Of a DNA stretch of 64,000 bases, positions 1-64,000 are shown piece after piece (position 1 is the first letter of the stretch; every line of letters begins with the position of its first letter). A program made the position numbers and the translations under genes. Source of the stretch: Candidatus Eisenbacteria bacterium (GTDB taxonomy: Bacteria; Eisenbacteria; RBG-16-71-46); NCBI GenBank assembly GCA_020847735.1, contig JADLBL010000020.1:319632-383631 (forward strand), in the 5' to 3' direction. Below the pieces are notes generated by a model that had not been told where the DNA came from, ran no database searches, and saw only the letters and a list, made by a program, of their open reading frames with translations.

Positions 1-1
1 G

Positions 2-391
2 GCGGGCGAACTGGATCTCGCCCGGCTGGAAGGCGAGAACGCGGTGGAACGCATGGACTACCTGCTGAGCACGAACCGCGACGCCCGGTTCCAGCGGGAG
101 GCGGGGGTCGCCCGGGCCGAGCTCCTGTCGGACCTCGGCTCCTTCGCGCCGGCGGAGTCTTCCCTTGTGGACCTGTGGCGCCGTTTCCCGGAAGATTCCA
201 CCACCGAGTCCGGAGCGCTCCGGGCCGCCTCGCTCGCCGAACGCCGCCCCGGAGGGCGGGCCACCGCGGTCGCGATCTACGAGGAGCTGGCGCGGCGGGC
301 CATTTCGGCGTCCGTGCGGCGCACGGCCGCCCGCAACCTGGGGGCGCTCGGTTCGACGGGCGCTTCGGCGCGGGGAGGGGGCCGCCCATGA
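2..391 (+). CDS. C-terminal part of a helical-repeat protein, possibly PrsT-like
   Basis: The frame enters from the left edge, so the N terminus is missing and about 129 residues remain. They are rich in Ala, Leu, Arg and Glu with helix-like spacing, and suggest the end of a TPR-like repeat protein, although no complete repeat can be defined. The stop codon overlaps the start of the next gene by four bases (ATGA at 388-391), so it is probably translationally coupled to the kinase. In PEP-CTERM/exosortase loci a TPR protein named PrsT often lies beside prsK and prsR; applying that name here is an inference from position only. The last residues are Gly/Arg/Pro-rich and probably disordered. Confidence 0.55.
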   Translation, partial: AGELDLARLEGENAVERMDYLLSTNRDARFQREAGVARAELLSDLGSFAPAESSLVDLWRRFPEDSTTESGALRAASLAERRPGGRATAVAIYEELARRAISASVRRTAARNLGALGSTGASARGGGRP

Positions 392-2567
392 CTTGGAGCT
401 GGAACGCATCGCCCGTCCAGGGAGCCGCTGTCGCGGCGAGCGCGATGCTGCTCGCCGGCATCGGGCTGTTCGGCCTGCTTCGCCGGGGACAGTGGCTCAC
501 GACGCTGCTGTTCGCGTCGGCGTTCCTTTCGCTCGCGGCGTTCCAGGCGGGCACGCTGGGGATGGTGAACGCGGCCGACGCCGAACAGGCGCGCGTCTGG
601 GCCACGTATCTGGCGCGGATCTCCGCCCTCGTCTCGTGGTTGTGGCTGACGCTGAGCGTCGTGCTCGGCCGCCCCGAACCGCGCCTGCAACTGCGCAACG
701 CCGGCGCCTACCTCGTGCTGTCGCTCGTCGGTTGCGTCGTGCTCGCGTTGACCGCGGCCACTCCGTTCGCCGTGCGCGCCGTCACCGGACACGGACCCGA
801 GGGAGTGGTCGTGTTCGGCCCGCTCGGCAAGGTGTTCCTGATGTATCTGCTGGTGGCGATGGTCGCCGTGCTCATGAACCTCGAGAGCATGCTGCGCGTC
901 GCGCCCGCGAGCGGGCAGAAGCGCCTGCGCCCGCTGTTCCTGGCGATTCTCGTCAGCATCCTCACCGAACTGCTGGTCGTTTCCGCCGGCCTTCTCTACG
1001 GCGGGCTCAAGGTGAGCTGGATGGTGAGCTCGGCGCCGGTCCTGTTCGTGGCCGGCGTGGTGGCGGCGCTGGCCCTGGCGCGCCGCACGCTCTCGGACAT
1101 GGACGTGCCGGTGGCCCGGCCGGTCATCTACTACTCGTCGGTCACGCTGACGCTCGCGGGTGCGTTCATGCTCGGCGTGCTGGTGCTCAGCCGCCTCGTG
1201 CCCGCGATGTCGCAGCAATGGCGCTTCGGAGTGACCTTCGCGTTCGTGGTGTTCGTCGGCGGTGGCGGTCTGTTGCTCATGCTCAGCCCGCGCACGAGCC
1301 GCACGATCCGCCGGTTCGTGGACCGCAACTTCTACGCGAACCGGTACGACTACCGGCGCGAATGGGAGCGCGTGACGTCATCGCTCGTTCCCACCGGGCG
1401 TCCCGAGGAACTCGCGCGGCAGGTCGAGTCGCTGGTCGGCGCGGTGTTCGAGGCCGACCGGATCGCCATCCACCTGCGGAGCGACGCGGGGGACCTGCGA
1501 CTGCTGCACGGGCCGGCGGGGGTCGACCCGTCGCTGCCCGCGAGCCACCCGCTCCTCGGTCACCTGGGCCGGCGGCAGTTGCCGGTGGTGTTCCACGACA
1601 TGGAACACGACCTCGACATGCTGCCCCTGCTGGTCGAGAGCCACGACACGATCGAGGCCCTGCATGCGGCCGTGTGCGCGCCGCTCACCGTCGGCGACGA
1701 GGTCGTCGGCCTGCTGTGGGTCTCGCGCAAGCGCGTGGACGAGGACTGGTCCTACGAGGACGTCGAGTTCCTGGCCTCGTTCGCGCGCCACGTCGCCTCG
1801 ACGTTGTGGGCGGCACGGCAGGCGGAACTGCTCGCCGAGGCCCGTCAGCTCGAATCGCTCAACCGGCTCTCGAGCTTCGTCCTGCACGACATCAAGAACC
1901 AGGTTTCGGGTCTGTCCCTGGTGGTCGAGAATGCGCGACGGCACCTCGGCAACCCCGAGTTCCAGCGCGACGCCATGGCGGTCGTCGAGCGGACCGTCGC
2001 CTCGCTGCGCGAGCTGATGAACCACGTCTCGGGCGTCGCGCGCACGCTCGATGTGCGCCCCGAACCCTGCACCGGCCGGGAGATCGTCGAGTCGGCGATC
2101 GCCGACTCGGGCCTCGTCGCGGGAGAGGCGCAAGGCGTGCGTCTGTCGGTTCACGTGAAGGACGGCGGGGAGATCTTCGTCGACCGGCGGCTGGTCACCC
2201 GCGTGCTGGTCAACCTGCTGGTGAACGCCCGCGAGGCGACCGAGGGCCGCGGGCACGTCGAAGTCGAGGCCGGGCTCCGCCCGGGCGAAGCGGGCGAGCC
2301 GCAGTTCGAGCTGCGCGTGCGGGACGACGGCCGGGGCATGGGCGAGGAGTTCGTGCGCACGAGGTTGTTCCGCCCCTTTGCCACGACCAAGAAAAACGGG
2401 CTCGGCATTGGACTCGCCCAGTGCCGGACCATCGTCCAGGCGCACGGAGGACGCATCGACGTGAGCAGCCGTCCGGGCGCCGGCACGACTTTCACGGTCC
2501 TTCTGCCCGTCCGACCGGAAGCGGCCGCGCGCACGGAACCCGAGGCCGCAGGCGTGACGGGTGAACG

Positions 2568-2571
<4 letters not shown>
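388..2571 (+). CDS. prsK: PEP-CTERM-type sensor histidine kinase PrsK
   Basis: A 727-residue inner-membrane sensor kinase. The first ~300 residues hold about eight hydrophobic helices. A linker with the motif RNFYANRYDYRREW follows, then a GAF-like domain (~330-480). The dimerisation helix carries LHDIKNQ with the likely phospho-acceptor His near residue 500. The ATPase domain has an N box (NLLVNAREA), DDGRGMG and GLGIGLAQ. This order and the linker match PrsK, the partner of PrsR in exosortase/exopolysaccharide loci. The start at 388 is chosen because it overlaps the upstream stop and begins the first membrane helix; in-frame starts further left would run through the upstream gene. It overlaps prsR by four bases. 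No PEP-CTERM substrate is seen in the window. Confidence 0.85.
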
Positions 2572-3991
<1,420 letters not shown>

Positions 3992-3995
<4 letters not shown>

Positions 3996-4020
3996 CGCTC
4001 GGCACACGCGCCGATAGCGT
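3992..4020 (+). promoter_or_regulatory. Sigma-70-type promoter for the candidate small RNA
   Basis: TTGACG at 3992-3997 and TAGCGT at 4015-4020 are separated by exactly 17 bases. The prsR stop codon TGA (3993-3995) is embedded in the -35 box. The same box style recurs at 54170 and 14374. Predicted transcription start is near 4027. Confidence 0.6.
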
Positions 4021-4026
4021 GGCCGC

Positions 4027-4218
4027 CGTCGCCCGAGGGATGAAGACAGCGAAAACCCCGCCCGGGATTCCCGGGCGGGGTTCGCAGCGAAGCTAAGGGG
4101 GGCTTCGTTCTCAGAGTCGCGGGCCGCACGCGAGATTCATCGAACTGGCCCCCCACTTCTCTTCGTCCGTTCACCGCTCTAGACGCGCGGTGGAGGGAAA
4201 GGGTTCCGCCTTTTTTTT
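4027..4218 (+). ncRNA. Candidate structured small RNA, ~190 nt, family unknown
   Basis: The gap between prsR and the nucleoside kinase has all the parts of an independent RNA gene. A promoter lies at 3992-4020. A perfect 13-bp hairpin with a 3-base loop spans 4054-4082 and has no U-tract on this strand. A long helix pairs the six G residues 4097-4102 with the six C residues 4149-4154, enclosing a TCGCG/CGCGA hairpin (4117-4132 region). A terminator hairpin is followed by eight T at 4211-4218. The 5' end (4023-4032) can also pair with 4185-4193 through nine base pairs and one bulge, which would close the molecule. Length and closed shape recall 6S RNA, but no diagnostic sequence was recognised. 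It could instead be a long untranslated leader with attenuator for the kinase. Confidence 0.5.
4189..4218 (+). terminator. Intrinsic terminator of the candidate small RNA
   Basis: GGTGGA at 4189-4194 pairs with TCCGCC at 4205-4210 (one G-U pair), followed directly by eight T residues (4211-4218). This is the longest T-run seen in any intergenic gap in the window. Confidence 0.6.
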
Positions 4219-4285
4219 CGGGATGCGTCCCCGCGGGCGACGTGCGCACTATCGCACCCGAATCACCGTTGAAAGGTCCGGGAAG

Positions 4286-4320
4286 TGTCACTTTCAGGGC
4301 CTCAGTTCACGCAAGTGACA
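4286..4320 (+). repeat. Perfect 8-bp inverted repeat before the kinase gene
   Basis: TGTCACTT (4286-4293) and AAGTGACA (4313-4320) are exact reverse complements with a 19-base loop, ending 23 bases before the chosen TTG start. It could be an operator or an mRNA hairpin controlling translation. It would lie inside the coding region if the ATG at 4242 were the true start. Confidence 0.4.
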
Positions 4321-4343
4321 AGAGACGACTGGGGCGTGACCGC

Positions 4344-5000
4344 TTGAACCAGGGCTTCTTCCTCGCGATCGCCGGGAACATCGGGGTGGGCAAGACCGAG
4401 CTCACGAATCGCCTCAGCGCGGAGCTCGGCTGGCTGGCGTACTACGAGCCCGTCATCCAGAACCCGTACCTGGATCCCTTCTATCGAGACATGCCGCGCT
4501 GGAGCTTCCACCTCCAGATCTACTTCCTCAGCGAGCGCTTCAAGGCCCAGGTCGAGATCGGGCGAAGTTCGCTGCCGTTCATCCAGGACCGGACCATCTA
4601 CGAGGACGCCGAGATCTTCGCGCGCACGCTGCACGCGCAGGGCTCGATGACCGACGTGGACTACGAGAACTACACCTCGCTGTTCCGGGTCATGGTGGAC
4701 TTCCTGCGCCCGCCCGACGTGATCCTGTACCTGCGCGCGAGCCCCGAGACGCTCATGTCGCGCATCGCCCGGCGCGGGCGCGAGAGCGAGAAGGGCATCG
4801 GCATCGACTACATCCGGCGGCTCAACGACGCGTATGAAGACTGGATGCGCCGTGCCGCGAGCGAGACCGAAGTCCTGGTCATCGACACCGATCAGGTGCC
4901 GCTGCAGGGCGAGACGCCCGCGTTCCGCGGGCTGGTCGAGCAACTCAAGCGCCGCTATCCGCCGCAGGCCGAGCTGCCGCTGGAAAGCCCGGAGCGCTGA
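4344..5000 (+). CDS. Deoxynucleoside kinase (dNK/dGK family)
   Basis: A 218-residue enzyme that phosphorylates deoxynucleosides in the salvage pathway. It has a P-loop GNIGVGKT at residues 11-18, the family's YEP segment that places the catalytic Glu, DRTIYED (DR motif) near 75-80, and an Arg-rich lid (RIARRGRE). The TTG at 4344 is chosen because it puts the P-loop at the usual distance from the N terminus and gives the usual family length. An ATG at 4242 in the same frame would add 34 poorly structured residues and span the inverted repeat at 4286-4320. It stands alone, after the small RNA terminator and convergent with ileS. Substrate preference (dA, dG, dC or dT) cannot be read from sequence alone. 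Confidence 0.82.
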   Translation: MNQGFFLAIAGNIGVGKTELTNRLSAELGWLAYYEPVIQNPYLDPFYRDMPRWSFHLQIYFLSERFKAQVEIGRSSLPFIQDRTIYEDAEIFARTLHAQGSMTDVDYENYTSLFRVMVDFLRPPDVILYLRASPETLMSRIARRGRESEKGIGIDYIRRLNDAYEDWMRRAASETEVLVIDTDQVPLQGETPAFRGLVEQLKRRYPPQAELPLESPER

Positions 5001-5059
5001 GGCCGGTCGCCGGCGGGCCGCCTCGGCGGGCGGTCCGGCCGGGAACCGCGGAAGCGGTT
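5001..5059. terminator. GC-rich hairpins between convergent kinase and ileS genes
   Basis: GGCCGG (5001-5006) can pair with CCGGCC (5035-5040). A separate hairpin AACCGC-GGAA-GCGGTT occupies 5044-5059, with a stable GNRA-type loop, and overlaps the ileS stop codon. No T-run follows on either strand, so termination is only inferred from the convergent position. Confidence 0.35.
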
Positions 5060-7857
5060 CAGCGCGCCGCGAGCGCCTCCACGCACCGCGCGCACAGGGC
5101 GGGCCCCGGGCCCCCGGCGGCGACGTCGCTCCGGAAGGTCCAGCAGCGTTCGCACTTCGCCAGGGAGGTGCGGCGTACCTCGACCACGGGTTCCGCGCCG
5201 GGCGCGCCGGGCCGCAGTTCGACCCCGGCGACGATCAGGAACGATGCCAGTTCCTCCCGCCAGGCGGTCAGCCGCTCGAGCCAGGCCGGCGCGGCGGTGA
5301 TCACGACCTCGGCCTCCGCGGTCGTGGCCAGCGTGCGCGCCGCCCGGAGCGGTTCGATCGCCGCGTTGACGGCGGAACGCGCTTCGAGCAGGAACTTCCA
5401 GTCGCCGTGGTCCGCGGCCGGGTCGCCGAGGTCGCCCCAATCCGAGAGGTGGACGCTCGCGCTTTCCTCCAGCAGTCCCGGATGGTGCTGCCAGACCTCC
5501 TCGGCCGTGTGAACGAGCGCGGGCGAAGCCGCGAGCGTCAATCCACGCAGGGCACGCCACAACACGGTCTGTGCCGAGCGCCGCCCGGGGGCCCCGGGCG
5601 CCAGCGTGTACAGCCGGTCCTTGGCGACGTCGAGATAGACGGCCGAGAGGTCCACGGTGCAGAGGTCGAGCAGTCCGTCCACCGCCCGATGAAACAGCAG
5701 TTCGGACCAGTCCTGGCGCACCCGGGCGAGACGGACCGACAGGTGATCCGCGAACGCGCGGTCCACCGCTCCCAGCTGCTCGCGCGGCACCGCGAGCGCC
5801 GGCCGGAAGTCGTGCAGGTTGCCGAGCAGGAAGCGGAACGTGTTCCGCACCTTTCGGTAGGCGTCTGCCACCCGCTGCATGATCTCGTCACCGACCCGCA
5901 CGTCGCCCCGCCAGTCGGTCGAGAGCGCCCACCAGCGAACGACGTCGGCTCCGTGCTTCTGGATCAGGTCGATCGGCGAGACGACGTTGCCCAGCGACTT
6001 GTGCATCGCCCGGCCGCTTCCGTCGAGCACCCAGCCGTGCGTGCACACGGTCGTGAAGGGCGCGGCGTTCGTGGCGCCGGCCCCGACCATGAGGGACGAG
6101 TTGAACCAGCCACGGTGCTGGTCGGGGCCCTCGAAGTAGACGACTTCGGCGCGGCCGGCCCGCGCCGCCTCCCACGCGGGCGCGAGCTCGGGATGGGTGA
6201 CCTGGATGGCGCGGTGGGTCGAGCCCGAGTCGAACCAGACGTCGAGCACGTCGGTCTCCTTGCGAAACGGTCCGCCGGCGCCGCACTTCGGGCAGCGATA
6301 GCCCTGCGGCAGGAAGTCCTCCACGGCCCGCTCGTACCAGACGTCGGAGGTGTGTTCGCGCGTCAGTTGCGCCGCGCGCTTCATGACCTGCGGATCCAGC
6401 GACGGTTCGCCGCAGGCCTCGCAGTAGACGGCCGGAATGCCCACGCCCCAGGTGCGCTGGCGCGACACGCACCAGTCGGGGCGGCTCTTCACCGCCTCGC
6501 GGATGCGGTTCTGCGAGCTGCCCGGGTCCCAGCGCACGGCGTTCTCGATCAGGCTCACGCAGCGGTCGCGGTGGCCGTCGTGGTCCACGATCATGAACCA
6601 CTGGTCGGTGGCGCGGAAAATGACCGGCTTGCGACAGCGCCAGCAGTGCGGGTAGGCGTGCGTGAAGACCGACGAGTGGAGCAACCGCTCGCGTGTGGCC
6701 AGCCACCCGATGATGGAGTCGTTCACCTCGAGCACGCTGCGGCCGGCGAACTCCGCCACCTCGTCGGTGAAGCGGCCGGCCTCGTCCACGGGGCAGAAGA
6801 CGCCGAGTCCCGAGCGCATGCCGACGATGAAGTCCTCGGTGCCGTGCCCGGGGGCGGTGTGCACGATCCCCGTGCCGTCCGCCATGCTGACATACGGCGT
6901 GCCGTCCACCACGCGCGAGTCGTTGCCGAAGGGCGCCTCGAAGATCGAACCGGCGAGCTCCGAGCCGCGCAGCGTCCCGAGCACCTGGTGGCCGCCGCCG
7001 AGCAACTCGGCGAACGGCGCGACCCGCGCCCCGGCCACGATCAGGTCGCGGCCGCCGATCCGGACGACCGCGTACTCCGCCTTCGGGTCCACCATGAGAC
7101 CGAGGTTCGCCGGCAGGGTCCAGGGCGTGGTCGTCCACGCGACCGCGCTCACGCCCGGCCACGCGGCCAGCGCCCCGGTCGCATCGCGCCGCAAGGGGAA
7201 ACGCACGAAGATCGAGGGCGAGGCGGCGTCGTGGTACTCGATCTCGGCCATGGCGAGTGCCGTGCGGTCGGTCGGGCACCAGTGAATCGAGCGCTTGCCG
7301 CGCTGGACGAATCCCCGCGCGGTCAGCGTCGCGAACGTCTCGAGGATCTCGGCCTCGAAGTCCGGCGCCATCGTCAGGTAGGGGCGTGCCCAGTCCCCCC
7401 AGCAGCCGAGACGCACGAACTCGTCGCGCTGGATCGCGATCCACCGGCTCGCGTATTCGCGGCATCCGCGCCGCAGTTCGAGCCGTCCGGGCCGCTGCTT
7501 GCGCTCGGCGAACTCACGCCCGACCTGCAACTCGATCGGCATGCCGTGGTTGTCCCAGCCGGGCACGAACGGCGAGTCGAAGCCGGCGAGCGAGGCCTGC
7601 CGGACCGCCGCGTCCTTCCAGATCTTGTTCGCGGCGGTCCCCATGTGCAGGTGGCCGTTCGAGTAGGGCGGTCCGTCGTGCAGCAGCCACACGGGCCGCC
7701 CCGCGCGACGGCGACGGAGTTCCGCGTAATGCCCGCGCTCGTTCCATTCGGCGATCCGCAGCGGCTCGCGGGCGGTCAGGTCGGCCTTCATGGGAAACTC
7801 GGTGACGGGCAGGTTCAAGGTTTCGCGCCAGCCGGGCTTCTTCGCCTTCTCGGACAT
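5059..7857 (-). CDS. ileS: Isoleucyl-tRNA synthetase
   Basis: A 932-residue class I aminoacyl-tRNA synthetase, the normal size for bacterial IleRS. The first signature (HIGH region) reads HLHMG at residues 69-73 within PYSNGHLHMG. The second (KMSKS region) reads MHKSLGN near 617-623, where the first Lys of KMSKS is replaced (A-M-H-K-S), a variant known in this family. A large editing domain lies between. The C terminus carries four zinc-ligand cysteines (C902, C905, C922, C925). The ATG at 7857 follows AGGAGG with a five-base gap. It is the last gene of the minus-strand M6-M23-ileS series but has its own promoter and a T-box leader, so uncharged tRNA-Ile should turn it on. Confidence 0.96.
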   Translation of the reverse strand: MSEKAKKPGWRETLNLPVTEFPMKADLTAREPLRIAEWNERGHYAELRRRRAGRPVWLLHDGPPYSNGHLHMGTAANKIWKDAAVRQASLAGFDSPFVPGWDNHGMPIELQVGREFAERKQRPGRLELRRGCREYASRWIAIQRDEFVRLGCWGDWARPYLTMAPDFEAEILETFATLTARGFVQRGKRSIHWCPTDRTALAMAEIEYHDAASPSIFVRFPLRRDATGALAAWPGVSAVAWTTTPWTLPANLGLMVDPKAEYAVVRIGGRDLIVAGARVAPFAELLGGGHQVLGTLRGSELAGSIFEAPFGNDSRVVDGTPYVSMADGTGIVHTAPGHGTEDFIVGMRSGLGVFCPVDEAGRFTDEVAEFAGRSVLEVNDSIIGWLATRERLLHSSVFTHAYPHCWRCRKPVIFRATDQWFMIVDHDGHRDRCVSLIENAVRWDPGSSQNRIREAVKSRPDWCVSRQRTWGVGIPAVYCEACGEPSLDPQVMKRAAQLTREHTSDVWYERAVEDFLPQGYRCPKCGAGGPFRKETDVLDVWFDSGSTHRAIQVTHPELAPAWEAARAGRAEVVYFEGPDQHRGWFNSSLMVGAGATNAAPFTTVCTHGWVLDGSGRAMHKSLGNVVSPIDLIQKHGADVVRWWALSTDWRGDVRVGDEIMQRVADAYRKVRNTFRFLLGNLHDFRPALAVPREQLGAVDRAFADHLSVRLARVRQDWSELLFHRAVDGLLDLCTVDLSAVYLDVAKDRLYTLAPGAPGRRSAQTVLWRALRGLTLAASPALVHTAEEVWQHHPGLLEESASVHLSDWGDLGDPAADHGDWKFLLEARSAVNAAIEPLRAARTLATTAEAEVVITAAPAWLERLTAWREELASFLIVAGVELRPGAPGAEPVVEVRRTSLAKCERCWTFRSDVAAGGPGPALCARCVEALAAR

Positions 7858-7881
7858 TCGTGCCTCCTGGGTGCGACCGCG

Positions 7882-7921
7882 AAAACAAAACGCCCCGCGG
7901 CGCGGGTGCGCCGTCGGGGCG
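7882..7921 (-). terminator. T-box attenuator terminator
   Basis: On the minus strand CGCCCCG and CGGCGC pair with GCGCCG and CGGGGCG (7891-7921, one bulged A), followed by TTTTGTTTT (7882-7890). The upper strand of the stem competes with the T-box antiterminator. Confidence 0.85.
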
Positions 7922-8157
7922 ACGGAGGTCGCGGTACCACCCGACTTCGCGCGCGCCTCACGGCGCGCACCTTGGGAAGCCTTCCGGCTCCAGCCCGGTA
8001 TCGGCGGGCCACCGTCCGAGCCTACTTCGCCGCGGGGCGTTTCGGTCGGCGGCTCGGGGGTGATCTTCGCCGCGCCATCGTGCGCCGGGCTCTCACCCTT
8101 CCCGGCTCGCTCCCGCCATGCGCGCGACTACTCGTCCCCGTCTCAGCCTTGTGATCG
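7882..8157 (-). promoter_or_regulatory. T-box riboswitch leader of ileS, specifier AUC (Ile)
   Basis: Read on the minus strand, the leader has the parts of a T-box in order. First come an AGTAG loop-E element near 8126-8136 and a GGTGAGAGCCC stem II-type segment near 8090-8100. The specifier codon ATC (8062-8064) follows within GAAGATCACC. The conserved T-box GGGTGGTACCGCG lies at 7930-7942, and the intrinsic terminator at 7882-7921. ATC is an Ile codon and the downstream gene is ileS, which fits the family rule. Uncharged tRNA-Ile should bind the specifier loop and the T-box bulge, favour the antiterminator and allow ileS transcription. A promoter lies at 8164-8193. Confidence 0.9.
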
Positions 8158-8163
8158 CGGCGC

Positions 8164-8193
8164 ACATTGCCATCCGGCCGAAGGCAGCGTCAA
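8164..8193 (-). promoter_or_regulatory. Promoter of the T-box/ileS transcript
   Basis: Minus-strand TTGACG (8193-8188) and CAATGT (8169-8164) are 18 bases apart, placing the start near 8157. As at 3992, the TGA stop codon of the upstream gene (8190-8192) lies inside the -35 box. Confidence 0.55.
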
Positions 8194-9326
8194 GACCCGC
8201 GGCGCTCGCCGCGACCGACGCCTCGCGGCGCGCGCCGTGACTTCGGCTTCGGGGTGGAGCGGATCCTGGCGGGCGTTCGCGGGCCGGCGAGGTCCGCGAG
8301 AAGCACGCAGGCGTCCGCGACGGTCGGGTCGCCGGGCAGCCTGCGCAGCGACTTCCAGCGGGCCGCGGGCCGGTGCTCACCGAAGCGACGTTCGCACACT
8401 TCCTCGTGCGCCGCGGCGGCGAGCGGGCCATGCGGCGATCGCACGCCCACCTGGCGAAGCCGCCGCACGTCGCGCGCCAGTTCGGTCCACGAGAGCCGTT
8501 CCTCGGGCGGCGAGCCGAACTGCTCCTCGGGAAGCAGCCCGGCGGCGATCAGCGAATCGCGCAGTTCCGGCGCGTCCGCCCGGGCTCGCGTGCCGTCGTC
8601 ACCCGTGGCGGCGGACAGCATCCCCCACCAGGTGTCGCGCGTCAGCGGCGCGTCGCCCGCAAGGCCGGCCGGAAGCAGCGATTCGAGCCTCGCCCAGTCG
8701 AGGTAGGCGAGCAGCTCCTTCGCGCCGGTCGGAGCGTCGCCGAGGCGGTCCTCGACGAAGGCAACGGGGTCCGTGACCGGGGCGTTCTCCCAGCGTTCGC
8801 CGGGCGAGTCGGGCAGCCTCACCTCGAAATGAAGGTGCGGCGTGCTCGCCCGGCCGGTTCGTCCGACCAGCCCGAGCGCGTCGCCGGCGCAGACCAGCTC
8901 CCCCGCGCGCACGCACGGGCTGCCGCGCACGAGGTGCGCGTAGACCGAGTACGCGACCCGATCCTCCCCGAGCCGGTGGGCCAGAACGACGTGCGCGCCG
9001 TAACCGTTGCCGTTCGTCACCGCCCGCACGAGCAGGACGATTCCCGCAGCGGCCGCGCGCACCGTGTCGCCGGCCGTTCCATTGGCGAGGTCGGCGCCCT
9101 GGTGCGTGACGCGCCCGCGCGCGCGCTCGAGTCCGCGGTTGATGCGAAAGCCCCTGCCCTCCGCGTTCGCGGGAAGTCCTAGCTCGCGCGGGTCGCCGAC
9201 GGGGAACCGCCACGCGGTCGCCAGCCCCCAGCGTCCGGCGAGCGAGTCGTCCACGGAGAGGTAGCCGCCGAGCGCGACGGGCAGGGGCGCACCGAGCAAC
9301 GTCAGGGCCAGCGCGACGCCGATCAG
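8190..9326 (-). CDS. Secreted M23-family (LytM) metallopeptidase
   Basis: About 378 residues with a hydrophobic signal peptide. The LytM domain has zinc ligands in THQGADL (H75, D79) and HLHFEV (H164, H166), plus H131, so it should cut peptidoglycan cross-bridges in the periplasm. A ~200-residue C-terminal extension with no recognised domain follows, rich in Asp, Leu and Arg. The start is uncertain. No ATG or GTG precedes the signal peptide after the upstream stop; a CTG at 9326 overlaps that stop as CTGA and gives a good signal sequence. A TTG nine codons later is the other choice. It is co-transcribed with the M6 protease gene and its stop lies in the ileS promoter. Confidence 0.8.
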   Translation of the reverse strand: MIGVALALTLLGAPLPVALGGYLSVDDSLAGRWGLATAWRFPVGDPRELGLPANAEGRGFRINRGLERARGRVTHQGADLANGTAGDTVRAAAAGIVLLVRAVTNGNGYGAHVVLAHRLGEDRVAYSVYAHLVRGSPCVRAGELVCAGDALGLVGRTGRASTPHLHFEVRLPDSPGERWENAPVTDPVAFVEDRLGDAPTGAKELLAYLDWARLESLLPAGLAGDAPLTRDTWWGMLSAATGDDGTRARADAPELRDSLIAAGLLPEEQFGSPPEERLSWTELARDVRRLRQVGVRSPHGPLAAAAHEEVCERRFGEHRPAARWKSLRRLPGDPTVADACVLLADLAGPRTPARIRSTPKPKSRRAPRGVGRGERRGS

Positions 9327-12124
9327 CGCAGCACCACCAGTCGGGCGTGCGCGGTCCTGCCGGCGCGGACGAAGTAGAGGCCGGGGGGGAGCGCGCCGGT
9401 CAGCGCACGGGGGAACTCGGCTCTTCCGCCGGAGGCGGCCGCGATCGTGGTCGCGACCCGGCGGCCGCTCGCGTCGAACAGCTCCACGCGGGCGGCCGGA
9501 GCGATCGCGGCGCCGCTCAGCAGCAGTCCGGTTCCGGCGCGCAGCGGATTGGGCCCGAGCGCGAGGGAAGCCGCCGGAGCGGGCGCCGGCGGAGGGACCC
9601 CGAGGACCGCGTTGCCGTCGAGCCGGCGCCGGCGGGACATCTGCTGGAACCCGGAGGCGCCGTAGTTCGTGTACAGGACGCTCACCCCGCCGTTCGTCAC
9701 CGCCAGCACGCTCGTTCTCGAGGCGTTGCCGGCGGCGGGATCGGAGATGTCGGTCGAGCGGAAGTCCCAGCCGCGGCCCCGCGCGAAGCGCCGGTAGCGG
9801 ACCTGCATGCCACCCGGCGTGTCGCGCTCGAACGCCAGGTGCAGGTTGCCGAAGACGTCGAGGGTGAGCGAGGGATTCTGGAGCGTGCTGCTGGAGCTCT
9901 CGAGCACGGTATCGCGCGGCGCGAACGACCCGGTCGCCGGGCGGGACATGTAGTGAAGCTCGCTGGCGCCTGGCGCGCTCTGCTGCCAGACCACGTGCGC
10001 CGTGCCGGCCGAGTCGGCCACGACATCCACCGACGCCTGCTGTTGCACGACGTTCGAGGTGTAGCGCAGTTTCGGACCCAGCCCGGAGTCCGGGGCGTAG
10101 CGCGCGAACATCACCGCGTACTGGCCGGTACGCCGATCCGGCCACAGCAACCATGCCCGCCCATCCGGCGAGGCGGAGAGCACCGGGGCGGAGGGGTCGT
10201 CGAGCGAGTCGGTCACCGCGAGCGCCGTTCCGAAGGGCATGGCCCAGTGGAACGTCAGGAAGCGGAGCGTGGCCTGCGACGAGCCCTGCTCGAGCCAGGC
10301 GGCGAAGATCCTGCCACGCGCATCGGCGGCGAGCGCCGGAGCCGTGCATGCGGCGGGCGCGCTGGTCAGCGCGGTTTCGCCCAGCCAGGTGCCGGCGATG
10401 CGGGCGCGGTACCAGATCTGATACGTGCCGCTCCGGCGATCCGACCAGGCCACGGCGAGATCCCCGCCGGGAAGCGCGGCCAGCGTCGGCTGGATGGCCG
10501 CGACGGGGCTGGACGAAAGCTGCTCCGCCGGCTCCCAGTCGCCGTCGAACGAGCGGGTGTGCAACAGGATCTGGGGCCTGCCCGAACGCGAGTCCGAGAA
10601 CACTTCGTACTCACGACCCTGAGGAGTCACGAACGCATGCCGGCTGCGGCCCGGGTCGGGCAGCGGGCTGAAGGCGGGGTCCGAAGCGGTCGAGATCGGT
10701 TCCCAGCCGGGGGCGCGCACGTGGAAGTTGGCGGTCGTGCCGCCCGTGGCGGGCTGGATTCCGTCGAGCACCAGGTTCGTCACCGCGCCCGAGACGCTTC
10801 GCAGCGACGGGCTCGTGTCATCGTCGAGCCGGGTGACGCCGAGCGCCCCGGGGAGAGGGTCGTTGCCATCGCCACGGTTCAGGCCGTCCCCGAGGTCGTC
10901 GTCGCCGTCGCCCTCGAGCAGCCGGAGTCCGGGAGTCGGACCGGAGTTCACCCGGTTGGCGGCGAGCCGGGCGCCGATCGCGGCCTCGTCCACCTGGTAG
11001 ATCACCAGGCCGCGGCCGGGCAGGTTGCGATCGAAACCCGACCGCTCGCGGCTCTCGACCAGGAAATGCTCCGAGCTCGCCTCGCCCTGAAACGAGTACT
11101 CGAGGATCTGACCGCCGTCCGCCACGGGCACGAGCGTCGCGACCGAATCGCGCACCGGGCGCGCGGCAGCGGACCAGCCGAGGTAGAGGGAGGGCCACGC
11201 GCCCGGGTGCACCGGATACTCGGGCGAGCGACCGTCGCCGCCATACGCGCCCGTGGACATCAGGGACCAGTTTCCCGGGCCGACATTGACGGCGCCGCCG
11301 AGCGCCGCGGTGTCGTAGAGATCCGGCAGCCCGAGGGCATGCCCGAACTCGTGGCAGAAGACCCCGATCTCGCTCAGGGCTCCCGGCTTGAATCCCGAGA
11401 TCTCCGGCAGCACCGCGAAACGGTCCACGCGCACCTTCTGGGAAGTGGAGCCATTCAGCAGGTCCGCCGTCTCGATCACCCCGCCGAAACTCCAGCCCGA
11501 GCCGAGGCGGGCGGTGTTGGAGTAGAAGTTGCGCCGGCTTCCCGTCAGTTCCGCCCCGAGCCCGGCGTGCACGATCCACAGCATGTCCACGAAGCCGTCC
11601 CCGTCCCGATCGTAGCGATTCCAGTCCACCAGCGAGTCGGCGGCGAAGAGCGCGTCGCGAATCAGCCCCCAGTTGTTGTTGGGCGTCGAAAGCGGGTTCA
11701 GACCGTAGGAATCGTTCGTGTAGTAGTTCTCGGGATGGGGCAGTTGAACCGCCCCGACCACCTCGCCCCGGAAGCGCAGGTGCCCGCGCGAGGCCCACTC
11801 GAAGTAGTCGGGCACGGAGCCGGTCGCGGTCGCGTGGGTGGTGTCGAACAACGCCGACCGCAGTTCCCCGGGACCGTGGCGAAGGGTGCTGTCGGTGAAG
11901 CTCACCATGATGACCGGCACCAGCCAGTCGCTCAGGTTGGCGCTCGTGCCGAGGGCGGGGCGCGCCGGCAGGTCGAAGATCCCCGCCGCGGCGGCCTGGT
12001 GCACGACCGCTGGCAACACGCCGCCGAGCGGGGGCGGCATCGTGAGGGCGGAGCGTGGCGAGCCCAGCAACACGGCGCCAGCCGCCAGAAGGGGGAATGC
12101 GAAGCGAACGCAGGGTCGAGGCAC
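9323..12124 (-). CDS. Secreted M6-family metalloprotease with C-terminal sorting domain
   Basis: About 933 residues. After a signal peptide, residues ~60-420 form an immune-inhibitor-A-like M6 protease domain with the zinc motif HEFGHALGLPD (HEFGH near 258-262). A middle section resembles repeated propeller blades (segments such as AVAWSDRRSG and AWLLWPDRRTG). The last ~85 residues, starting at GPNPL and ending in a short basic tail, look like the FlgD/T9SS-type sorting domain common on secreted proteins of FCB bacteria. The GTG at 12124 gives a compact signal peptide. A TTG at 12172 is too close to its GGAGG and lies in the probable promoter area. The stop overlaps the M23 start. Confidence 0.85.
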   Translation of the reverse strand: MPRPCVRFAFPLLAAGAVLLGSPRSALTMPPPLGGVLPAVVHQAAAAGIFDLPARPALGTSANLSDWLVPVIMVSFTDSTLRHGPGELRSALFDTTHATATGSVPDYFEWASRGHLRFRGEVVGAVQLPHPENYYTNDSYGLNPLSTPNNNWGLIRDALFAADSLVDWNRYDRDGDGFVDMLWIVHAGLGAELTGSRRNFYSNTARLGSGWSFGGVIETADLLNGSTSQKVRVDRFAVLPEISGFKPGALSEIGVFCHEFGHALGLPDLYDTAALGGAVNVGPGNWSLMSTGAYGGDGRSPEYPVHPGAWPSLYLGWSAAARPVRDSVATLVPVADGGQILEYSFQGEASSEHFLVESRERSGFDRNLPGRGLVIYQVDEAAIGARLAANRVNSGPTPGLRLLEGDGDDDLGDGLNRGDGNDPLPGALGVTRLDDDTSPSLRSVSGAVTNLVLDGIQPATGGTTANFHVRAPGWEPISTASDPAFSPLPDPGRSRHAFVTPQGREYEVFSDSRSGRPQILLHTRSFDGDWEPAEQLSSSPVAAIQPTLAALPGGDLAVAWSDRRSGTYQIWYRARIAGTWLGETALTSAPAACTAPALAADARGRIFAAWLEQGSSQATLRFLTFHWAMPFGTALAVTDSLDDPSAPVLSASPDGRAWLLWPDRRTGQYAVMFARYAPDSGLGPKLRYTSNVVQQQASVDVVADSAGTAHVVWQQSAPGASELHYMSRPATGSFAPRDTVLESSSSTLQNPSLTLDVFGNLHLAFERDTPGGMQVRYRRFARGRGWDFRSTDISDPAAGNASRTSVLAVTNGGVSVLYTNYGASGFQQMSRRRRLDGNAVLGVPPPAPAPAASLALGPNPLRAGTGLLLSGAAIAPAARVELFDASGRRVATTIAAASGGRAEFPRALTGALPPGLYFVRAGRTAHARLVVLR

Positions 12125-12237
12125 GATCTCTCGAGTCGAAGGGTCGGGTGGGATCGGCCCGGTCAGACCCAATTGCCTCCAGTTACGGCTCCCGCGTCAA
12201 GGGACAATTTCCGGACGCGGCCCTCTCCAGCGGCATG

Positions 12238-12246
12238 TGCTAGCGT
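12238..12246 (+). promoter_or_regulatory. Extended -10 promoter giving a near-leaderless mRNA
   Basis: TGC-TAGCGT at 12238-12246 is an extended -10 element; no good -35 box is 16-18 bases upstream. The expected start (about 12252-12254) coincides with the GTG start codon at 12254, so the mRNA would have little or no leader. Confidence 0.5.
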
Positions 12247-12253
12247 GCGGGCA

Positions 12254-13534
12254 GTGCCTTCCTTCCACCTCTCCGGCCAGGCCGTGCGTCGCATCGGCGT
12301 GCCCGCCTTCGCGGCTGCCGCCGTGCTTCTCGTGGCCACCGGCGCCCTCGCCTCGGGCGAGCTTCAGCCCCTGCGTTCGCTGCAGCCCCCGCTGTTCACC
12401 GCGGACGTCGCGGTGGCGCTCGACTCCACCGCACACCCGACGGTGGAAGTCACGTTCACGCTGCCCTATGCGGAGATCAGCTGGAACAAGCTCCAACGGG
12501 GCTACGCGGGCGGAGCCGGCTTCTCGATCGTCTTCGAGCCGTCGGGCGGTCGGCGGCTCTTTGGCGACTCCTGGGAGAAGCGCCTGCTCGTCGAGAGCTA
12601 TGGCGCCACCCGAAACCAGCGCAACCAGCTGGTGGTCCGCCGCTCGTTCGACCTTCCGCCGGGGCGCTACCGGATCAGGGCCCGCGTCCGCGACGTCAGC
12701 TCGTGGGTGGAGTCCGAAGCCGACGACCAGCTCGATCTCGCCGATCTGGCGAATGTGCCGGTCGGCTTCTCGGACCTCCAGCTTGGGACCAGCGACTCGA
12801 GCGGGAAGTTCACCCCGGTCGCGACCCGCAGGTTCGGCGACGGCGCCATCGGGTTGACCGCGCGCGCGGTCGCCCTCGACCGGCGCGCGGGCGAGTGGCC
12901 GCGCCTGGCGAAGCTCCACTGGCGGATCAGCGAGGCGGGGGGCGAGGTCGTCCAGGAAGGGGACACCACCCTGACGCTGCGGCAGGAGGTGCAGCCCGTC
13001 GAACTGCGGCCGCGAAACCCCGGACTGTTCATCGGCGACTACCTCCTCGAAGTCGAACGGGTCGAGGGCAAGTCGCGCTGGCGCACGTCGCGCACGTTCG
13101 AGGTCGAGGAAAGCGGCCCGCCGAGGGGAAAAGAGTACGCGCTCATGCTCGAGGCGCTTTCCTACATCGCGCAGCCCAAAGAGATCGACGCCATGCGGAA
13201 CCTGCCCGAGGACCAGCAGGCCGAGGCCTGGGAGCGCTTCTGGGCGCGTCGCGACCCCACGCCCGAGACCCCGGTCAACGAGAACCTGATCGAGTTCTAT
13301 CGCCGGCTCCGCCACGCCAATCGGCAGTTCCAGGGCATCGGACCGGGCTGGCGCTCGGACATGGGCCGCATCTACATCCGCTACGGACCTCCCGACCAGG
13401 TCGAGTCGCAGCCGGGCAGCGCGACATCGCCGACGATCGAAATCTGGTACTACCACCAGCCCTACCATCGCTTCGTGTTCGCCGACCGGGAAGGCTTCGG
13501 CCGCTACACGCTGCTCAATCCCGAGGCGGAGTGA
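12254..13534 (+). CDS. GWxTD domain-containing secreted protein
   Basis: A 426-residue protein with a signal peptide (hydrophobic stretch at ~15-30). Two beta-rich regions follow. The C-terminal ~130 residues match the GWxTD domain: a helical segment (EALSYIAQPKE...), then GPGWRSDMGRIYIRYGPPD, the hallmark of the family, here with RSD where TD is usual. Its function is unknown; the family occurs in Acidobacteria, Gemmatimonadota and related phyla and is usually exported. The GTG at 12254 is chosen because the -10 box at 12241-12246 rules out earlier starts. It overlaps the NlpC/P60 gene by four bases (GTGA), so the two are a coupled pair. Confidence 0.82.
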   Translation: MPSFHLSGQAVRRIGVPAFAAAAVLLVATGALASGELQPLRSLQPPLFTADVAVALDSTAHPTVEVTFTLPYAEISWNKLQRGYAGGAGFSIVFEPSGGRRLFGDSWEKRLLVESYGATRNQRNQLVVRRSFDLPPGRYRIRARVRDVSSWVESEADDQLDLADLANVPVGFSDLQLGTSDSSGKFTPVATRRFGDGAIGLTARAVALDRRAGEWPRLAKLHWRISEAGGEVVQEGDTTLTLRQEVQPVELRPRNPGLFIGDYLLEVERVEGKSRWRTSRTFEVEESGPPRGKEYALMLEALSYIAQPKEIDAMRNLPEDQQAEAWERFWARRDPTPETPVNENLIEFYRRLRHANRQFQGIGPGWRSDMGRIYIRYGPPDQVESQPGSATSPTIEIWYYHQPYHRFVFADREGFGRYTLLNPEAE

Positions 13535-14484
13535 GTTATTCCTTCGCCGTCGTCAGTCTGCCGGCGCTCGACCTGCGCAGCCGGCCCGCCCACACGGCGG
13601 AACTGGGGTCGCAGCTCCTGCTCGGGGAGATCGTGCGGCTGGGCGTGGCCCGGAAGGGCTGGCGACACGTCACCAATCTCGCGGACGGCTACCGCGGCTG
13701 GGTTCGCGAGTGGGGGCTCGTTCCCGCCAGCGACCGCCGGGTTCGAGCCTGGCGGCGCAAGGCCCGGGCGTCGGTGGTTGCGCCGCTGGCGATGCTGAGC
13801 GCAGGCCCTCGCGGCGGGGTCGGTGCCGGCCCGGTCTTCTTCGGCTCGCGCGCGATTCCCGGCCGCCGGAGCCGGGGCCGGATCGAGTTGGAGCTGCCCG
13901 ACGCCCGCCGCGGGTGGGTGGATCGCTCGGCGGTCGCCCTTCCCGGTGACGCGCGGCCAGCGCTCGCGCAGCGGATCACCAGCCTGCTCGGATCGCCTTA
14001 CCTCTGGGGCGGGCGGACCCCAGCAGGCTACGACTGCTCGGCATTCGTCCAGCAGGCGCTGCTCGAACAGGACGTGCGGCTGCCGAGGGACGCCGCGCAA
14101 CAGCTTTCCGCGTGCCGGCGGCTGGACCGCGGGGAGGAACCGGTCCCGGGCGACCTGGCCTTCTTCGCCGGCCGCTCGGGCCGGATCGAGCATGTCGGGA
14201 TATTGTTTGCCCCAACGCTCTTCGTTCATTCTCGAGGCCGGGTCCAGTTTGCCTCGTTGTCCCCGGACAACCCTCTGTACGACAAAGAGTTGAGTGTTCA
14301 GCTGGCCGCCTGGGGACGCCCCCAACTCGGCGCCGGAAACTGCAGGCCGGACGCACCTGGCGCTTTTCCGCCCTTGACAGCCCGGGGGGGCGTTCATAAC
14401 GTGCCGCGCGGGCGAGTGCCAGGATCCTTCCGCCAAGAAGGGTTCGGTCGGGTTTTTCCTTCGCGGCTCCATCACAGGGAATGA
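13531..14484 (+). CDS. SH3-domain NlpC/P60 cysteine peptidase
   Basis: A 317-residue protein. Residues 1-135 hold two SH3-like segments (LDLRSRPA..., then RGWVDRS), which target cell-wall peptides. The NlpC/P60 domain follows with catalytic Cys in YDCSAF (C169), His in IEHVGIL (H221) and a third polar residue near H233. It should cleave gamma-D-Glu-diaminopimelate bonds. No signal peptide is apparent from the GTG at 13531. The final ~45 residues after PQLGAGN do not belong to the domain. They are read through the promoter and leader of the next gene, so they may be a late extension of the frame. Confidence 0.82.
   Translation: MSYSFAVVSLPALDLRSRPAHTAELGSQLLLGEIVRLGVARKGWRHVTNLADGYRGWVREWGLVPASDRRVRAWRRKARASVVAPLAMLSAGPRGGVGAGPVFFGSRAIPGRRSRGRIELELPDARRGWVDRSAVALPGDARPALAQRITSLLGSPYLWGGRTPAGYDCSAFVQQALLEQDVRLPRDAAQQLSACRRLDRGEEPVPGDLAFFAGRSGRIEHVGILFAPTLFVHSRGRVQFASLSPDNPLYDKELSVQLAAWGRPQLGAGNCRPDAPGAFPPLTARGGVHNVPRGRVPGSFRQEGFGRVFPSRLHHRE
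14374..14402 (+). promoter_or_regulatory. Strong sigma-70-type promoter for the barrel protein at 14652
   Basis: TTGACA (14374-14379), 17 bases, TAACGT (14397-14402); predicted start near 14409. It lies inside the end of the NlpC/P60 reading frame. Confidence 0.65.
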
Positions 14485-14651
14485 GATGGGGCTTTTGGCA
14501 TGTAAACGGGTTTCAGTGTCGGAGGACGACAGCGAAAGGAGGTGGGGCACGGACCAACTCTCGAGTTGGCCAGCTGGCCAGCCCCTCGGCTAGGTGGTGC
14601 CAAAGTGGCTTCGTAGCTCTTACCTCGAATCGCGCAAGGAGGCTTCAACTC
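14409..14651 (+). promoter_or_regulatory. Long structured 5' leader of the barrel-protein mRNA
   Basis: About 240 bases without a convincing gene. GGCAC (14546-14550) pairs with GTGCC (14597-14601) and encloses a perfect CCAACT/AGTTGG hairpin (14554-14569), a GGCCAGCTGGCC palindrome and a small CCT/AGG hairpin, giving a multi-branched fold. An unused perfect ribosome-binding sequence AAAGGAGGT lies just before this fold (14536-14543). The one that serves the gene is AAGGAGG at 14636-14642. No known riboswitch class was recognised. Confidence 0.4.
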
Positions 14652-15893
14652 ATGATGCACCAGATCAAGCGCTTCATCGTCGTGGCGGCGGTCGCCAGCA
14701 TGGTGCCGGCAATCGCGTTCGCCTCGACGGGTCGTATCTCGGGTCTCGGCATCCCCGGCGACTACGTCAAGGACTACACCGGGATGTTCACGTACCTGTC
14801 TTCGGTCAACTCGACGGGCAACCTCGTGTATGCCGAGACCGGAACGATGTTCGGCGTCTCGACGGCGGATGACCGCGCGATGGGCGCGGTGCTGCCGAAC
14901 CTGTTCGACGGCAAGGCCGGCGTGTGGGCCATTCACACCCGCATGTTCAACCCGGCCCTCGGCCAGTCCTGGTGGGGCGCCCCGATCAACGGTGGGTTCA
15001 ATTCGTTCGACCCGAACGACGACGCCAACGGTTCCGAGTCGTTCGACCTCATGTGGGGACACCGCATGGGTTCGGCGAACCTCGGCCTGCGCCTGAGCCG
15101 CCAGTTCTTCTCGTTTGACAACGGCACGGACACGCAGGAAGGCTCCGACTCCGATGGCCGCAACATCATGGGCTTCGGCGCCGGCGTCGGCTTCGACATG
15201 AACGAGAACACCTCGGTCGAGGTCTCGGCCCAGTACCAGTCGCGTGGTTTCAAGCAGGGTGACCAGCCCACCGACCTGCAGGACGACGGCGGCGGTGCGT
15301 ACCTCATCGCGGCGCGCGCGTGGATGAAGCAGGGCGCGAGCACGACGATCGTCCCGGTCGTGAAGGTCTGGTCGATCGACCAGTCCACGAAGAACTCGAC
15401 CACCACGTTCGACGACAAGCTCAGCGGCTGGCAGGCGGGTCTGGCGGGCAACTGGAACGTCGGCCGTGACGACCTGTTCGTGCTCGGGGCGCAGCTGGTC
15501 GGCAACAAGAGAGACCAGGGCACGGACGAGTTCACCGAGACGCTCCTCCCGAACCTGTTCATCGCCCTCGAGACGCACCTGAACCCGTGGCTGGCGTTCC
15601 GCTGCGGCGCCCAGCAGTCGGTGTTCGGCAGCTACAAGAACGAGCAGCCGGGCCTGACGCAGACGACCAAGGTCTCGGATTTCAGCTTCATGATGGGCAC
15701 CACGGTCAAGATGGGCAACGTGCAGTTCGACGCGGTCCTCGATCCGGCGTTCTTCAACAACCCGTTCGCGCAGCTGCTGGGCAACTCGAGCGCGGTGTTC
15801 GAAGGCACGGGCTACGGCATGGACACGCGCGCGACCGGCGGCCCGGGCTTCGGCTCGGCGTTCCCGCAGGTCAGCCTGACCTACACCTGGTAA
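14652..15893 (+). CDS. Putative abundant outer-membrane beta-barrel protein
   Basis: A 413-residue protein with a clear signal peptide ending around AIAFA. The mature N terminus has GLGIPGDYVKDY, a pattern seen in uncharacterised surface proteins of FCB-type bacteria. The rest is alternating polar/hydrophobic beta-strand sequence, and the chain ends in SLTYTW, an aromatic terminus typical of barrels recognised by BamA. A strong promoter, a ribosome-binding site AAGGAGG and a strong terminator directly after it, plus narrow codon use, indicate a highly expressed single-gene transcript. It is probably a porin-like major outer-membrane protein. Substrate is unknown, and the family name could not be fixed from sequence alone. 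Confidence 0.7.
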   Translation: MMHQIKRFIVVAAVASMVPAIAFASTGRISGLGIPGDYVKDYTGMFTYLSSVNSTGNLVYAETGTMFGVSTADDRAMGAVLPNLFDGKAGVWAIHTRMFNPALGQSWWGAPINGGFNSFDPNDDANGSESFDLMWGHRMGSANLGLRLSRQFFSFDNGTDTQEGSDSDGRNIMGFGAGVGFDMNENTSVEVSAQYQSRGFKQGDQPTDLQDDGGGAYLIAARAWMKQGASTTIVPVVKVWSIDQSTKNSTTTFDDKLSGWQAGLAGNWNVGRDDLFVLGAQLVGNKRDQGTDEFTETLLPNLFIALETHLNPWLAFRCGAQQSVFGSYKNEQPGLTQTTKVSDFSFMMGTTVKMGNVQFDAVLDPAFFNNPFAQLLGNSSAVFEGTGYGMDTRATGGPGFGSAFPQVSLTYTW

Positions 15894-15918
15894 GTCGAAG
15901 CACCGCTTCGGCGGCAAG

Positions 15919-15956
15919 TCGGGGGCGTCCCACTCGGGACGCCCCCGAAGTTTTTT
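15919..15956 (+). terminator. Strong intrinsic terminator
   Basis: A perfect 13-bp stem (15919-15931 with 15936-15948, loop ACTC) is followed, after AG, by six T (15951-15956). It ends the transcript of the barrel protein. Confidence 0.9.
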
Positions 15957-16034
15957 CGTGCCGGGGCCTCCGGTTGAACGTCGGGGAGGGTGGCCGCGCC
16001 GGGCCCCTGCGGTCCCGCGCGGGTGGTTCCGACG

Positions 16035-16064
16035 TTGACAGGACACAAGTTCTGGACCTAGCTT
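16035..16064 (+). promoter_or_regulatory. Promoter of the TonB receptor operon
   Basis: TTGACA (16035-16040), 18 bases, TAGCTT (16059-16064); predicted start near 16071. Confidence 0.65.
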
Positions 16065-16070
16065 TCGCGC

Positions 16071-16268
16071 ACGGGTTCTGCTCCGAACGGTTCGCAACGC
16101 CACTGGACGGCGTTCCCCTCGACTCTGCGGGGGGAGCCGGAGGGTCTGAATGATTTCAACGGCGCACTCCCTCATGACCCGATCCCCCTTTGTCTCGTTT
16201 GGCCGCCTCGTCGCGACGGAGTCTGTCGCTGCGGGTGGCATTCGCGTCCCTTGAAAGGAGACCAGCCC
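16071..16268 (+). other. Untranslated leader of the TonB receptor mRNA
   Basis: About 198 bases with no supported gene. AACGCC and GGCGTT near 16098-16116 can form a small hairpin. The ribosome-binding site AAAGGAG lies eight bases before the ATG at 16269. No riboswitch class was recognised. Confidence 0.4.
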
Positions 16269-19115
16269 ATGCCTCGAAGCTTCCTGTGGGCCATCCGGCT
16301 GACGGTTCTCGCCGCCGTGGTGGCACTGGTGCCTCTGGCCCTGGCCGGCACGACCGGCAAGCTGTCGGGCCGCGTCGTGAACGAGAAGAAGGAGCCGCTC
16401 GCCGGAGTCAACGTCCGCATTGATGGCCAGCGCCTGGGTGCGATCACGGACGATGACGGCAGCTACTTCATCATCGGCATTCCGGCCGGCCAGTACGTCG
16501 TGCGCATGAACCTCGTCGGCTACGCGCCGTTCGTCGCCGAGCGCGTCGAGGTCTCGCCCGACTTCACCACGACCCAGGACGCGCAGATGCGCACCGAGGC
16601 CGTGCAGCTCGGCGAGGTGCGCGTCGAGGCGACCCGTCCCCTGCTGCAGAAGGACGCCACCGGCACGACCCGGTTCATCAGCTCGGACGACATCCAGAAG
16701 CTGCCGACCCGCGGTTACCGTGACGCCGCCGCCCTGCAGACGGGCATCGTCAACTTCGCCCGCAACATCGACACCGAAGCGCAGAACAACAACACCCTGA
16801 TCATCCGCGGCGGCCGGCCGAACGAAACCGCCTACTACGTGGACGGGTTCTCGCAGCAGGACCCGCTGACGGGCACCTCGAGCACCTCGATCAGCAACAA
16901 CGCGATCGAGGAAGTCGTCGTCCTGACGGGCGGCTTCAACGCCGAGTACGGCCGCATCATGTCCGGCGCGGTGAACGTCGTGACCCGCGAGGGCGCGGAC
17001 AAGTACTTCGGCTCGATCGAGGCCGTCACCGACAACCTCGCGGGAAGCTGGATCGGGGCCGACAAGACCGACTACAACATCTACGACGTGTCGCTCGGCG
17101 GGCCGCTCTGGCCGGGCTACGAGGACGCGAACTTCTACGTCTCGGCCGAGCGCCGCTGGCAGGCCGATCGCGCCCCGGGGTTCCTGTCCGACGTCTTCAA
17201 GGACCAGCTCGCGACCGAAGGCCTCGCCGAAGGCCGCAAGCCTTCGAACAGCTCCGGTGGACAGACGTTCCAGGGCAAGGTGACCTGGCGGCCGACGGAG
17301 AAGGGCACCCTGAAGCTGAGTGCGCTGGGCTCCGAGGACGACTGGCGTCAGTACCTGCACGCCTACCTGTTCGACCTCCAGCACGCCCCGCGCTACTACG
17401 ACCGCAACAAGTCCTACGGCGCCACCTACAGCCACGTGCTCAGCCCGCGGACGTTCTTCAACCTCTCGGGCAATTACTTCGAGACGATGCGCAAGCGCGG
17501 AGACGGGCTGGCGTTCGACCGTCTCGCCGAGTACTACACGCCCGGCGGCAGCAACCCGACCTACGATTCCGACCTGCCGTTCTTCTGGCGTGACGGTCAC
17601 GTCTTCGACGACTACCTGCAGCGGCGGTCGTCCTATTACGGCATTCAGGGCGGGTTCACGTCGCAGATCAATCAGCACAATCAGCTCAAGGTGGGTGGCG
17701 ACTGGCAGCGGCACACGCTTCGCTACTTCGATCACTTCTTCCCGGTGCAGCTCGGCGGAACGAATCCCAACCTGCTCGACTGGGACGGCTACGGCTACCA
17801 GATGAACGTCTTCCGCGACGCGAACAACGTCGTGACGCGCATCGACCTCGAGGAGGTCAATGGCGGCCGGGACGGCGCCAAGCATCCGCAGACGTGGTCC
17901 ACGTACGTGCAGGACAAGTTCGAGCGCTCCGGCGTGATCGTGAACGGCGGCCTGCGCTTCGATCACATCAACGTCAACACGCCCGCGCTGCGCAGCGAGC
18001 GGTTCCCGCTGGGCGTGGACGATACGACCGCGAACCTGAGCGGCAGCCGGCTGGACGACGCCGACCTCGAGCCCAACAAGACCTACGCGCGCATCTCGCC
18101 GCGTCTGGGCGTCGCCTTCCCGGTGGACGAGAAGACGGTGCTTCGCTTCAACTACGGCCAGTTCTACCAGCAGCCGAACCTGCAGGACCTCTATGTCAGC
18201 TACCGCTTCCTCGACTACAAGGTTCGCAGCGGCGGTTACTTCGTCGGCTTCGGCAACCCCAATCTGCGCCCGGAGCGGACGACGGCCTACGAGGTCGGCG
18301 TCCAGCGGCAGATGGGGGATCGCGTGCGCCTCGACGCGACGGCCTACTACAAGGACGTCAAGGACCTGGTCGAGATCCAGGCGATTCCGTCGAGCCCCAA
18401 GAGCTTCTCGTCGTACCGGAATCGCGATTTCGCGACGATCAAGGGCTTCGACCTCGGCATCGCGATGCGCCCGGTCAACCACTTCTCCGGGCAGCTTTCG
18501 TACAGCTTGTCGTTCGCCAAGGGCACCGGCTCGGTGTCGAACACTCAGCGCAACATCGCCTGGGTCGGCACCGAGGTTCCGAAGCAGACGGCTCCGCTCG
18601 ACTTCGACCAGCGCCACAAGATTTCGATGAACGTGGACTGGCGACTCGGCAAGGGCGAGGGCCCGCTCATGGGCTCGCACCGCTGGCTCGAGAACACCGG
18701 CATCAACGCGCTCTTCAACGTCGGGAGCGGCACCCCGTACACCCCGACCAAGGTCTACAACGAGGTGACGCTGGCCGCGGTGGCCTCCGAGCCGAGCGGT
18801 CCGGTCAACTCGGAGTACGGCCCCTGGTCGGTGAGCCTCGACCTGAAGGCGACGCGTGAGTTCGTGCTCGGCAACCTGAAGGTCGAAGCCTTCGTGTGGG
18901 GACTCAACGTGCTGGACAACAAGAACCCGATCACGGTCTACACCTCGACCGGATCGCCGTACACCACGAACTGGATCAACACCGACGACGGCCAGACCTT
19001 CCTCGCGAACACCGTGGCGAAGAACGGCGGGCAGCTCTACGACCTGGCCGAGAACAACCCGAATCTCTACGCCAACCCGCGTCTCGTGCGGTTCGGACTG
19101 CGGACGAGCTTCTGA
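16269..19115 (+). CDS. TonB-dependent receptor with carboxypeptidase-like N-terminal domain
   Basis: A 948-residue outer-membrane receptor. After a signal peptide (ending ALAG), residues ~28-115 form a carboxypeptidase-regulatory-like beta sandwich (GKLSGRVVNEKKEPLAGVNV), typical of SusC-like and FCB receptors. The plug domain (~130-250) contains IIRGGRPNETAYYVDG. A long barrel follows and ends with RFGLRTSF, a terminal Phe. It should import a ligand across the outer membrane using TonB-ExbBD energy. No TonB or ExbBD gene is in the window, and no SusD-like partner. The ATG at 16269 follows AAAGGAG at good spacing. The gene precedes a huge secreted protein and a PorV-like gene, suggesting a surface export or uptake operon. 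Confidence 0.9.
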   Translation: MPRSFLWAIRLTVLAAVVALVPLALAGTTGKLSGRVVNEKKEPLAGVNVRIDGQRLGAITDDDGSYFIIGIPAGQYVVRMNLVGYAPFVAERVEVSPDFTTTQDAQMRTEAVQLGEVRVEATRPLLQKDATGTTRFISSDDIQKLPTRGYRDAAALQTGIVNFARNIDTEAQNNNTLIIRGGRPNETAYYVDGFSQQDPLTGTSSTSISNNAIEEVVVLTGGFNAEYGRIMSGAVNVVTREGADKYFGSIEAVTDNLAGSWIGADKTDYNIYDVSLGGPLWPGYEDANFYVSAERRWQADRAPGFLSDVFKDQLATEGLAEGRKPSNSSGGQTFQGKVTWRPTEKGTLKLSALGSEDDWRQYLHAYLFDLQHAPRYYDRNKSYGATYSHVLSPRTFFNLSGNYFETMRKRGDGLAFDRLAEYYTPGGSNPTYDSDLPFFWRDGHVFDDYLQRRSSYYGIQGGFTSQINQHNQLKVGGDWQRHTLRYFDHFFPVQLGGTNPNLLDWDGYGYQMNVFRDANNVVTRIDLEEVNGGRDGAKHPQTWSTYVQDKFERSGVIVNGGLRFDHINVNTPALRSERFPLGVDDTTANLSGSRLDDADLEPNKTYARISPRLGVAFPVDEKTVLRFNYGQFYQQPNLQDLYVSYRFLDYKVRSGGYFVGFGNPNLRPERTTAYEVGVQRQMGDRVRLDATAYYKDVKDLVEIQAIPSSPKSFSSYRNRDFATIKGFDLGIAMRPVNHFSGQLSYSLSFAKGTGSVSNTQRNIAWVGTEVPKQTAPLDFDQRHKISMNVDWRLGKGEGPLMGSHRWLENTGINALFNVGSGTPYTPTKVYNEVTLAAVASEPSGPVNSEYGPWSVSLDLKATREFVLGNLKVEAFVWGLNVLDNKNPITVYTSTGSPYTTNWINTDDGQTFLANTVAKNGGQLYDLAENNPNLYANPRLVRFGLRTSF

Positions 19116-19144
19116 TGAACCTCATCGCCGGCAGGAGGCCTGAG

Positions 19145-22100
19145 ATGATTCTTCGCCGTTCGTGGCCCGTGTGGGCCATGGTCCTGCTCGGTGTCGCGCT
19201 GCTCGCGGGCAGCGCGTCGTCCGAGCCCAACCGGGCACTCGCGCGGGTCGCCGTCCGCAAGCCGGCCGTCAAGCCGGTCAAGGCGCTGAAGGACGAGCGC
19301 GTCAACACCGAGAGCAGCGATCGGCGGGTGGACGTCAACTCCATCAACATGTTCGTGACCAACAAGGGTTCGATCGCGAACGACTTCGCGAACAACAACA
19401 ACTCGGGGCTGTTCTTCCCCAAGGGCACTCTGAAGACGGCCGTGTACGAGTCGGGCATCTGGATCGGCGGCAAGCTCGCCGGTTCGCTCAACGACTACCG
19501 GGTCGCGATCGCCGAATACAGCCAGGAGTTCCAGCCGGGCGCCATGACCGGGCCGGGAGCGTGGGACGATCCGAACGACCCGGCGTTCACGGTCTACAAG
19601 GTGGCTCGCTGGAGCGGCAACCCCAACGATTCCGCGCACGTCGAGCGCGACCCCGTGGCGGTCGGCAAGGACCGCACCCTGGACCCGCTCTTCCATCATT
19701 CGTGGAGCGAGTACATGGCGGGCGCCGTCCCCTATGGCGCGCCGTGGAAGTACTACGACCTGCCCGACCCGAACAATCCGGGCGGAACGGTGCAGGTTCC
19801 CGGTCCCGACGTGACGGGCGACCAGATGCTGTGGTCGGTCTACAACGACGCCGACCCGGCCGTGCACACGAACCAGCTCTCGACGCCGCTCGGCGTCGAA
19901 GTCCAGAACTCGGTCTTCGGGTTCGACCGGCAGGGCGCGCTCGGAAACACGGTGTTCCTCGACTACAAGGTCATCAACAAGAGCGGGAACGACTACGACT
20001 CCTGCTACGTGATCCTGTGGTCCGATCCGGACCTCGGTGGCGCGGGCGACGATCTCACGGGCTGCGACACGACCCTGTCGGTGGGCTACGTCTACAACGC
20101 CACCAACACCGACCAGCTCTACGCCGGCCGCCCGCCGTGCGTGGGCTACGACTACTTCCAGGGCCCGAAGGTGAACGGTGTGCCTCTCGGCATGTCGGCG
20201 TTCATCCAGTACATCAACGGTACGGACCCTTCCAACGCCACCGAGACGTACAACTACATGCGCGGGTTCGCGAAGGACGGCTCGCCGATCATCAACCCGG
20301 ACACCGACGAGCCGGCCAAGCTGATGTACCCCGGTGACCCGGTGAAGGGCACGGGCTGGCTCGACTCGAACCCGTCGGACCGGCGCTTCATGTGCATCGC
20401 CGGCCCGTTCACGCTGGCGGCCGGAGATACCCAGGTGATCGTCGGCGCGATCGTGATCGGCCAGGGCGGCAACCGGCTGTCGTCGATCACCGCGATGAAG
20501 TTCTACGACATCAAGGCCCAGAAGGCGTTCGACCTCGACTTCGACCTGCCTTCTCCGCCACCGCAGCCGCAGGTGTCCTTCAGCACGGACCATGGCAGCG
20601 TGAACCTGCTGTGGGACTCGGGTTCGCGCTTCAACTACATCGCGCCCGCGGGCTACGCGTTCGAGGGCTACAACGTGTACCAGGGCGCGTCCGTCGCCGG
20701 CCCGTGGACGCGGCTGTTCACGTTCGACGTTCCGAACGGCATCGGCGTGGTGCGCGACTCGGTCTTCGACATCGAGGTCGGCGAAGTCATCCACGACATG
20801 CCGGTCGCCTTCGGCGGCGACAACGGCGTGCAGTACACGTACGCCGCCAACACGGACGCGATCCGTGGCGGTCCGCTGCGCGACGGGACGCCGTACTTCT
20901 ACGCGATCACGGCCTATGCGGTGAACCCGAACCCGTCGCAGGGCCTCGACAAGGTGCTCGAGACGTCCTTCCAGCCGGTCACCGTGATCCCGCAGCGGCC
21001 GGCCTCCGGGACCGACGTCAGCACCGCGTACGTGAACGCGGCCGATGTGCACCGGGTGAGCACGGGGACGCCGGCCACGACCGATCACGTCGTGGTGGAC
21101 GTCGTGGATCCCGCTTCGATCACGGGGCACACCTACGCGATCACCTACCAGGGCGCGAGCCCGCCGTACACCTGGTCGCTCACCGACCTGACGACCAACC
21201 AGACGCTGCTGTCGAACCAGACCGAGCGGACGAACTCGCCCTCGTACGCGCCGGTGGACGGCATGGTCATCAAGCTGCGCGAGTCCCAGACCTCGCATGG
21301 CCCGCTCAACGACGTCTACTACGCGCCATTCGACAACGACATGCCGTGGCACGGCGTGGGCGCGGGGCTGGGGGACGCGGCGACCGGTTCGGAGCTTTAC
21401 GACGACAGCTTCGGGTACGGCTTCGACTTCTTCGCCGGCATCGATCCGGACGCCAGCCCGGGGCTGTTCCCGAGCGTCGAACTGCGCTTCGGGCCGACGC
21501 AGCCCGGGTACATCTACTACCGCGACGAGCTTCCCGGCTCGGGCGGCGCCCCCGCCAACACGGGCCGTGGCTACACGTACGGCGGACTCGGCACCGTGCC
21601 CTTCCAGGCGTGGGACGTGGACAACAACGTCCAGCTCGAGGTCGGCTTCGTCGAGCGGCGGATCACCGACAACGACGGCAATCCGGCGGCCAGCCAGCCC
21701 GCGACTCACGACGGCATCTGGATGCCCGACGGCAGCTCGACCGGCGGCCGCGAGTATCTCGGCATCAGCTCGTATCCGTTCGTCGCCGGAACTCCGAACC
21801 CCCTGCTGGCCGCCGACGGCGCGCTCGTGGGCGGTGACGAGGGCTGGCTCTACGACGCGTGGCTCTACCGGACCGGCACGGTCAAGCCCGGAGACAGGTT
21901 CATCATCGTCTCCGGCGGCAACCGGCCCGGCACGCCCAACGACTCGCTGATCTTCACGACGGTCAAGTCGTCGAGCGGAGAGGTCGCCCTGCAGCGGGCG
22001 GGCTTCTCGAAGATTCGCGCGGTTCCGAATCCCTACTACGCGCATTCCGCGTACGAACTCTCGTCGCTCAACCGGATCATCAAGTTCGTGAACATGCCGG

Positions 22101-22321
22101 AGCAGGCCACGGTGCGGATCTACAACCTCGCCGGCGACCTGGTCCGGACCCTCCACAAGACCGACGCGTCGTCGTCCATTCTCGAGTGGGACCTGCTGAC
22201 GGAGAACCAGCTGCCGGTCGGAAGCGGTGTGTACGTCTATCACATCGAGGTGCCGGGAGCCGGGCAGACCTTCGGAAAGCTCGCGGTCTTCGTCGAGAAG
22301 GAACGACTGTCCAACTACTGA
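19145..22321 (+). CDS. Very large secreted protein with C-terminal T9SS/FlgD-like sorting domain
   Basis: A 1058-residue protein with a signal peptide (MILRRSW... ending SASS). The long beta-rich body includes a segment SESGIWIGGKL-like region near residue 100, a fibronectin-like region (EGYNVYQGASVAGPWTRL) near 515-530, and no catalytic motif that I recognise. The last ~100 residues begin with AVPNPYY and contain VRIYNLAGDLVRTL and GVYVYHIE. This is the classic FlgD-Ig/T9SS type A-like sorting domain. The ATG at 19145 is preferred over 19115 because AGGAGG sits six bases upstream. It lies 29 bases after the TonB receptor stop and 40 bases before the PorV-like gene, consistent with an exported surface cargo. 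Confidence 0.8.
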   Translation: MILRRSWPVWAMVLLGVALLAGSASSEPNRALARVAVRKPAVKPVKALKDERVNTESSDRRVDVNSINMFVTNKGSIANDFANNNNSGLFFPKGTLKTAVYESGIWIGGKLAGSLNDYRVAIAEYSQEFQPGAMTGPGAWDDPNDPAFTVYKVARWSGNPNDSAHVERDPVAVGKDRTLDPLFHHSWSEYMAGAVPYGAPWKYYDLPDPNNPGGTVQVPGPDVTGDQMLWSVYNDADPAVHTNQLSTPLGVEVQNSVFGFDRQGALGNTVFLDYKVINKSGNDYDSCYVILWSDPDLGGAGDDLTGCDTTLSVGYVYNATNTDQLYAGRPPCVGYDYFQGPKVNGVPLGMSAFIQYINGTDPSNATETYNYMRGFAKDGSPIINPDTDEPAKLMYPGDPVKGTGWLDSNPSDRRFMCIAGPFTLAAGDTQVIVGAIVIGQGGNRLSSITAMKFYDIKAQKAFDLDFDLPSPPPQPQVSFSTDHGSVNLLWDSGSRFNYIAPAGYAFEGYNVYQGASVAGPWTRLFTFDVPNGIGVVRDSVFDIEVGEVIHDMPVAFGGDNGVQYTYAANTDAIRGGPLRDGTPYFYAITAYAVNPNPSQGLDKVLETSFQPVTVIPQRPASGTDVSTAYVNAADVHRVSTGTPATTDHVVVDVVDPASITGHTYAITYQGASPPYTWSLTDLTTNQTLLSNQTERTNSPSYAPVDGMVIKLRESQTSHGPLNDVYYAPFDNDMPWHGVGAGLGDAATGSELYDDSFGYGFDFFAGIDPDASPGLFPSVELRFGPTQPGYIYYRDELPGSGGAPANTGRGYTYGGLGTVPFQAWDVDNNVQLEVGFVERRITDNDGNPAASQPATHDGIWMPDGSSTGGREYLGISSYPFVAGTPNPLLAADGALVGGDEGWLYDAWLYRTGTVKPGDRFIIVSGGNRPGTPNDSLIFTTVKSSSGEVALQRAGFSKIRAVPNPYYAHSAYELSSLNRIIKFVNMPEQATVRIYNLAGDLVRTLHKTDASSSILEWDLLTENQLPVGSGVYVYHIEVPGAGQTFGKLAVFVEKERLSNY

Positions 22322-22361
22322 TCGGGAGGGCATGGACATGAACAACGGAAGGAGCCTGCAA

Positions 22362-23456
22362 ATGGAGGGCAGAATGGCCCGATATTTCCTGCGCGCGCTC
22401 GTCCTGTCGGCCCTCCTGGGGCTGGCCGCCGCGCCGGCGCTCGCCGGCTCGGAGGCCCGCAAGGGCACGGCGGGCGCGATGGAACTGCGCATTCCCGTGG
22501 GCGCGCGTGGGACGGCGCTGGGCGGAGCGGTCGCCAGCGACATCACCGGCGTGGAAGCCATGTTCTGGAATCCGGCCGGCCTCGCGAGCGTGACCGGGAC
22601 GGACGCTCTGTTCTCGCACCAGAACTACTTCGCCGACATGCAGCTGAACTACGCGGGCGTGGCGACCAACCTGGGCGGGTTCGGCGTCCTGGGCGTCAGC
22701 GTCAAGGTGCTCTCGGTCGGCGACATCTACGTCACGACCGAACAGGCGCCGGACGGCACGGGTGAGATTCTCACCCCGACGTTCGCCGTCCTCGGGGCGA
22801 GCTGGGCCCGGCAGTTCACGGACCGGGTGAATTTCGGCGGCACGCTGAGCTACGTGACGGAGAGCATCGCCGACAATTCCGCCAATGGCGTCGCGTTCGA
22901 CTTCGGCGTCCAGTACGTGACCGACTGGCACGGGTTCCGGCTCGGCATGGTCATCAAGAACTTCGGGCCGGACATGTCGTACAGCGGCCCGGGGTTCGAG
23001 ACGAGCGTGCTCGATCCGAACCAGGATCCGAACGCCGGCCCGCACCGGCTCTCCTACGCAGCCACCACGTTCGAGATGCCGTCCTACATCACGCTGTCCA
23101 CCAACTACAACATCGTGCAGTCGAGCAAGGCCCGGTTGACCGCGCTCGCGGCGTTCCAGAACAACAACTTCTCCGGCGACAATCTCCGGGGCGGACTGGA
23201 ATGGAGCTACCGCGACATGCTGGCGCTGCGCGGCTCGTACTTCGGCAGCTTCAACGGCAAGATCGACCCGACGACCGGCGACGAGACGTACAAGTTCGAC
23301 AGTGGCGACGACCTGTACGAGGGCTGGGCTCTCGGCGCGGGTCTCGGCACCAAGGTCGGGGCCACCTCGCACCTGGGGGTGGACTTCGCCTACCGTCCCG
23401 TCAAGGACGGCCTGTTCGACGACACGTACGAACTCGGGGTGCGCCTGAAGTTCTGA
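22362..23456 (+). CDS. PorV/PorQ-like outer-membrane protein
   Basis: A 364-residue protein with a signal peptide ending ALAG. The mature start has AMELRIPVGARGTALGGA and DITGVEAMFWNPAGLA, the signature of the PorV/PorQ (UPF0164) barrel family, and the chain ends in ELGVRLKF with a terminal Phe. In Bacteroidota PorV binds the sorting domains of T9SS cargo and delivers them to the attachment complex. Its position right after a sorting-domain protein supports a similar role here. The ATG at 22362 follows GGAAGGAG with seven bases; ATGs at 22332 and 22338 follow GGGAGG and remain possible. The operon ends at the hairpin 23477-23508. Confidence 0.85.
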   Translation: MEGRMARYFLRALVLSALLGLAAAPALAGSEARKGTAGAMELRIPVGARGTALGGAVASDITGVEAMFWNPAGLASVTGTDALFSHQNYFADMQLNYAGVATNLGGFGVLGVSVKVLSVGDIYVTTEQAPDGTGEILTPTFAVLGASWARQFTDRVNFGGTLSYVTESIADNSANGVAFDFGVQYVTDWHGFRLGMVIKNFGPDMSYSGPGFETSVLDPNQDPNAGPHRLSYAATTFEMPSYITLSTNYNIVQSSKARLTALAAFQNNNFSGDNLRGGLEWSYRDMLALRGSYFGSFNGKIDPTTGDETYKFDSGDDLYEGWALGAGLGTKVGATSHLGVDFAYRPVKDGLFDDTYELGVRLKF

Positions 23457-23476
23457 GCGTCGCCCGCACGAACGAT

Positions 23477-23508
23477 TCGGCCCCCGGACCGCGAGGTCCG
23501 GGGGCCGA
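23477..23508. terminator. Bidirectional hairpin between convergent operons
   Basis: A perfect 14-bp stem (23477-23490 with 23495-23508, loop GCGA) lies between the PorV-like gene and the gdh gene, which converge. It has no T-run on either side but high stability. Confidence 0.65.
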
Positions 23509-23526
23509 TTGGCTTCTCCGGGCGGC

Positions 23527-24792
23527 TCAGGAGTACATGCCGCGCAGCTCGTGCACGCGCTGCACGCGGCGAATCGCGACCATGTAGGCCGCCACGCGCA
23601 GCGAGCACTTCTCGCGGACGGCCACCTCGACCACGTCGCCGAAGGCCTGCTCCATCTTCTCGCGCAGGCGGGCGTTCACCTCGCGCTCGGGCCAGTAGAA
23701 GCCCATGCGGTTCTGCACCCATTCGAAGTAGCTGACGGTCACGCCGCCGGCGTTGCACAGGATGTCCGGAATCACCCAGACGCCCTTGTCCTGGAGAATC
23801 TTGTCGGCGTCGGGAGTGGTGGGACCGTTCGCGCCCTCGCCGATGATCCGCGCCTTCACCCGGGGCGCGTTCTCGTCGGTGATCTGGTTCTCGAGCGCCG
23901 CCGGGACGAGGATGTCGCAGTCGTACTCGAGGATCGAGGTCGTGAGCGGCTGCCCGCCGGCGAAGCCGGCGATTCCCCGGCGTTCCGCGACGTGCTTCAG
24001 CAGGGCCGGCACGTCGAGCCCGGCCGGGTTGTGCACCGCGCCGCCGACGTCCGAGACGGCCACGACCTTCGCACCGCACTCGCGGACCAGCAGGTCGGCC
24101 GCGACGCCTCCCACGTTGCCGAAGCCCTGGACGGCCACGCGGGCATCCTTGAGGGGCATGTTCAGGTGCCGGCACATCTGCTCGATGCAGATCATGACTC
24201 CGCGTCCCGTCGCCGCGCGGCGACCGGCCGAGCCCCCGATCTCGAGCGGCTTGCCGGTCACGACCCCCAGTTCGTTGCGACGGGTGTGCATCGAGAACGT
24301 GTCCACGATCCACGCCATCTCGCGTTCACCGGTGTTGACGTCCGGCGCCGGCACGTCGCTGTCGGGGCCGAAGACGTCGGACAGATCCGCGGCGTAGCGG
24401 CGGGTGAGGCGCTCGAGCTCGCCGGCCGAAAGCTTTCGGGGATCCACGACCACGCCGCCCTTGCCGCCGCCGAAGGGCAGGTCGGCCACGGCGCATTTCC
24501 AGGTCATCCACGCGGCGAGCGCGGAGACCTCGTCGAGCGTCACGTCCTGGTGGAAGCGGATGCCGCCCTTGGCGGGGCCGCGCGCGATCGAATGCTGGAC
24601 GCGGTAGCCGACGAACACCCGGATGGTCCCGTCGTCCATGAGCACGGGCAGATGCTGGATGGTCGCTCGTCGCGGGCGCTTGAGGACCTCCTTGAGCCCC
24701 GGATTCAGGCCCAGGCGGGCGGCGGCTTCTTCGAACTGCCGCTCGGCGTTTTCGAGCGGATTGAGCTGCGAGTTGGCCCCCACGGCTGCCAT
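23527..24792 (-). CDS. Glu/Leu/Phe/Val-family dehydrogenase (glutamate dehydrogenase)
   Basis: A 421-residue NAD(P)-dependent amino-acid dehydrogenase, the usual length of the hexameric GDH family. The substrate domain carries KGGIRFH and the catalytic-Lys segment PFGGGKGG (K111). The Rossmann domain has VQGFGNVGG near 217-225. It interconverts glutamate with 2-oxoglutarate and ammonia in the cytoplasm. The ATG at 24792 is chosen because GGAGG lies eight bases upstream; an upstream in-frame start would add an unrelated Arg/Ser/Pro stretch. It has its own promoter (24889-24917) and is therefore separate from the lipoprotein genes behind it. Use of NAD or NADP cannot be told from sequence alone. 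Confidence 0.93.
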   Translation of the reverse strand: MAAVGANSQLNPLENAERQFEEAAARLGLNPGLKEVLKRPRRATIQHLPVLMDDGTIRVFVGYRVQHSIARGPAKGGIRFHQDVTLDEVSALAAWMTWKCAVADLPFGGGKGGVVVDPRKLSAGELERLTRRYAADLSDVFGPDSDVPAPDVNTGEREMAWIVDTFSMHTRRNELGVVTGKPLEIGGSAGRRAATGRGVMICIEQMCRHLNMPLKDARVAVQGFGNVGGVAADLLVRECGAKVVAVSDVGGAVHNPAGLDVPALLKHVAERRGIAGFAGGQPLTTSILEYDCDILVPAALENQITDENAPRVKARIIGEGANGPTTPDADKILQDKGVWVIPDILCNAGGVTVSYFEWVQNRMGFYWPEREVNARLREKMEQAFGDVVEVAVREKCSLRVAAYMVAIRRVQRVHELRGMYS

Positions 24793-24888
24793 GGGTTCGT
24801 CCTCCGGGGACACGGCGTTCGAGCGCGCCGGTGCCCCGAAGCGGGAGGTGCGGGGCGGCGACGCGGATCGCAAAGCAAAGCGCCCGGC

Positions 24889-24917
24889 AGTATAGAGACG
24901 GACCGAAGGCGTCTCAA
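24889..24917 (-). promoter_or_regulatory. Promoter of the glutamate dehydrogenase gene
   Basis: Minus-strand TTGAGA (24917-24912), 17 bases, TATACT (24894-24889). It is the best match to the standard -10 box in the window. The start is predicted near 24882, giving a leader of about 90 bases. Confidence 0.75.
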
Positions 24918-24936
24918 GACCGGCCGGGCGCCCGGC

Positions 24937-25689
24937 TCACAGGCCCTGGAGCTTCACCCGGCCGAACGTGGACTCGACGTACTGCAGCATTCCGCGGTTC
25001 GTCGTGGCCGGGGTCGCTCCCGGTCGGCGGGACGCCGCGAGGCCGGGAGCGGGGGCGGTGGCCGAGCCGCCCGGCGGCAGCGTCTCGTCCTCCCAGCGTT
25101 CGATCCACCACCGGTTGGGATCGGGCTGGAATCCGCGCGCCGCCAGTTCGGGCGGGATCGCGGCCGAGTCGCCGCGTACGAGGTAGAACTTGGCGTAGCC
25201 GTTCACCTCGTTCACCTCCGGTCCGCTTCCGCGGTCGATGATGACCTTGAGGTTCACCTTGGTGCGGATCGAGTAGTGCCAGGGCGCGGTCTTTCCCGGC
25301 CGGTCGTCGTTGAGCGGTATCAGCGTCTTGTCGAGGTCCAGCTGGATGTCGCTCGCCGGGTCGTGGTCGATCGTGCCGACGAAAAGCCCGGTCGCGGTCC
25401 GGAGTTCGTCCTCGCGCGTGAATGGCGCGTCGCGGTACGCGTTGCCCGCCGAGTCGCCGAGCGCGAACTGGAAACGGTAGTCGTCGGTGAAGATCTCCTC
25501 GTACTCCTTGATTCCGCGGTTCTTCCAGCACCACTCGAAGAGCCGCACGACGTTCGCCGGGGTGTTCGGAACCGGGGCGGGGGTCGAAGCCACGCGCGTG
25601 GTCGAGACGTTCGGGTCGAACGGATTGAAGCAGCCGGCGGCGCCGGCGACGGTCACGGCGAGAACGAGGGGGGCAAGCAGGCGCTTCAT
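24937..25689 (-). CDS. Lipoprotein with NTF2-like look, paralogue of the next gene
   Basis: A 250-residue protein whose N terminus is a lipoprotein signal (AGAAGC lipobox), giving mature Cys-Phe-Asn-Pro-Phe. Residues ~45-190 resemble an NTF2/SnoaL-like fold, starting VVRLFEWCWKNRG and ending with WWIERWEDE. The C-terminal ~50 residues are Pro/Ala-rich. The neighbour on the same strand (25707-26375) has the same mature start pattern (C-x-N-P-F-x-P) and the same closing RWxxxRWED pattern, so the two look like divergent duplicates. The ATG at 25689 follows GGAGG with a good gap. It lies in the same transcription direction as a large barrel protein and may be its periplasm- or surface-side partner. 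Function unknown. Confidence 0.7.
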   Translation of the reverse strand: MKRLLAPLVLAVTVAGAAGCFNPFDPNVSTTRVASTPAPVPNTPANVVRLFEWCWKNRGIKEYEEIFTDDYRFQFALGDSAGNAYRDAPFTREDELRTATGLFVGTIDHDPASDIQLDLDKTLIPLNDDRPGKTAPWHYSIRTKVNLKVIIDRGSGPEVNEVNGYAKFYLVRGDSAAIPPELAARGFQPDPNRWWIERWEDETLPPGGSATAPAPGLAASRRPGATPATTNRGMLQYVESTFGRVKLQGL

Positions 25690-25706
25690 CGGAGTCCTCC
25701 GGGCGA

Positions 25707-26375
25707 TCACGAAGCCACCGACTCCAACCGGCGCCAGCCGAGCGTCCGGTTGTTCGGGTCCACGGGATCCACCCCGATCAGCGGATCGAGGCGGTCCTCC
25801 CAGCGGAGCACGTACCAGCGGCCCTGGTACTTGACGAGATACAGGTCCACGTACCCGACGGCGACGATCAGCGTGGTCGTCGAAGCCGTGGCCGCGACGT
25901 AGTACTTCCGGTGCAGGAGGGCGGTCCCCGCCGTCTCGTCGATCAGGTCGTTGGGCGAGGTGTCGTCGGCATCGAACACCATGACGTAGTCGCCGTCGAA
26001 CTGCGAGATGAACTTGTCGTAGAAGCGGGTCTCGTTGTCGATCGTCCACGGATCGGGCGGCGTGATCGGCGACGAGAGAAGCCAGGCCGACAGGACGCGC
26101 GGGTCCTGAAAGGCGTAGAAGGCCCGCGTGCCGGTGCCGGTGGATTCGGCGAGGGCGTCGCGCCAGGCGAGCCGTCCGGCGGGGCCCTTGTTCGCGATCG
26201 CGGCTTCCAGGGTCAGGAGCAGCCGGGCGGGTGTCGAGAAGTCCTCGACGAGACCGGTTTCGTCGGGCGGCTCGGGCTTCGCCGGCGCGAACGGGTTCGT
26301 GCAGCCGGCGAGCGCCAGGCCGAGCAGCATCGCGGCGAGCGTCGCGCGCGGTCCCGTGCGGATCAGAGTTGCCAT
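25707..26375 (-). CDS. Lipoprotein, paralogue of its downstream neighbour
   Basis: A 222-residue protein with a lipoprotein signal (lipobox LAGC), mature start Cys-Thr-Asn-Pro-Phe. The body is a mixed alpha/beta domain with an initial helix (ARLLLTLEAAIANKG), later GYVDLYLVKYQGRWYVLRWEDR, and the same overall plan as the 24937-25689 product. The start overlaps the end of the upstream barrel gene by 13 bases, and the next lipoprotein starts 17 bases after its stop, so all three are one operon. No known enzyme motif is visible. A role in assembling or gating the barrel is only an inference from context. Confidence 0.7.
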   Translation of the reverse strand: MATLIRTGPRATLAAMLLGLALAGCTNPFAPAKPEPPDETGLVEDFSTPARLLLTLEAAIANKGPAGRLAWRDALAESTGTGTRAFYAFQDPRVLSAWLLSSPITPPDPWTIDNETRFYDKFISQFDGDYVMVFDADDTSPNDLIDETAGTALLHRKYYVAATASTTTLIVAVGYVDLYLVKYQGRWYVLRWEDRLDPLIGVDPVDPNNRTLGWRRLESVAS

Positions 26376-28501
26376 GTGAGCGTCAGGCTCCCGCTCCAGT
26401 AGTCGGTGACCGCCCGGGGGGAGACCGTCGGGACGCCGTTGGTGAACGAGGTCGAGCGCGAGTCGTCGAACGAGCGCGAGATGTTGCCCGCCAGCGTGCC
26501 CTTGCGCCCCAGCTGGAGGTTCAGATCCACGTTGCCCCCCATGCTCAGGCGGCGGTCGTCGCGCTGCTTCGCCGAGATGCCGTTGTTCGTGCCCGAGCGC
26601 ACGTCGGCGCGGTAATCCGGTTCGAGCGAGAACGAGATGGAGGGCGTCGGTGCGTAACGGATCGAGGCGTGCAGGCCGAGGTTCTCCGACTCGTCCGAAA
26701 GCTTGAGGTACTCGAGCCCGTCGGGGTCGCGTGTGTAGCTTCCACGGGGTTGCTGTTGCGCCGTGTGCATGACCATGACCGTCAGCCGGGGCGTCAGCAC
26801 CGTGTTGAGGGTGGTGAGCGTCCGGTAGTTGAGCCCCAGGGTGTTGCGGTCGTCGGCGAACGGATAGAACCGGTAGTCGGCGGTGACCTGGTTGTTCTGC
26901 GACACGGTGAGGCCCGTCATCATCTGGTAGCTCCACGTCCACTCGGCCCGGTAGCTGCGCGTGTCGTTGTTCGACGAGGTCGAGGAGCGTGGCAGGTTGA
27001 TCGTGCGGTTGAGTGTCACCTCCAGCGCGGTGCTGGAAGTCAACCGGACGTTAGGATTGTATCGCGCCTCGAACCGGTAGGACTGACGGTAGGTGTCCCG
27101 CGGCGTCGGCGGGGTGGTCGAGTCGTGCGTCGCCTCGTAACGATAGCGTGACAGGTTCACGGCGAGATTCAGCTTGGCCTGCACCCGGGGTCCCAGCCCG
27201 CGAACGAACTGCGCGTCCGCGGAGCGGTTGACCGACCGCTCGATGTAGCCGTACGCGCCGCGCAGACGCGGGTAGTCCGAGCTCGCGCGGGCGTCCGCGT
27301 AGTTGCCGTCCACCGCCCAGCCCATCAGCGACCAGCGTAACGTCGCCTTGCCGCCGTAATCGTGACGGCGCCCGTTCTGGTTCTTGCTGTTGCCCGCGTT
27401 GCCGATCAGGTTGAGCGTCCGGTCGTTGTCCCGCCGCAGCCGCAGGGTGCCGTTGACGCTCTCGTTCGCCTGCCGGATCGAGTTCACCAGGTTCTGGTCG
27501 GTGGGCGTGTCCACGCGCGTGCGCCGCAGGGCGTAGCTGAGGTTCAGCCCGACGGGCTTCGCCGCGAACATCGTCGTGGTTCCGGCCAGGTTCGTCGCCA
27601 GGTCGATCGCGCGCAGTTCCTCGACCGCCTCCGGACGGCGGGTGCGGGCGAGGTTGGTGCTCGTCGCGCCCGAGAGGTCGTTCGTGAACCAGTTTCCGAT
27701 CTGGGTGCGGATGCGTCCGTCGGCGCGGCCCGAAAGTCCGCGCTTGATCTCGATGGACGGCTTATCGTCGTAGAGATATCCGCCCAGCAGGTTGAGATCC
27801 GTCGAGGAGCCCCGCTTCCCGCGCCGCTGGTTGCGGGCGGTCAGCTTGAATTCGTTCAGCGTCTCCTTCTGGTTCGAAGTCGAGTTGGGGTCGTAGCTGT
27901 CGTAAAGCATCGTGTGGGCCCACAGGCCGAAGGACTGCTGCTCGCTCAGGCGCGTTCCGGCCTCGCTGGTCATGTCGCGGGTCTGCCGCAGGGTCGTGGC
28001 CGCGACGCTCTTGTAGCGTTCGAGGTTCACGTCGGTGCGGTTGTTGGCGTACCACGGGCCCCGCCGGACGCGGTACTCGGAGTTGTTCGACCACGCGCTC
28101 GTCGTGCGCGTGGAGGTCCAGCCGCTGGTGAAACGGAAGACGTTCTCGTCGCGCAGGCGGTTGCGCCCGCCGGCGAGGGGATTGAACCGTTCGCGGTCCA
28201 CCACGACGCCGACGCTGTCCACAGGCACGCCGAGACTGTCGGAGAGCACCAGGAGCCGGGCGAGCGGAAAGCGATAGCGGATCATCAGCGCCCGGAGCGT
28301 GTCGGGCGCGAGCCCGAGCGAATCGGCGGCGGGGAAGATCCCCGCGAACACGAGTCCGAGCGTGTCGCGCAGCAGCGTGGTGTCCGCGAACGCGTATCGC
28401 CCCGAGGCGGGCTGCTGCGCCCTGCCCGGGAGCGGGGTCGAGCCGAGCACGACCGCGAGCGGCACGGTGAGCAGCGTGAGGCGGCGTAGAAGACGGTCCA
28501 T
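26363..28501 (-). CDS. Large outer-membrane beta-barrel protein of unknown function
   Basis: A 712-residue protein with a signal peptide (ending GRAQ). An ~100-residue N-terminal domain rich in Asp and Leu (with ADTTLLRDTLG and ADSLGLAPDTLRALM) is followed by a long series of amphipathic strands ending in SLTLTWQL. The strand region is rich in Asn, Arg, Ser, Thr and Tyr, as expected for a 20-or-more-strand barrel. No TonB box, plug domain or secretin domain was recognised. The ATG at 28501 gives a good signal peptide but only a weak ribosome-binding site. It is the first gene of a three-gene operon with two lipoproteins and is divergent from mreB. Confidence 0.65.
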   Translation of the reverse strand: MDRLLRRLTLLTVPLAVVLGSTPLPGRAQQPASGRYAFADTTLLRDTLGLVFAGIFPAADSLGLAPDTLRALMIRYRFPLARLLVLSDSLGVPVDSVGVVVDRERFNPLAGGRNRLRDENVFRFTSGWTSTRTTSAWSNNSEYRVRRGPWYANNRTDVNLERYKSVAATTLRQTRDMTSEAGTRLSEQQSFGLWAHTMLYDSYDPNSTSNQKETLNEFKLTARNQRRGKRGSSTDLNLLGGYLYDDKPSIEIKRGLSGRADGRIRTQIGNWFTNDLSGATSTNLARTRRPEAVEELRAIDLATNLAGTTTMFAAKPVGLNLSYALRRTRVDTPTDQNLVNSIRQANESVNGTLRLRRDNDRTLNLIGNAGNSKNQNGRRHDYGGKATLRWSLMGWAVDGNYADARASSDYPRLRGAYGYIERSVNRSADAQFVRGLGPRVQAKLNLAVNLSRYRYEATHDSTTPPTPRDTYRQSYRFEARYNPNVRLTSSTALEVTLNRTINLPRSSTSSNNDTRSYRAEWTWSYQMMTGLTVSQNNQVTADYRFYPFADDRNTLGLNYRTLTTLNTVLTPRLTVMVMHTAQQQPRGSYTRDPDGLEYLKLSDESENLGLHASIRYAPTPSISFSLEPDYRADVRSGTNNGISAKQRDDRRLSMGGNVDLNLQLGRKGTLAGNISRSFDDSRSTSFTNGVPTVSPRAVTDYWSGSLTLTWQL

Positions 28502-28770
28502 GCCGATGCGGTGACGAGTCTCCGGAGCGATCGGGGCGAGGAGCGCATTCCGGGCCGGAGCCCGGCGAAGGCGCCGCACTATGCCATACCCCGCGGGGGT
28601 GCGTTTGTGCCGGGGCATTTCCCCAAAACGGCGGTGGGTGAAGGAGGTATCGGCCGCCGGACCGGTCCACCCGCGGCCCGTCGGCCGCCGGTTCCGATGG
28701 AGGTTTCGGGCCACCCCGAGGTCGCATCCGTGCCGCTCGTCGCCGGCTTCCACGCGGCGCGTCCAATGGC
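28502..28770. other. Divergent intergenic region between barrel operon and mreB
   Basis: About 270 bases with no supported gene. GC-rich inverted segments such as CCCCGCGGGG near 28589-28598 are present. A weak minus-strand -10-like CATAGT occurs near 28580 but without a clear -35 box. Nothing else was recognised. Confidence 0.35.
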
Positions 28771-28800
28771 TTGCCGCGCTGGGGCTTCGGATGCTAGCTT
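28771..28800 (+). promoter_or_regulatory. Promoter of the mreB operon
   Basis: TTGCCG (28771-28776), 18 bases, TAGCTT (28795-28800), with an extended TGC before the -10 box. The start is predicted near 28807 and the leader is about 107 bases. Confidence 0.55.
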
Positions 28801-28913
28801 GCGGCGGTTTCCGTGGGGCAGGGAGGCCCGACCGGAGAACTGCACCCCGCGCTGCAGCCCGCCGCTTCCTGTCGGCCACCCGAAGCGACTCACCCCAGCA
28901 CGATGAGGCAGGG

Positions 28914-29951
<1,038 letters not shown>

Positions 29952-30004
29952 CCCGGGACGGCCCGGGCAGGGGACTCGATGAACCGCGAATCGCGAGGCT
30001 GACG

Positions 30005-31009
30005 TTGGCTTCGATCCTGCCTCCGGCCGAGCGCCGCAGCGTCGTCCTCGTGGCGACGTACACGGCGCTCTCGCTGCTTCTGCTGGTGATCGGCGATCAC
30101 CTGCCGGTGGCCTGGACGCGCGGGGTGGGGGCGTACCTGTTCGAACCGTTCGACCGCGTCGTGCTGACCGGCGACCGCCTGTTCGCCGCCTGGCGGGAAA
30201 GCAACGAGCTGCACCGGCGCATCACCCAGCTCGAGCTCGACAATCAGCGCCTGCGGTCCGAAGGCGCCGAGAACCGGCGCCTGCGGGCGCTGCTCGAACT
30301 GCCCGAGTGGCACGGTCTGCCGCTGCGACCGGTCGAGGTGCTGGCGCTGGGAGGCGACCCGATGCCGACCTCCGCGACCCTCAGCGCCGGCGCGCGGGCG
30401 GGAGTGCGGCCCGGAGACGCGCTGGTCACGGCCGACGGGCTGGTCGGAAGGGTCACCGAGGTGTGGCCCCGGCTGTCTCGCGCGGCGCTGCTCACCGATC
30501 CGAACCTCGCCATCGCCTGCGAGGTCGAGAGCACCGGAGTCAACGGAATCCTGCGCTTCACCCTCGCGCCCTCGCCGCGGCTGCTCATGACCGCGGTGCC
30601 GCTCTCGGACACGGTGACGATCGGCCAGCGGATCGTCACCAGCGAGCTGTCGCTGCGCTTTCCGCGCGGCATCCCGGTCGGGCGCGTCGTGCGCCTGCAC
30701 CGTGACGCGAGCGGACTCGTGCAGGAGGTCGAGGTGGCGCCGTCGGCGCAGCTGTCCCGGCTGCGGCACGCGTTCGTCGCCCCCGGCCCCGAGCCGCTCG
30801 CGCCGGGCGAGCCGCTGCGCCCGCGCCTGGCGCCCGAGCCCGGCCGCATCACGCCGCTGCCCGCGGCCCGCGCGGCGGCGGCCGGCCGGCAGGCGCGGCT
30901 CGCCACCGAAGCGGCCGCCCGGCGGGTCGCGGCACGCGATTCCGCGCTCGCGGCACAACGCGCGGCGGCCGCGGCGCGTGCCGACAGCCTGCGGAGGGCG
31001 GGTCGTTGA
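30005..31009 (+). CDS. mreC: Rod-shape protein MreC
   Basis: A 334-residue bitopic membrane protein. A membrane helix (residues ~10-35) precedes a coiled coil (ELHRRITQLELDNQRLRSE) and two beta-barrel domains with segments such as VRPGDALVTADGLVGRV. An unusual Ala/Arg-rich C-terminal tail of about 65 residues is probably helical. MreC scaffolds PBP2 in the elongasome. No ATG or GTG fits the frame; TTG at 30005 follows GAGG with six bases and is chosen. Its stop overlaps the start of mreD as TTGA. Confidence 0.88.
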   Translation: MASILPPAERRSVVLVATYTALSLLLLVIGDHLPVAWTRGVGAYLFEPFDRVVLTGDRLFAAWRESNELHRRITQLELDNQRLRSEGAENRRLRALLELPEWHGLPLRPVEVLALGGDPMPTSATLSAGARAGVRPGDALVTADGLVGRVTEVWPRLSRAALLTDPNLAIACEVESTGVNGILRFTLAPSPRLLMTAVPLSDTVTIGQRIVTSELSLRFPRGIPVGRVVRLHRDASGLVQEVEVAPSAQLSRLRHAFVAPGPEPLAPGEPLRPRLAPEPGRITPLPAARAAAAGRQARLATEAAARRVAARDSALAAQRAAAAARADSLRRAGR

Positions 31010-31509
31010 GGCACGTCGGCGCCTTCCTGGTCGTGGCGCTCGCCGCGATGCTCCTGCGGTCCACCGCGCTCTCGAGCCTCGCCGCCCGGGGACTGGTCGT
31101 GGACGTGATCGCGTTCGCGACCGTCGCGTGGGCGCTCCGGCACGGCGACGCGTACGGTGCGACGATGGGCTTCGTGCTCGGCCTGATGGCCGACCTCGAC
31201 GCCGCGCACTGGCTCGGCCGCCACGCGCTGCTGCTCACGCTGCTCGGCTACGCTTCCGGGCGGCTCGCCGGCACGCTGGTTCGCGACAGCGCCCGCACCC
31301 AGTTCGTGCTGATCGGCGCCGGCGTGCTGATCCACCAGCTGTGGAGCGCGGCCTTCGAGCTGGGTCGCGACACCGCGGGGTTGCCATTCCTGCTCGGACG
31401 TGCGTTCCTCGCCACGATCCTGACGGCGACGTTCGGGGTCGTGCTTCTCTGGTTCCTGCGCCGCGCCATCGGCCGATCGGTGTTCGCCCGTGCCCCCCGG
31501 ACCTCCTAG
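31006..31509 (+). CDS. mreD: Rod-shape protein MreD
   Basis: A 167-residue integral membrane protein with about five hydrophobic helices, the usual MreD size and profile. The segment MGFVLGLMADLDAAHWLGRHALLLTLLGY is characteristic of the family. The TTG at 31006 overlaps the mreC stop (TTGA). The C-terminal 20 bases overlap the mrdA start. It belongs to the elongasome and the assignment rests on both profile and position. Confidence 0.88.
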   Translation: MRHVGAFLVVALAAMLLRSTALSSLAARGLVVDVIAFATVAWALRHGDAYGATMGFVLGLMADLDAAHWLGRHALLLTLLGYASGRLAGTLVRDSARTQFVLIGAGVLIHQLWSAAFELGRDTAGLPFLLGRAFLATILTATFGVVLLWFLRRAIGRSVFARAPRTS

Positions 31510-33343
31510 ACAGGTCAAGGACCAGCGTTTCGGCGCCTTCGTGGCCGCCGTGCTGGCCGGCTTCGGACTCGTCGTGCTCGGGCTGCTGCGTCTGCAGGTG
31601 GTGCAGCACGACGAGCTGACGCGCCTCGCCGAGCAGAACCGCGTCCGGCTCGACGTGCTGCGCGCCCCCCGCGGAGCGATCCGCGATCGCTTCGGCCGGC
31701 TGCTGGCCGACAACCGGCCGTCGTTCGACGTCGTCTTCCGGCCCATGCCGGCCGAGAGCGCCGCCCGGGCGCGCGCCGTGCTGGACGGGAACTGGTACGC
31801 CCAGGTCGCGGCGCTGATCGTGGACGACACGAGCGCCGTGCGGCGCCGCGTGGCCGAGGCGAATCGCACGGGGCAGACGGCGGTGCTGCGGCGCAACGCG
31901 CCCTTCGCGGTCATGGCGGGCGTCGAGGAACTGCGCGCCGACCTGCCCGGGCTCGACATCCAGGTCGTGCCGCTGCGCAGTTATCCCGAGGGTGCCGCCG
32001 CCGCGCAGATGCTCGGCTACGCCGGCCAGATCAACGATCAGGAGCTGCAGGCCCGCGAGGACGCCGGCTATCGGCTCGGCGATCTCATCGGCAAGACCGG
32101 CATCGAACGCCGCTACGAGGAAATGCTGCGCGGCGAGGACGGCGCCGAGTTCGTGGTCGTGAACGCGATGGGCAAGCGCGTCTCGGGACTCGAAGGCAGC
32201 CCGCCCCGGCCGCCGGTGCCGGGCCACGACGTCACGCTGACCGTGGACCTCGACGTGCAGCGGGCGATGGAGGAGGCGATGAGCGGCATCGCGCGCGGCG
32301 CCGCGGTCGCCATGGATCCGCGCGACGGCTCGATCCTCGGCATGGTGAGCCGGCCGCAGTTCGACCCCAACGAATTCTCGAGCGGCATCTCGTTCGCGCG
32401 CTGGCGTGAGCTGAGCGCCGATGGCGGGAATCCGCTGCTGAACCGCGCGATCCAGAGCGCCTACCCGCCGGGCTCCACGTTCAAGATCGTGACCATGCTC
32501 GCCGGCCTGCACGCCGGGCTCGCGGGCCGCAACACGCACGAACCCGCGGCCTGCAACGGCGGCTACACGTTCGGCGGCAGGCGGTTCAAGTGCTGGGACG
32601 CGCGTGGCCACGGCTCGCTCGACATCGTCGGGGCGCTGCAGTTCTCCTGCGACGTGTACTTCTATCAGCTGGGTCTGCAACTGGGTCTCGACCGCCTGGG
32701 CGAGATCGCGCGCGACCTCGGGCTCGGGGCGAGGACGGGCATCGACCTGCCCGCGGAGGCGCGCGGGCTCGTCCCCGACGACGCCTACTACAACCGCAAC
32801 TTCAAGGCCGGGCACTGGCCGCGGGGCGTGCTGCTCAACCTGAGCATCGGACAGGGCGAGCTGCTCACCACCCCCCTGCAACTCGCGACCATGACCTCGG
32901 TGGTCGCCAACGGCGGCCGCGCCGTACGGCCGCACGTCGTCAAGGCGGTGGACGGCGTGCCGACGTTCCGCATCGACCGGCCGCTCGAGGCCGGGCTCGC
33001 CTCGACGCCCGAGCAGTGGGCGGTGGTGCACGACGCGATGAAGAAGGTGGTGGACGCGGGCACCGCCACGGCCGTGCGGATTCCGGGCATCGGCGTGGCG
33101 GGCAAGACGGGCACCGCGCAGAATCCCCACGGCAACGACCACGCGCTGTTCGTCTGCTACGCGCCGACGGATCATCCGACCATCGCGCTGGCGATCGTCG
33201 CCGAGAACAGCGGTCACGGCGGCTCGGTTTGCGCTCCCATCGCCGCCCACGTCCTGCGCCGCGTGCTGCTGCGCGATTCCCTCGCCACCGCGCCGCCGGC
33301 GCCGCGCGTGCCGGCGGACTCGACCGGAGCCGCCGGTGACTAG
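31490..33343 (+). CDS. mrdA: Penicillin-binding protein 2 (elongasome transpeptidase)
   Basis: A 617-residue class B penicillin-binding protein. A single membrane helix (~15-35) is followed by a pedestal domain and a transpeptidase domain. The active-site Ser lies in PPGSTFK near residue 327, SCD near 386, and KTGTAQN near 539. It cross-links peptidoglycan during side-wall growth with RodA as polymerase. The GTG at 31490 lies inside the end of mreD, and its stop overlaps rodA. The length is typical. Confidence 0.95.
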   Translation: MPPGPPRQVKDQRFGAFVAAVLAGFGLVVLGLLRLQVVQHDELTRLAEQNRVRLDVLRAPRGAIRDRFGRLLADNRPSFDVVFRPMPAESAARARAVLDGNWYAQVAALIVDDTSAVRRRVAEANRTGQTAVLRRNAPFAVMAGVEELRADLPGLDIQVVPLRSYPEGAAAAQMLGYAGQINDQELQAREDAGYRLGDLIGKTGIERRYEEMLRGEDGAEFVVVNAMGKRVSGLEGSPPRPPVPGHDVTLTVDLDVQRAMEEAMSGIARGAAVAMDPRDGSILGMVSRPQFDPNEFSSGISFARWRELSADGGNPLLNRAIQSAYPPGSTFKIVTMLAGLHAGLAGRNTHEPAACNGGYTFGGRRFKCWDARGHGSLDIVGALQFSCDVYFYQLGLQLGLDRLGEIARDLGLGARTGIDLPAEARGLVPDDAYYNRNFKAGHWPRGVLLNLSIGQGELLTTPLQLATMTSVVANGGRAVRPHVVKAVDGVPTFRIDRPLEAGLASTPEQWAVVHDAMKKVVDAGTATAVRIPGIGVAGKTGTAQNPHGNDHALFVCYAPTDHPTIALAIVAENSGHGGSVCAPIAAHVLRRVLLRDSLATAPPAPRVPADSTGAAGD

Positions 33344-34553
33344 GGCGCGCCTGCCCGAGCTGGACTGGCCGCTGCTGCTGGCGGCGCTCGGCCTCGTGCT
33401 CATGGGGCTGCTCACCGTCTACAGCGCGACCTCGATTCCCGGCGCCCACCAGGGCCTGTGGATGAAGCAGCTGGTCTGGTTCGGCCTCGCGACCGCGATC
33501 GCGATGGTCGTCGCGGGCATCCATTTCCGGATCTACGACTCGCTGGCCTGGCCGCTGTACTCGATTTCACTCGTGCTGCTCGTCGCGGTTCTGCTGGTCG
33601 GCTCGAGCAAGATGGGAGCGAGGCGATGGCTGGACTTCGGTCCCGTGCAGTTCCAGCCGAGCGAACTCGCGAAGCTCGCCACGACGTTCGTGCTCGCGCG
33701 CTTCTTCGACCACTCGAAGATCGACCTGCGGCGCATGCGCTGGTGGCTGCCGCCGCTGTTCATCACCCTCGTCCCGTTCGCGCTGGTCGCCAAGGAGCCG
33801 GACCTCGGCACGGCGATGTCGTTTCCCGCGATGCTGGTGGCGATGTACTTCTGGGCCGGAATGTCGCCGGGCCGCCTGCTGCTCGGGCTCTCGCCGGTCT
33901 TCAACGTCGCGTTGTTCTTCCTGACCGGCTCGGTCGCCTGGTTCGCGGGCCTGTTCGCGACCCTGCTCGTGTTCGTGCGGCCGCGCCTGGCGGTCCTGCT
34001 GCTCTTCGTCGCGATCAACGGCGTCGTCGCCTACGAGACGCCGCACCTGTGGGGGCGGCTGCACGACTATCAGAAGCGCCGCATCGAGACGTTCGTGAAC
34101 CCCGAGAACGACCCGTACGGGGCCGGCTACCAGATCATCCAGTCCAAGATCGCCATCGGCTCGGGAGGCCTCCTGGGCAAGGGTTACCTCAAGGGTTCGC
34201 AAAAAGCGCTCGCGTTCCTGCCCATGCGTCACACGGACTTCATCTATTCGGTGGTGGGCGAGGAGTTCGGGCTGCTCGGGGCGCTGACCGCGGTGCTACT
34301 GTACGCGGTCGTCATCATCCGCGGTTACCGCCTCGCGGTGGTGGCGCGGGACGGGTTCGCGAGCCTGCTCGCCGTCGGGATCGTCACCGCCCTGTTCTTC
34401 CACGTCATGGTCAACATCCTGATGACGGTCGGCTGGGCGCCCGTGACCGGCGTGCCGCTGCCGTTCCTCTCGTACGGCGGCACCGCGCTGATCGTGAACT
34501 GCGTCCAGATCGGCCTGTTGCAGAACGTGGCGCTGCGGCGCCGGGAGTCCTGA
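33336..34553 (+). CDS. rodA: Rod-shape-determining glycosyltransferase RodA
   Basis: A 405-residue SEDS-family protein with about ten membrane helices. It polymerises lipid II in partnership with PBP2. Family segments include the HFRIYD turn, QPSELAKLATTFVLARFF and VPLPFLSYGGTALI near the C terminus. The GTG at 33336 overlaps the mrdA end. FtsW is a close relative; the neighbourhood decides for RodA. Confidence 0.94.
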   Translation: MTRARLPELDWPLLLAALGLVLMGLLTVYSATSIPGAHQGLWMKQLVWFGLATAIAMVVAGIHFRIYDSLAWPLYSISLVLLVAVLLVGSSKMGARRWLDFGPVQFQPSELAKLATTFVLARFFDHSKIDLRRMRWWLPPLFITLVPFALVAKEPDLGTAMSFPAMLVAMYFWAGMSPGRLLLGLSPVFNVALFFLTGSVAWFAGLFATLLVFVRPRLAVLLLFVAINGVVAYETPHLWGRLHDYQKRRIETFVNPENDPYGAGYQIIQSKIAIGSGGLLGKGYLKGSQKALAFLPMRHTDFIYSVVGEEFGLLGALTAVLLYAVVIIRGYRLAVVARDGFASLLAVGIVTALFFHVMVNILMTVGWAPVTGVPLPFLSYGGTALIVNCVQIGLLQNVALRRRES

Positions 34554-35347
34554 TGCATCCCGAGTTGTTCCAGATCGGCCCCCTGCACCTGCGCTCGTTC
34601 GGGGCGCTGATGGCCGCCGCGTTCCTCGTCGGCACCTGGCTCGGCCTGCGCGAGGCGCGCCGTCTCGGGCTGGACGAGGACCGCTTCGTGAACGTGATCC
34701 TCGTCACGCTGGTCGCGGCGGTGATCGGGGCGCGCGGCCTGTACGTCATCGAGCACCTCGCGGAGTTTCGCAGCCAGTGGGGGAGCGTCCTGGCGCTGTG
34801 GCAGGGCGGACTGACCCTGTACGGCGGGATCGTCGCGGGCACGTTCGCGGGACTGGTGGCCGCGCGCCGACTGGGCCTGCCGCGCTGGCTCGTGGCCGAC
34901 GCGCTGACGCCGTCGCTGGCGCTCGGGCTGATGTTCGGCCGTCTCGGCTGCTGGTTCAACGGCTGCTGCTACGGGCGCCCGACGTCCCTGCCCTGGGGGG
35001 TCCGCTTCCCGCACGATTCGTTCGCCTACCTCGAGTTCGGCGACACGCCCGTGCACCCTTCGCAGCTCTACAACGCCGGAGTCGGGCTGCTGCTGTTCGT
35101 GGTGGCGTGGGCGGTGCGCAAGCGCCTCCGCACCCCGGGAATGCTCTTCTGGGGCTTCCTGCTCGTCTTCTCGCTGGCGCGCATCCCGATCGACATGACC
35201 CGTGCGTACGAAGCCGACGCGGTGCTGCTGCGCACCGCCGCCTTCTCGATGACCGAGAGCCAGCTGACCAGCGCGGCGCTCGCGTTGTTCGCGATCCTCA
35301 TGCTGGTGCGGTTGCGCCGCGAAGCCCCCGCCGCGACGCGGCCGTGA
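34553..35347 (+). CDS. lgt: Prolipoprotein diacylglyceryl transferase
   Basis: A 264-residue inner-membrane enzyme that attaches diacylglycerol from phosphatidylglycerol to the lipobox Cys of prolipoproteins. About seven membrane helices. The signature region reads FGRLGCWFNGCCYGRPT and the essential HPSQLY lies near residue 167-172. The ATG shares one base with the rodA stop (TGATG). Two lipoproteins of this window (24937, 25707) are expected substrates. Confidence 0.94.
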   Translation: MHPELFQIGPLHLRSFGALMAAAFLVGTWLGLREARRLGLDEDRFVNVILVTLVAAVIGARGLYVIEHLAEFRSQWGSVLALWQGGLTLYGGIVAGTFAGLVAARRLGLPRWLVADALTPSLALGLMFGRLGCWFNGCCYGRPTSLPWGVRFPHDSFAYLEFGDTPVHPSQLYNAGVGLLLFVVAWAVRKRLRTPGMLFWGFLLVFSLARIPIDMTRAYEADAVLLRTAAFSMTESQLTSAALALFAILMLVRLRREAPAATRP

Positions 35348-36159
35348 GCGCGCCGGTCCGCCTCGCGGTGCTGGGCGATCCGCTCCACTACACCCTGTCG
35401 CCCGTGCTGCACCGCGCGGGCTGCGCGGCCGTCGGCGTCGTCTGCGAGTCCGAAGCGCTGCGCACCCGCGTGGACGAGCTGCCCGGGCGACTCGCGGACC
35501 TCGCGGCCCGCGGCTGGCTCGGCTGCAATCTCACGCACCCGCTCAAGGAATCGGCGCTCGACTGCGCGGCCCGGGCCTCGGTGGCCGCCGAACGCGCCCG
35601 TTCCGCCAACACCCTTGTCTTCCGGGAGCCCGGCGGCTACGCCGACAGCACCGACGGTCCCGGATTCGTGGACCTGCTCAGGGAGCTGCGGCACGACCCG
35701 GTCCGCGAACGGGTGGTGCTGCTCGGCGCCGGCGGCGCCGCACGCAGCCTCGCGCTGGCCCTGCACTGGGCGGGTTGCCGCGAGGTCACGGTGAGCGCCC
35801 GTCGGCCCCGGGACGCGCGCTTCGCGTGGGGGGAAGGGCTCGATGAGCGCTTCCTGGGCTGGCGCTCGGACGAGGAGCGCGACGCGCTCGCCGAGAGCAC
35901 GGTGATCGTCAACTGCACCCCGTTGTCGGCGGAGGAGCCGCCCGCCCCGCTCGAGCGGCTCGCGCGAACCGCGCTGGTCGTGGACCTGACCTACGGGCCG
36001 GAGCTGACGCCGTGGGTGAAGGCGGCGCGGGCCCAGCACCTGCGGGCGGTGGACGGGCTCGGGCTGCTCGTCCACCAGGCGCGCCGCTCGCTTTCGCTGT
36101 GGCTCGGCCGCGAGGTTCCGCTCGAACCGCTCTCCGCAGCGGTGGGCTGGCCGCGATGA
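35344..36159 (+). CDS. aroE: Shikimate dehydrogenase (AroE family)
   Basis: A 271-residue enzyme of the shikimate pathway that reduces 3-dehydroshikimate with NADPH. Substrate contacts are visible in YTLSPVLHR, the Lys of NLTHPLKE, the Asn of SANTLVF and the Asp of STDGPGF. The NADP domain has LLGAGGAARS. A conserved Gln lies in LLVHQARRS. The GTG at 35344 overlaps the lgt stop (GTGA). The C-terminal half is a little divergent from well-known AroE proteins, so a quinate/shikimate relative is possible. Confidence 0.88.
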   Translation: MSAPVRLAVLGDPLHYTLSPVLHRAGCAAVGVVCESEALRTRVDELPGRLADLAARGWLGCNLTHPLKESALDCAARASVAAERARSANTLVFREPGGYADSTDGPGFVDLLRELRHDPVRERVVLLGAGGAARSLALALHWAGCREVTVSARRPRDARFAWGEGLDERFLGWRSDEERDALAESTVIVNCTPLSAEEPPAPLERLARTALVVDLTYGPELTPWVKAARAQHLRAVDGLGLLVHQARRSLSLWLGREVPLEPLSAAVGWPR

Positions 36160-36839
36160 CCGGCGCGCTGTTGCGGGCCGTCGCGGACGCGGTCCTGCCG
36201 CAACGCTGTCCGGGATGCGGCGTCGCCGCCGACCCGGATCGGCTGCTGTGCGGCGCATGCCTCGCCCGCATTCCGCGCCTGCGCACGATCCTGTGCGTGC
36301 GCTGCCTGTCCGATGGGCGGGAAGGCGCCGGCTGTCGCCGTCATCGTGCCTTCGCGGTGCACGCGCCCTGGCTGTTCGACGAGCGTGCCGCCGCGCTCGT
36401 GCACGCGCTCAAGTATCACGGCCGACCGGCCCTTGCCGTCCCGCTCGGAGCGGAGATGGCGGCCGCCCTGCCGGCGGCGGGGCGCCCTGCCGACCTCGTG
36501 CTCGAGGTGCCCCTGCATCCCGCCCGCCTGCGCGAGCGCGGCTATAACCAGTCGGCGGCGCTGGCCGACGCGCTCGCCGAAGCGATCGGCGTGCCGCACC
36601 TGCCGGACGCGCTGCGCCGGGTGCGGGCGACCGCGCCCCAGGCCCGGCTCGGCCCGGCCGCACGGCGGGCGAACCTCGCGGGGGCGTTCGCCATCGAACG
36701 GCCGTCGTGGCTGCGGGGAAGGCGGGTGCTGCTGGTGGACGACGTCGTCACCACCGGCGCGACGCTCGACGCCGCGCTCTCGGCCCTGCATGATGCCGGC
36801 GCCATCGCCGCCGCCGTGGCGCTCGCCTGGGCCCAGTAG
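36156..36839 (+). CDS. ComF family protein
   Basis: A 227-residue protein with an N-terminal zinc-finger-like region (CPGCG, CGAC, CVRC within the first 50 residues) and a phosphoribosyltransferase fold with the PRPP motif VLLVDDVVTTGATL near residue 190. ComF homologues take part in DNA uptake or restart of replication, but outside known competent bacteria the function is unclear. The ATG overlaps the aroE stop (ATGA). A 35-base gap separates it from cbiM, the largest gap of the operon after mreB-mreC. Confidence 0.85.
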   Translation: MTGALLRAVADAVLPQRCPGCGVAADPDRLLCGACLARIPRLRTILCVRCLSDGREGAGCRRHRAFAVHAPWLFDERAAALVHALKYHGRPALAVPLGAEMAAALPAAGRPADLVLEVPLHPARLRERGYNQSAALADALAEAIGVPHLPDALRRVRATAPQARLGPAARRANLAGAFAIERPSWLRGRRVLLVDDVVTTGATLDAALSALHDAGAIAAAVALAWAQ

Positions 36840-36874
36840 GTCCGGCGCGCGCACCTGATTCCCGAGGGCGTCCC

Positions 36875-37579
36875 TTGTCCCACCTGCACATTCCCGATGG
36901 CGTGTTGCCCGTTCCCGTCTGGCTCGGCGGCCTGCTCCTCGCCGCCTTCCTCCTGCTGCTCGGGGTCCGCGGCGGCCGTGGCGCGGGCGCCCGGCCGGTG
37001 GCGCTGCAGAGCACGCTCGCCGGCGTGATGCTCGTGATCATGGCGCTGCCGGTGCCGATCACCGCGTTCGACTACTGCATGACGCTCGCCGGACCCGTCG
37101 GCGTGCTGCTCGGCGCGGCGGGCGCGATGCAGGTGAGCTTCGTCGTCACGCTCATCCTGGCGCTGATGGGGCAGGGCGGCTTCACGGTCGTCGGACTGAA
37201 CACCCTGGTCCTGGGGCTCGGAGCAGCGACCGCCCGCCCCGTCTACCTCGCGCTCGTACGGCCCCTGCGGCCCGCCGGGGCGATGGCGGCGGCGACCGCG
37301 GTCTCGCAACTCCTGTCGAGCGCGCTGTGGATCGCGCTGCTGTGGCTGAGCGTGCGCCTCTCGCCGGCGCTCGGGAGCGAACACGAGGTCGGCCACGCGC
37401 TCCGCTGGGTGCGGGGCGGAGTGCTGGCCGCGGTCCTCCTGCCGCTTCTCGCGGTCGCGGTCGGGGTCGAGTCGTTGCTGGGTTACGGGCTGGCGCGGTT
37501 CCTCGACCGCGTGCGCCCGGACCTGCTGCCGCGCCCCGCGGGAGCGCGGACGATCGCCCACGAGGCTCCGCGGTCGTGA
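36875..37579 (+). CDS. cbiM: Cobalt/nickel ECF transporter S component CbiM/NikM
   Basis: A 234-residue membrane protein with about six helices. The N terminus begins MSHLHIPDG, where the free amino group and early histidines (H3, H5) bind Co(II) or Ni(II), as known for CbiM and NikM. The TTG at 36875 is required for that N terminus to be correctly exposed, which supports this start. No separate CbiN is present. The cobalt or nickel choice cannot be read, and no cobalamin riboswitch was seen upstream. Confidence 0.9.
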   Translation: MSHLHIPDGVLPVPVWLGGLLLAAFLLLLGVRGGRGAGARPVALQSTLAGVMLVIMALPVPITAFDYCMTLAGPVGVLLGAAGAMQVSFVVTLILALMGQGGFTVVGLNTLVLGLGAATARPVYLALVRPLRPAGAMAAATAVSQLLSSALWIALLWLSVRLSPALGSEHEVGHALRWVRGGVLAAVLLPLLAVAVGVESLLGYGLARFLDRVRPDLLPRPAGARTIAHEAPRS

Positions 37580-38301
37580 TCAACACCTTCGCACAGGTGG
37601 ACTACCTGGCCAGCGCCGGCGGCACCGTCTGGCACCGGGCGAGCGCGGCCTCGAAGCTCGTGCTCGCGGCGGCGCTCGTGGCGGTCGCGGTGTTCTCGCC
37701 CTCGTGGCTGGTGCTGGCGCTGATGCTGGCGACGGCGCTCGCCCTGAGCGCGGCCGCCCGCCTGCCGGCGGGCCTCGTCGCCGCCGCGGCGGGCACGCCG
37801 CTGCTCTTCTCGTTCGTGTTCGTCGTCGCGCGGTTCCGCGGCGACCTGCCCGCGGCGCTGGTGCTCGGCATGCGGCCGATGGTCGCGAGCCTCGCGGCGC
37901 TCTGGCTCGTGGGCACGACGCCCTACCCGGACCTGTTCGCTCCGCTCGCCCGCGTCCTGCCGAAGACCCTCGGCGACGCGTTGTTCCTGACCTACCGCGC
38001 CGTCTTCATGCTGCTCGCGCGGGTCGAACGGTTGTGGCGGGCGCTGTACCTGCGGGGCGGCATGAGCGGGTCGCCGCGCAGGCGCCTGGACCTGCTGGGG
38101 GAGGCGCTCGGGACGGTCCTGCTGTCCGGCTTCGAGCGCAGCCAGCGGCTCCACCAGGTCATGTCGCTGCGCGGGCATTCGGGGCGCATCTGCGGCTGCC
38201 GGCACTGGCACGACTTCCGGGTCGAGGACGCGTGGGCGCTCGTGTGCCTGGCGTGGGTGCTCGCGGTTGCGATTCTCCTGCGCGGGACGGGGGGCGCATG
38301 A
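37576..38301 (+). CDS. cbiQ: ECF transporter T component CbiQ
   Basis: A 241-residue membrane protein with about five helices, linking the substrate component to the ATPase. The Ala-Arg-Gly-type coupling helices are represented by LYLRGGMSG and [10 protein letters not shown] (the two Arg-Gly signatures). The GTG overlaps the cbiM stop (GTGA), and the stop overlaps cbiO. Confidence 0.9.
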
Positions 38302-39212
38302 GCGGGCCCATCGTTCACGTTTCCTGCGTCCGGCACACCTACCCCGATCGCACGACCGTGCACCTGTGCGGGCTCGACTTTGTCGTCGAGAAGGGCGAGC
38401 GCGTCGTCATCCTCGGCCCCAACGGCTGCGGCAAGAGCACGCTGCTGTACCACCTGCTCGGCCTGCTGCAGTCGCAGGAGGGGGAAGTCCGCGTGTTCGG
38501 CGAGGACCCGGGCCGGAACTTCCGCTCGATTCGCGAGCGGATCGGAGTGCTGCTGCAGAACGCCGACGAGCAGATCATCGCGCCGACGGTCTTCGACGAC
38601 GTCTCCTTCAGCCCGCGGAACTACGGTTACAGCGAAGCCGAGGTCGGGGAGAAGACGACCCGGGCGCTGCGCCGGATGGGGATCGAGCACCTGCGGCACA
38701 AGGTCTGCCACTACCTGTCGGGCGGCGAGAAGCGCAAGGTGGCGCTCGCGGGCGCGCTGGTGCTCGATCCCGAGTTGCTCGTGCTGGACGAACCGTTCGA
38801 GGGACTCGACCCGGCCTCGCGCAACGAAATGGTCGGCCTTCTGAACGCCCTGAACGCCGAACAGGGCGTCTCGCTGGTGGTGGCGACGCACGACGTGCAG
38901 CTCGTCGCGCCGCTCGCGGACCGGGTCTACGTGCTCAAGAAGGGCGGAGAAATCGTCGCTCAGGGACCCCCGGCGCGAATCTTCCGCGATCTCGACGTGC
39001 TCGCCGCCTCGAACATCGAGCCGCCGGTCCTGGCCGAGCTGTTCCAGAAGCTCGAGGCGCACGGCGGCCCGCAGGGCCGGCCCGCGACCGCGGACGAAGC
39101 CGTGCAGCTGCTGCTCGAGTGGGCGCGGCGCGCCGGCGGGCCCGGGCGCGCGCCGGCGGACGGCGGAGGGTTCGCCGGGTCGCGACCGGCCGAAGGGTCG
39201 GCGAAGCCGTGA
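38298..39212 (+). CDS. cbiO: ECF transporter ATPase CbiO
   Basis: A 304-residue ABC ATPase. Walker [10 protein letters not shown] (40-48), Q loop near LLQNADEQI, signature LSGGE (140-144), Walker [13 protein letters not shown] and a switch His in VATHD. The LQNADEQI segment is typical of ECF ATPases. The tail after residue ~230 is longer than usual and ends in a Gly/Ala-rich stretch. It completes CbiMQO, which should import cobalt or nickel. The ATG overlaps the cbiQ stop. Confidence 0.93.
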
Positions 39213-40507
39213 CGGGCGACCTGTTCGGCGATCCACCCGTCACGGGCGGCGGAGCCGGCGGTCCGCCCGCCGAGCCCGGGCCGGACGCGCCGCTCGCCGA
39301 TCGCATGCGCCCGCGCGCGTTCGAGGAACTGGTCGGCCAGCGGCACCTGCTGGACCCCGGCAGCCCGCTCGCGCTGATGCGCGAGGGCCGGCACCTTTCG
39401 AGCATCGTTCTGTGGGGTCCGCCCGGCACGGGAAAGACGACCCTCGCGCGGCTGATCGCGCGCACCGCCGGTGTGCCGTTCGTGCAGCTCTCGGCCGTGC
39501 TCTCGGGCGTCAAGGAAGTGAAGGAGATCATGGAGCGCGCGGCTCGGCACCGCCGTCAGACCGGGCAGCCGACGATCCTGTTCGTGGACGAGATCCACCG
39601 CTTCAACAAGGCGCAGCAGGACGCGTTCCTCGCCCACGTCGAACGCGGCGACATCGTGTTCATCGGCGCGACCACCGAGAACCCGAGCTTCGAGGTGAAC
39701 TCGGCGTTGCTGAGCCGAGCGCGGGTGCTCGTCCTGCGGCCGCTGGAGCCCGCCGACGTCCGCGAAGTGCTCTCGCGCGCGCTCGCCTCCGGGCACGGTT
39801 ACGGTGGCCGCGTCGCGGCGAGCGGGGAGGCGCTCGAGCTGCTCGCCGCGGCGGCGGACGGCGACGCGCGCCGGGCGCTCACGACGCTCGAGATCGCCGC
39901 GGCGAGCGCCGCGGCGCGCGGCCGCGGAATCGAGGCCGACGACGTGCGCGCGGCGCTGGCCCGCCGGCACCTGCGCTACGACCGCGCGGGCGAGGAGCAC
40001 TACAACCTGATCAGCGCGCTCCACAAGAGCCTGCCGGACTCGGACGTGGACGCCTCGCTCTACTGGTTCGGGCGCATGATCGCGGCCGGCGAGGACCCGC
40101 TCTACGTCGCGCGCCGGCTGGTCCGTTTCGCGAGCGAGGACGTCGGGGAGGCCGACCCGCAGTCCCTGGTGCTCGCGACCGCGGCCTTCCAGGCCTACCA
40201 CCAGCTCGGAAGCCCCGAAGGCGAGCTGGCGCTGGCGCAGGTCGTCGTCCACCTCGCGCACGCGCCCAAGTCGAACGCGACCTACGTGGCCTACGGCGCG
40301 GTGATGCGCGAGATCGAGCAGAGCGGCTCCCTGCCGCCACCGCTGGTCATTCGCAACGCTCCGACCCGGCTCATGAAGGATCTGGGCTACGGCCGGGGCT
40401 ACGCCTACGCGCACGACGATCCGCAGGCGGCGAAGGACCAGCAGCACCTGCCCGACGAACTCGTGGGCCGCAAGTTCTACCCGCGAAAGCCCGCGGAGGA
40501 GCGCTGA
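39209..40507 (+). CDS. rarA: Replication-associated recombination protein A (RarA/MgsA)
   Basis: A 432-residue AAA+ ATPase of the RarA/MgsA/WRNIP1 family. Walker [10 protein letters not shown], Walker [16 protein letters not shown], sensor 1 [12 protein letters not shown] and the C-terminal tetramer domain ([20 protein letters not shown] and later [16 protein letters not shown]) are clear. It acts at stalled replication forks. The GTG overlaps the cbiO stop (GTGA). It is the last gene of the long operon. Its N-terminal ~35 residues are Gly/Pro-rich. Confidence 0.94.
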
Positions 40508-40551
40508 CGAGCCCGGGCCCCGGCCCGCCATGGAGCCGTCCCGGGCGGCGG

Positions 40552-40560
40552 TGCTAGGCT
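40552..40560 (+). promoter_or_regulatory. Extended -10 promoter of the phospholipase D-like gene
   Basis: TGC-TAGGCT at 40552-40560, followed by TTGCGG, closely resembles the elements at 12238 and 28792. The start is predicted near 40567, 39 bases before the ATG at 40606. Confidence 0.45.
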
Positions 40561-40605
40561 TGCGGCACACCCACGGGCCCACCACCGTCCAGCCTCGGAG
40601 CGACC

Positions 40606-43600
40606 ATGCCCTCGCGCAGCCGCCTCGCCCTCCGCGTCCTCCTGCTCGCGTTCTCCGCCCTTGCCGTCGGCTCCCCGCCGTCGTTCGCCGCCGCCACCCA
40701 CGTGGTCATCAGCGAGTTCGCGACACGCGGTCCCGCTTCGGCCTTCGACGAGTTCTTCGAGCTCTACAATCCGACCGAAAACCCGATCTCGATCGGTGGC
40801 TGGCGCCTGCAGTACAAGTCCTCCGCCGGCTCGACGTGGGGAGACCGGGCGATCCTGCCGGGGGGCGCGCAGATCGCGGCGCACGGCTACTACCTGATCG
40901 CCAGCCAGGGCTACGTGGGCGCGGTCACGCCGGACTGGTCGTCGAGCCTGTGGCCCGGCAGTTCGGGCATCGCCGACAACGGCAACATGCAGCTCGTGGA
41001 CGGCGCGCTGGCCACCGTGGACAAGGTGGGCTGGGGGGCCACGAACGACCCCGAGGGCGGCGTCGCGGCTCCGAACCACGGCACCTCGGCCAACAACAAC
41101 AGCGTCGAGCGCAAGGCCAACGCGTCCTCGACCTCGACGTCGCTCGCCGGTGGCGGCACGGACCAGTTCGCCGGAAATGGCCAGGACACCGACGTCAACG
41201 GCAGCGACTTCGTGTTCCAGGGTAACGGCCGCAATCCGCAGAACGCGGCCAGCGCGCCCGAACCCGGCTTCGCGAGCGGCGGCAGCGGCACCGGCCACGC
41301 CGTGATCCTGCCCGCGACCGTCTTCACCGCCCGCAGCCTCGACTCTCTGTACGTTTCGTTCACCCAGGACTCGGCCTACACGCTCGCGAGTTTTTCGGTC
41401 GTGGTGCCGGCGAGCTGGACGTGGTCCCACTCCGCGGGTTCGGTGCTGCTCTCGGGAACGGGGTTCGCGGCCGCGACGGCTTCGGTCGTGGGTGACACCG
41501 TGTTCGTGAACGGCGCGGCGGTGACCGCGACCGACCCCGGGCTCCTGACGCTGCTCGGCGTGACGACGCCGGGAACGAAGGGCGTCTCTTCATTCGCGGT
41601 TCGCAGCGCGGTGGCCTCGGGCACGCGGCTTCCGGTGACGCCCCAGCCCGCGGTGCGCGTGCTCGAACTGGTGCCCATCGTGACGATCCACGTCAACGAC
41701 GCCGGCGGCGTGGCGGCGGCGCCGTACGCCGTCGGGGCGGAGGCGACCGTTTCCGGCATCGTGACCGCGGACCTCAATCCGACGCGCACCGACGTGTACG
41801 TGCAGGACGGCACCGGCGGCGTGGACCTGTTCAGCGCCTCGCTGCCGCCCTTCGCGCTGTCGCCCGGCGACAGCATCACCGTGACCGGAACGGTCCTGCA
41901 GTTCCGCGGGCTCACCGAGCTGCAGCCGGATTTCGCGCTGCTCGTGCGGCACGCGACCGGCCGGCCGGTGCCCGACCCCAGGATCATGACCTGCTCGGAG
42001 GTCAACGCGACCTTTCAGCCGGACTTCAGCGAGCCCGACGAGGGCCGTCTCGTGCGCATCAACGGGGTGACCTACAACTCCACCCTGTCCACGATCTCGG
42101 ACGCCACCGGAACGACCAACATCTTCATTCCGGCCAGCTGGCCGCCGGCGCCGACGGTGTTCGACGTCGTCGGCATCCTCAAGCAGTACAAGCCGGGCAC
42201 GCCGGCTCCGGGGCCGCCCTACACGGCGGACTACGAGATTTCGCCGCGCACCTCGGACGACATCATCCCGCACCCGGGGCCGATCGTGCTGACCACCCCT
42301 TACGAGGACCAGATCCAGCCGGGCTCGGTGCGGATCAACTGGACCACCGACGTGTCCTCGAGCAGCATCGTCCGCTATGGCCTGACGCCCGCGCTGGGGG
42401 ACAGTGTCCTGAACGCGGCCTCCGGGACGTCGCACGCGGTGACGCTTCCCGGGCTGCAGCCGGCGACGGCCTACTGGTACAGCGCCGGCTCGACCGACGC
42501 CAACGGCACCAACTTCGCCTCGCCGGCGATCTTCAGCACGGCTTCCCCGCCCGCCACGACCGGCGCCATTCACGCCTACTTCAACAAGAGCGTGAACGCG
42601 TCGCTCGCGTACCTGACGCCCGCCAACGGAAACGCCAACCTGCCGGCGTTGCTGTCGGCGCGCATCAACGCCGCGCAGCGCTCGGTGGACGCGGCGATCT
42701 ACAGCCTGAGCGGCACGCCGGGAACGACCCTCGTGAACGCGCTCATCGCCGCCCGGAACCGCGGCGTGCGGGTCCGGGTCATCACCGAGTACGACAATCT
42801 CGGCACCGCCGCCCTCAACTCCCTCGTCTCGGCCGGCATCCCGCTCATCAACGACCGCTTCGACCCGGTCAACTTCGGAGCGGGCCTGATGCACAACAAG
42901 TTCTTCGTCATCGACGCGCGGGGTGGGGCCCCCGAGAGCGCGTGGGTGTGGACGGGCTCGTGGAACCCGACCGACCCGGGCACGAACAACGACTACCAGA
43001 ACGCGATCGAGGTGCAGGACCTCGCGCTGGCGAACGCCTACACGCTCGAGTTCCAGGAGATGTGGGGGAGCACGACCGAGACGCCCAACGCCGCCGTCTC
43101 ACGCTTCGGCGCGCACAAGCTGGACGACACGCCGCATCGGTTCGTGATCGGCGGCCGGGACGTGCGCTGCTATTTCAGCCCCTCCGACGGGACCAACTTC
43201 CAGATCCTGCAGACCCTTCAGGCGGCGCAGCACTCCCTCGGATTCGAGCTGCTGACCCTGACGCGCTCGGACCTCGCCTCCGCGCTGATCGCCCAGAAGA
43301 ACGCCGGCCGCAAGGTGCGCGGGGATCTCGACAACAACACGGACTCCGGCTCCGAGTACGCGGAGCTCGTCGGGGCCGGGGTGGATGTGGGGCTCAACAA
43401 CGGCGGCGGCCTGCTCCACCACAAATACCTGATCGTGGACGCCGACAATCCGCAGTGGGACGGCGTCGTGCTCACCGGCTCGCACAACTGGTCGGCGTCG
43501 GCGGAGAACTCGAACAACGAGAACACGCTCATCGTCCACGACGACGATCTCGCCAATCAGTACCTGCAGGAGTTCTCGGCCCGCTACTACCAGTTCGGCG

Positions 43601-43911
43601 GCACGGATTCGATCCGCGTGACCGACGCCGGGCCGGCGGGTCCGCCGGCGGCGGTGACGATGTCGCCGGGCTTTCCGAACCCGTTCCGCGGCGAGACCCG
43701 GTTGCTCTACACGCTGCCGGTCGCCTCGCCGGTGACGCTGCGCCTGTACGACGTGCAGGGGCGCGAGGTGAGGACCCTCGTGAACGAGCGCAAGGCGCCC
43801 GGCCGTTACAGCGTCGCGCTTCGCGGGCAGGGCCTGGCGGCGGGCGTCTATCTGGCGCGCCTGGAAGCGGGCGGGGTGTCCGTGCAGCGCAAGCTGCTGT
43901 TCCTGAAGTGA
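40606..43911 (+). CDS. Secreted phospholipase D-like protein with lamin-tail and sorting domains
   Basis: A 1101-residue exported protein. After a signal peptide (ending FAAA), residues ~35-165 form a lamin-tail domain (HVVISEFATRG, LYNPTENPISIGGWRLQ). A middle part has an OB-fold-like segment (~360-530) and a purple-acid-phosphatase/fibronectin-like domain (~550-645). Two PLD half-sites follow: HNKFFVID at ~763-770 and HHKYLIVD at ~938-945, both keeping HxKx4D. The last ~85 residues (PGFPNPFRGETRL..., LRLYDVQGREV) form a FlgD/T9SS-like sorting domain. Such proteins are surface nucleases or phospholipases; the substrate is not evident. It is a single-gene unit with its own promoter. Confidence 0.85.
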   Translation: MPSRSRLALRVLLLAFSALAVGSPPSFAAATHVVISEFATRGPASAFDEFFELYNPTENPISIGGWRLQYKSSAGSTWGDRAILPGGAQIAAHGYYLIASQGYVGAVTPDWSSSLWPGSSGIADNGNMQLVDGALATVDKVGWGATNDPEGGVAAPNHGTSANNNSVERKANASSTSTSLAGGGTDQFAGNGQDTDVNGSDFVFQGNGRNPQNAASAPEPGFASGGSGTGHAVILPATVFTARSLDSLYVSFTQDSAYTLASFSVVVPASWTWSHSAGSVLLSGTGFAAATASVVGDTVFVNGAAVTATDPGLLTLLGVTTPGTKGVSSFAVRSAVASGTRLPVTPQPAVRVLELVPIVTIHVNDAGGVAAAPYAVGAEATVSGIVTADLNPTRTDVYVQDGTGGVDLFSASLPPFALSPGDSITVTGTVLQFRGLTELQPDFALLVRHATGRPVPDPRIMTCSEVNATFQPDFSEPDEGRLVRINGVTYNSTLSTISDATGTTNIFIPASWPPAPTVFDVVGILKQYKPGTPAPGPPYTADYEISPRTSDDIIPHPGPIVLTTPYEDQIQPGSVRINWTTDVSSSSIVRYGLTPALGDSVLNAASGTSHAVTLPGLQPATAYWYSAGSTDANGTNFASPAIFSTASPPATTGAIHAYFNKSVNASLAYLTPANGNANLPALLSARINAAQRSVDAAIYSLSGTPGTTLVNALIAARNRGVRVRVITEYDNLGTAALNSLVSAGIPLINDRFDPVNFGAGLMHNKFFVIDARGGAPESAWVWTGSWNPTDPGTNNDYQNAIEVQDLALANAYTLEFQEMWGSTTETPNAAVSRFGAHKLDDTPHRFVIGGRDVRCYFSPSDGTNFQILQTLQAAQHSLGFELLTLTRSDLASALIAQKNAGRKVRGDLDNNTDSGSEYAELVGAGVDVGLNNGGGLLHHKYLIVDADNPQWDGVVLTGSHNWSASAENSNNENTLIVHDDDLANQYLQEFSARYYQFGGTDSIRVTDAGPAGPPAAVTMSPGFPNPFRGETRLLYTLPVASPVTLRLYDVQGREVRTLVNERKAPGRYSVALRGQGLAAGVYLARLEAGGVSVQRKLLFLK

Positions 43912-44008
43912 GCGGGCGGCGGCGCACGACGGCGCACCTTCGCGCGGAGAGCGCGGCCCCTGGCCGGAGGCGGGCCGGCCCGGACTCCCGGCACCCCGGA
44001 GTTCCGCG

Positions 44009-44170
44009 GTGAAGCGGCTCTTCATCATGGTCGGCATGACCGTGGGCGGGTGGGCCGGCTGGGCGGTCGCGGCGCGCTTCGGCCCGATGACGGCGTTCCT
44101 CGTCAGCTCGCTCGGCAGCCTCGCGGGCGTCCTCATCGCCTGGCGCATCGCGCGCGACTGGCTGGGCTGA
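44009..44170 (+). CDS. Small two-helix membrane protein
   Basis: A 53-residue reading frame from GTG 44009. It starts MKRLFIMVGMTVGGWAG and contains two hydrophobic helices joined by ARFGPMT, ending RIARDWLG. Similar short membrane proteins with a GGWxGW motif are widespread and of unknown function. It lies alone between the phospholipase D-like gene and the convergent protease gene. A good ribosome-binding sequence is lacking, so translation is likely but not proven. Confidence 0.6.
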   Translation: MKRLFIMVGMTVGGWAGWAVAARFGPMTAFLVSSLGSLAGVLIAWRIARDWLG

Positions 44171-44234
44171 GCGCCGGCGAACACACGCGTGGGGCGGCCG
44201 CCCGTGCCGCGGCCGCCCTGCGCGCGTTCCGACC

Positions 44235-47200
44235 CTACTTCCGCTGGCCCCAGGTGGGCGGGGGCGGTTCGCTCATGAGCCGCTTCGGCGGGTTCTTCGC
44301 GAGCTGCTCGAGCGCGATCTCGACCGCCTTCTCGAGCTGCGGGTCGCGGCCGGCGGCCACGTCCTTCGGCCAGTTCTCGACGTCCACGTCGGGCGGCGTG
44401 CCCTCGTTCTCGACGGCCCACTTCCCGTCGGCGGAGAAGAACCCGCCGCGCGGAGCGATCGCCGAACCACCGTCCACGAACGTCGGGGTGTCGGCGGTGT
44501 GCACGAGGCCGCCCCAGGTGCGTTTGCCGACCAGCGTGCCGATGCCGAAGGTGCGAAACATGTACGGAAGGTAGTCGCCGCCCGAGCCCGCCATTTCGTT
44601 GATGACCATGACCTTCGGACCCCAGATTCCGGCTTCGGGGCTCGTGAACGGCACGCGCGTTCCGGCGACGTTGTTGAAGTAGCCGTCGATCCGGCGCCGC
44701 ATGACCTCGATCATGTAGTCCGCCGCGGAGCCGCCGCCGTTCCAGCGTTCGTCGATCACCACGCCCGGCCGGTCCTGCTGCGAGAAGTAGTAGCGGTTGA
44801 AGCTGGCGTAGCCCGGTTGGCCGGTGTTGGGCAGATAGACGTAGGCCAGCTTGCCGCCCGAGAGCCGGTCCACGAGGCGGCGGTTGGACTCGACCCAGGC
44901 GCGGGTGCGCAGGCCCTGGTCGCTGGTCACCGGCACGACCGTGACCTGTCGGGCCCCCTCCATCAGCGGACGCGAGTTCACGGTCAGCACGGTCTGCCGG
45001 TTCGCGGTCCCGTCCAGCAGGCGGTGCAGGTTGTCCGGCGCGCGCAGCTCCTCGCCGTTGACGGCCAGCAGGTAGTCGCCGACCGAGACGTTCACGCCCG
45101 GCACGGCCAACGGCGCCCTGAGCTCGGGGTTCCAGCTCTCGTTGTCGTAGATCCGCGCGATCCGGTAGCGCCCCTGCTCGAGCGAGAAATCGGCTCCGAG
45201 CAGCCCGCCGTACACGGGCGGAAGCTCCGGCATGTCGCCGCCGCGAACGTACGAGTGGCCGATCGCGATCTCGGCGCCCATCATGTCGAGCAGGTAATTG
45301 AGGTCGGCGCGGTGCACGACGTAGGGCAGGAACTGACCGTATTTCCCGCGCATCTTCGGCCAGTCGGCGCCGTGCAGGTTCGGCACGTAGAGGTAGTCGC
45401 GCTGGTTCCGCCAGGCCTCGGCGAAGATCTGCGCGAACTCGGCCCGCGGGTCCAGCCACATGCGCAGCGCGTACGGGAGCTTCGTGGCGTCCTTGCCCGC
45501 GGGCGCCTTGTCGGCGTCCGCGACGTACAGGGCCGGTGCGGCGGAGCGCGCGGGCGGGCCTCCCGCCGGTCCGCCGGGCGCGGCGGCGCGGTACACGAGC
45601 TTGCGGCCGTCGGCGCTCACCGCGAAATCGGCGACGTCGCCGGCGAACGTCTGCGCCTTGCGATCGGCGAGCTTGTAACGCATGAGCGTGCCGCGGCCGC
45701 CGCCGAAGGTGCCGCCGGCGGGCTCGCTTTCGAGCCAGAACACCGTTCCGGCGACTCCCGCGCGCAACTGGCTGGAGGGTTTCTCGACGACGCCGGGCAC
45801 CGCCACGATCCTCGACTGCAGGCCCTCGAAGTCGATCGTGACCGGTGCGGCGCTCTTCGAGAGTCCGGACTCTCCCGGCCTGGCCGTGTCCCCGCCCGGA
45901 GCGGACCGCCGGCCGGAAACGCCGCCCGGGGCCTTCGCGCCGCCGGCCTCCTCCGGCGCGACGGAGGTGGCGCCGGCGTCCTCGTCGCTCTCGGGTAGGA
46001 ACGGGCTCGCTCCGTCCCGCTTCAGCACGGCGAGGTAAAGGCCCGAGGTCTCCTCGTGGTCGTACGAGGTCATGTCGAGCCACTGGGAGGCGAGCCCGAG
46101 GTTCGTCGAAGCGAGGAACCACAGGTACTTGCCGCTGGCGTCGAACACCGGGTAGCTGGCGTCGGCGAGACCGTCGGTCACCTGCCTCGACTCGCCGGTC
46201 TCGGCGTCGGCGACGAACACGGCGCGGAACAGCGTCGACAGGTGCGCGGTGTAGGCGAGCCAGCGCGAGTCCGGGCTCCACGCCGGCTGCAGCGTGCGCC
46301 GCGGCCACATCCACGGGTCGTTGCCGACGACCTTCGCCTTCCCGCTCGCGACGTCGAGCACCCAGACCCGCAGGTTGGTGTCGTGGTAGGCGAGCTTCTT
46401 CGAATCCGGGGACCAGACGGGCGTGTAGAAATGGGCCGGGTGTTCGAGGGTGACGACGCGCACCGGCTTCACCCCGCCCTGGTCCTCGATCACGAGCTGG
46501 TACTCGCCGGAGCGGTCGCTGAAGTACGAGACGTATCGGCCGTCGGGCGACCAGGCCGGGTCGCGCTCCGCCGAACCGCCCGATCGCGTCAGGTTGCGCA
46601 CGTCGCCCTTGTCCACGGGAATCGTGAAGATCTCGCCGCGCGCCTCGACGAGGACGCGCTTGCCCGTCGGCGAGATCTCGAGGTTCGAGATCCGCGCCGA
46701 GACGTCCTCCCAGTGCGGCTGCATCCACGGGAAGTCGGCGGCGACGGAGATGTCCAGGGCGTGCTCGCGGCCCGACTGCGGATCCAGCTCGTGGATCAGG
46801 CCAGCCTGCTCGAAGACCACCACGCCCGCGCCGGCATCGAGCGTCTTGACGTCGAAGTCCGTGAACCGGGTGAGTTGCGCGAGCGACTTCGACCGCGTGT
46901 CGAAGGACCAGACGTTGGCGACGCCGTCGCGGTCGGAGATGAAGTAGACGGTCGAGCCGAGCCACGCGGGGTCCATGTCCTTCGAGCCGTCCCACGGCGG
47001 GGTGACGGTTTCGAGCGTCTGCAGGTTCGTGATCCAGATGGGGCGGTTCTGTCCGCCGCGGTAGTTGCGGCGCTCCTCGTCCCACGAGTTGTTCAGGCGG
47101 AACGCCACCTGCGCGCCGTCGGGCGAGATTCGGCCCTGGTAGGCACGCGGCAGCACCATGGGCTCCTCGGGCCCGCCGGCGGCCGGCACCGTCCAGAACC

Positions 47201-47636
47201 TTGGCGAGGGCGAGGGCGCGTTGGTGGCGCGGCCGGAGGCGAACATCACGGCCCTGCCGTCCGGCGTCCAGCCCTGGACCAGGTCGGCGCCCGGGTGCCA
47301 GGTCAGCCGCCGCGGCTCGCCGCCGGCGGCGGGCACCACGTACACGTCCAGATTGCCGGCGTACTCGCCGCTGAAGGCGATCCACTGGCCATCGGGCGAG
47401 AATCTCGGGTTCGAAGCCTGTCCGGGAAAGCTCGTGAGCCGGCGGGCGACTCCGCCCGCGCGCTCGACCGTCCAGATATTCTGGCCGTATGCGAACGCGA
47501 TCCGCGTGGCGCTGACCGCCGGCGATCGGAGCATCCGGGTGGGCCCGTCCTCGGCGGCCCGGACCGGAGCGCAGGGCAGGGCGAAACAGGCGAGCGCCGC
47601 GAGGGCGCCGGCCGCGAAACGACTCGGACAGGTCAT
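44235..47636 (-). CDS. Secreted tricorn-type S41 protease
   Basis: A 1133-residue protein with a signal peptide (ending VRAAE). Residues ~30-680 contain two WD40/TolB-like propellers (repeated NPRFSPDGQWIAF and PAWSPDGRYVSYF units). A Gly/Pro-rich linker lies near 540-590. A PDZ-like domain (VNVSVGDYLLAVNGEEL) and an S41 tail domain follow. The catalytic His segment AIGHSYV, Ser in AGSGGDY and ENEGTPPDV correspond to the tricorn active site. It should degrade peptides in the periplasm. The start at 47636 gives the signal peptide; AGGAG lies about ten bases upstream. Confidence 0.9.
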   Translation of the reverse strand: MTCPSRFAAGALAALACFALPCAPVRAAEDGPTRMLRSPAVSATRIAFAYGQNIWTVERAGGVARRLTSFPGQASNPRFSPDGQWIAFSGEYAGNLDVYVVPAAGGEPRRLTWHPGADLVQGWTPDGRAVMFASGRATNAPSPSPRFWTVPAAGGPEEPMVLPRAYQGRISPDGAQVAFRLNNSWDEERRNYRGGQNRPIWITNLQTLETVTPPWDGSKDMDPAWLGSTVYFISDRDGVANVWSFDTRSKSLAQLTRFTDFDVKTLDAGAGVVVFEQAGLIHELDPQSGREHALDISVAADFPWMQPHWEDVSARISNLEISPTGKRVLVEARGEIFTIPVDKGDVRNLTRSGGSAERDPAWSPDGRYVSYFSDRSGEYQLVIEDQGGVKPVRVVTLEHPAHFYTPVWSPDSKKLAYHDTNLRVWVLDVASGKAKVVGNDPWMWPRRTLQPAWSPDSRWLAYTAHLSTLFRAVFVADAETGESRQVTDGLADASYPVFDASGKYLWFLASTNLGLASQWLDMTSYDHEETSGLYLAVLKRDGASPFLPESDEDAGATSVAPEEAGGAKAPGGVSGRRSAPGGDTARPGESGLSKSAAPVTIDFEGLQSRIVAVPGVVEKPSSQLRAGVAGTVFWLESEPAGGTFGGGRGTLMRYKLADRKAQTFAGDVADFAVSADGRKLVYRAAAPGGPAGGPPARSAAPALYVADADKAPAGKDATKLPYALRMWLDPRAEFAQIFAEAWRNQRDYLYVPNLHGADWPKMRGKYGQFLPYVVHRADLNYLLDMMGAEIAIGHSYVRGGDMPELPPVYGGLLGADFSLEQGRYRIARIYDNESWNPELRAPLAVPGVNVSVGDYLLAVNGEELRAPDNLHRLLDGTANRQTVLTVNSRPLMEGARQVTVVPVTSDQGLRTRAWVESNRRLVDRLSGGKLAYVYLPNTGQPGYASFNRYYFSQQDRPGVVIDERWNGGGSAADYMIEVMRRRIDGYFNNVAGTRVPFTSPEAGIWGPKVMVINEMAGSGGDYLPYMFRTFGIGTLVGKRTWGGLVHTADTPTFVDGGSAIAPRGGFFSADGKWAVENEGTPPDVDVENWPKDVAAGRDPQLEKAVEIALEQLAKNPPKRLMSEPPPPTWGQRK

Positions 47637-47844
47637 GGGGGAGCTTCTCCTCTCGGCGGTCCTCGCGACGGCCGCCGGCGGACTCCGGCGCCGGTCGCGC
47701 GCGGGGCGCTGCGACGAGCGCAGCCTACTCCCGAACTTCGCGGCCCTCCCGTGAGGACGGCGGGCCGGAGCCGCCGGCGTGACGAACGCGAGACTCCGCT
47801 GCACGAGCGCGGGCGAAGCCGGCGTGGTAGCGTGCCCGCCGATC
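47637..47844. other. Divergent region between protease and TRAP permease genes
   Basis: 208 bases with no supported gene. The plus-strand promoter at 47825-47833 is listed separately. On the minus strand a TAGGCT -10-like box lies at 47727-47722, about 86 bases before the protease ATG, without a clear -35 box. Confidence 0.35.
47825..47833 (+). promoter_or_regulatory. Extended -10 promoter of the TRAP permease gene
   Basis: TGG-TAGCGT at 47825-47833, with no good -35 box. The predicted start near 47840 leaves only about five bases before the ATG at 47845, a near-leaderless mRNA. Confidence 0.4.
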
Positions 47845-49683
47845 ATGGATCACGACACGGCCGCGCAAGAACCGCCCGCCAACCGGTTCGTCGCGTTCCT
47901 CCACCGCCTGGAAGGAGGGGCGCTGGTTGTCGCGTTCCTGCTCACCATGGTGCTGCCGCTCATCGAGGCGGTCGGCCGCCCGATCAACGGGTTCTTCCTG
48001 CCCGGGGGCGAGGCGTATCGGGCCCAGCTGACGCTCTGGCTGGCGTTCCTCGGCGGCCTGCTCGCGACGCGCGAGGGCAAGCACCTGACCCTCTCCACCG
48101 CCGAAGCGCTCGGGCACGCCCGGCTGCGCGATGTCGCGCGGCTGATTTCGTCGGCGGTCGCGGCCGGCATCTGCGCGGTGCTCGCCTACTCGGCGTGGGG
48201 CGTGGTGATGGTGGATCGCGAGCAGGGCGTGAAGCTCGCCTTCGGCCTGCCCGTGTGGATCAGCGAAGCGATCATGCCCGCCGCGCTGGCGCTGATCTCG
48301 CTGCGCTTCGCGCTGGGCGCGTCGCGGCACGCGTGGGGCCGCGCGATCGCGTTCGCGGCCATCGGGCTCGCCTTCGGCCTCGGGCTCGTGCCCGCGGTCG
48401 CGCAGGCGGGCTGGCTGCCGATCCTCGCGCTCATCGTGCTCGCGACGCTGCTCGGATCGCCCGTCTTTCTCGCCATGGGCGGCATCGCGCTGCTGCTCTT
48501 CTTCCGCGACGGCGTGCCGGTTTCGGCGGTGACCGCCGACATCTACCGCCTCATGGTCTCGCCGACACTGCCGGCGATTCCGCTGCTCACCGCCTGCGGC
48601 TACGTGCTCGCCGAATCCGACGCGGCGAGCCGCCTCGTGCGCTTCTTCCGGGCGATGTTCGGCTGGATGCCGGGTGGCATCGCCATCCTGGTCGCGGCCG
48701 TCTGCGCGTTGTTCACGACCTTCACCGGCGGCTCGGGCGTGACGATCATCGCGCTCGGGGGCCTGCTCTACCCGATCCTGCGCGAGGAGAAGTACTCCGA
48801 AGGCTTCTCGCTCGGGCTGGTCACCGCCTCGGGCAGTCTCGGACTGCTGCTTCCTCCCAGTCTGCCGGTGATCCTGTACGCCGTCGTCGCCAACGTGCCG
48901 GCCGACTCGCTGTTCATCGCCGGCCTCGTGCCGGGCGTGCTGCTCATCCTGCTCGTCGCGCTCTGGGGAGTCCGGGTGGGCGGCCGGTCGAGGGCGCCCC
49001 GGTACCCCTTCTCGTCGAAGGAGGCGCTCGCCGCGCTGTGGGGTGCCCGCTGGGAGCTGTCGGTGCCGGTGCTGGTCGTGGCGCTGTTCGCGACCGGGCG
49101 CGCGACGATCGTCGAGGCGTCGGCGTTCGCCTTCGCGTACTCGATCCTGATCGAATGCTTCATCACGCGCGACATCCACCCGATCCGGGCGCTGCCCGGC
49201 GTGCTGGTCAAGGCGGCCGGCTTGTGCGGCGCGGTGCTGATCCTGCTCGCCAGCGCGCTGGGGCTGACCGGCTGGCTCGTGGACGCGCAGATCCCGCTCG
49301 CGCTGCTCGACCTCGTCCGCACGCACATTCATTCGCCGCACGTCTTCCTGCTCGTGCTGAACGTCGTGCTGCTCGTGCTCGGAAGCGTGCTCGAAATCTA
49401 TTCCGCGATCGTCATCCTCGCCCCGCTCGTGGCGCCGATCGGCGCGGCGTTCGGCGTGGACCCGGTGCACCTCGGCGTCGTGTTCCTCGCCAACCTCGAG
49501 CTCGGCTTCCTGTTCCCGCCCGTCGGACTCAACCTGCTGCTCTCCTCGTCGCGATTCGACAAACCGCTGCCGGCGCTGTACCGGCACGTCGTGCCGTTCC
49601 TCGTCATCCTGGGCATCGGCGTGATCCTGATCACCTACCTGCCCCAGATGACGACCGGCGTGCTCCACCTGCTGCGGCGTTGA
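47845..49683 (+). CDS. Fused TRAP transporter permease (DctQ-DctM)
   Basis: A 612-residue membrane protein. Residues ~1-180 form a DctQ-like small permease (four helices, LWLAFLGGLLATREGKHL). Residues ~190-612 form the DctM large permease with about twelve helices, including FTGGSGVTIIALGGLLYPIL and LPPSLPVILYAV. TRAP transporters move carboxylates and similar solutes with a sodium gradient. The usual periplasmic DctP binding protein is not in the window, so it must be encoded elsewhere. It is a single gene facing modC. Confidence 0.88.
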   Translation: MDHDTAAQEPPANRFVAFLHRLEGGALVVAFLLTMVLPLIEAVGRPINGFFLPGGEAYRAQLTLWLAFLGGLLATREGKHLTLSTAEALGHARLRDVARLISSAVAAGICAVLAYSAWGVVMVDREQGVKLAFGLPVWISEAIMPAALALISLRFALGASRHAWGRAIAFAAIGLAFGLGLVPAVAQAGWLPILALIVLATLLGSPVFLAMGGIALLLFFRDGVPVSAVTADIYRLMVSPTLPAIPLLTACGYVLAESDAASRLVRFFRAMFGWMPGGIAILVAAVCALFTTFTGGSGVTIIALGGLLYPILREEKYSEGFSLGLVTASGSLGLLLPPSLPVILYAVVANVPADSLFIAGLVPGVLLILLVALWGVRVGGRSRAPRYPFSSKEALAALWGARWELSVPVLVVALFATGRATIVEASAFAFAYSILIECFITRDIHPIRALPGVLVKAAGLCGAVLILLASALGLTGWLVDAQIPLALLDLVRTHIHSPHVFLLVLNVVLLVLGSVLEIYSAIVILAPLVAPIGAAFGVDPVHLGVVFLANLELGFLFPPVGLNLLLSSSRFDKPLPALYRHVVPFLVILGIGVILITYLPQMTTGVLHLLRR

Positions 49684-49701
49684 ACCCGCCCGGAACGGCG
49701 C

Positions 49702-50772
49702 TCACGACACCAGCGTGACGCCGGCCGCCTTGAACGAGGCGTGGACGAGCAGGCCCGGTCGCAGGCCGAGCGCGTCGCTCGCCGCGCGGGTCACCTCGGC
49801 GATGAGCGGTGGCCGCGTCGCGAGCGAGACGCGCACCAGTTCGCCGTCGGGCGGCTCGGGGGCGAGTTCCTCGATGCGGCCGCTGAAGACGTTGCGGGCG
49901 CTGCCCTCGGGAGGGTTCAGGCCGAGCGTGATGTCGCGCGGGTGAACGACGGCGACGACGTCGCCGCCGTCGCCGAGCAGCAGCTCGCCGTGCGGCAGCG
50001 CGAGACGGACCGCGGACGTCGCGGCGCCCGCGGAGGCGAGGTGCGTGCCGCGGAAGAAGTTCACGCCGAGGAACGCGGCCACGTACGGCGAACGCGGGCG
50101 GCGCATGAGCTCCTGGCGCGTGCCGCTCTGGCTCACCCGCCCCGCTTCGAGCACGGTGATGCGATCGCCGAAGGCGAGCGCTTCCGCGGGGCTGTGCGTC
50201 ACGTACACCGTGCTGCACGGCAGGTCGGCGAGCATCCGGCGCAGCTCGCCGCGCACCGACCGGCGTGTCCGCACGTCGAGCGCCGCCAGCGGCTCGTCGA
50301 GCAGCAGCAGGGACGGCTCGAGCACGATCGCCCGCGCCATGGCGACACGCTGCTGCTGGCCGCCCGAGAGCTCGTGCGGCCTGCGCTTCGCCAGCGCACC
50401 CACGCCGAGCCGTTCCAGCGCGGCGCCGACCCGCGGGGCGGCGTAGCGCGCCGACCAGCCCTGCGCGCGCAGGCCGAAGGCGACATTGTCGGCGGCGCTC
50501 AGGTGGGGAAAGAGCGCGTAATCCTGCGCGACGTGGCCGAGCGCGCGCTCCCTCGCGGGAAGGTCCACGCCGCGCGCGGCGTCGAACCACACCTCGCCGT
50601 TCACCTCGATTCTTCCCGCGTCGGGACGTTCGAGGCCGGCGAGCGAACGCAGCAGCGTGGTCTTGCCCGAGCCGCTCTCGCCGACGAGGACGGTGACGGA
50701 GCGCTCGCCGGCCTCGAGCGCCGCCGACAGCTCGAAAGCGGCGAAGCGCCGCCGGACTTCAGCGCGCAGCAC
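49702..50772 (-). CDS. modC: Molybdate ABC transporter ATPase ModC
   Basis: A 356-residue ATPase. Walker A GESGSGKTT (31-39), Q loop in VAQDYALFPH, signature LSGGQ (135-139), Walker B LLLLDEPLAALD and switch His in YVTHSPAEA. The C-terminal ~130 residues are a TOBE-type region that binds oxyanion (VHPRDITLGLNPPEG). The GTG at 50772 lies 14 bases inside modB. Molybdate is favoured over tungstate or sulfate by the neighbouring ModA and Mop-like regulator. Confidence 0.92.
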   Translation of the reverse strand: MLRAEVRRRFAAFELSAALEAGERSVTVLVGESGSGKTTLLRSLAGLERPDAGRIEVNGEVWFDAARGVDLPARERALGHVAQDYALFPHLSAADNVAFGLRAQGWSARYAAPRVGAALERLGVGALAKRRPHELSGGQQQRVAMARAIVLEPSLLLLDEPLAALDVRTRRSVRGELRRMLADLPCSTVYVTHSPAEALAFGDRITVLEAGRVSQSGTRQELMRRPRSPYVAAFLGVNFFRGTHLASAGAATSAVRLALPHGELLLGDGGDVVAVVHPRDITLGLNPPEGSARNVFSGRIEELAPEPPDGELVRVSLATRPPLIAEVTRAASDALGLRPGLLVHASFKAAGVTLVS

Positions 50773-51592
50773 GCGGGCGGCTCCACCATCCGCCGGCGGG
50801 CGCCGAATGAAGCCCGAGCAGCAGGCCGACGGCCATCGCCAGCAGCAGCACCGACAGGACCACCGCCGCGTCCAGGTCCGATTGCAGCGCCACGTAGACC
50901 GCGAGCGGCATGGTCTGGGTCGTGCCCGGGAAGTTTCCGGCGAACGTGATCGTGGCGCCGAACTCGCCGAGCGCGCGCGCGCCGGCCATGGACACCCCCG
51001 CGAGCAGCGAGGGCGCCGCGAGCGGCAGGACGACGCGGACGAACGTGAAGCTCTCGCGGGCGCGCAGCGTCGCGGCGGCATCGAGCAGCCGCCGGTCCAC
51101 GCCCGCGAAGGCCGCGCGCGCCGGACCGATGAAGAAGGGCGCGGCCATGAACACCTGGGCGAGCACCACCCCGGCCGTCGTGAACGGCAGCGAGACGCCG
51201 AACGCCTTCAGCGCCGATCCGGCGAGCCCGGCGCGGCCGAAGGCCATGAGCATCGCGAACCCGGCGACCGTGGGGGGAAGGACCATCGGCAGGTCGATCA
51301 GCACCTCGACGATCCGCTTGCCCGGGAACCGGCGCGTCGCGAGCACCCAGGCGGCCGGCAGCCCGAGCAGCACCGCGATCGCGGTCGCGGACCCGCTCGC
51401 GAGCAGGCTCAGCCTGAGGGCGTCGAGCACCACCGGGTCACCGAGCCGGGAGAGGATCTGCTCCGGGCGCGCGCGCAGCAGCAACGCGACGAACGGCAGC
51501 GCCAGCAGGGCCACCAGGACGGCGGTCGCGAAGGCGGCGAGCGCGCGCACGAAGGAATCGGGGAGGCGCCGGCGGGCGGCGGTGGCGGGCAC
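50759..51592 (-). CDS. modB: Molybdate ABC transporter permease ModB
   Basis: A 277-residue permease with about six membrane helices and the EAA-type loop represented by LDAAATLRARESFTFVRVVLPLA and AGARALGEFGATITFAGN, which is typical of ModB. The GTG at 51592 lies two bases after the modA stop. Its end overlaps modC by 14 bases, so the three are coupled. Confidence 0.92.
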   Translation of the reverse strand: MPATAARRRLPDSFVRALAAFATAVLVALLALPFVALLLRARPEQILSRLGDPVVLDALRLSLLASGSATAIAVLLGLPAAWVLATRRFPGKRIVEVLIDLPMVLPPTVAGFAMLMAFGRAGLAGSALKAFGVSLPFTTAGVVLAQVFMAAPFFIGPARAAFAGVDRRLLDAAATLRARESFTFVRVVLPLAAPSLLAGVSMAGARALGEFGATITFAGNFPGTTQTMPLAVYVALQSDLDAAVVLSVLLLAMAVGLLLGLHSAPAGGWWSRPRAAR

Positions 51593-51594
51593 GC

Positions 51595-52410
51595 TCAGCG
51601 ACCCGTCGCGGCCCGCATCAGGCCACGCTGCTCGAGCACCTGCTGGCCCCGGGGGGAGAGCGCGAGTTCCACGAACGCCCGGGCCACCGCGCCCCCGTGG
51701 CCGCCACGCAGCAGCGCGATCGGATAGAGGGCGACGACGTTGGCGTCCGGCGGGATCGGGATCCGGGTGACGACGCGCGCGACGGCGGGGCTCACGTCGG
51801 ATCGGTAGACGATTCCGGCGTCCGCCTCGCCGAGTTGCACCTTGCCGACGACCGCCTTCACGTTCTCCTCCTCGGAGACCGCGTTGCGAAGCACGCGTGT
51901 CGCGAACTCGGGGCCGAGCGCCGGCTCGCGGGACAGCTTCGCGAGCGCGGCTCGCGCGTAACGTCCCGCGGGCACCGTCTCCGCGGCGAGGACGAGCTTG
52001 ACCCCGCGACGCGCGAGATCGGCCAGGCTCGCGATCTGGCCCGGGTTCCTGCGCGGGACGATCACGACCAGCTCGTTGCGCGCGAAGATCACGGGTTCCG
52101 AAGCGAGCAGCCCCTGTTCGCGAACGGCCTCCATCCAGCGCTCGTCCGCCGAAGCGAAGACGTCCGCGGCGGCGCCTTCGCCGAGCTGCGTCGCGAGCTG
52201 CTGGGAGCCGGCGAAGTTGAAGCGGACTTCGAGGCCCGGATGGCCGGCCTCGAGAAGGCGGCCGAGCTCGGAGAACGCATCCGCGAGCGATGCGGCCGCG
52301 AACACCTGCAGGGTGTGTTGGGCGCGAGCCGCGGCGGCGGGGGGCGGCGGGGACGCCAGCATGGGCATCAACCACGCACAGGCGAGGACCCATCGGCCGG
52401 CGAGCTTCAA
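51595..52410 (-). CDS. modA: Molybdate-binding periplasmic protein ModA
   Basis: A 271-residue substrate-binding protein. A signal peptide leads into LQVFAAASLADAFSELG, the molybdate-binding first segment. FNFAGSQQLATQL and GKVQLGEADAGIVYRSD carry other oxyanion ligands. The TTG at 52410 overlaps the stop of the regulator gene (TTGA). It delivers molybdate to ModBC. Confidence 0.92.
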   Translation of the reverse strand: MKLAGRWVLACAWLMPMLASPPPPAAAARAQHTLQVFAAASLADAFSELGRLLEAGHPGLEVRFNFAGSQQLATQLGEGAAADVFASADERWMEAVREQGLLASEPVIFARNELVVIVPRRNPGQIASLADLARRGVKLVLAAETVPAGRYARAALAKLSREPALGPEFATRVLRNAVSEEENVKAVVGKVQLGEADAGIVYRSDVSPAVARVVTRIPIPPDANVVALYPIALLRGGHGGAVARAFVELALSPRGQQVLEQRGLMRAATGR

Positions 52411-52802
52411 TCCTCGACCCCTTCCTTGCCGACCATGACTTCCGTGGACTTGATGACGGCGAACACCTCGTCGCCGGCCCGAAGGCCCAGCCGTTCCGCG
52501 CTCGCGCGCGTGATGATCGAAACCAGGTGCTGATCGCCGATCGCGAGCACCACTTCGGCCATCAGCCCGTCCACCGTCAGGCGCGCGACCCGGCCCCGCA
52601 GGCGATTGCGGGCGCTGATCGAAAGGGTCCGTCCGGGCGCGTCCGCGCGCCGCCCGAGCAGCGCCTCGAGTTCGTCCCTGCGAAAGAGCCACTTCCTGCC
52701 GACGCGCGCCGCCGGCAGCCTGCCCTGACGCGCCAGGATCTGAACCCTTTTCACGTTCAGCTTCAGAAGCGTCGCCGCTTCGGTGGCGTTCAGCGTGTTC
52801 AT
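52407..52802 (-). CDS. HTH-TOBE regulator/molbindin fusion, ModE-like
   Basis: A 131-residue protein. Residues 1-50 form an excisionase/MerR-like helix-turn-helix (LNVKRVQILARQGRLPAARV, then WLFRRDELE). Residues ~62-130 form a Mop/TOBE domain (SARNRLRGRVARL..., VSIITRASAERLGLRAGDEVFAVIKSTEVMV) that binds molybdate. This short arrangement differs from the classical LysR-type ModE of E. coli, which has a longer winged helix and two Mop repeats. It is the first gene of the modABC operon and is likely its molybdate-responsive regulator. The ATG at 52802 follows AGGGGG. Confidence 0.85.
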   Translation of the reverse strand: MNTLNATEAATLLKLNVKRVQILARQGRLPAARVGRKWLFRRDELEALLGRRADAPGRTLSISARNRLRGRVARLTVDGLMAEVVLAIGDQHLVSIITRASAERLGLRAGDEVFAVIKSTEVMVGKEGVED

Positions 52803-52936
52803 GGCGTCCCCCTGTGTGCGTCGGAAAGCGCTGGGATGCATCGGGAGGTTCGTTTATGTTCCCTGTAGTCATCAATGGAAGGAATCTTGAGATAGTTAGA
52901 CACCGTTGACAACCAAAATCATGGATGGAACCGACG
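52803..52936. promoter_or_regulatory. Divergent mod/porin control region
   Basis: This short stretch is visibly richer in A and T than its surroundings (52850-52925). A TTGACA occurs at 52906-52911 on the plus strand with no good -10 box at normal spacing. It is a likely operator site for the HTH-TOBE protein, but no ModE-type palindrome was identified. Confidence 0.4.
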
Positions 52937-54028
52937 ATGATTCGTCCTCGACTGACGCGGGGCACCGCGTTCCGCGGCCCCGGCCCTTCCCGGCCCACGG
53001 AACCACGCGCCCTTCCGGCCTCCCGGACGATCGTGCGGCGCCGGTGGGGCGCCGCGCGATGGGCGCTGGCCATCGCGGCCGTCGCGGCCTGCGCGCCGCC
53101 GTCGCGGGCCTCGGCGCCCGACAGCGCGGCGAGCGCTCCGCCCGCGGCTCCGAAGCTTTCCGCGCCGCGGCTCGCGGGCTACCTGCAGGTGCGCGAGTCC
53201 TGGCAGGAACAGGCCGGGCTGACGCTGCTGCTCAATCGCGTCCGCCTTTCGGTGGACGGCCCGCTGCCCTCGCGCTTCTCGTACCGGATGCTCACCGAAT
53301 GGCAGGCGCCCACCGGAGCGCGCAGTGCGGCCGCGGTCAGTCTCCGCGAGGCGTTCCTCCGCTGGTCACCCGCGTCCTTCACGCTCACGGCGGGCGAGTT
53401 CAAGACGCCCTTCACGCGCGAGTACCTGATCTCGACCCCCGATCTCGAACTGGCGGGCCTCGCGGTCGCGGTGGATTCGCTGGCGCCGAAGTACGACATG
53501 GGCGTGACGGCCGAGTGGGCCCCAGGCCCCGTGGCCACGTTCGCCGTCGGCGTGTTCAACGGCGAAGGCGCGAACACGACCGCCAACCGCGACTCCGCCG
53601 TGCTGCTCGTGGGCCGCGTGACGGCGAACCCGCTGCCGCGGCTCTCGCTGGGCGCGAGCGTGGCGCGCGATGGCCCGGACAGCCTGCGCTGGGGCGTGGA
53701 CGCCAGCGTGGAGCACCGCGGCGCGCTCCTGCGCGCGGAGTACCTCACGCGACACCGGCGCGGTCGTGAGCAGGCGAAGGACGACTTCGGCTGGTACGTG
53801 CTCGAAGCCTTCCGGCTCACGCCCCGTGTGCAGGCCGTCGCGCGGCAGGAGGACTTCCGGCGGCCCGGGCTGGGCGACGCGCGGCGCGTGCGGGGCCTCG
53901 CGTGGGGCGCGAACGTGGACCTCGTGCCCGGTCGCGTGCGCCTGCTGCTCGAGTTTTCGAGACGCCTCTCGGGCGCGCCTCCGACCCGCGCCGACGTGCT
54001 GCTCGCGCAGCTCCAGGCGAGATTCTGA
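52937..54028 (+). CDS. Porin-like outer-membrane beta-barrel protein
   Basis: About 363 residues. A basic/hydrophobic leader ends around SRASA and is followed by a phosphate/anion-porin (OprP/OprO-like) pattern: GYLQVRESWQEQ, RLSVDGPLPSRFSYRML, GEFKTPFTREYL and a C-terminal Phe in LLAQLQARF. The ATG at 52937 is used. Starts at 52925, or the GTG at 53033 which would give the shortest signal peptide, are also possible. It is divergent from the mod operon and could be its outer-membrane oxyanion entry pore; this link is inferred from position. Confidence 0.75.
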   Translation: MIRPRLTRGTAFRGPGPSRPTEPRALPASRTIVRRRWGAARWALAIAAVAACAPPSRASAPDSAASAPPAAPKLSAPRLAGYLQVRESWQEQAGLTLLLNRVRLSVDGPLPSRFSYRMLTEWQAPTGARSAAAVSLREAFLRWSPASFTLTAGEFKTPFTREYLISTPDLELAGLAVAVDSLAPKYDMGVTAEWAPGPVATFAVGVFNGEGANTTANRDSAVLLVGRVTANPLPRLSLGASVARDGPDSLRWGVDASVEHRGALLRAEYLTRHRRGREQAKDDFGWYVLEAFRLTPRVQAVARQEDFRRPGLGDARRVRGLAWGANVDLVPGRVRLLLEFSRRLSGAPPTRADVLLAQLQARF

Positions 54029-54169
54029 CCCCCGGCTCACGGACGCCCCGGGCGGCGTGAAGCGAGGGCCACCCGCTCCACGGGCAATCCCTGCGAACAG
54101 CCTTCGGATCACGCGGCATCAAACGTCACGCGCAGGCCAAATCCGGCGCCGCGAGACGGAGCCGCGGCT
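54029..54169 (+). other. Intergenic stretch before the iron-sulfur operon
   Basis: About 140 bases with no supported gene, terminator or repeat. The promoter at 54170-54198 follows. Confidence 0.35.
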
Positions 54170-54198
54170 TTGACGCGGCGGCGTGCGCTTCATAATGT
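54170..54198 (+). promoter_or_regulatory. Promoter of the nifU-mrp-nifS-pdx-ccm operon
   Basis: TTGACG (54170-54175), 17 bases, TAATGT (54193-54198); start near 54205, giving a leader of about 108 bases. Confidence 0.6.
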
Positions 54199-54312
54199 AG
54201 CCCGTTCGGCAGCATGGGAGCGGAGTGCCGGCCTCGAATGTCGCGGTCCGGCCTCCTCGAGCCGGGGAACCCACGGCCCGGCATCCCTGCGCGCCGGATC
54301 CCGGAGGCGGCC

Positions 54313-54537
54313 ATGCGGGAGCAGGTGGAAAAAGTCATCGAGCAGCTGCGGGTCCACGTCGTCCAGCCGGACGGCGGGGACCTCGAGCTGGTGGACGTCG
54401 GCGACGACGGCGTCGTCCGCATCCGGCTTCACGGGGCGTGCGCGGGCTGCGCCAGCTCGACCACGACGCTTCGCAACGGCATCGAGCGTTACCTGCGCGC
54501 CAAGCTGCCGCAGGTCACCCGGGTCGTGGCGGAGTAG
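54313..54537 (+). CDS. NifU C-terminal-type iron-sulfur scaffold
   Basis: A 74-residue protein of the NifU C-terminal domain (Nfu) family. Helix REQVEKVIEQLR, then QPDGGDLELVDV and the cluster motif CAGCASS (CxxC). It can hold an Fe-S cluster for transfer to apo-proteins. The ATG at 54313 follows GGAGG with five bases and removes a long Arg/Pro-rich stretch. It is next to mrp and nifS, so it belongs to a small Fe-S assembly set. Confidence 0.9.
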   Translation: MREQVEKVIEQLRVHVVQPDGGDLELVDVGDDGVVRIRLHGACAGCASSTTTLRNGIERYLRAKLPQVTRVVAE

Positions 54538-54539
54538 CG

Positions 54540-54662
54540 GTGTACTTCTACGGGCTCATCAACGCCATCACGTTCATCGTGCTCGCGGTGCTGACGGCGA
54601 TGGGCATCAATCGTCTGCGTGAATGGTGGGAGGCGCGCGAGCGCCGTCGCACCCGGAAATAG
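54540..54662 (+). CDS. Small single-helix membrane protein
   Basis: A 40-residue frame from GTG 54540, two bases after the scaffold stop. One hydrophobic helix (INAITFIVLAVLTAMG) is followed by a positively charged tail (REWWEARERRRTRK). No family was recognised. Tight spacing inside an operon and the positive-inside tail make it likely real. Confidence 0.55.
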   Translation: MYFYGLINAITFIVLAVLTAMGINRLREWWEARERRRTRK

Positions 54663-54692
54663 GCGCGGGAGCGCGCCCAAAGCAGGAGCGTC

Positions 54693-55763
54693 ATGTCCTC
54701 GATCACGAAGGAACAGGTTCTCGCCGCGCTCGGCACCGTCCAGGATCCCGATCTGCACCGCGACCTGGTGTCGCTGGGCATGATCGAGGACGTCTCGATC
54801 GACGGCGGGAAGGTTTCGTTCACGCTGGTGCTGACCACTTCGGCCTGCCCGCTCAAGGGGCAGATCGAGGACGACTGCCGCCGGGCCGTCGGCGCGATCC
54901 CCGGCGTCGCCGACATCGTGCTGAACACGACCAGCCGCGTGCGCAAGCCCAGGGACCCGAGCGCCGACCGCAAGGCGCTCGCCGGCGTGGCGCACGTCAT
55001 CGCCGTCGGCTCGGGCAAGGGCGGGGTCGGCAAGAGCACGGTCGCGGCCAACCTGGCGATCGCGCTGGCGCAGACGGGGGCGAAGGTCGGCCTGCTCGAC
55101 GGCGACATCTACGGCCCCAACCTGCCGCGCATGATGGGCGTGAACCGCCAGCCGCAGCATCACGAGGGCCGCATCGTGCCGCTCGAAGCGCACGGCGTGC
55201 GCTTCATGTCCATGGGCCTGCTCGTGGACGCGGGCGAGGCGGTCGTGTGGCGCGGACCCATGCTGCACGGCGCGATCAAGACGTTCCTGCACGACGTGTC
55301 GTGGGACGGCTGCGACTACCTGCTCGTGGACCTGCCCCCGGGCACGGGCGACGTGCAGCTGTCGCTCATCCAGCAGACGGTCGTGACCGGCGCGGTCGTG
55401 GTGACGACGCCCTCCACGGTCGCGATCGAGGACGCCGTCAAGGCGATCGCGATGTTCGACAAGCTGCACGTGCCGGTGCTCGGCGTGATCGAGAACATGA
55501 GCTATTTCGTGTGCCCCGGGTGCCACGAGCGCCACGACATCTTCTCGAGCGGCGCGGGACAGGAGCGGGCGCTGGCGATGGGCCTGCCGTTCCTGGGCTC
55601 GATTCCGCTTCAGCCCGAGGTGCGCGAGGGCGGCGACACGGGGCGTCCGGTCGTGGCGTCGCGGCCCGACAGTCCCTACGCCCTCGAGCTGCGCAAGATC
55701 GCGGGGGTGCTCGCGCAGCGCGTCAGCATCCACACGCTGTCGGCGGAGGAGGTGCGCGCGTGA
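54693..55763 (+). CDS. mrp: Mrp/ApbC-type iron-sulfur carrier ATPase
   Basis: A 356-residue protein. The N-terminal ~85 residues form a MIP18/DUF59 domain (VQDPDLHRDLVSLGMI, TTSACPLKGQIEDD). The deviant Walker A GKGGVGKST lies at 108-116 and the cluster-binding CPGC near 274-277. It carries 4Fe-4S clusters to target proteins. The ATG at 54693 lies 30 bases after the small membrane gene. The order with NifU-type scaffold and cysteine desulfurase supports the role. Confidence 0.93.
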   Translation: MSSITKEQVLAALGTVQDPDLHRDLVSLGMIEDVSIDGGKVSFTLVLTTSACPLKGQIEDDCRRAVGAIPGVADIVLNTTSRVRKPRDPSADRKALAGVAHVIAVGSGKGGVGKSTVAANLAIALAQTGAKVGLLDGDIYGPNLPRMMGVNRQPQHHEGRIVPLEAHGVRFMSMGLLVDAGEAVVWRGPMLHGAIKTFLHDVSWDGCDYLLVDLPPGTGDVQLSLIQQTVVTGAVVVTTPSTVAIEDAVKAIAMFDKLHVPVLGVIENMSYFVCPGCHERHDIFSSGAGQERALAMGLPFLGSIPLQPEVREGGDTGRPVVASRPDSPYALELRKIAGVLAQRVSIHTLSAEEVRA

Positions 55764-56935
55764 CGCGCGTGTACGCCGACCACGCCGCGACCACGCGGCC
55801 CGCGCCCGAGGTGCTCGATGCGATGGCGCCGTGGAGCGGCGAGCGGTTCGGCAACGCCTCGAGCGTGCACGCGCGCGGCGAGGCGGCGCGCGAGGCGGTC
55901 GAGGGCGCGCGCGTCGAGGTGGCGCGCCTGCTCGGCGCCCAGCCCGAGGAGATCGTCTTCACCGCGAGCGGTTCCGAGGCCAACAACCTGGCGCTCAAGG
56001 GCGCGCTCGCGGCGCTGGCGGGCCCCGAACGCAGGCGCATCGTCACCGGCGCGACCGAACACAACTCCGTGCTCGAGACGGCCCGGTTTCTCGAAACGCG
56101 CGGGTTCGCCCTCACGGTCCTGCCGGTGCGCCCGAACGGCCAGGTGGATCCCGAGACCCTCGCCGCCGCGCTGGGCCCCGACGTGGCGCTGGTCTCGCTG
56201 ATGGCGGTCAACAACGAGACGGGCGTCGTGCATCCCGTCGCCGAGCTCGGCCTGCACGCGAAGCAGGCCGGCGCGCTCTTCCACGTGGACGCGGTGCAGG
56301 CGGCCGGCAAGCTGCCGATCGCCGTGGACGCCTGGCAGGCGGACCTGCTCACGATCGCGGGCCACAAGTTCCACGGGCCCGTCGGTGCGGCGGCGTTGTT
56401 CGTGCGCCGGCGCACCCGGTTGGTGCCGCAGGTGCACGGCGGCCATCAGGAACGCGGTCGCCGGGCCGGAACCGAAAACGTCGCGGCGATCGCGGGTCTG
56501 GGCGCCGCGGCGCTCCGGGCCCGGGAGGCCCTGGCCGCGGGCGCGGCGCAGCGTGTGGCCGCGCTGGCGGAACGACTGCTCGCCGGACTGCTGGCGGCGA
56601 TGCCCGAGACGCGGCTCAACGGCGACCTGAACCAGCGCGTCGGCGGAATCCTCAATGTCTGCTTCGCCGGCGTGGATGGCGAGGCGGTGCTGCACGAACT
56701 CGACCGCGCCGGCGTCGAGGTTTCGACCGGCTCGGCGTGCAGCGCGGCGGACCCGGGGCCGAGCCCCGTGCTGGTGGCGATGGGGTTGCGCCCGGAGGAC
56801 GCGCACGCGAGCGTGCGCTTCTCGCTCGGGGAGTCGAACACGCAGGAAGAGATCGAACACGTCTGCAAGGTGACGCCGCCCATCGTCGAGCGCCTGCGCG
56901 CGCTCGGCGGCGCGGCGATGGAGCGGAGCGCCTGA
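55760..56935 (+). CDS. Cysteine desulfurase (NifS/IscS family)
   Basis: A 391-residue PLP enzyme that takes sulfur from cysteine for Fe-S clusters. [12 protein letters not shown] at the N terminus, ATEHNSVL, the PLP Lys in [10 protein letters not shown] and the catalytic Cys in STGSACSA are all present. The GTG overlaps the mrp stop (GTGA). It is directly upstream of pdxS and pdxT, which make its cofactor. Confidence 0.94.
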
Positions 56936-56960
56936 CGGCGCCCGGGGGAGGAGGACTTTC

Positions 56961-57953
56961 GTGAAGCGTCCGAACTCGCGCCACGGCGCAGGAGCGAAGC
57001 GCAACGGCCAGCGGGCCGCCACCCGCAACGGCAAGCCGACGTCGCAGGCCGATCTGTTCCGCCTCAAGGTCGGGCTCGCCGAGATGCTCAAGGGCGGCGT
57101 CATCATGGATGTCATGAACGCCGAGCAGGCCGGGATCGCGCAGGAGTCGGGCGCGGCGGCCGTCATGGCGCTCGAGCGCATCCCGTCGAGGATCCGCAAG
57201 GACGGCGGCGTCGCGCGCATGAGCGACCCGACGATGATCCAGAAGATCCAGTCGGTCGTGGACATCCCGGTGATGGCGAAGTGCCGCATCGGCCACATCG
57301 TCGAGGCGCAGATCCTGGAGGCGCTGGAAATCGACTTCATCGACGAGAGCGAAGTGCTGACGCCCGCCGACGAGGCGAACCACGTCTGGAAGCACGATTT
57401 CAAGGCGCCGTTCGTGTGCGGCTGCCGCGATCTCGGCGAAGCGCTGCGCCGGATCGGCGAGGGCGCGGCGATGATCCGCACCAAGGGCGAGGCCGGAACC
57501 GGCAACGTCGTCGAGGCGGTGCGCCACATGCGCGCGGTCGTCTCGCACCTGCGGAGGCTGACGACCCTGTCCGCCGACGAGCTGATGGCCGAGGCCAAGG
57601 GCCTCGCCGCGCCCTTCGAGCTGGTGCAGCAGGTCGCGAAGACCGGCCGCCTGCCGGTGCCCAACTTCGCCGCCGGCGGCGTCGCGACACCTGCCGACGC
57701 GGCGCTCATGATGAAGCTCGGCGCCGAGGCGGTGTTCGTCGGCTCGGGCATCTTCGAGGTCGGGGACGCGTCGAAGCCGCGCGAGGCGCGCCGGGACCAG
57801 CTGCGCACCGCGCGGGCCATCGTGCAGGCGGTCGCGAACTGGAATCGTCCCGACGTGCTGCTCGAGGTGAGCCGGGGCCTGCCGCAGCCGATGCGCGGAA
57901 TCTCGCTCGAGACGCTCTCCGAGGACGAACGGCTTGCCCGGCGCGGCTGGTGA
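56961..57953 (+). CDS. pdxS: Pyridoxal 5'-phosphate synthase subunit PdxS
   Basis: A 330-residue TIM-barrel enzyme that builds PLP from ribose 5-phosphate, glyceraldehyde 3-phosphate and ammonia. Core motifs: [53 protein letters not shown] and the phosphate loop GSGIF. The N terminus has ~30 extra basic residues compared with usual PdxS. The GTG at 56961 follows GGAGGA. PdxT supplies the ammonia. Confidence 0.96.
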
Positions 57954-57963
57954 GCTCGCCGAA

Positions 57964-58587
57964 ATGAGCGCGGCGCGCACGGCGCGCACCGGTGCGGCGC
58001 CCCGCGTCGGCCTGCTGTCGCTGCAGGGCGATTTCGAGCGCCACCGCGCGTCCCTGCTCGCGCTCGGCGCCGGGGCTGTCCGCGTTTCGCTGCCGGCGCA
58101 CCTGGAGGGGCTCGATGCGCTGATCGTTCCGGGCGGAGAGTCCTCCACGATGCTGCGGCTGCTCGCGGCGACCGGACTGCGCCCCGGCATCGAGCGCTTC
58201 GTGCGGGAGAAGCCGGTGCTGGGCACCTGCGCGGGACTCATCCTGCTCGCGCGCTCCGCCGACCGGCTGCCGGCTCCGACGCTCGGTGCGATCGACGTGA
58301 CCGTCGAGCGCAACGCCTGGGGGCGGCAGGTGCACTCCTTCCACGCTCCGGTGCGCGTCGCTCCGCTGGGGAGGGATTTCGACGGCGTGTTCATTCGCGC
58401 GCCGCGCATCACCCGCGTCGGGCGCGCGGTCGAGGTGGTGGCGACGCTCGCCGGCGAACCGGTGGGTGTTCGACAGGGCCGGGTCGCCGCGCTCACGTTT
58501 CATCCCGAGCTGACGGCGGACACGCGCCTGCACGCGTGGTTCCTGAAGGACGTCGCCGGGCTCGCCGTTCGCGGGAACCGCGAGTGA
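57964..58587 (+). CDS. pdxT: PLP synthase glutaminase subunit PdxT
   Basis: A 207-residue glutaminase. VGLLSLQGDFERH, PGGESSTM, the nucleophile Cys in GTCAGLILLA and the HPELT segment with the catalytic His/Glu are present. It releases ammonia from glutamine for PdxS. The ATG at 57964 lies eleven bases after the pdxS stop; a GTG-type start a little upstream is less likely. The stop overlaps the nrnA start. Confidence 0.94.
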   Translation: MSAARTARTGAAPRVGLLSLQGDFERHRASLLALGAGAVRVSLPAHLEGLDALIVPGGESSTMLRLLAATGLRPGIERFVREKPVLGTCAGLILLARSADRLPAPTLGAIDVTVERNAWGRQVHSFHAPVRVAPLGRDFDGVFIRAPRITRVGRAVEVVATLAGEPVGVRQGRVAALTFHPELTADTRLHAWFLKDVAGLAVRGNRE

Positions 58588-59615
58588 CCACGGCCGCCTC
58601 GCCCGAACGCACGGCGCTGCACGCCTTCCTCGACCGCCACGGCTCGTTCCTGCTCACCACGCACGTCAACCCGGACGGCGACGCGATCGGCAGCGAGATC
58701 GCCATGGCGGGCTGGCTGCGCGGGCGCGGCAAGCAGGTGCGGATCCTGAACGATTCCCCCACGCCTCCGGCGTTCGCCTGGCTGGTCGCGGAGGAGCCGG
58801 TCGAGACCTACGACGAGGCGCTCTGCGAGCGGCGGTTCGGCGAGTCCGACGCGCTGATCGTGCTCGACACCGGCAACCGCCAGCGGATCGGACGGCTCGC
58901 GCAGCACCTCGACCGCCACGCGATCGCGATCGCGATCGTGGACCACCACGCGACGCACGACGGCTTCGGCCAGGTGAACGTCATCGAGCCGGAACTGGCC
59001 TCGACGGCGAGCCTGGTCTTCGAACTGATGCGCGAGGCTGGCGCCACGCCCGGCCTGCTGGCGGCGGAGGCGCTGTACGTGGGGCTGTTCACCGACACCG
59101 GGAACTTCCGCTACTCCAACACCGACGCCCGGGCGCATCGCATGGCCGCGGCGCTCGTCGAGGCGGGAGTGGATCCCTCCGACGTGACGAGCCGGGTGCA
59201 CGCGACCGCCCCGGCGGGCCGCCTGCGATTCTTCGGTGAGGCGCTCGCGGCCCTGCAGATGCTCGAGGGCGGACGGCTGGCGGTGCTCGAAGTCTCGCCC
59301 GAGCAGTTCGTGCGGCACGGCCTCGCCGGCGCCGACACCGAGGGACTCGTGGACATGCCGCGCGCGATCGCGGGCGTCGAGGTGGTCGCGCTCTTTTCCG
59401 AAGTGGACGCCGGCAAGGTCAAGGTGTCGCTGCGCTCGACCGGCAACGTGACCATTGACCAGGTCTGCGCGCGCTGGGGCGGCGGCGGCCATCCGCACGC
59501 GGCCGGGGTGCAGATGCGGGGCTCGCGCGAGGACGCGAAGGCGAAGATCCTTCCCGACCTCGTCCGCCTGCTCGACCGGCACGCGGAGACGGCCGCGAGG
59601 GACCGCGCTTCGTGA
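58584..59615 (+). CDS. nrnA: DHH-family oligoribonuclease/pAp phosphatase NrnA
   Basis: A 343-residue DHH-DHHA1 phosphoesterase. HVNPDGDAIGS (metal site), VLDTGN, VDHHATHD (the DHH motif), GLFTDTGNFRYSNT and the C-terminal GGGGHPHAAG substrate loop are clear. It degrades short RNAs and 3'-phosphoadenosine 5'-phosphate. The GTG overlaps the pdxT stop, and its own stop overlaps ccmA, so it sits coupled between vitamin B6 and heme genes. Confidence 0.93.
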   Translation: MTTAASPERTALHAFLDRHGSFLLTTHVNPDGDAIGSEIAMAGWLRGRGKQVRILNDSPTPPAFAWLVAEEPVETYDEALCERRFGESDALIVLDTGNRQRIGRLAQHLDRHAIAIAIVDHHATHDGFGQVNVIEPELASTASLVFELMREAGATPGLLAAEALYVGLFTDTGNFRYSNTDARAHRMAAALVEAGVDPSDVTSRVHATAPAGRLRFFGEALAALQMLEGGRLAVLEVSPEQFVRHGLAGADTEGLVDMPRAIAGVEVVALFSEVDAGKVKVSLRSTGNVTIDQVCARWGGGGHPHAAGVQMRGSREDAKAKILPDLVRLLDRHAETAARDRAS

Positions 59616-60289
59616 GCGGATCCGCAGCGCCCGCGTCGGGCGGCGCTCGCGCCGTTCGCCTGTCGGTGTCTGCGGTCGCGCACCGCTTCGGCGCGCGAGT
59701 CGCCGTGCGGCCCGTCACGTTCGAGCAACCGGGGCCGGGCGTCGTCGCGGTCACGGGCGAGAACGGCTCGGGCAAGAGCACGCTGCTGCGCGTGCTGGCC
59801 GGAATGCTGCGTCCGAGCGAGGGCACGACGCGGCTCGAGGTGGAAGGCGCGGACGTGCCCCCGAGGGAGCGACGCCGCCACGTGGGGCTGGCGTGCCCCG
59901 ACCTGGAGTTTTACGAGGAATTCACCGCGGCGGAGAACCTGACTTTCGCGACCGAGGCGCGCGGACTGCCCGACGCGCGCGCGAGTGTTCAGAACGCACT
60001 CTCGAAGACGGGCCTCGCGCCGCGGGGCGACGACCGCGTCGGGACGTTCTCCTCGGGGATGAAGCAGCGTCTGCGCCTTGCGTTTGCGATACTCCACCGA
60101 CCCGCGTTGCTGCTGCTCGACGAGCCCGGCGCCCACCTCGACGAGGAGGGGAGGGCGCTCGTGGAACGGCTCGTGCTTGAGCACGCGCCATCGGGCCTCG
60201 TCGTCCTCGCCACCAACGATCCCCGGGAGGTGCAGCTTGCCGCAAACCGGATCCCGCTCAGCGGCCGCGGTCTGGACGCTCCTTCGTAA
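59612..60289 (+). CDS. ccmA: Heme exporter ATPase CcmA
   Basis: A 225-residue ABC ATPase. Walker A GENGSGKST, signature FSSGMKQRL, Walker B LLLDEPGAHLD. The SSGMKQR signature and small size fit CcmA. With CcmB it energises release of holo-CcmE in cytochrome c maturation. The GTG overlaps the nrnA stop; the ccmB start lies 53 bases inside this gene. Confidence 0.88.
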   Translation: MSGSAAPASGGARAVRLSVSAVAHRFGARVAVRPVTFEQPGPGVVAVTGENGSGKSTLLRVLAGMLRPSEGTTRLEVEGADVPPRERRRHVGLACPDLEFYEEFTAAENLTFATEARGLPDARASVQNALSKTGLAPRGDDRVGTFSSGMKQRLRLAFAILHRPALLLLDEPGAHLDEEGRALVERLVLEHAPSGLVVLATNDPREVQLAANRIPLSGRGLDAPS

Positions 60290-60911
60290 GGAATGCCGCA
60301 GCGAATGGCGGACCCGCTACGGGCTCAACGCCGCGCTGTTGTTCGCGGTCGCGAGCCTGACCGCGGTGAGCTTCGCGGCCGGCAGGATGGCGAACCGTCC
60401 CGACGTGCTCGCGGCGCTGTTCTGGATCGTGCTGCTGTTCGCGACGCTCGCCTCGCTGGGCCACGCGTTCGTGCGCGAGGTCGAGGGCCGCACGATGCTC
60501 CTGCTGCGCCTCGTCGCCTCGCCCACCGAGATCGCGACCGGCAAACTGCTGTTCAACCTGCTCTTCCTGCTGGTCGTCGAAGGGGTGACCGTGCCGCTGT
60601 TCCTGCTCCTGACGGGGGCGCCGCCGGTGCGCTGGGGACCGTTCGCCGCCGTGCTCGCGCTGGGCACGGTCTCGCTCGCCGCGTCCTCGACGCTGGTCGG
60701 AGCGGTGATCGCGCAGACGCGGGGTCGCGGGGCGCTGTTCGCCGGCGTGTCGCTGCCCTTGCTGCTGCCGGTGCTGGCCGCGGCGGTGGCCGGAACTCGT
60801 GACATGTGGGCGTCAAGCCCGACCGGCGGATCCGTGCGCCTGCTCGCGGCCTACGCCGTGGCGCTGATCGCGGCGGGCCTGTTACTGTACGAACATCTGT
60901 GGGAGGACTGA
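60237..60911 (+). CDS. ccmB: Heme exporter permease CcmB
   Basis: A 224-residue membrane protein with about six helices, starting KECRSEWRTRYGLNAALLFAV, the typical CcmB N terminus. The segment REVEGRTMLLLRLVASPTEIATGKLLFN is also typical. The TTG at 60237 follows GGGAGG with six bases. It overlaps ccmA by 53 bases and is eight bases from ccmC. Confidence 0.88.
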   Translation: MPQTGSRSAAAVWTLLRKECRSEWRTRYGLNAALLFAVASLTAVSFAAGRMANRPDVLAALFWIVLLFATLASLGHAFVREVEGRTMLLLRLVASPTEIATGKLLFNLLFLLVVEGVTVPLFLLLTGAPPVRWGPFAAVLALGTVSLAASSTLVGAVIAQTRGRGALFAGVSLPLLLPVLAAAVAGTRDMWASSPTGGSVRLLAAYAVALIAAGLLLYEHLWED

Positions 60912-60919
60912 GCGATCTG

Positions 60920-61612
60920 ATGATGCTGCGCGTCGTGCTGTTCCTGTGGATCTCCGTGGCGATGACCGCGTCGCTGCTGTTCGCGCCGCTGGTTCCCGTG
61001 CTGGAGGAGACGACGCGGGTGCTGTACTTCCACATTCCGGCCGCCTGGCTGACCGTGCTCGCGCTCGGCTGGTCCATGCTCAACAGCATCCGCTACCTGG
61101 TGAAGCGCGACCTGCGCGCCGACGATCACGCCGCCGCCGCCGCCGAGCTGGGGCTGCTGTTCTGCATCGGCGCCACCGTCAGCGGAGCGTTGTGGGCGAA
61201 GGCGATGTGGGGAGCCTACTGGAACTGGGATCCCCGCGAGACCTCGATCTTCTTCCTGCTGCTCATTTATACCGCCTACCTCGCGCTGCGCGGGAGCATC
61301 GAAGACGAGGAGAAGCGGGCGCGGCTCTCGGCCGTGTATTCGGCGGTCGCGTTCGTGGCCGTGCCGTTCCTGGTGTTCGTCGTGCCGCGCATGTACCAGA
61401 CGCTGCACCCGGACCCGATCCTCAACACGCGGGGCAAGGTGGACATGGACCCGATGATCCGCTGGTGCTTCACGGCCATGCTGGTCGGATTCACCGGGTT
61501 GTTCGTGTGGATGCAGTCGCTTCGGGTGCGCGTCGCGCGTCTCGAACGTCGCAGGGACCGAGAAACGATCGCTCCGGCGCTCCGGGTTTCCACCGGCGGC
61601 GGCCGGGCGTAG
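60920..61612 (+). CDS. ccmC: Heme exporter subunit CcmC
   Basis: A 230-residue membrane protein with six helices. The heme-handling motif WGAYWNWDPRETS (tryptophan-rich WWD region) and the YFHIPAAW His lie on the periplasmic side. It attaches heme to CcmE. The start at 60920 is chosen over a GTG at 60899. Confidence 0.93.
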   Translation: MMLRVVLFLWISVAMTASLLFAPLVPVLEETTRVLYFHIPAAWLTVLALGWSMLNSIRYLVKRDLRADDHAAAAAELGLLFCIGATVSGALWAKAMWGAYWNWDPRETSIFFLLLIYTAYLALRGSIEDEEKRARLSAVYSAVAFVAVPFLVFVVPRMYQTLHPDPILNTRGKVDMDPMIRWCFTAMLVGFTGLFVWMQSLRVRVARLERRRDRETIAPALRVSTGGGRA

Positions 61613-61624
61613 GGTGGCTCACGG

Positions 61625-61732
61625 ATGAATCACAACTACGTCGTGCTGGGAGTCTCGCTGCTGGTGTGGGGCCTGCTGTTCGTGTGGCTGCTGCGCGTCG
61701 AGCGGCGCGTGCGGGAACTGGAGAAGCGATGA
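61625..61732 (+). CDS. ccmD: CcmD-family small membrane protein
   Basis: A 35-residue frame from ATG 61625. One membrane helix (YVVLGVSLLVWGLLFVWLL) is followed by a charged tail (RRVRELEKR). Position between ccmC and ccmE, length and shape all fit CcmD, which helps release holo-CcmE. The stop overlaps the ccmE start (ATGA). Confidence 0.85.
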   Translation: MNHNYVVLGVSLLVWGLLFVWLLRVERRVRELEKR

Positions 61733-62121
61733 ACACGAAGGTGATGCTCGCGGTGGCGCTGCTGGTCGCGGCGATGGTGATCGGCGTGACGAGTTTCAAG
61801 CAGACCATGACGCCGTACATCGGCTTCGCCGAGGCCCGCACGGCGAGCGGTCAGGTGCAGGTGAACGGCAAGCTGGCTTCCCGGGACTACGTCCTGCGCA
61901 AGGAGGAGCAGTACCTGCGCTTTTCCCTCAAGGACGACAAGGGGGACGTCCTGCCGGTCGAGTACCGCGGCGTGATCCCCGGGAACTTCGACCAGGCCGT
62001 GAGCATCGTCGCGATCGGGCAGTACCAGGGCGATCACTTCGAGGCGAGCCAGCTGCTCGTCAAGTGCCCCTCGAAGTACCAGGCGATGGAGGGCAAGCAC
62101 CCCGAAGGCGTGGCCTCGTGA
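61729..62121 (+). CDS. ccmE: Heme chaperone CcmE, Cys-type (CxxxY) variant
   Basis: A 130-residue protein with an N-terminal membrane helix and an OB-fold (QVQVNGKLASRDYVLR, LRFSLKDDKGDVLPVEYRGVIPGNFDQ). In most bacteria the heme-binding motif is HxxxY; here it reads CPSKY at 62065-62079, so a Cys takes the place of the His. This CxxxY form is known in Desulfovibrio and archaea. The ATG at 61729 overlaps the ccmD stop, and the stop overlaps ccmF. Confidence 0.92.
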   Translation: MNTKVMLAVALLVAAMVIGVTSFKQTMTPYIGFAEARTASGQVQVNGKLASRDYVLRKEEQYLRFSLKDDKGDVLPVEYRGVIPGNFDQAVSIVAIGQYQGDHFEASQLLVKCPSKYQAMEGKHPEGVAS

Positions 62122-64000
62122 GCGGCCGCCGCACCTCGCTGCTGACCGCGGCCGCGCTGCTGCTGCCGGCGCTCGCGGTCGGCGGCTCCCTGCTCCGCGC
62201 CGGCGTGCTGAACCTCGGACAGCTGTTCGCCTGGGTGGCGTTCCTCGCCTCGCTCGTCTCCGGCCTCTCCTGGCTGCTGGTGACCAGCGGACGCGCCGGC
62301 GCGGAACCGGCCGCGCGCACCTCGTACGTCGTCCAGTGGGTCGCGTTCCTGGCGGGCACCGTGTTCCTGTGGTGGATCCTGTTCAGCCACCAGTACCAGT
62401 ACCAGTACGTCCACGATTACACGTCGCGCGCGATGCCGAGCCGCTTCGTGTACGCGGCGTTCTGGGGAGGACAGGAGGGCACGTTCCTGCTCTGGGCGTT
62501 CCTCAGCACGACGCTCGGCCTGTTCGTGCTGCGCTGGCGCCACCCGCTGCAGGCCCCGACCATGATGTTCCTGAACCTGCCGAACATCATGCTCGGACTG
62601 GTGACGGTGATGCGCGGTCCGTTCCTGCGCGCGACGCAGGCCTTCACCGACGGCGTGGGCCTCAACCCGCTGCTGCAGGACTACTGGATGACGATCCATC
62701 CGCCGGTGCTGTTCATCGGCTTCTCGTCGTTCGTCGTGCCCTTCGCGATCGCGTGCGCCGCGCTGGTGCGCCGCGACTTCGACGGCTGGCTCAAGCCGGT
62801 GATGCCGTGGGTGGTGTTCTCGACCGCCATCCAGGCGACCGGCTTCATCATGGGCGGCGTGTGGGCGTACAAGGTGCTCGGCTGGGGCGGCTACTGGGGT
62901 TGGGATCCGGTCGAGAACGGCTCGCTGATCCCATGGTTGAGCAACACGGCGCTGCTGCACGGGCTGCTCGTCCAGCGCGTGACCGGCTCGCTGCGGCGCA
63001 CGAACTTCTTCCTCGCGATCACCTCGTACGTGCTGGTGCTGTACGCGTCGTTCCTCACGCGCAGCGGCGTTCTGGCCGACTTCTCGGTCCACTCGTTCGC
63101 CAACCTCGGCCTCTCGGGCTTCCTGCTGTCGTTCATCGGCGTCGTCGGGATCGGCGGATACGGCCTGCTGCTGAGCCGCCTGCGCGACATCCCGAAGGCG
63201 CCGACGCCCCTGGGTTCGTTCTCGCGCGAGTCGTTCCTGTGGCTCGGTCAGCTCGTCTTCATGCTCATGTGCCTGCTGGTGGCGCTCGGCATGAGCGCGC
63301 CGCTCATCACCCGGCTCTTCGGGCCGCCGGCGAACGTGCAGACGTCCTACTACAACCTCGTCAACGCCCCGCTGGCGATCGCCCTGGGGCTGCTCCTCGG
63401 GTTGTCGCCGCTCATGCGCTGGCGCAAGCAGGAACCTCCGCCCGGCGCGCACCGGCTCGGCCGCGTGCTGCAGATCTCGGTGCTGGTGATCGCGGTCGGC
63501 CTGATCGCCTGCTTCGTCAACGCGAACGGCCACCCGCTCGCGAAGACGCTGTTCCCGTGGTTCGGCTTCGCGCTGCTCGGCTGGCTCGTGACCGCGATGC
63601 TGATCTTCGCGCCGGTGACCGGCACGGCGGTCGCGCTCGCGGTCGTCTTCACCGCGGCGGCGGTCGCGTGGGGCGTCCGCGATCCGATGCCGGTGGCCAT
63701 CGTCTTCGCGATGTCGTTCGCGCTGGCCGCGAACTGGGGCGTCACCGTGCGGGGATTCCGCTCGGGCTGGCGGCACGGCGTCGCGTACCTGGGCCACATG
63801 GGGGTCGCGATCCTGCTCATCGGCGTGATCGCCTCGTCCGGCTACGGCCGCTCGGCGCAGGTGCAGCTGCCCCGGGGTGAGGCGCGCAGCGCGCTCGGTT
63901 ACCAGCTCACCTACGAGGGCATGAAGCGTGGCGGCGACGGCAAGGACGTGGCGGTCATCGCCGTGAACGCGCCGGAGGGCCGGTACACGGCCAACGCGCA
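62118..64000 (+). CDS. ccmF: Cytochrome c heme lyase CcmF, C terminus beyond the window
   Basis: At least 627 residues of a large membrane protein; the frame runs off the right edge. GQEGTFLLWAF, TIHPPVLFIGFSS and the heme-handling WGWDPVENGSL motif place it in CcmF/CcsA-type proteins. The GTG at 62118 overlaps the ccmE stop (GTGA). It ligates heme to apocytochrome c together with CcmH, which must lie beyond the window. Confidence 0.92.
   Translation, partial: MSGRRTSLLTAAALLLPALAVGGSLLRAGVLNLGQLFAWVAFLASLVSGLSWLLVTSGRAGAEPAARTSYVVQWVAFLAGTVFLWWILFSHQYQYQYVHDYTSRAMPSRFVYAAFWGGQEGTFLLWAFLSTTLGLFVLRWRHPLQAPTMMFLNLPNIMLGLVTVMRGPFLRATQAFTDGVGLNPLLQDYWMTIHPPVLFIGFSSFVVPFAIACAALVRRDFDGWLKPVMPWVVFSTAIQATGFIMGGVWAYKVLGWGGYWGWDPVENGSLIPWLSNTALLHGLLVQRVTGSLRRTNFFLAITSYVLVLYASFLTRSGVLADFSVHSFANLGLSGFLLSFIGVVGIGGYGLLLSRLRDIPKAPTPLGSFSRESFLWLGQLVFMLMCLLVALGMSAPLITRLFGPPANVQTSYYNLVNAPLAIALGLLLGLSPLMRWRKQEPPPGAHRLGRVLQISVLVIAVGLIACFVNANGHPLAKTLFPWFGFALLGWLVTAMLIFAPVTGTAVALAVVFTAAAVAWGVRDPMPVAIVFAMSFALAANWGVTVRGFRSGWRHGVAYLGHMGVAILLIGVIASSGYGRSAQVQLPRGEARSALGYQLTYEGMKRGGDGKDVAVIAVNAPEGRYTANA

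Follow-up and report, generated by a model that had tools for sequence, protein, structure and literature searches.

Three adjoining plus-strand genes at positions 16269-23456 of the window, the 64,000-nucleotide stretch of Candidatus Eisenbacteria DNA analysed here, encode in this order a TonB-dependent receptor, a large cargo protein and an outer-membrane barrel of the PorV/PorQ family. The reading preferred here, which we hold to be slightly better than an even bet, is that the operon forms a T9SS-built surface-capture unit, an analogue of SusCD in which the cargo is held by its own barrel and works with the TonB receptor. Sec would take the cargo across the inner membrane, and a SprA pore encoded elsewhere would take it across the outer one; the barrel whose gene comes next downstream, and not the general PorV, would then receive the cargo's Ig-like C-terminal domain (CTD) and, by keeping this domain, would leave the cargo tethered on the outer surface, where it may couple physically to the receptor encoded directly upstream. 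There the cargo would probably bind or present a ligand, to be imported by the receptor with TonB energy, and a T9SS-exported protein would do in place of a lipoprotein the job that SusD does for SusC. The recurrence of the trio outside the phylum suggests a widespread, apparently undescribed surface-capture device; no description of a T9SS in Eisenbacteria or of the triad was found in a literature search in which subscription journals and preprints were mostly uncovered, and a prior account is possible.

Layout of the operon

The three genes stand in tight operon order, just as the initial annotation had placed them, with about 29 nt between receptor and cargo and 16-52 nt between the cargo and the PorV-like gene (Table 1). 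A porin gene lies upstream of the operon, with the terminator-like hairpin standing between the two; on the other side, the inverted repeat was not called as a terminator in the terminator scan. No Rfam family was found in the window or in four triad loci, riboswitches, which had been sought as a hint of the ligand, included. The receptor carries, from its N-terminus, a carboxypeptidase-regulatory-like domain (CarbopepD_reg_2, 58.9 bits), a plug (Plug, 43.1 bits) and a beta-barrel (TonB_dep_Rec_b-barrel, 104.5 bits), all over the respective cut-off.

Table 1. Features of the three-gene unit and its flanks (window coordinates)
Feature	Position	Strand	Basis and remarks
Terminator-like hairpin with T run	15919-15948	+	13-pair stem, then AGTTTTTTCG; upstream boundary of the unit
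TonB-dependent receptor, 948 aa	16269..19115	+	Pfam PF13715, PF07715 and PF00593, over cut-off
Cargo protein, 1,058 aa	19145..22321	+	start at 19145 most likely; AGGAGG upstream
Putative triad-type T9SS CTD, Ig-like	21992..22318	+	profile against PDB; predicted fold
PorV/PorQ-family outer-membrane barrel, 360 aa	22374..23456 (alternative start 22338)	+	NF033709; profile A4
G+C-rich inverted repeat	23482-23507	+	just 3' of the PorV-like gene; without T run; read from the sequence

Cargo, sorting domain and barrel

The cargo, earlier called giant, is at 1,058 residues a large protein and no more than that. Its N-terminus is signal-peptide-like, as judged by eye; its body is conserved (A1, A3) and shows, likewise by eye, a fibronectin-III-like stretch at about residues 470-620, and homologues are present in 41 of 59 relatives. 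A Pfam search of the cargo matched no family, SusD and the known binding-domain families included, and the family search gave no sign of a sortase or a propeller protein. AlphaFold prediction of the whole cargo from five aligned sequences reached a pLDDT of 36, too poor for a fold search, and PDB searches with single window proteins as queries gave no matches.

The sorting domain that had been claimed for the cargo holds up by structural comparison and fails by the standard thresholds. The CTD scores 20.4 bits against the cut-off of 23 of TIGR04183, the cargo was not matched in the search of the genome with PF18962 (E <= 0.001), and an NCBIfam scan (E <= 0.01) returned neither the type B CTD model TIGR04131 nor a PorP/SprF-like partner. 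On the other hand, the triad-CTD profile A5 matched the C-termini of the solved structures of PorU (E=2.3e-4) and PorZ (E=1.1e-3), and a Foldseek search with an AlphaFold model of the domain (pLDDT 70) placed the CTDs of PorZ, PorU, RemZ and NucA at ranks 1-4 and that of RemA at rank 7. Despite the sub-threshold standard models, these profile matches and the predicted fold support the identification of the cargo C-terminus as a divergent T9SS CTD with an Ig-like fold. Scores of A5 in the cargo's own genome are bimodal, with seven domains at 83-170 bits and the next at 36; the triad CTD constitutes a subclass of its own, distinct from ordinary CTDs and missed by the models made for these.

The barrel matches the PorV_fam model NF033709 with 151.7 bits (cut-off 90) and stays below both equivalogs, scoring nearer PorQ (NF033711, 84.4 bits vs 220) than PorV (NF033710, 46.3 bits vs 250). 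PorV belongs to the FadL family of barrels. In the PDB, profile A4, made for the barrel, matches the PorV of F. johnsoniae (6h3i, E=1.5e-25) and also, weakly, the TodX and CymD channels. Membership in the FadL family and these weak matches would suit a system of independent parts, in which the cargo uses the general PorU-linked PorV and the adjoining barrel acts as a FadL-like substrate channel with the TonB receptor. Three proteins of the same genome that bear a triad-type CTD with no adjoining PorV or TonB gene point in this direction too, and they mean that adjacency to PorV is not obligatory, which counts against the preferred reading. We nevertheless consider independent parts unlikely, given the separate subclass formed by the triad CTD, the adjacency of PorV to one CTD type and not to one cargo body, and the triad-specific PorV clade, the latter two described below. 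In the preferred reading the barrel is the proposed dedicated carrier and anchor of its cargo.

Recurrence and inheritance of the triads

Four receptor-cargo-PorV sets occur in the genome itself, and 58 complete triads were found in all; 16 of the genomes that hold them lie outside the phylum. The initial annotation had regarded the combination as unusual, a description that these numbers do not bear out; its proposal of a dedicated receptor-cargo-carrier set gains support from the same 58 triads, which show that in relatives the three genes do not occur independently of each other. A PorV gene adjoins 65 of the 68 assessable cargo homologues with a triad CTD, nearly always on the downstream side, whereas none of the 13 cargo homologues lacking this CTD has a PorV gene of its own; the presence of a PorV neighbour is thus tied to the type of CTD, whatever the cargo body. 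When loci were chosen by PorV score instead of by cargo, a cargo gene was found upstream of 15 of 16 triad-type PorVs, while several PorVs of the PorU-linked clade are preceded instead by a protein that matches the CTD weakly. The window barrel falls into the clade of the triad PorVs, which is distinct from that of the PorU-linked PorVs. Five high-G+C loci (L139, L156, L157, L164 and L165) that at first appeared to be exceptions were dismissed as such when a six-frame profile search showed complete triads, the apparent gaps being due to gene calling.

TonB receptor, CTD, cargo body and PorV follow nearly the same lineages; triads are therefore inherited as units. The linkage of the three genes is far beyond chance. 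An accidental or loosely syntenic meeting of three outer-membrane genes from expanded families, for which one could cite the 10 PorV-family genes of this genome, the up to 39 matches in others and the likewise expanded CTD family, has a practically negligible probability in the face of 58 complete triads, congruent lineages and a CTD-less control group with no linked PorV, and conservation outside the phylum already refutes it. Among the parts, partial distance correlation is tightest between TonB receptor and cargo body (0.50) and reaches 0.21 between PorV and CTD; that the latter pair is not singled out as the tightest has to be counted against the preferred reading.

The receptor gene lies upstream of the cargo gene in 59 of 69 assessable homologous loci, and in a few (5 of 65) PorV is present with no TonB receptor near the cargo, a further point against the preferred reading. 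These few loci would fit a barrel that merely exports and tethers the cargo, be it an adhesin, a scaffold or an enzyme, next to a TonB receptor that is co-regulated and uncoupled. The cargo, having no known binding-domain family, would agree with such a role, and there is a precedent in type B adhesins, whose dedicated barrels hold them in place with no TonB receptor involved (PMC9143113). We take this possibility seriously and yet doubt it, the receptor being upstream in most assessable loci and its distances tracking the cargo body more closely than those of any other pair, and one sister set fitting uptake by its surroundings.

The sister set in question lies among GH1, GH94, glucoamylase-family, LacI and CBM9-like proteins. 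Its position at glucan-degrading enzymes fits uptake; the window's own set is without such neighbours, and that no nutrient genes adjoin it, nor any riboswitch, counts against the preferred reading.

T9SS machinery and comparison with known systems

Part of the T9SS core that had been expected elsewhere in the genome was detected, namely SprA (507 bits, cut-off 200; C20:49357-53976, outside the window) and PorU (465 bits, curated cut-off 420), and SprA is present in all 20 triad-bearing genomes tested. As SprA is encoded apart from the triad, the operon is not the self-contained module that had been envisaged. PorU is linked to a PorV_fam protein (196.7 bits, cut-off 90), and with this canonical pair a general carrier exists apart from the triad; a separate PorZ-like/PorQ-like pair occurs in the same genome. 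The models of GldL and GldM (PorL/PorM), the known T9SS motor, gave no match in the genome, nor did that of GldM in 20 other triad genomes; this would speak against the preferred reading, but since control genomes are equally silent, absence is not claimed. Where SprA is present and GldL/GldM are unrecognisable, one might suppose that TonB-ExbBD, acting through the linked receptor, powers the release of cargo and carrier from SprA, in which case the triad would be a T9SS variant in its own right, with another source of power, and not a T9SS client in the service of nutrient uptake; we rate this as very improbable.

A type B cargo gene commonly has behind it the gene for a FadL-type barrel that is private to this cargo and acts both as its carrier and as its anchor (PMC9143113, PMC12618676). 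The triads resemble these PorP/SprF systems in gene order only, the carrier gene being directly downstream of the cargo gene; they differ in that the carrier belongs to the PorV/PorQ family, the predicted Ig-like CTD is nearest to PorZ and PorU, TIGR04131 is unmatched in the cargo, and a TonB receptor belongs to the set. SprB-SprF in F. johnsoniae and PG1035-PorP in P. gingivalis are examples of type B. The working rule in Bacteroidota is that type A cargo proteins share the general carrier PorV, while a separate PorP/SprF serves each type B cargo. The triads depart from this rule: with type B cargo a dedicated carrier is nothing new, whereas here many lineages hold several putative carriers of PorV type, each tied to one cargo with an Ig-type CTD and to one TonB receptor. 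If this is confirmed, mostly uncultured bacteria could build SusCD-like surface receptors with the T9SS, the 6-39 PorV-family matches per genome in triad bacteria would in part be explained, and the triads would offer natural CTD-carrier pairs for studying what sets carrier specificity.

In the attachment complex of P. gingivalis, PorV holds PorU and PorQ holds PorZ, with the Ig-like CTDs placed on the barrels (PMC5562754). The best structural matches of the triad CTD are likewise PorZ and PorU, and the window barrel scores higher as PorQ than as PorV; on the other hand, the triad cargo is by family search no sortase or propeller protein, and triads are multi-copy and include a TonB receptor. 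With the SusCD systems of Bacteroidota the triads share a receptor whose N-terminus bears a carboxypeptidase-like domain and whose gene stands with that of a large putative surface partner, and a location, for one sister triad, in a glucan-utilisation locus. Unlike SusC/RagA, the receptor reaches 85.9 bits on TIGR04056, far under the cut-off of 368.25; where SusCD has a SusD lipoprotein, the triad has a T9SS-type cargo, and a PorV-family barrel besides.

Ordinary type A substrates have in common with the triad cargo a signal-peptide-like N-terminus, an Ig-like CTD and a genomic background with SprA and PorU; they differ from it in that the triad CTD stays under the TIGR04183 and PF18962 thresholds and comes with a PorV paralogue of its own. 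A PF18962 match of 29.4 bits considered as the cargo's own was rejected, its coordinates being those of a separate window protein at 40606-43911, which does match this family.

The operon of the window and its surroundings

The window (G000:C20:319632-383631) belongs to contig C20 of the 3.66-Mb, 99.6% complete genome G000, for which Candidatus Eisenbacteria are the nearest named relatives. The window's TonB receptor, cargo and PorV/PorQ-family barrel, here called the triad, lie where the initial annotation had placed them, with intergenic gaps of about 29 nt (receptor-cargo) and 16-52 nt (cargo-barrel). A terminator-like hairpin sets the unit apart from the porin gene upstream. The receptor scores far beneath the SusC/RagA cut-off, and a Pfam scan returned no family for the cargo, which had been termed giant and at 1,058 aa is better described as large. 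GWxTD-domain proteins (PF20094) are encoded again and again only a few genes away from triads, both in the window and at other genomic loci (L-numbers), and possibly represent a fourth component. The PopA-like porin gene (57.7 bits, below the cut-off of 150) keeps its place in close relatives, and in one of these (L063/L067) it forms a tandem repeat. Two further proteins of the window are likely T9SS substrates: one is a metalloprotease of the M6 type whose sorting tail is weak, and the other has a C-terminal match to PF18962 (29.4 bits).

Features of the window and of related loci (L, locus; C, contig of G000)
Feature	Location	Strand	Remarks
TonB receptor, 948 aa	window 16269-19115	+	Pfam carboxypeptidase-regulatory-like domain, plug and TonB barrel, each above cut-off
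Cargo, 1,058 aa	window 19145-22321	+	probable start, AGGAGG upstream
PorV/PorQ-family barrel	window 22374-23456	+	NF033709, 151.7 bits (cut-off 90)
Terminator-like hairpin	window 15919-15948	+	between upstream porin gene and unit
PopA-like porin	window 14652-15893	+	5' of triad
M6-type metalloprotease	window 9323-12172	-	
Likely T9SS substrate	window 40606-43911	+	
GWxTD-domain protein	window 12254-13531	+	PF20094
GWxTD-domain proteins	L020:12144-13514; L138:5127-6533; L144:12350-13717; L158:9949-11361		PF20094; soon after PorV gene
GWxTD-domain protein	L171:5422-6972		PF20094, below Pfam cut-off; soon after PorV gene
GWxTD-domain protein	L084:14548-15912		PF20094; near triad
PorU, then directly PorV-family gene, then protein with sorting-like tail	L019:7994-13302 (G000:C20:519993-525301)		PorU above cut-off
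Propeller protein with CTD, then PorV-domain protein	L026:4756-10622 (G000:C23)		PorZ model 85.7 bits, below cut-off
Orphan triad-type CTD proteins	L098:7239-8189; L175:9731-12031; L176:9494-11920		
ExbB-, ExbD-, TonB-like genes	L020:18513-19998		assigned by eye

The sorting domain of the cargo

The C-terminus of the cargo remained sub-threshold with TIGR04183 (20.4 bits, cut-off 23), and neither the Pfam scan nor a genome search with PF18962 matched its sorting domain. A profile of 14 triad CTDs, however, found two P. gingivalis proteins in the PDB, PorU (E=2.3e-4) and PorZ (E=1.1e-3), in both cases at the very C-terminus. With the predicted CTD model (pLDDT 70), Foldseek ranked PorZ, PorU, RemZ and NucA first to fourth and RemA seventh; the first rank reached E=5.5e-4 and lower ranks were weaker, such that the support from the model leans equally on the identity of the top-ranked proteins and on their scores. 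The RemZ, NucA and RemA structures are CTDs captured within the SprA-PorV translocon (PMC10994853). Profile comparison and predicted fold thus support a T9SS sorting domain. In G000, the triad profile gave a clean split, with seven CTDs at 83-170 bits and all others at ≤36, and none of these seven is among the 27 PF18962 matches. Three are orphans with no adjoining PorV or TonB gene; they may share a common carrier, by analogy with orphan type B cargo (PMC12618676).

The domain goes together with a PorV gene. Cargo-body homologues carrying the triad CTD have a linked PorV gene (same strand, ≤2.5 kb from the cargo gene) in 65 of 68 assessable cases and an upstream TonB receptor in 59 of 69, whereas 0 of 13 homologues lacking this CTD have a PorV of their own, one of them adjoining another triad. 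Fisher's test on an earlier gene-call count gave p of about 1e-8, which is optimistic because of shared ancestry, and some ascertainment bias is left, as the search profiles were derived from triads. When loci were chosen by PorV score, triad-CTD cargo lay upstream of 15 of 16 triad-type PorVs, and members of the PorU-linked clade were without it.

Recurrence and co-inheritance

G000 holds four sets, on C14 (L020), on C15 (L021, in the order receptor-PorV-lipoprotein-cargo), at C20:158000-178000 (L022) and in the window. Between sets, the parts share only about 25-35% identity over aligned stretches, which makes the sets old paralogues. Of 59 relatives, 41 have a homologue of the window cargo. 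A wider profile search covered 116 genomes, sampled around a genome outside the phylum, and detected homologues in 29 of them. Locus reading and six-frame search yielded 58 complete triads, those of G000 included; 16 genomes outside the phylum contribute, with locus G+C of 34 to 69%. The proposal of a dedicated receptor-cargo-carrier set was right in its core, although with such numbers the set can no longer be called unusual. In the 20 triad genomes tested, PorV-family matches number 6-39 per genome, the extreme being the 5.2-Mb genome G091 with 39.

The PorV tree separates a group of triad PorVs (support 91/93, including one extra member without cargo inside its short flank) from a group of PorU-linked PorVs (100/99). 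Lineages drawn on this tree are recovered almost unchanged in those of TonB, CTD and cargo body, with 3-4 label changes (minimum possible 3, shuffled mean 27). Distance correlations between the parts lie at 0.78-0.89; this partly reflects species history, yet several lineages share one genome without swapping parts. By partial correlation, TonB and cargo body make the closest pair (0.50), and PorV-CTD does not stand out. The triad is a real, conserved, multi-copy gene module, classed here as a variant of known T9SS carrier-cargo systems; an incomplete literature search found no published description of the arrangement.

Secretion machinery and a putative import role

Elsewhere in G000, SprA (507 bits, cut-off 200) and PorU (465 bits, cut-off 420) were both found, and with SprA encoded apart from the triad, the suggestion of a self-contained module was not borne out. 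All 20 triad genomes tested contain SprA. GldL and GldM models found no match in G000, and GldM none in 21 genomes (G000 and the 20 triad genomes, SprA in 21/21); control genomes were equally silent, so absence does not follow. G000 has 10 PorV-family genes, and the propeller/PorV-domain genes at L026 are possibly a PorZ-PorQ pair.

In P. gingivalis, PorV takes cargo from the translocon, and PorV/PorQ retain surface PorU/PorZ (PMC5562754); F. johnsoniae type B cargo has dedicated PorP/SprF carriers, mostly in adjoining genes (PMC12618676, PMC9143113, PMC12635249). The triad fits this logic, its barrel being of the PorV/PorQ type and its CTD of the Ig type. The cargo would exit via SprA, be taken over by its own barrel and remain tethered. 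The TonB receptor gene on the cargo's other side points to a role of the tethered protein in import, in which it may contact the receptor and aid uptake as SusD does beside SusC. A ligand hint was looked for in the window's own set and none was found. The sister triad L022 (G000:C20:158000-177999) sits in a glucan locus amid GH1, GH94, glucoamylase-family (PF10091), LacI regulator and CBM9-like genes, a setting that supports the suggested import role. The C14 triad is followed, some 7 kb further downstream, by genes resembling ExbB, ExbD and TonB.
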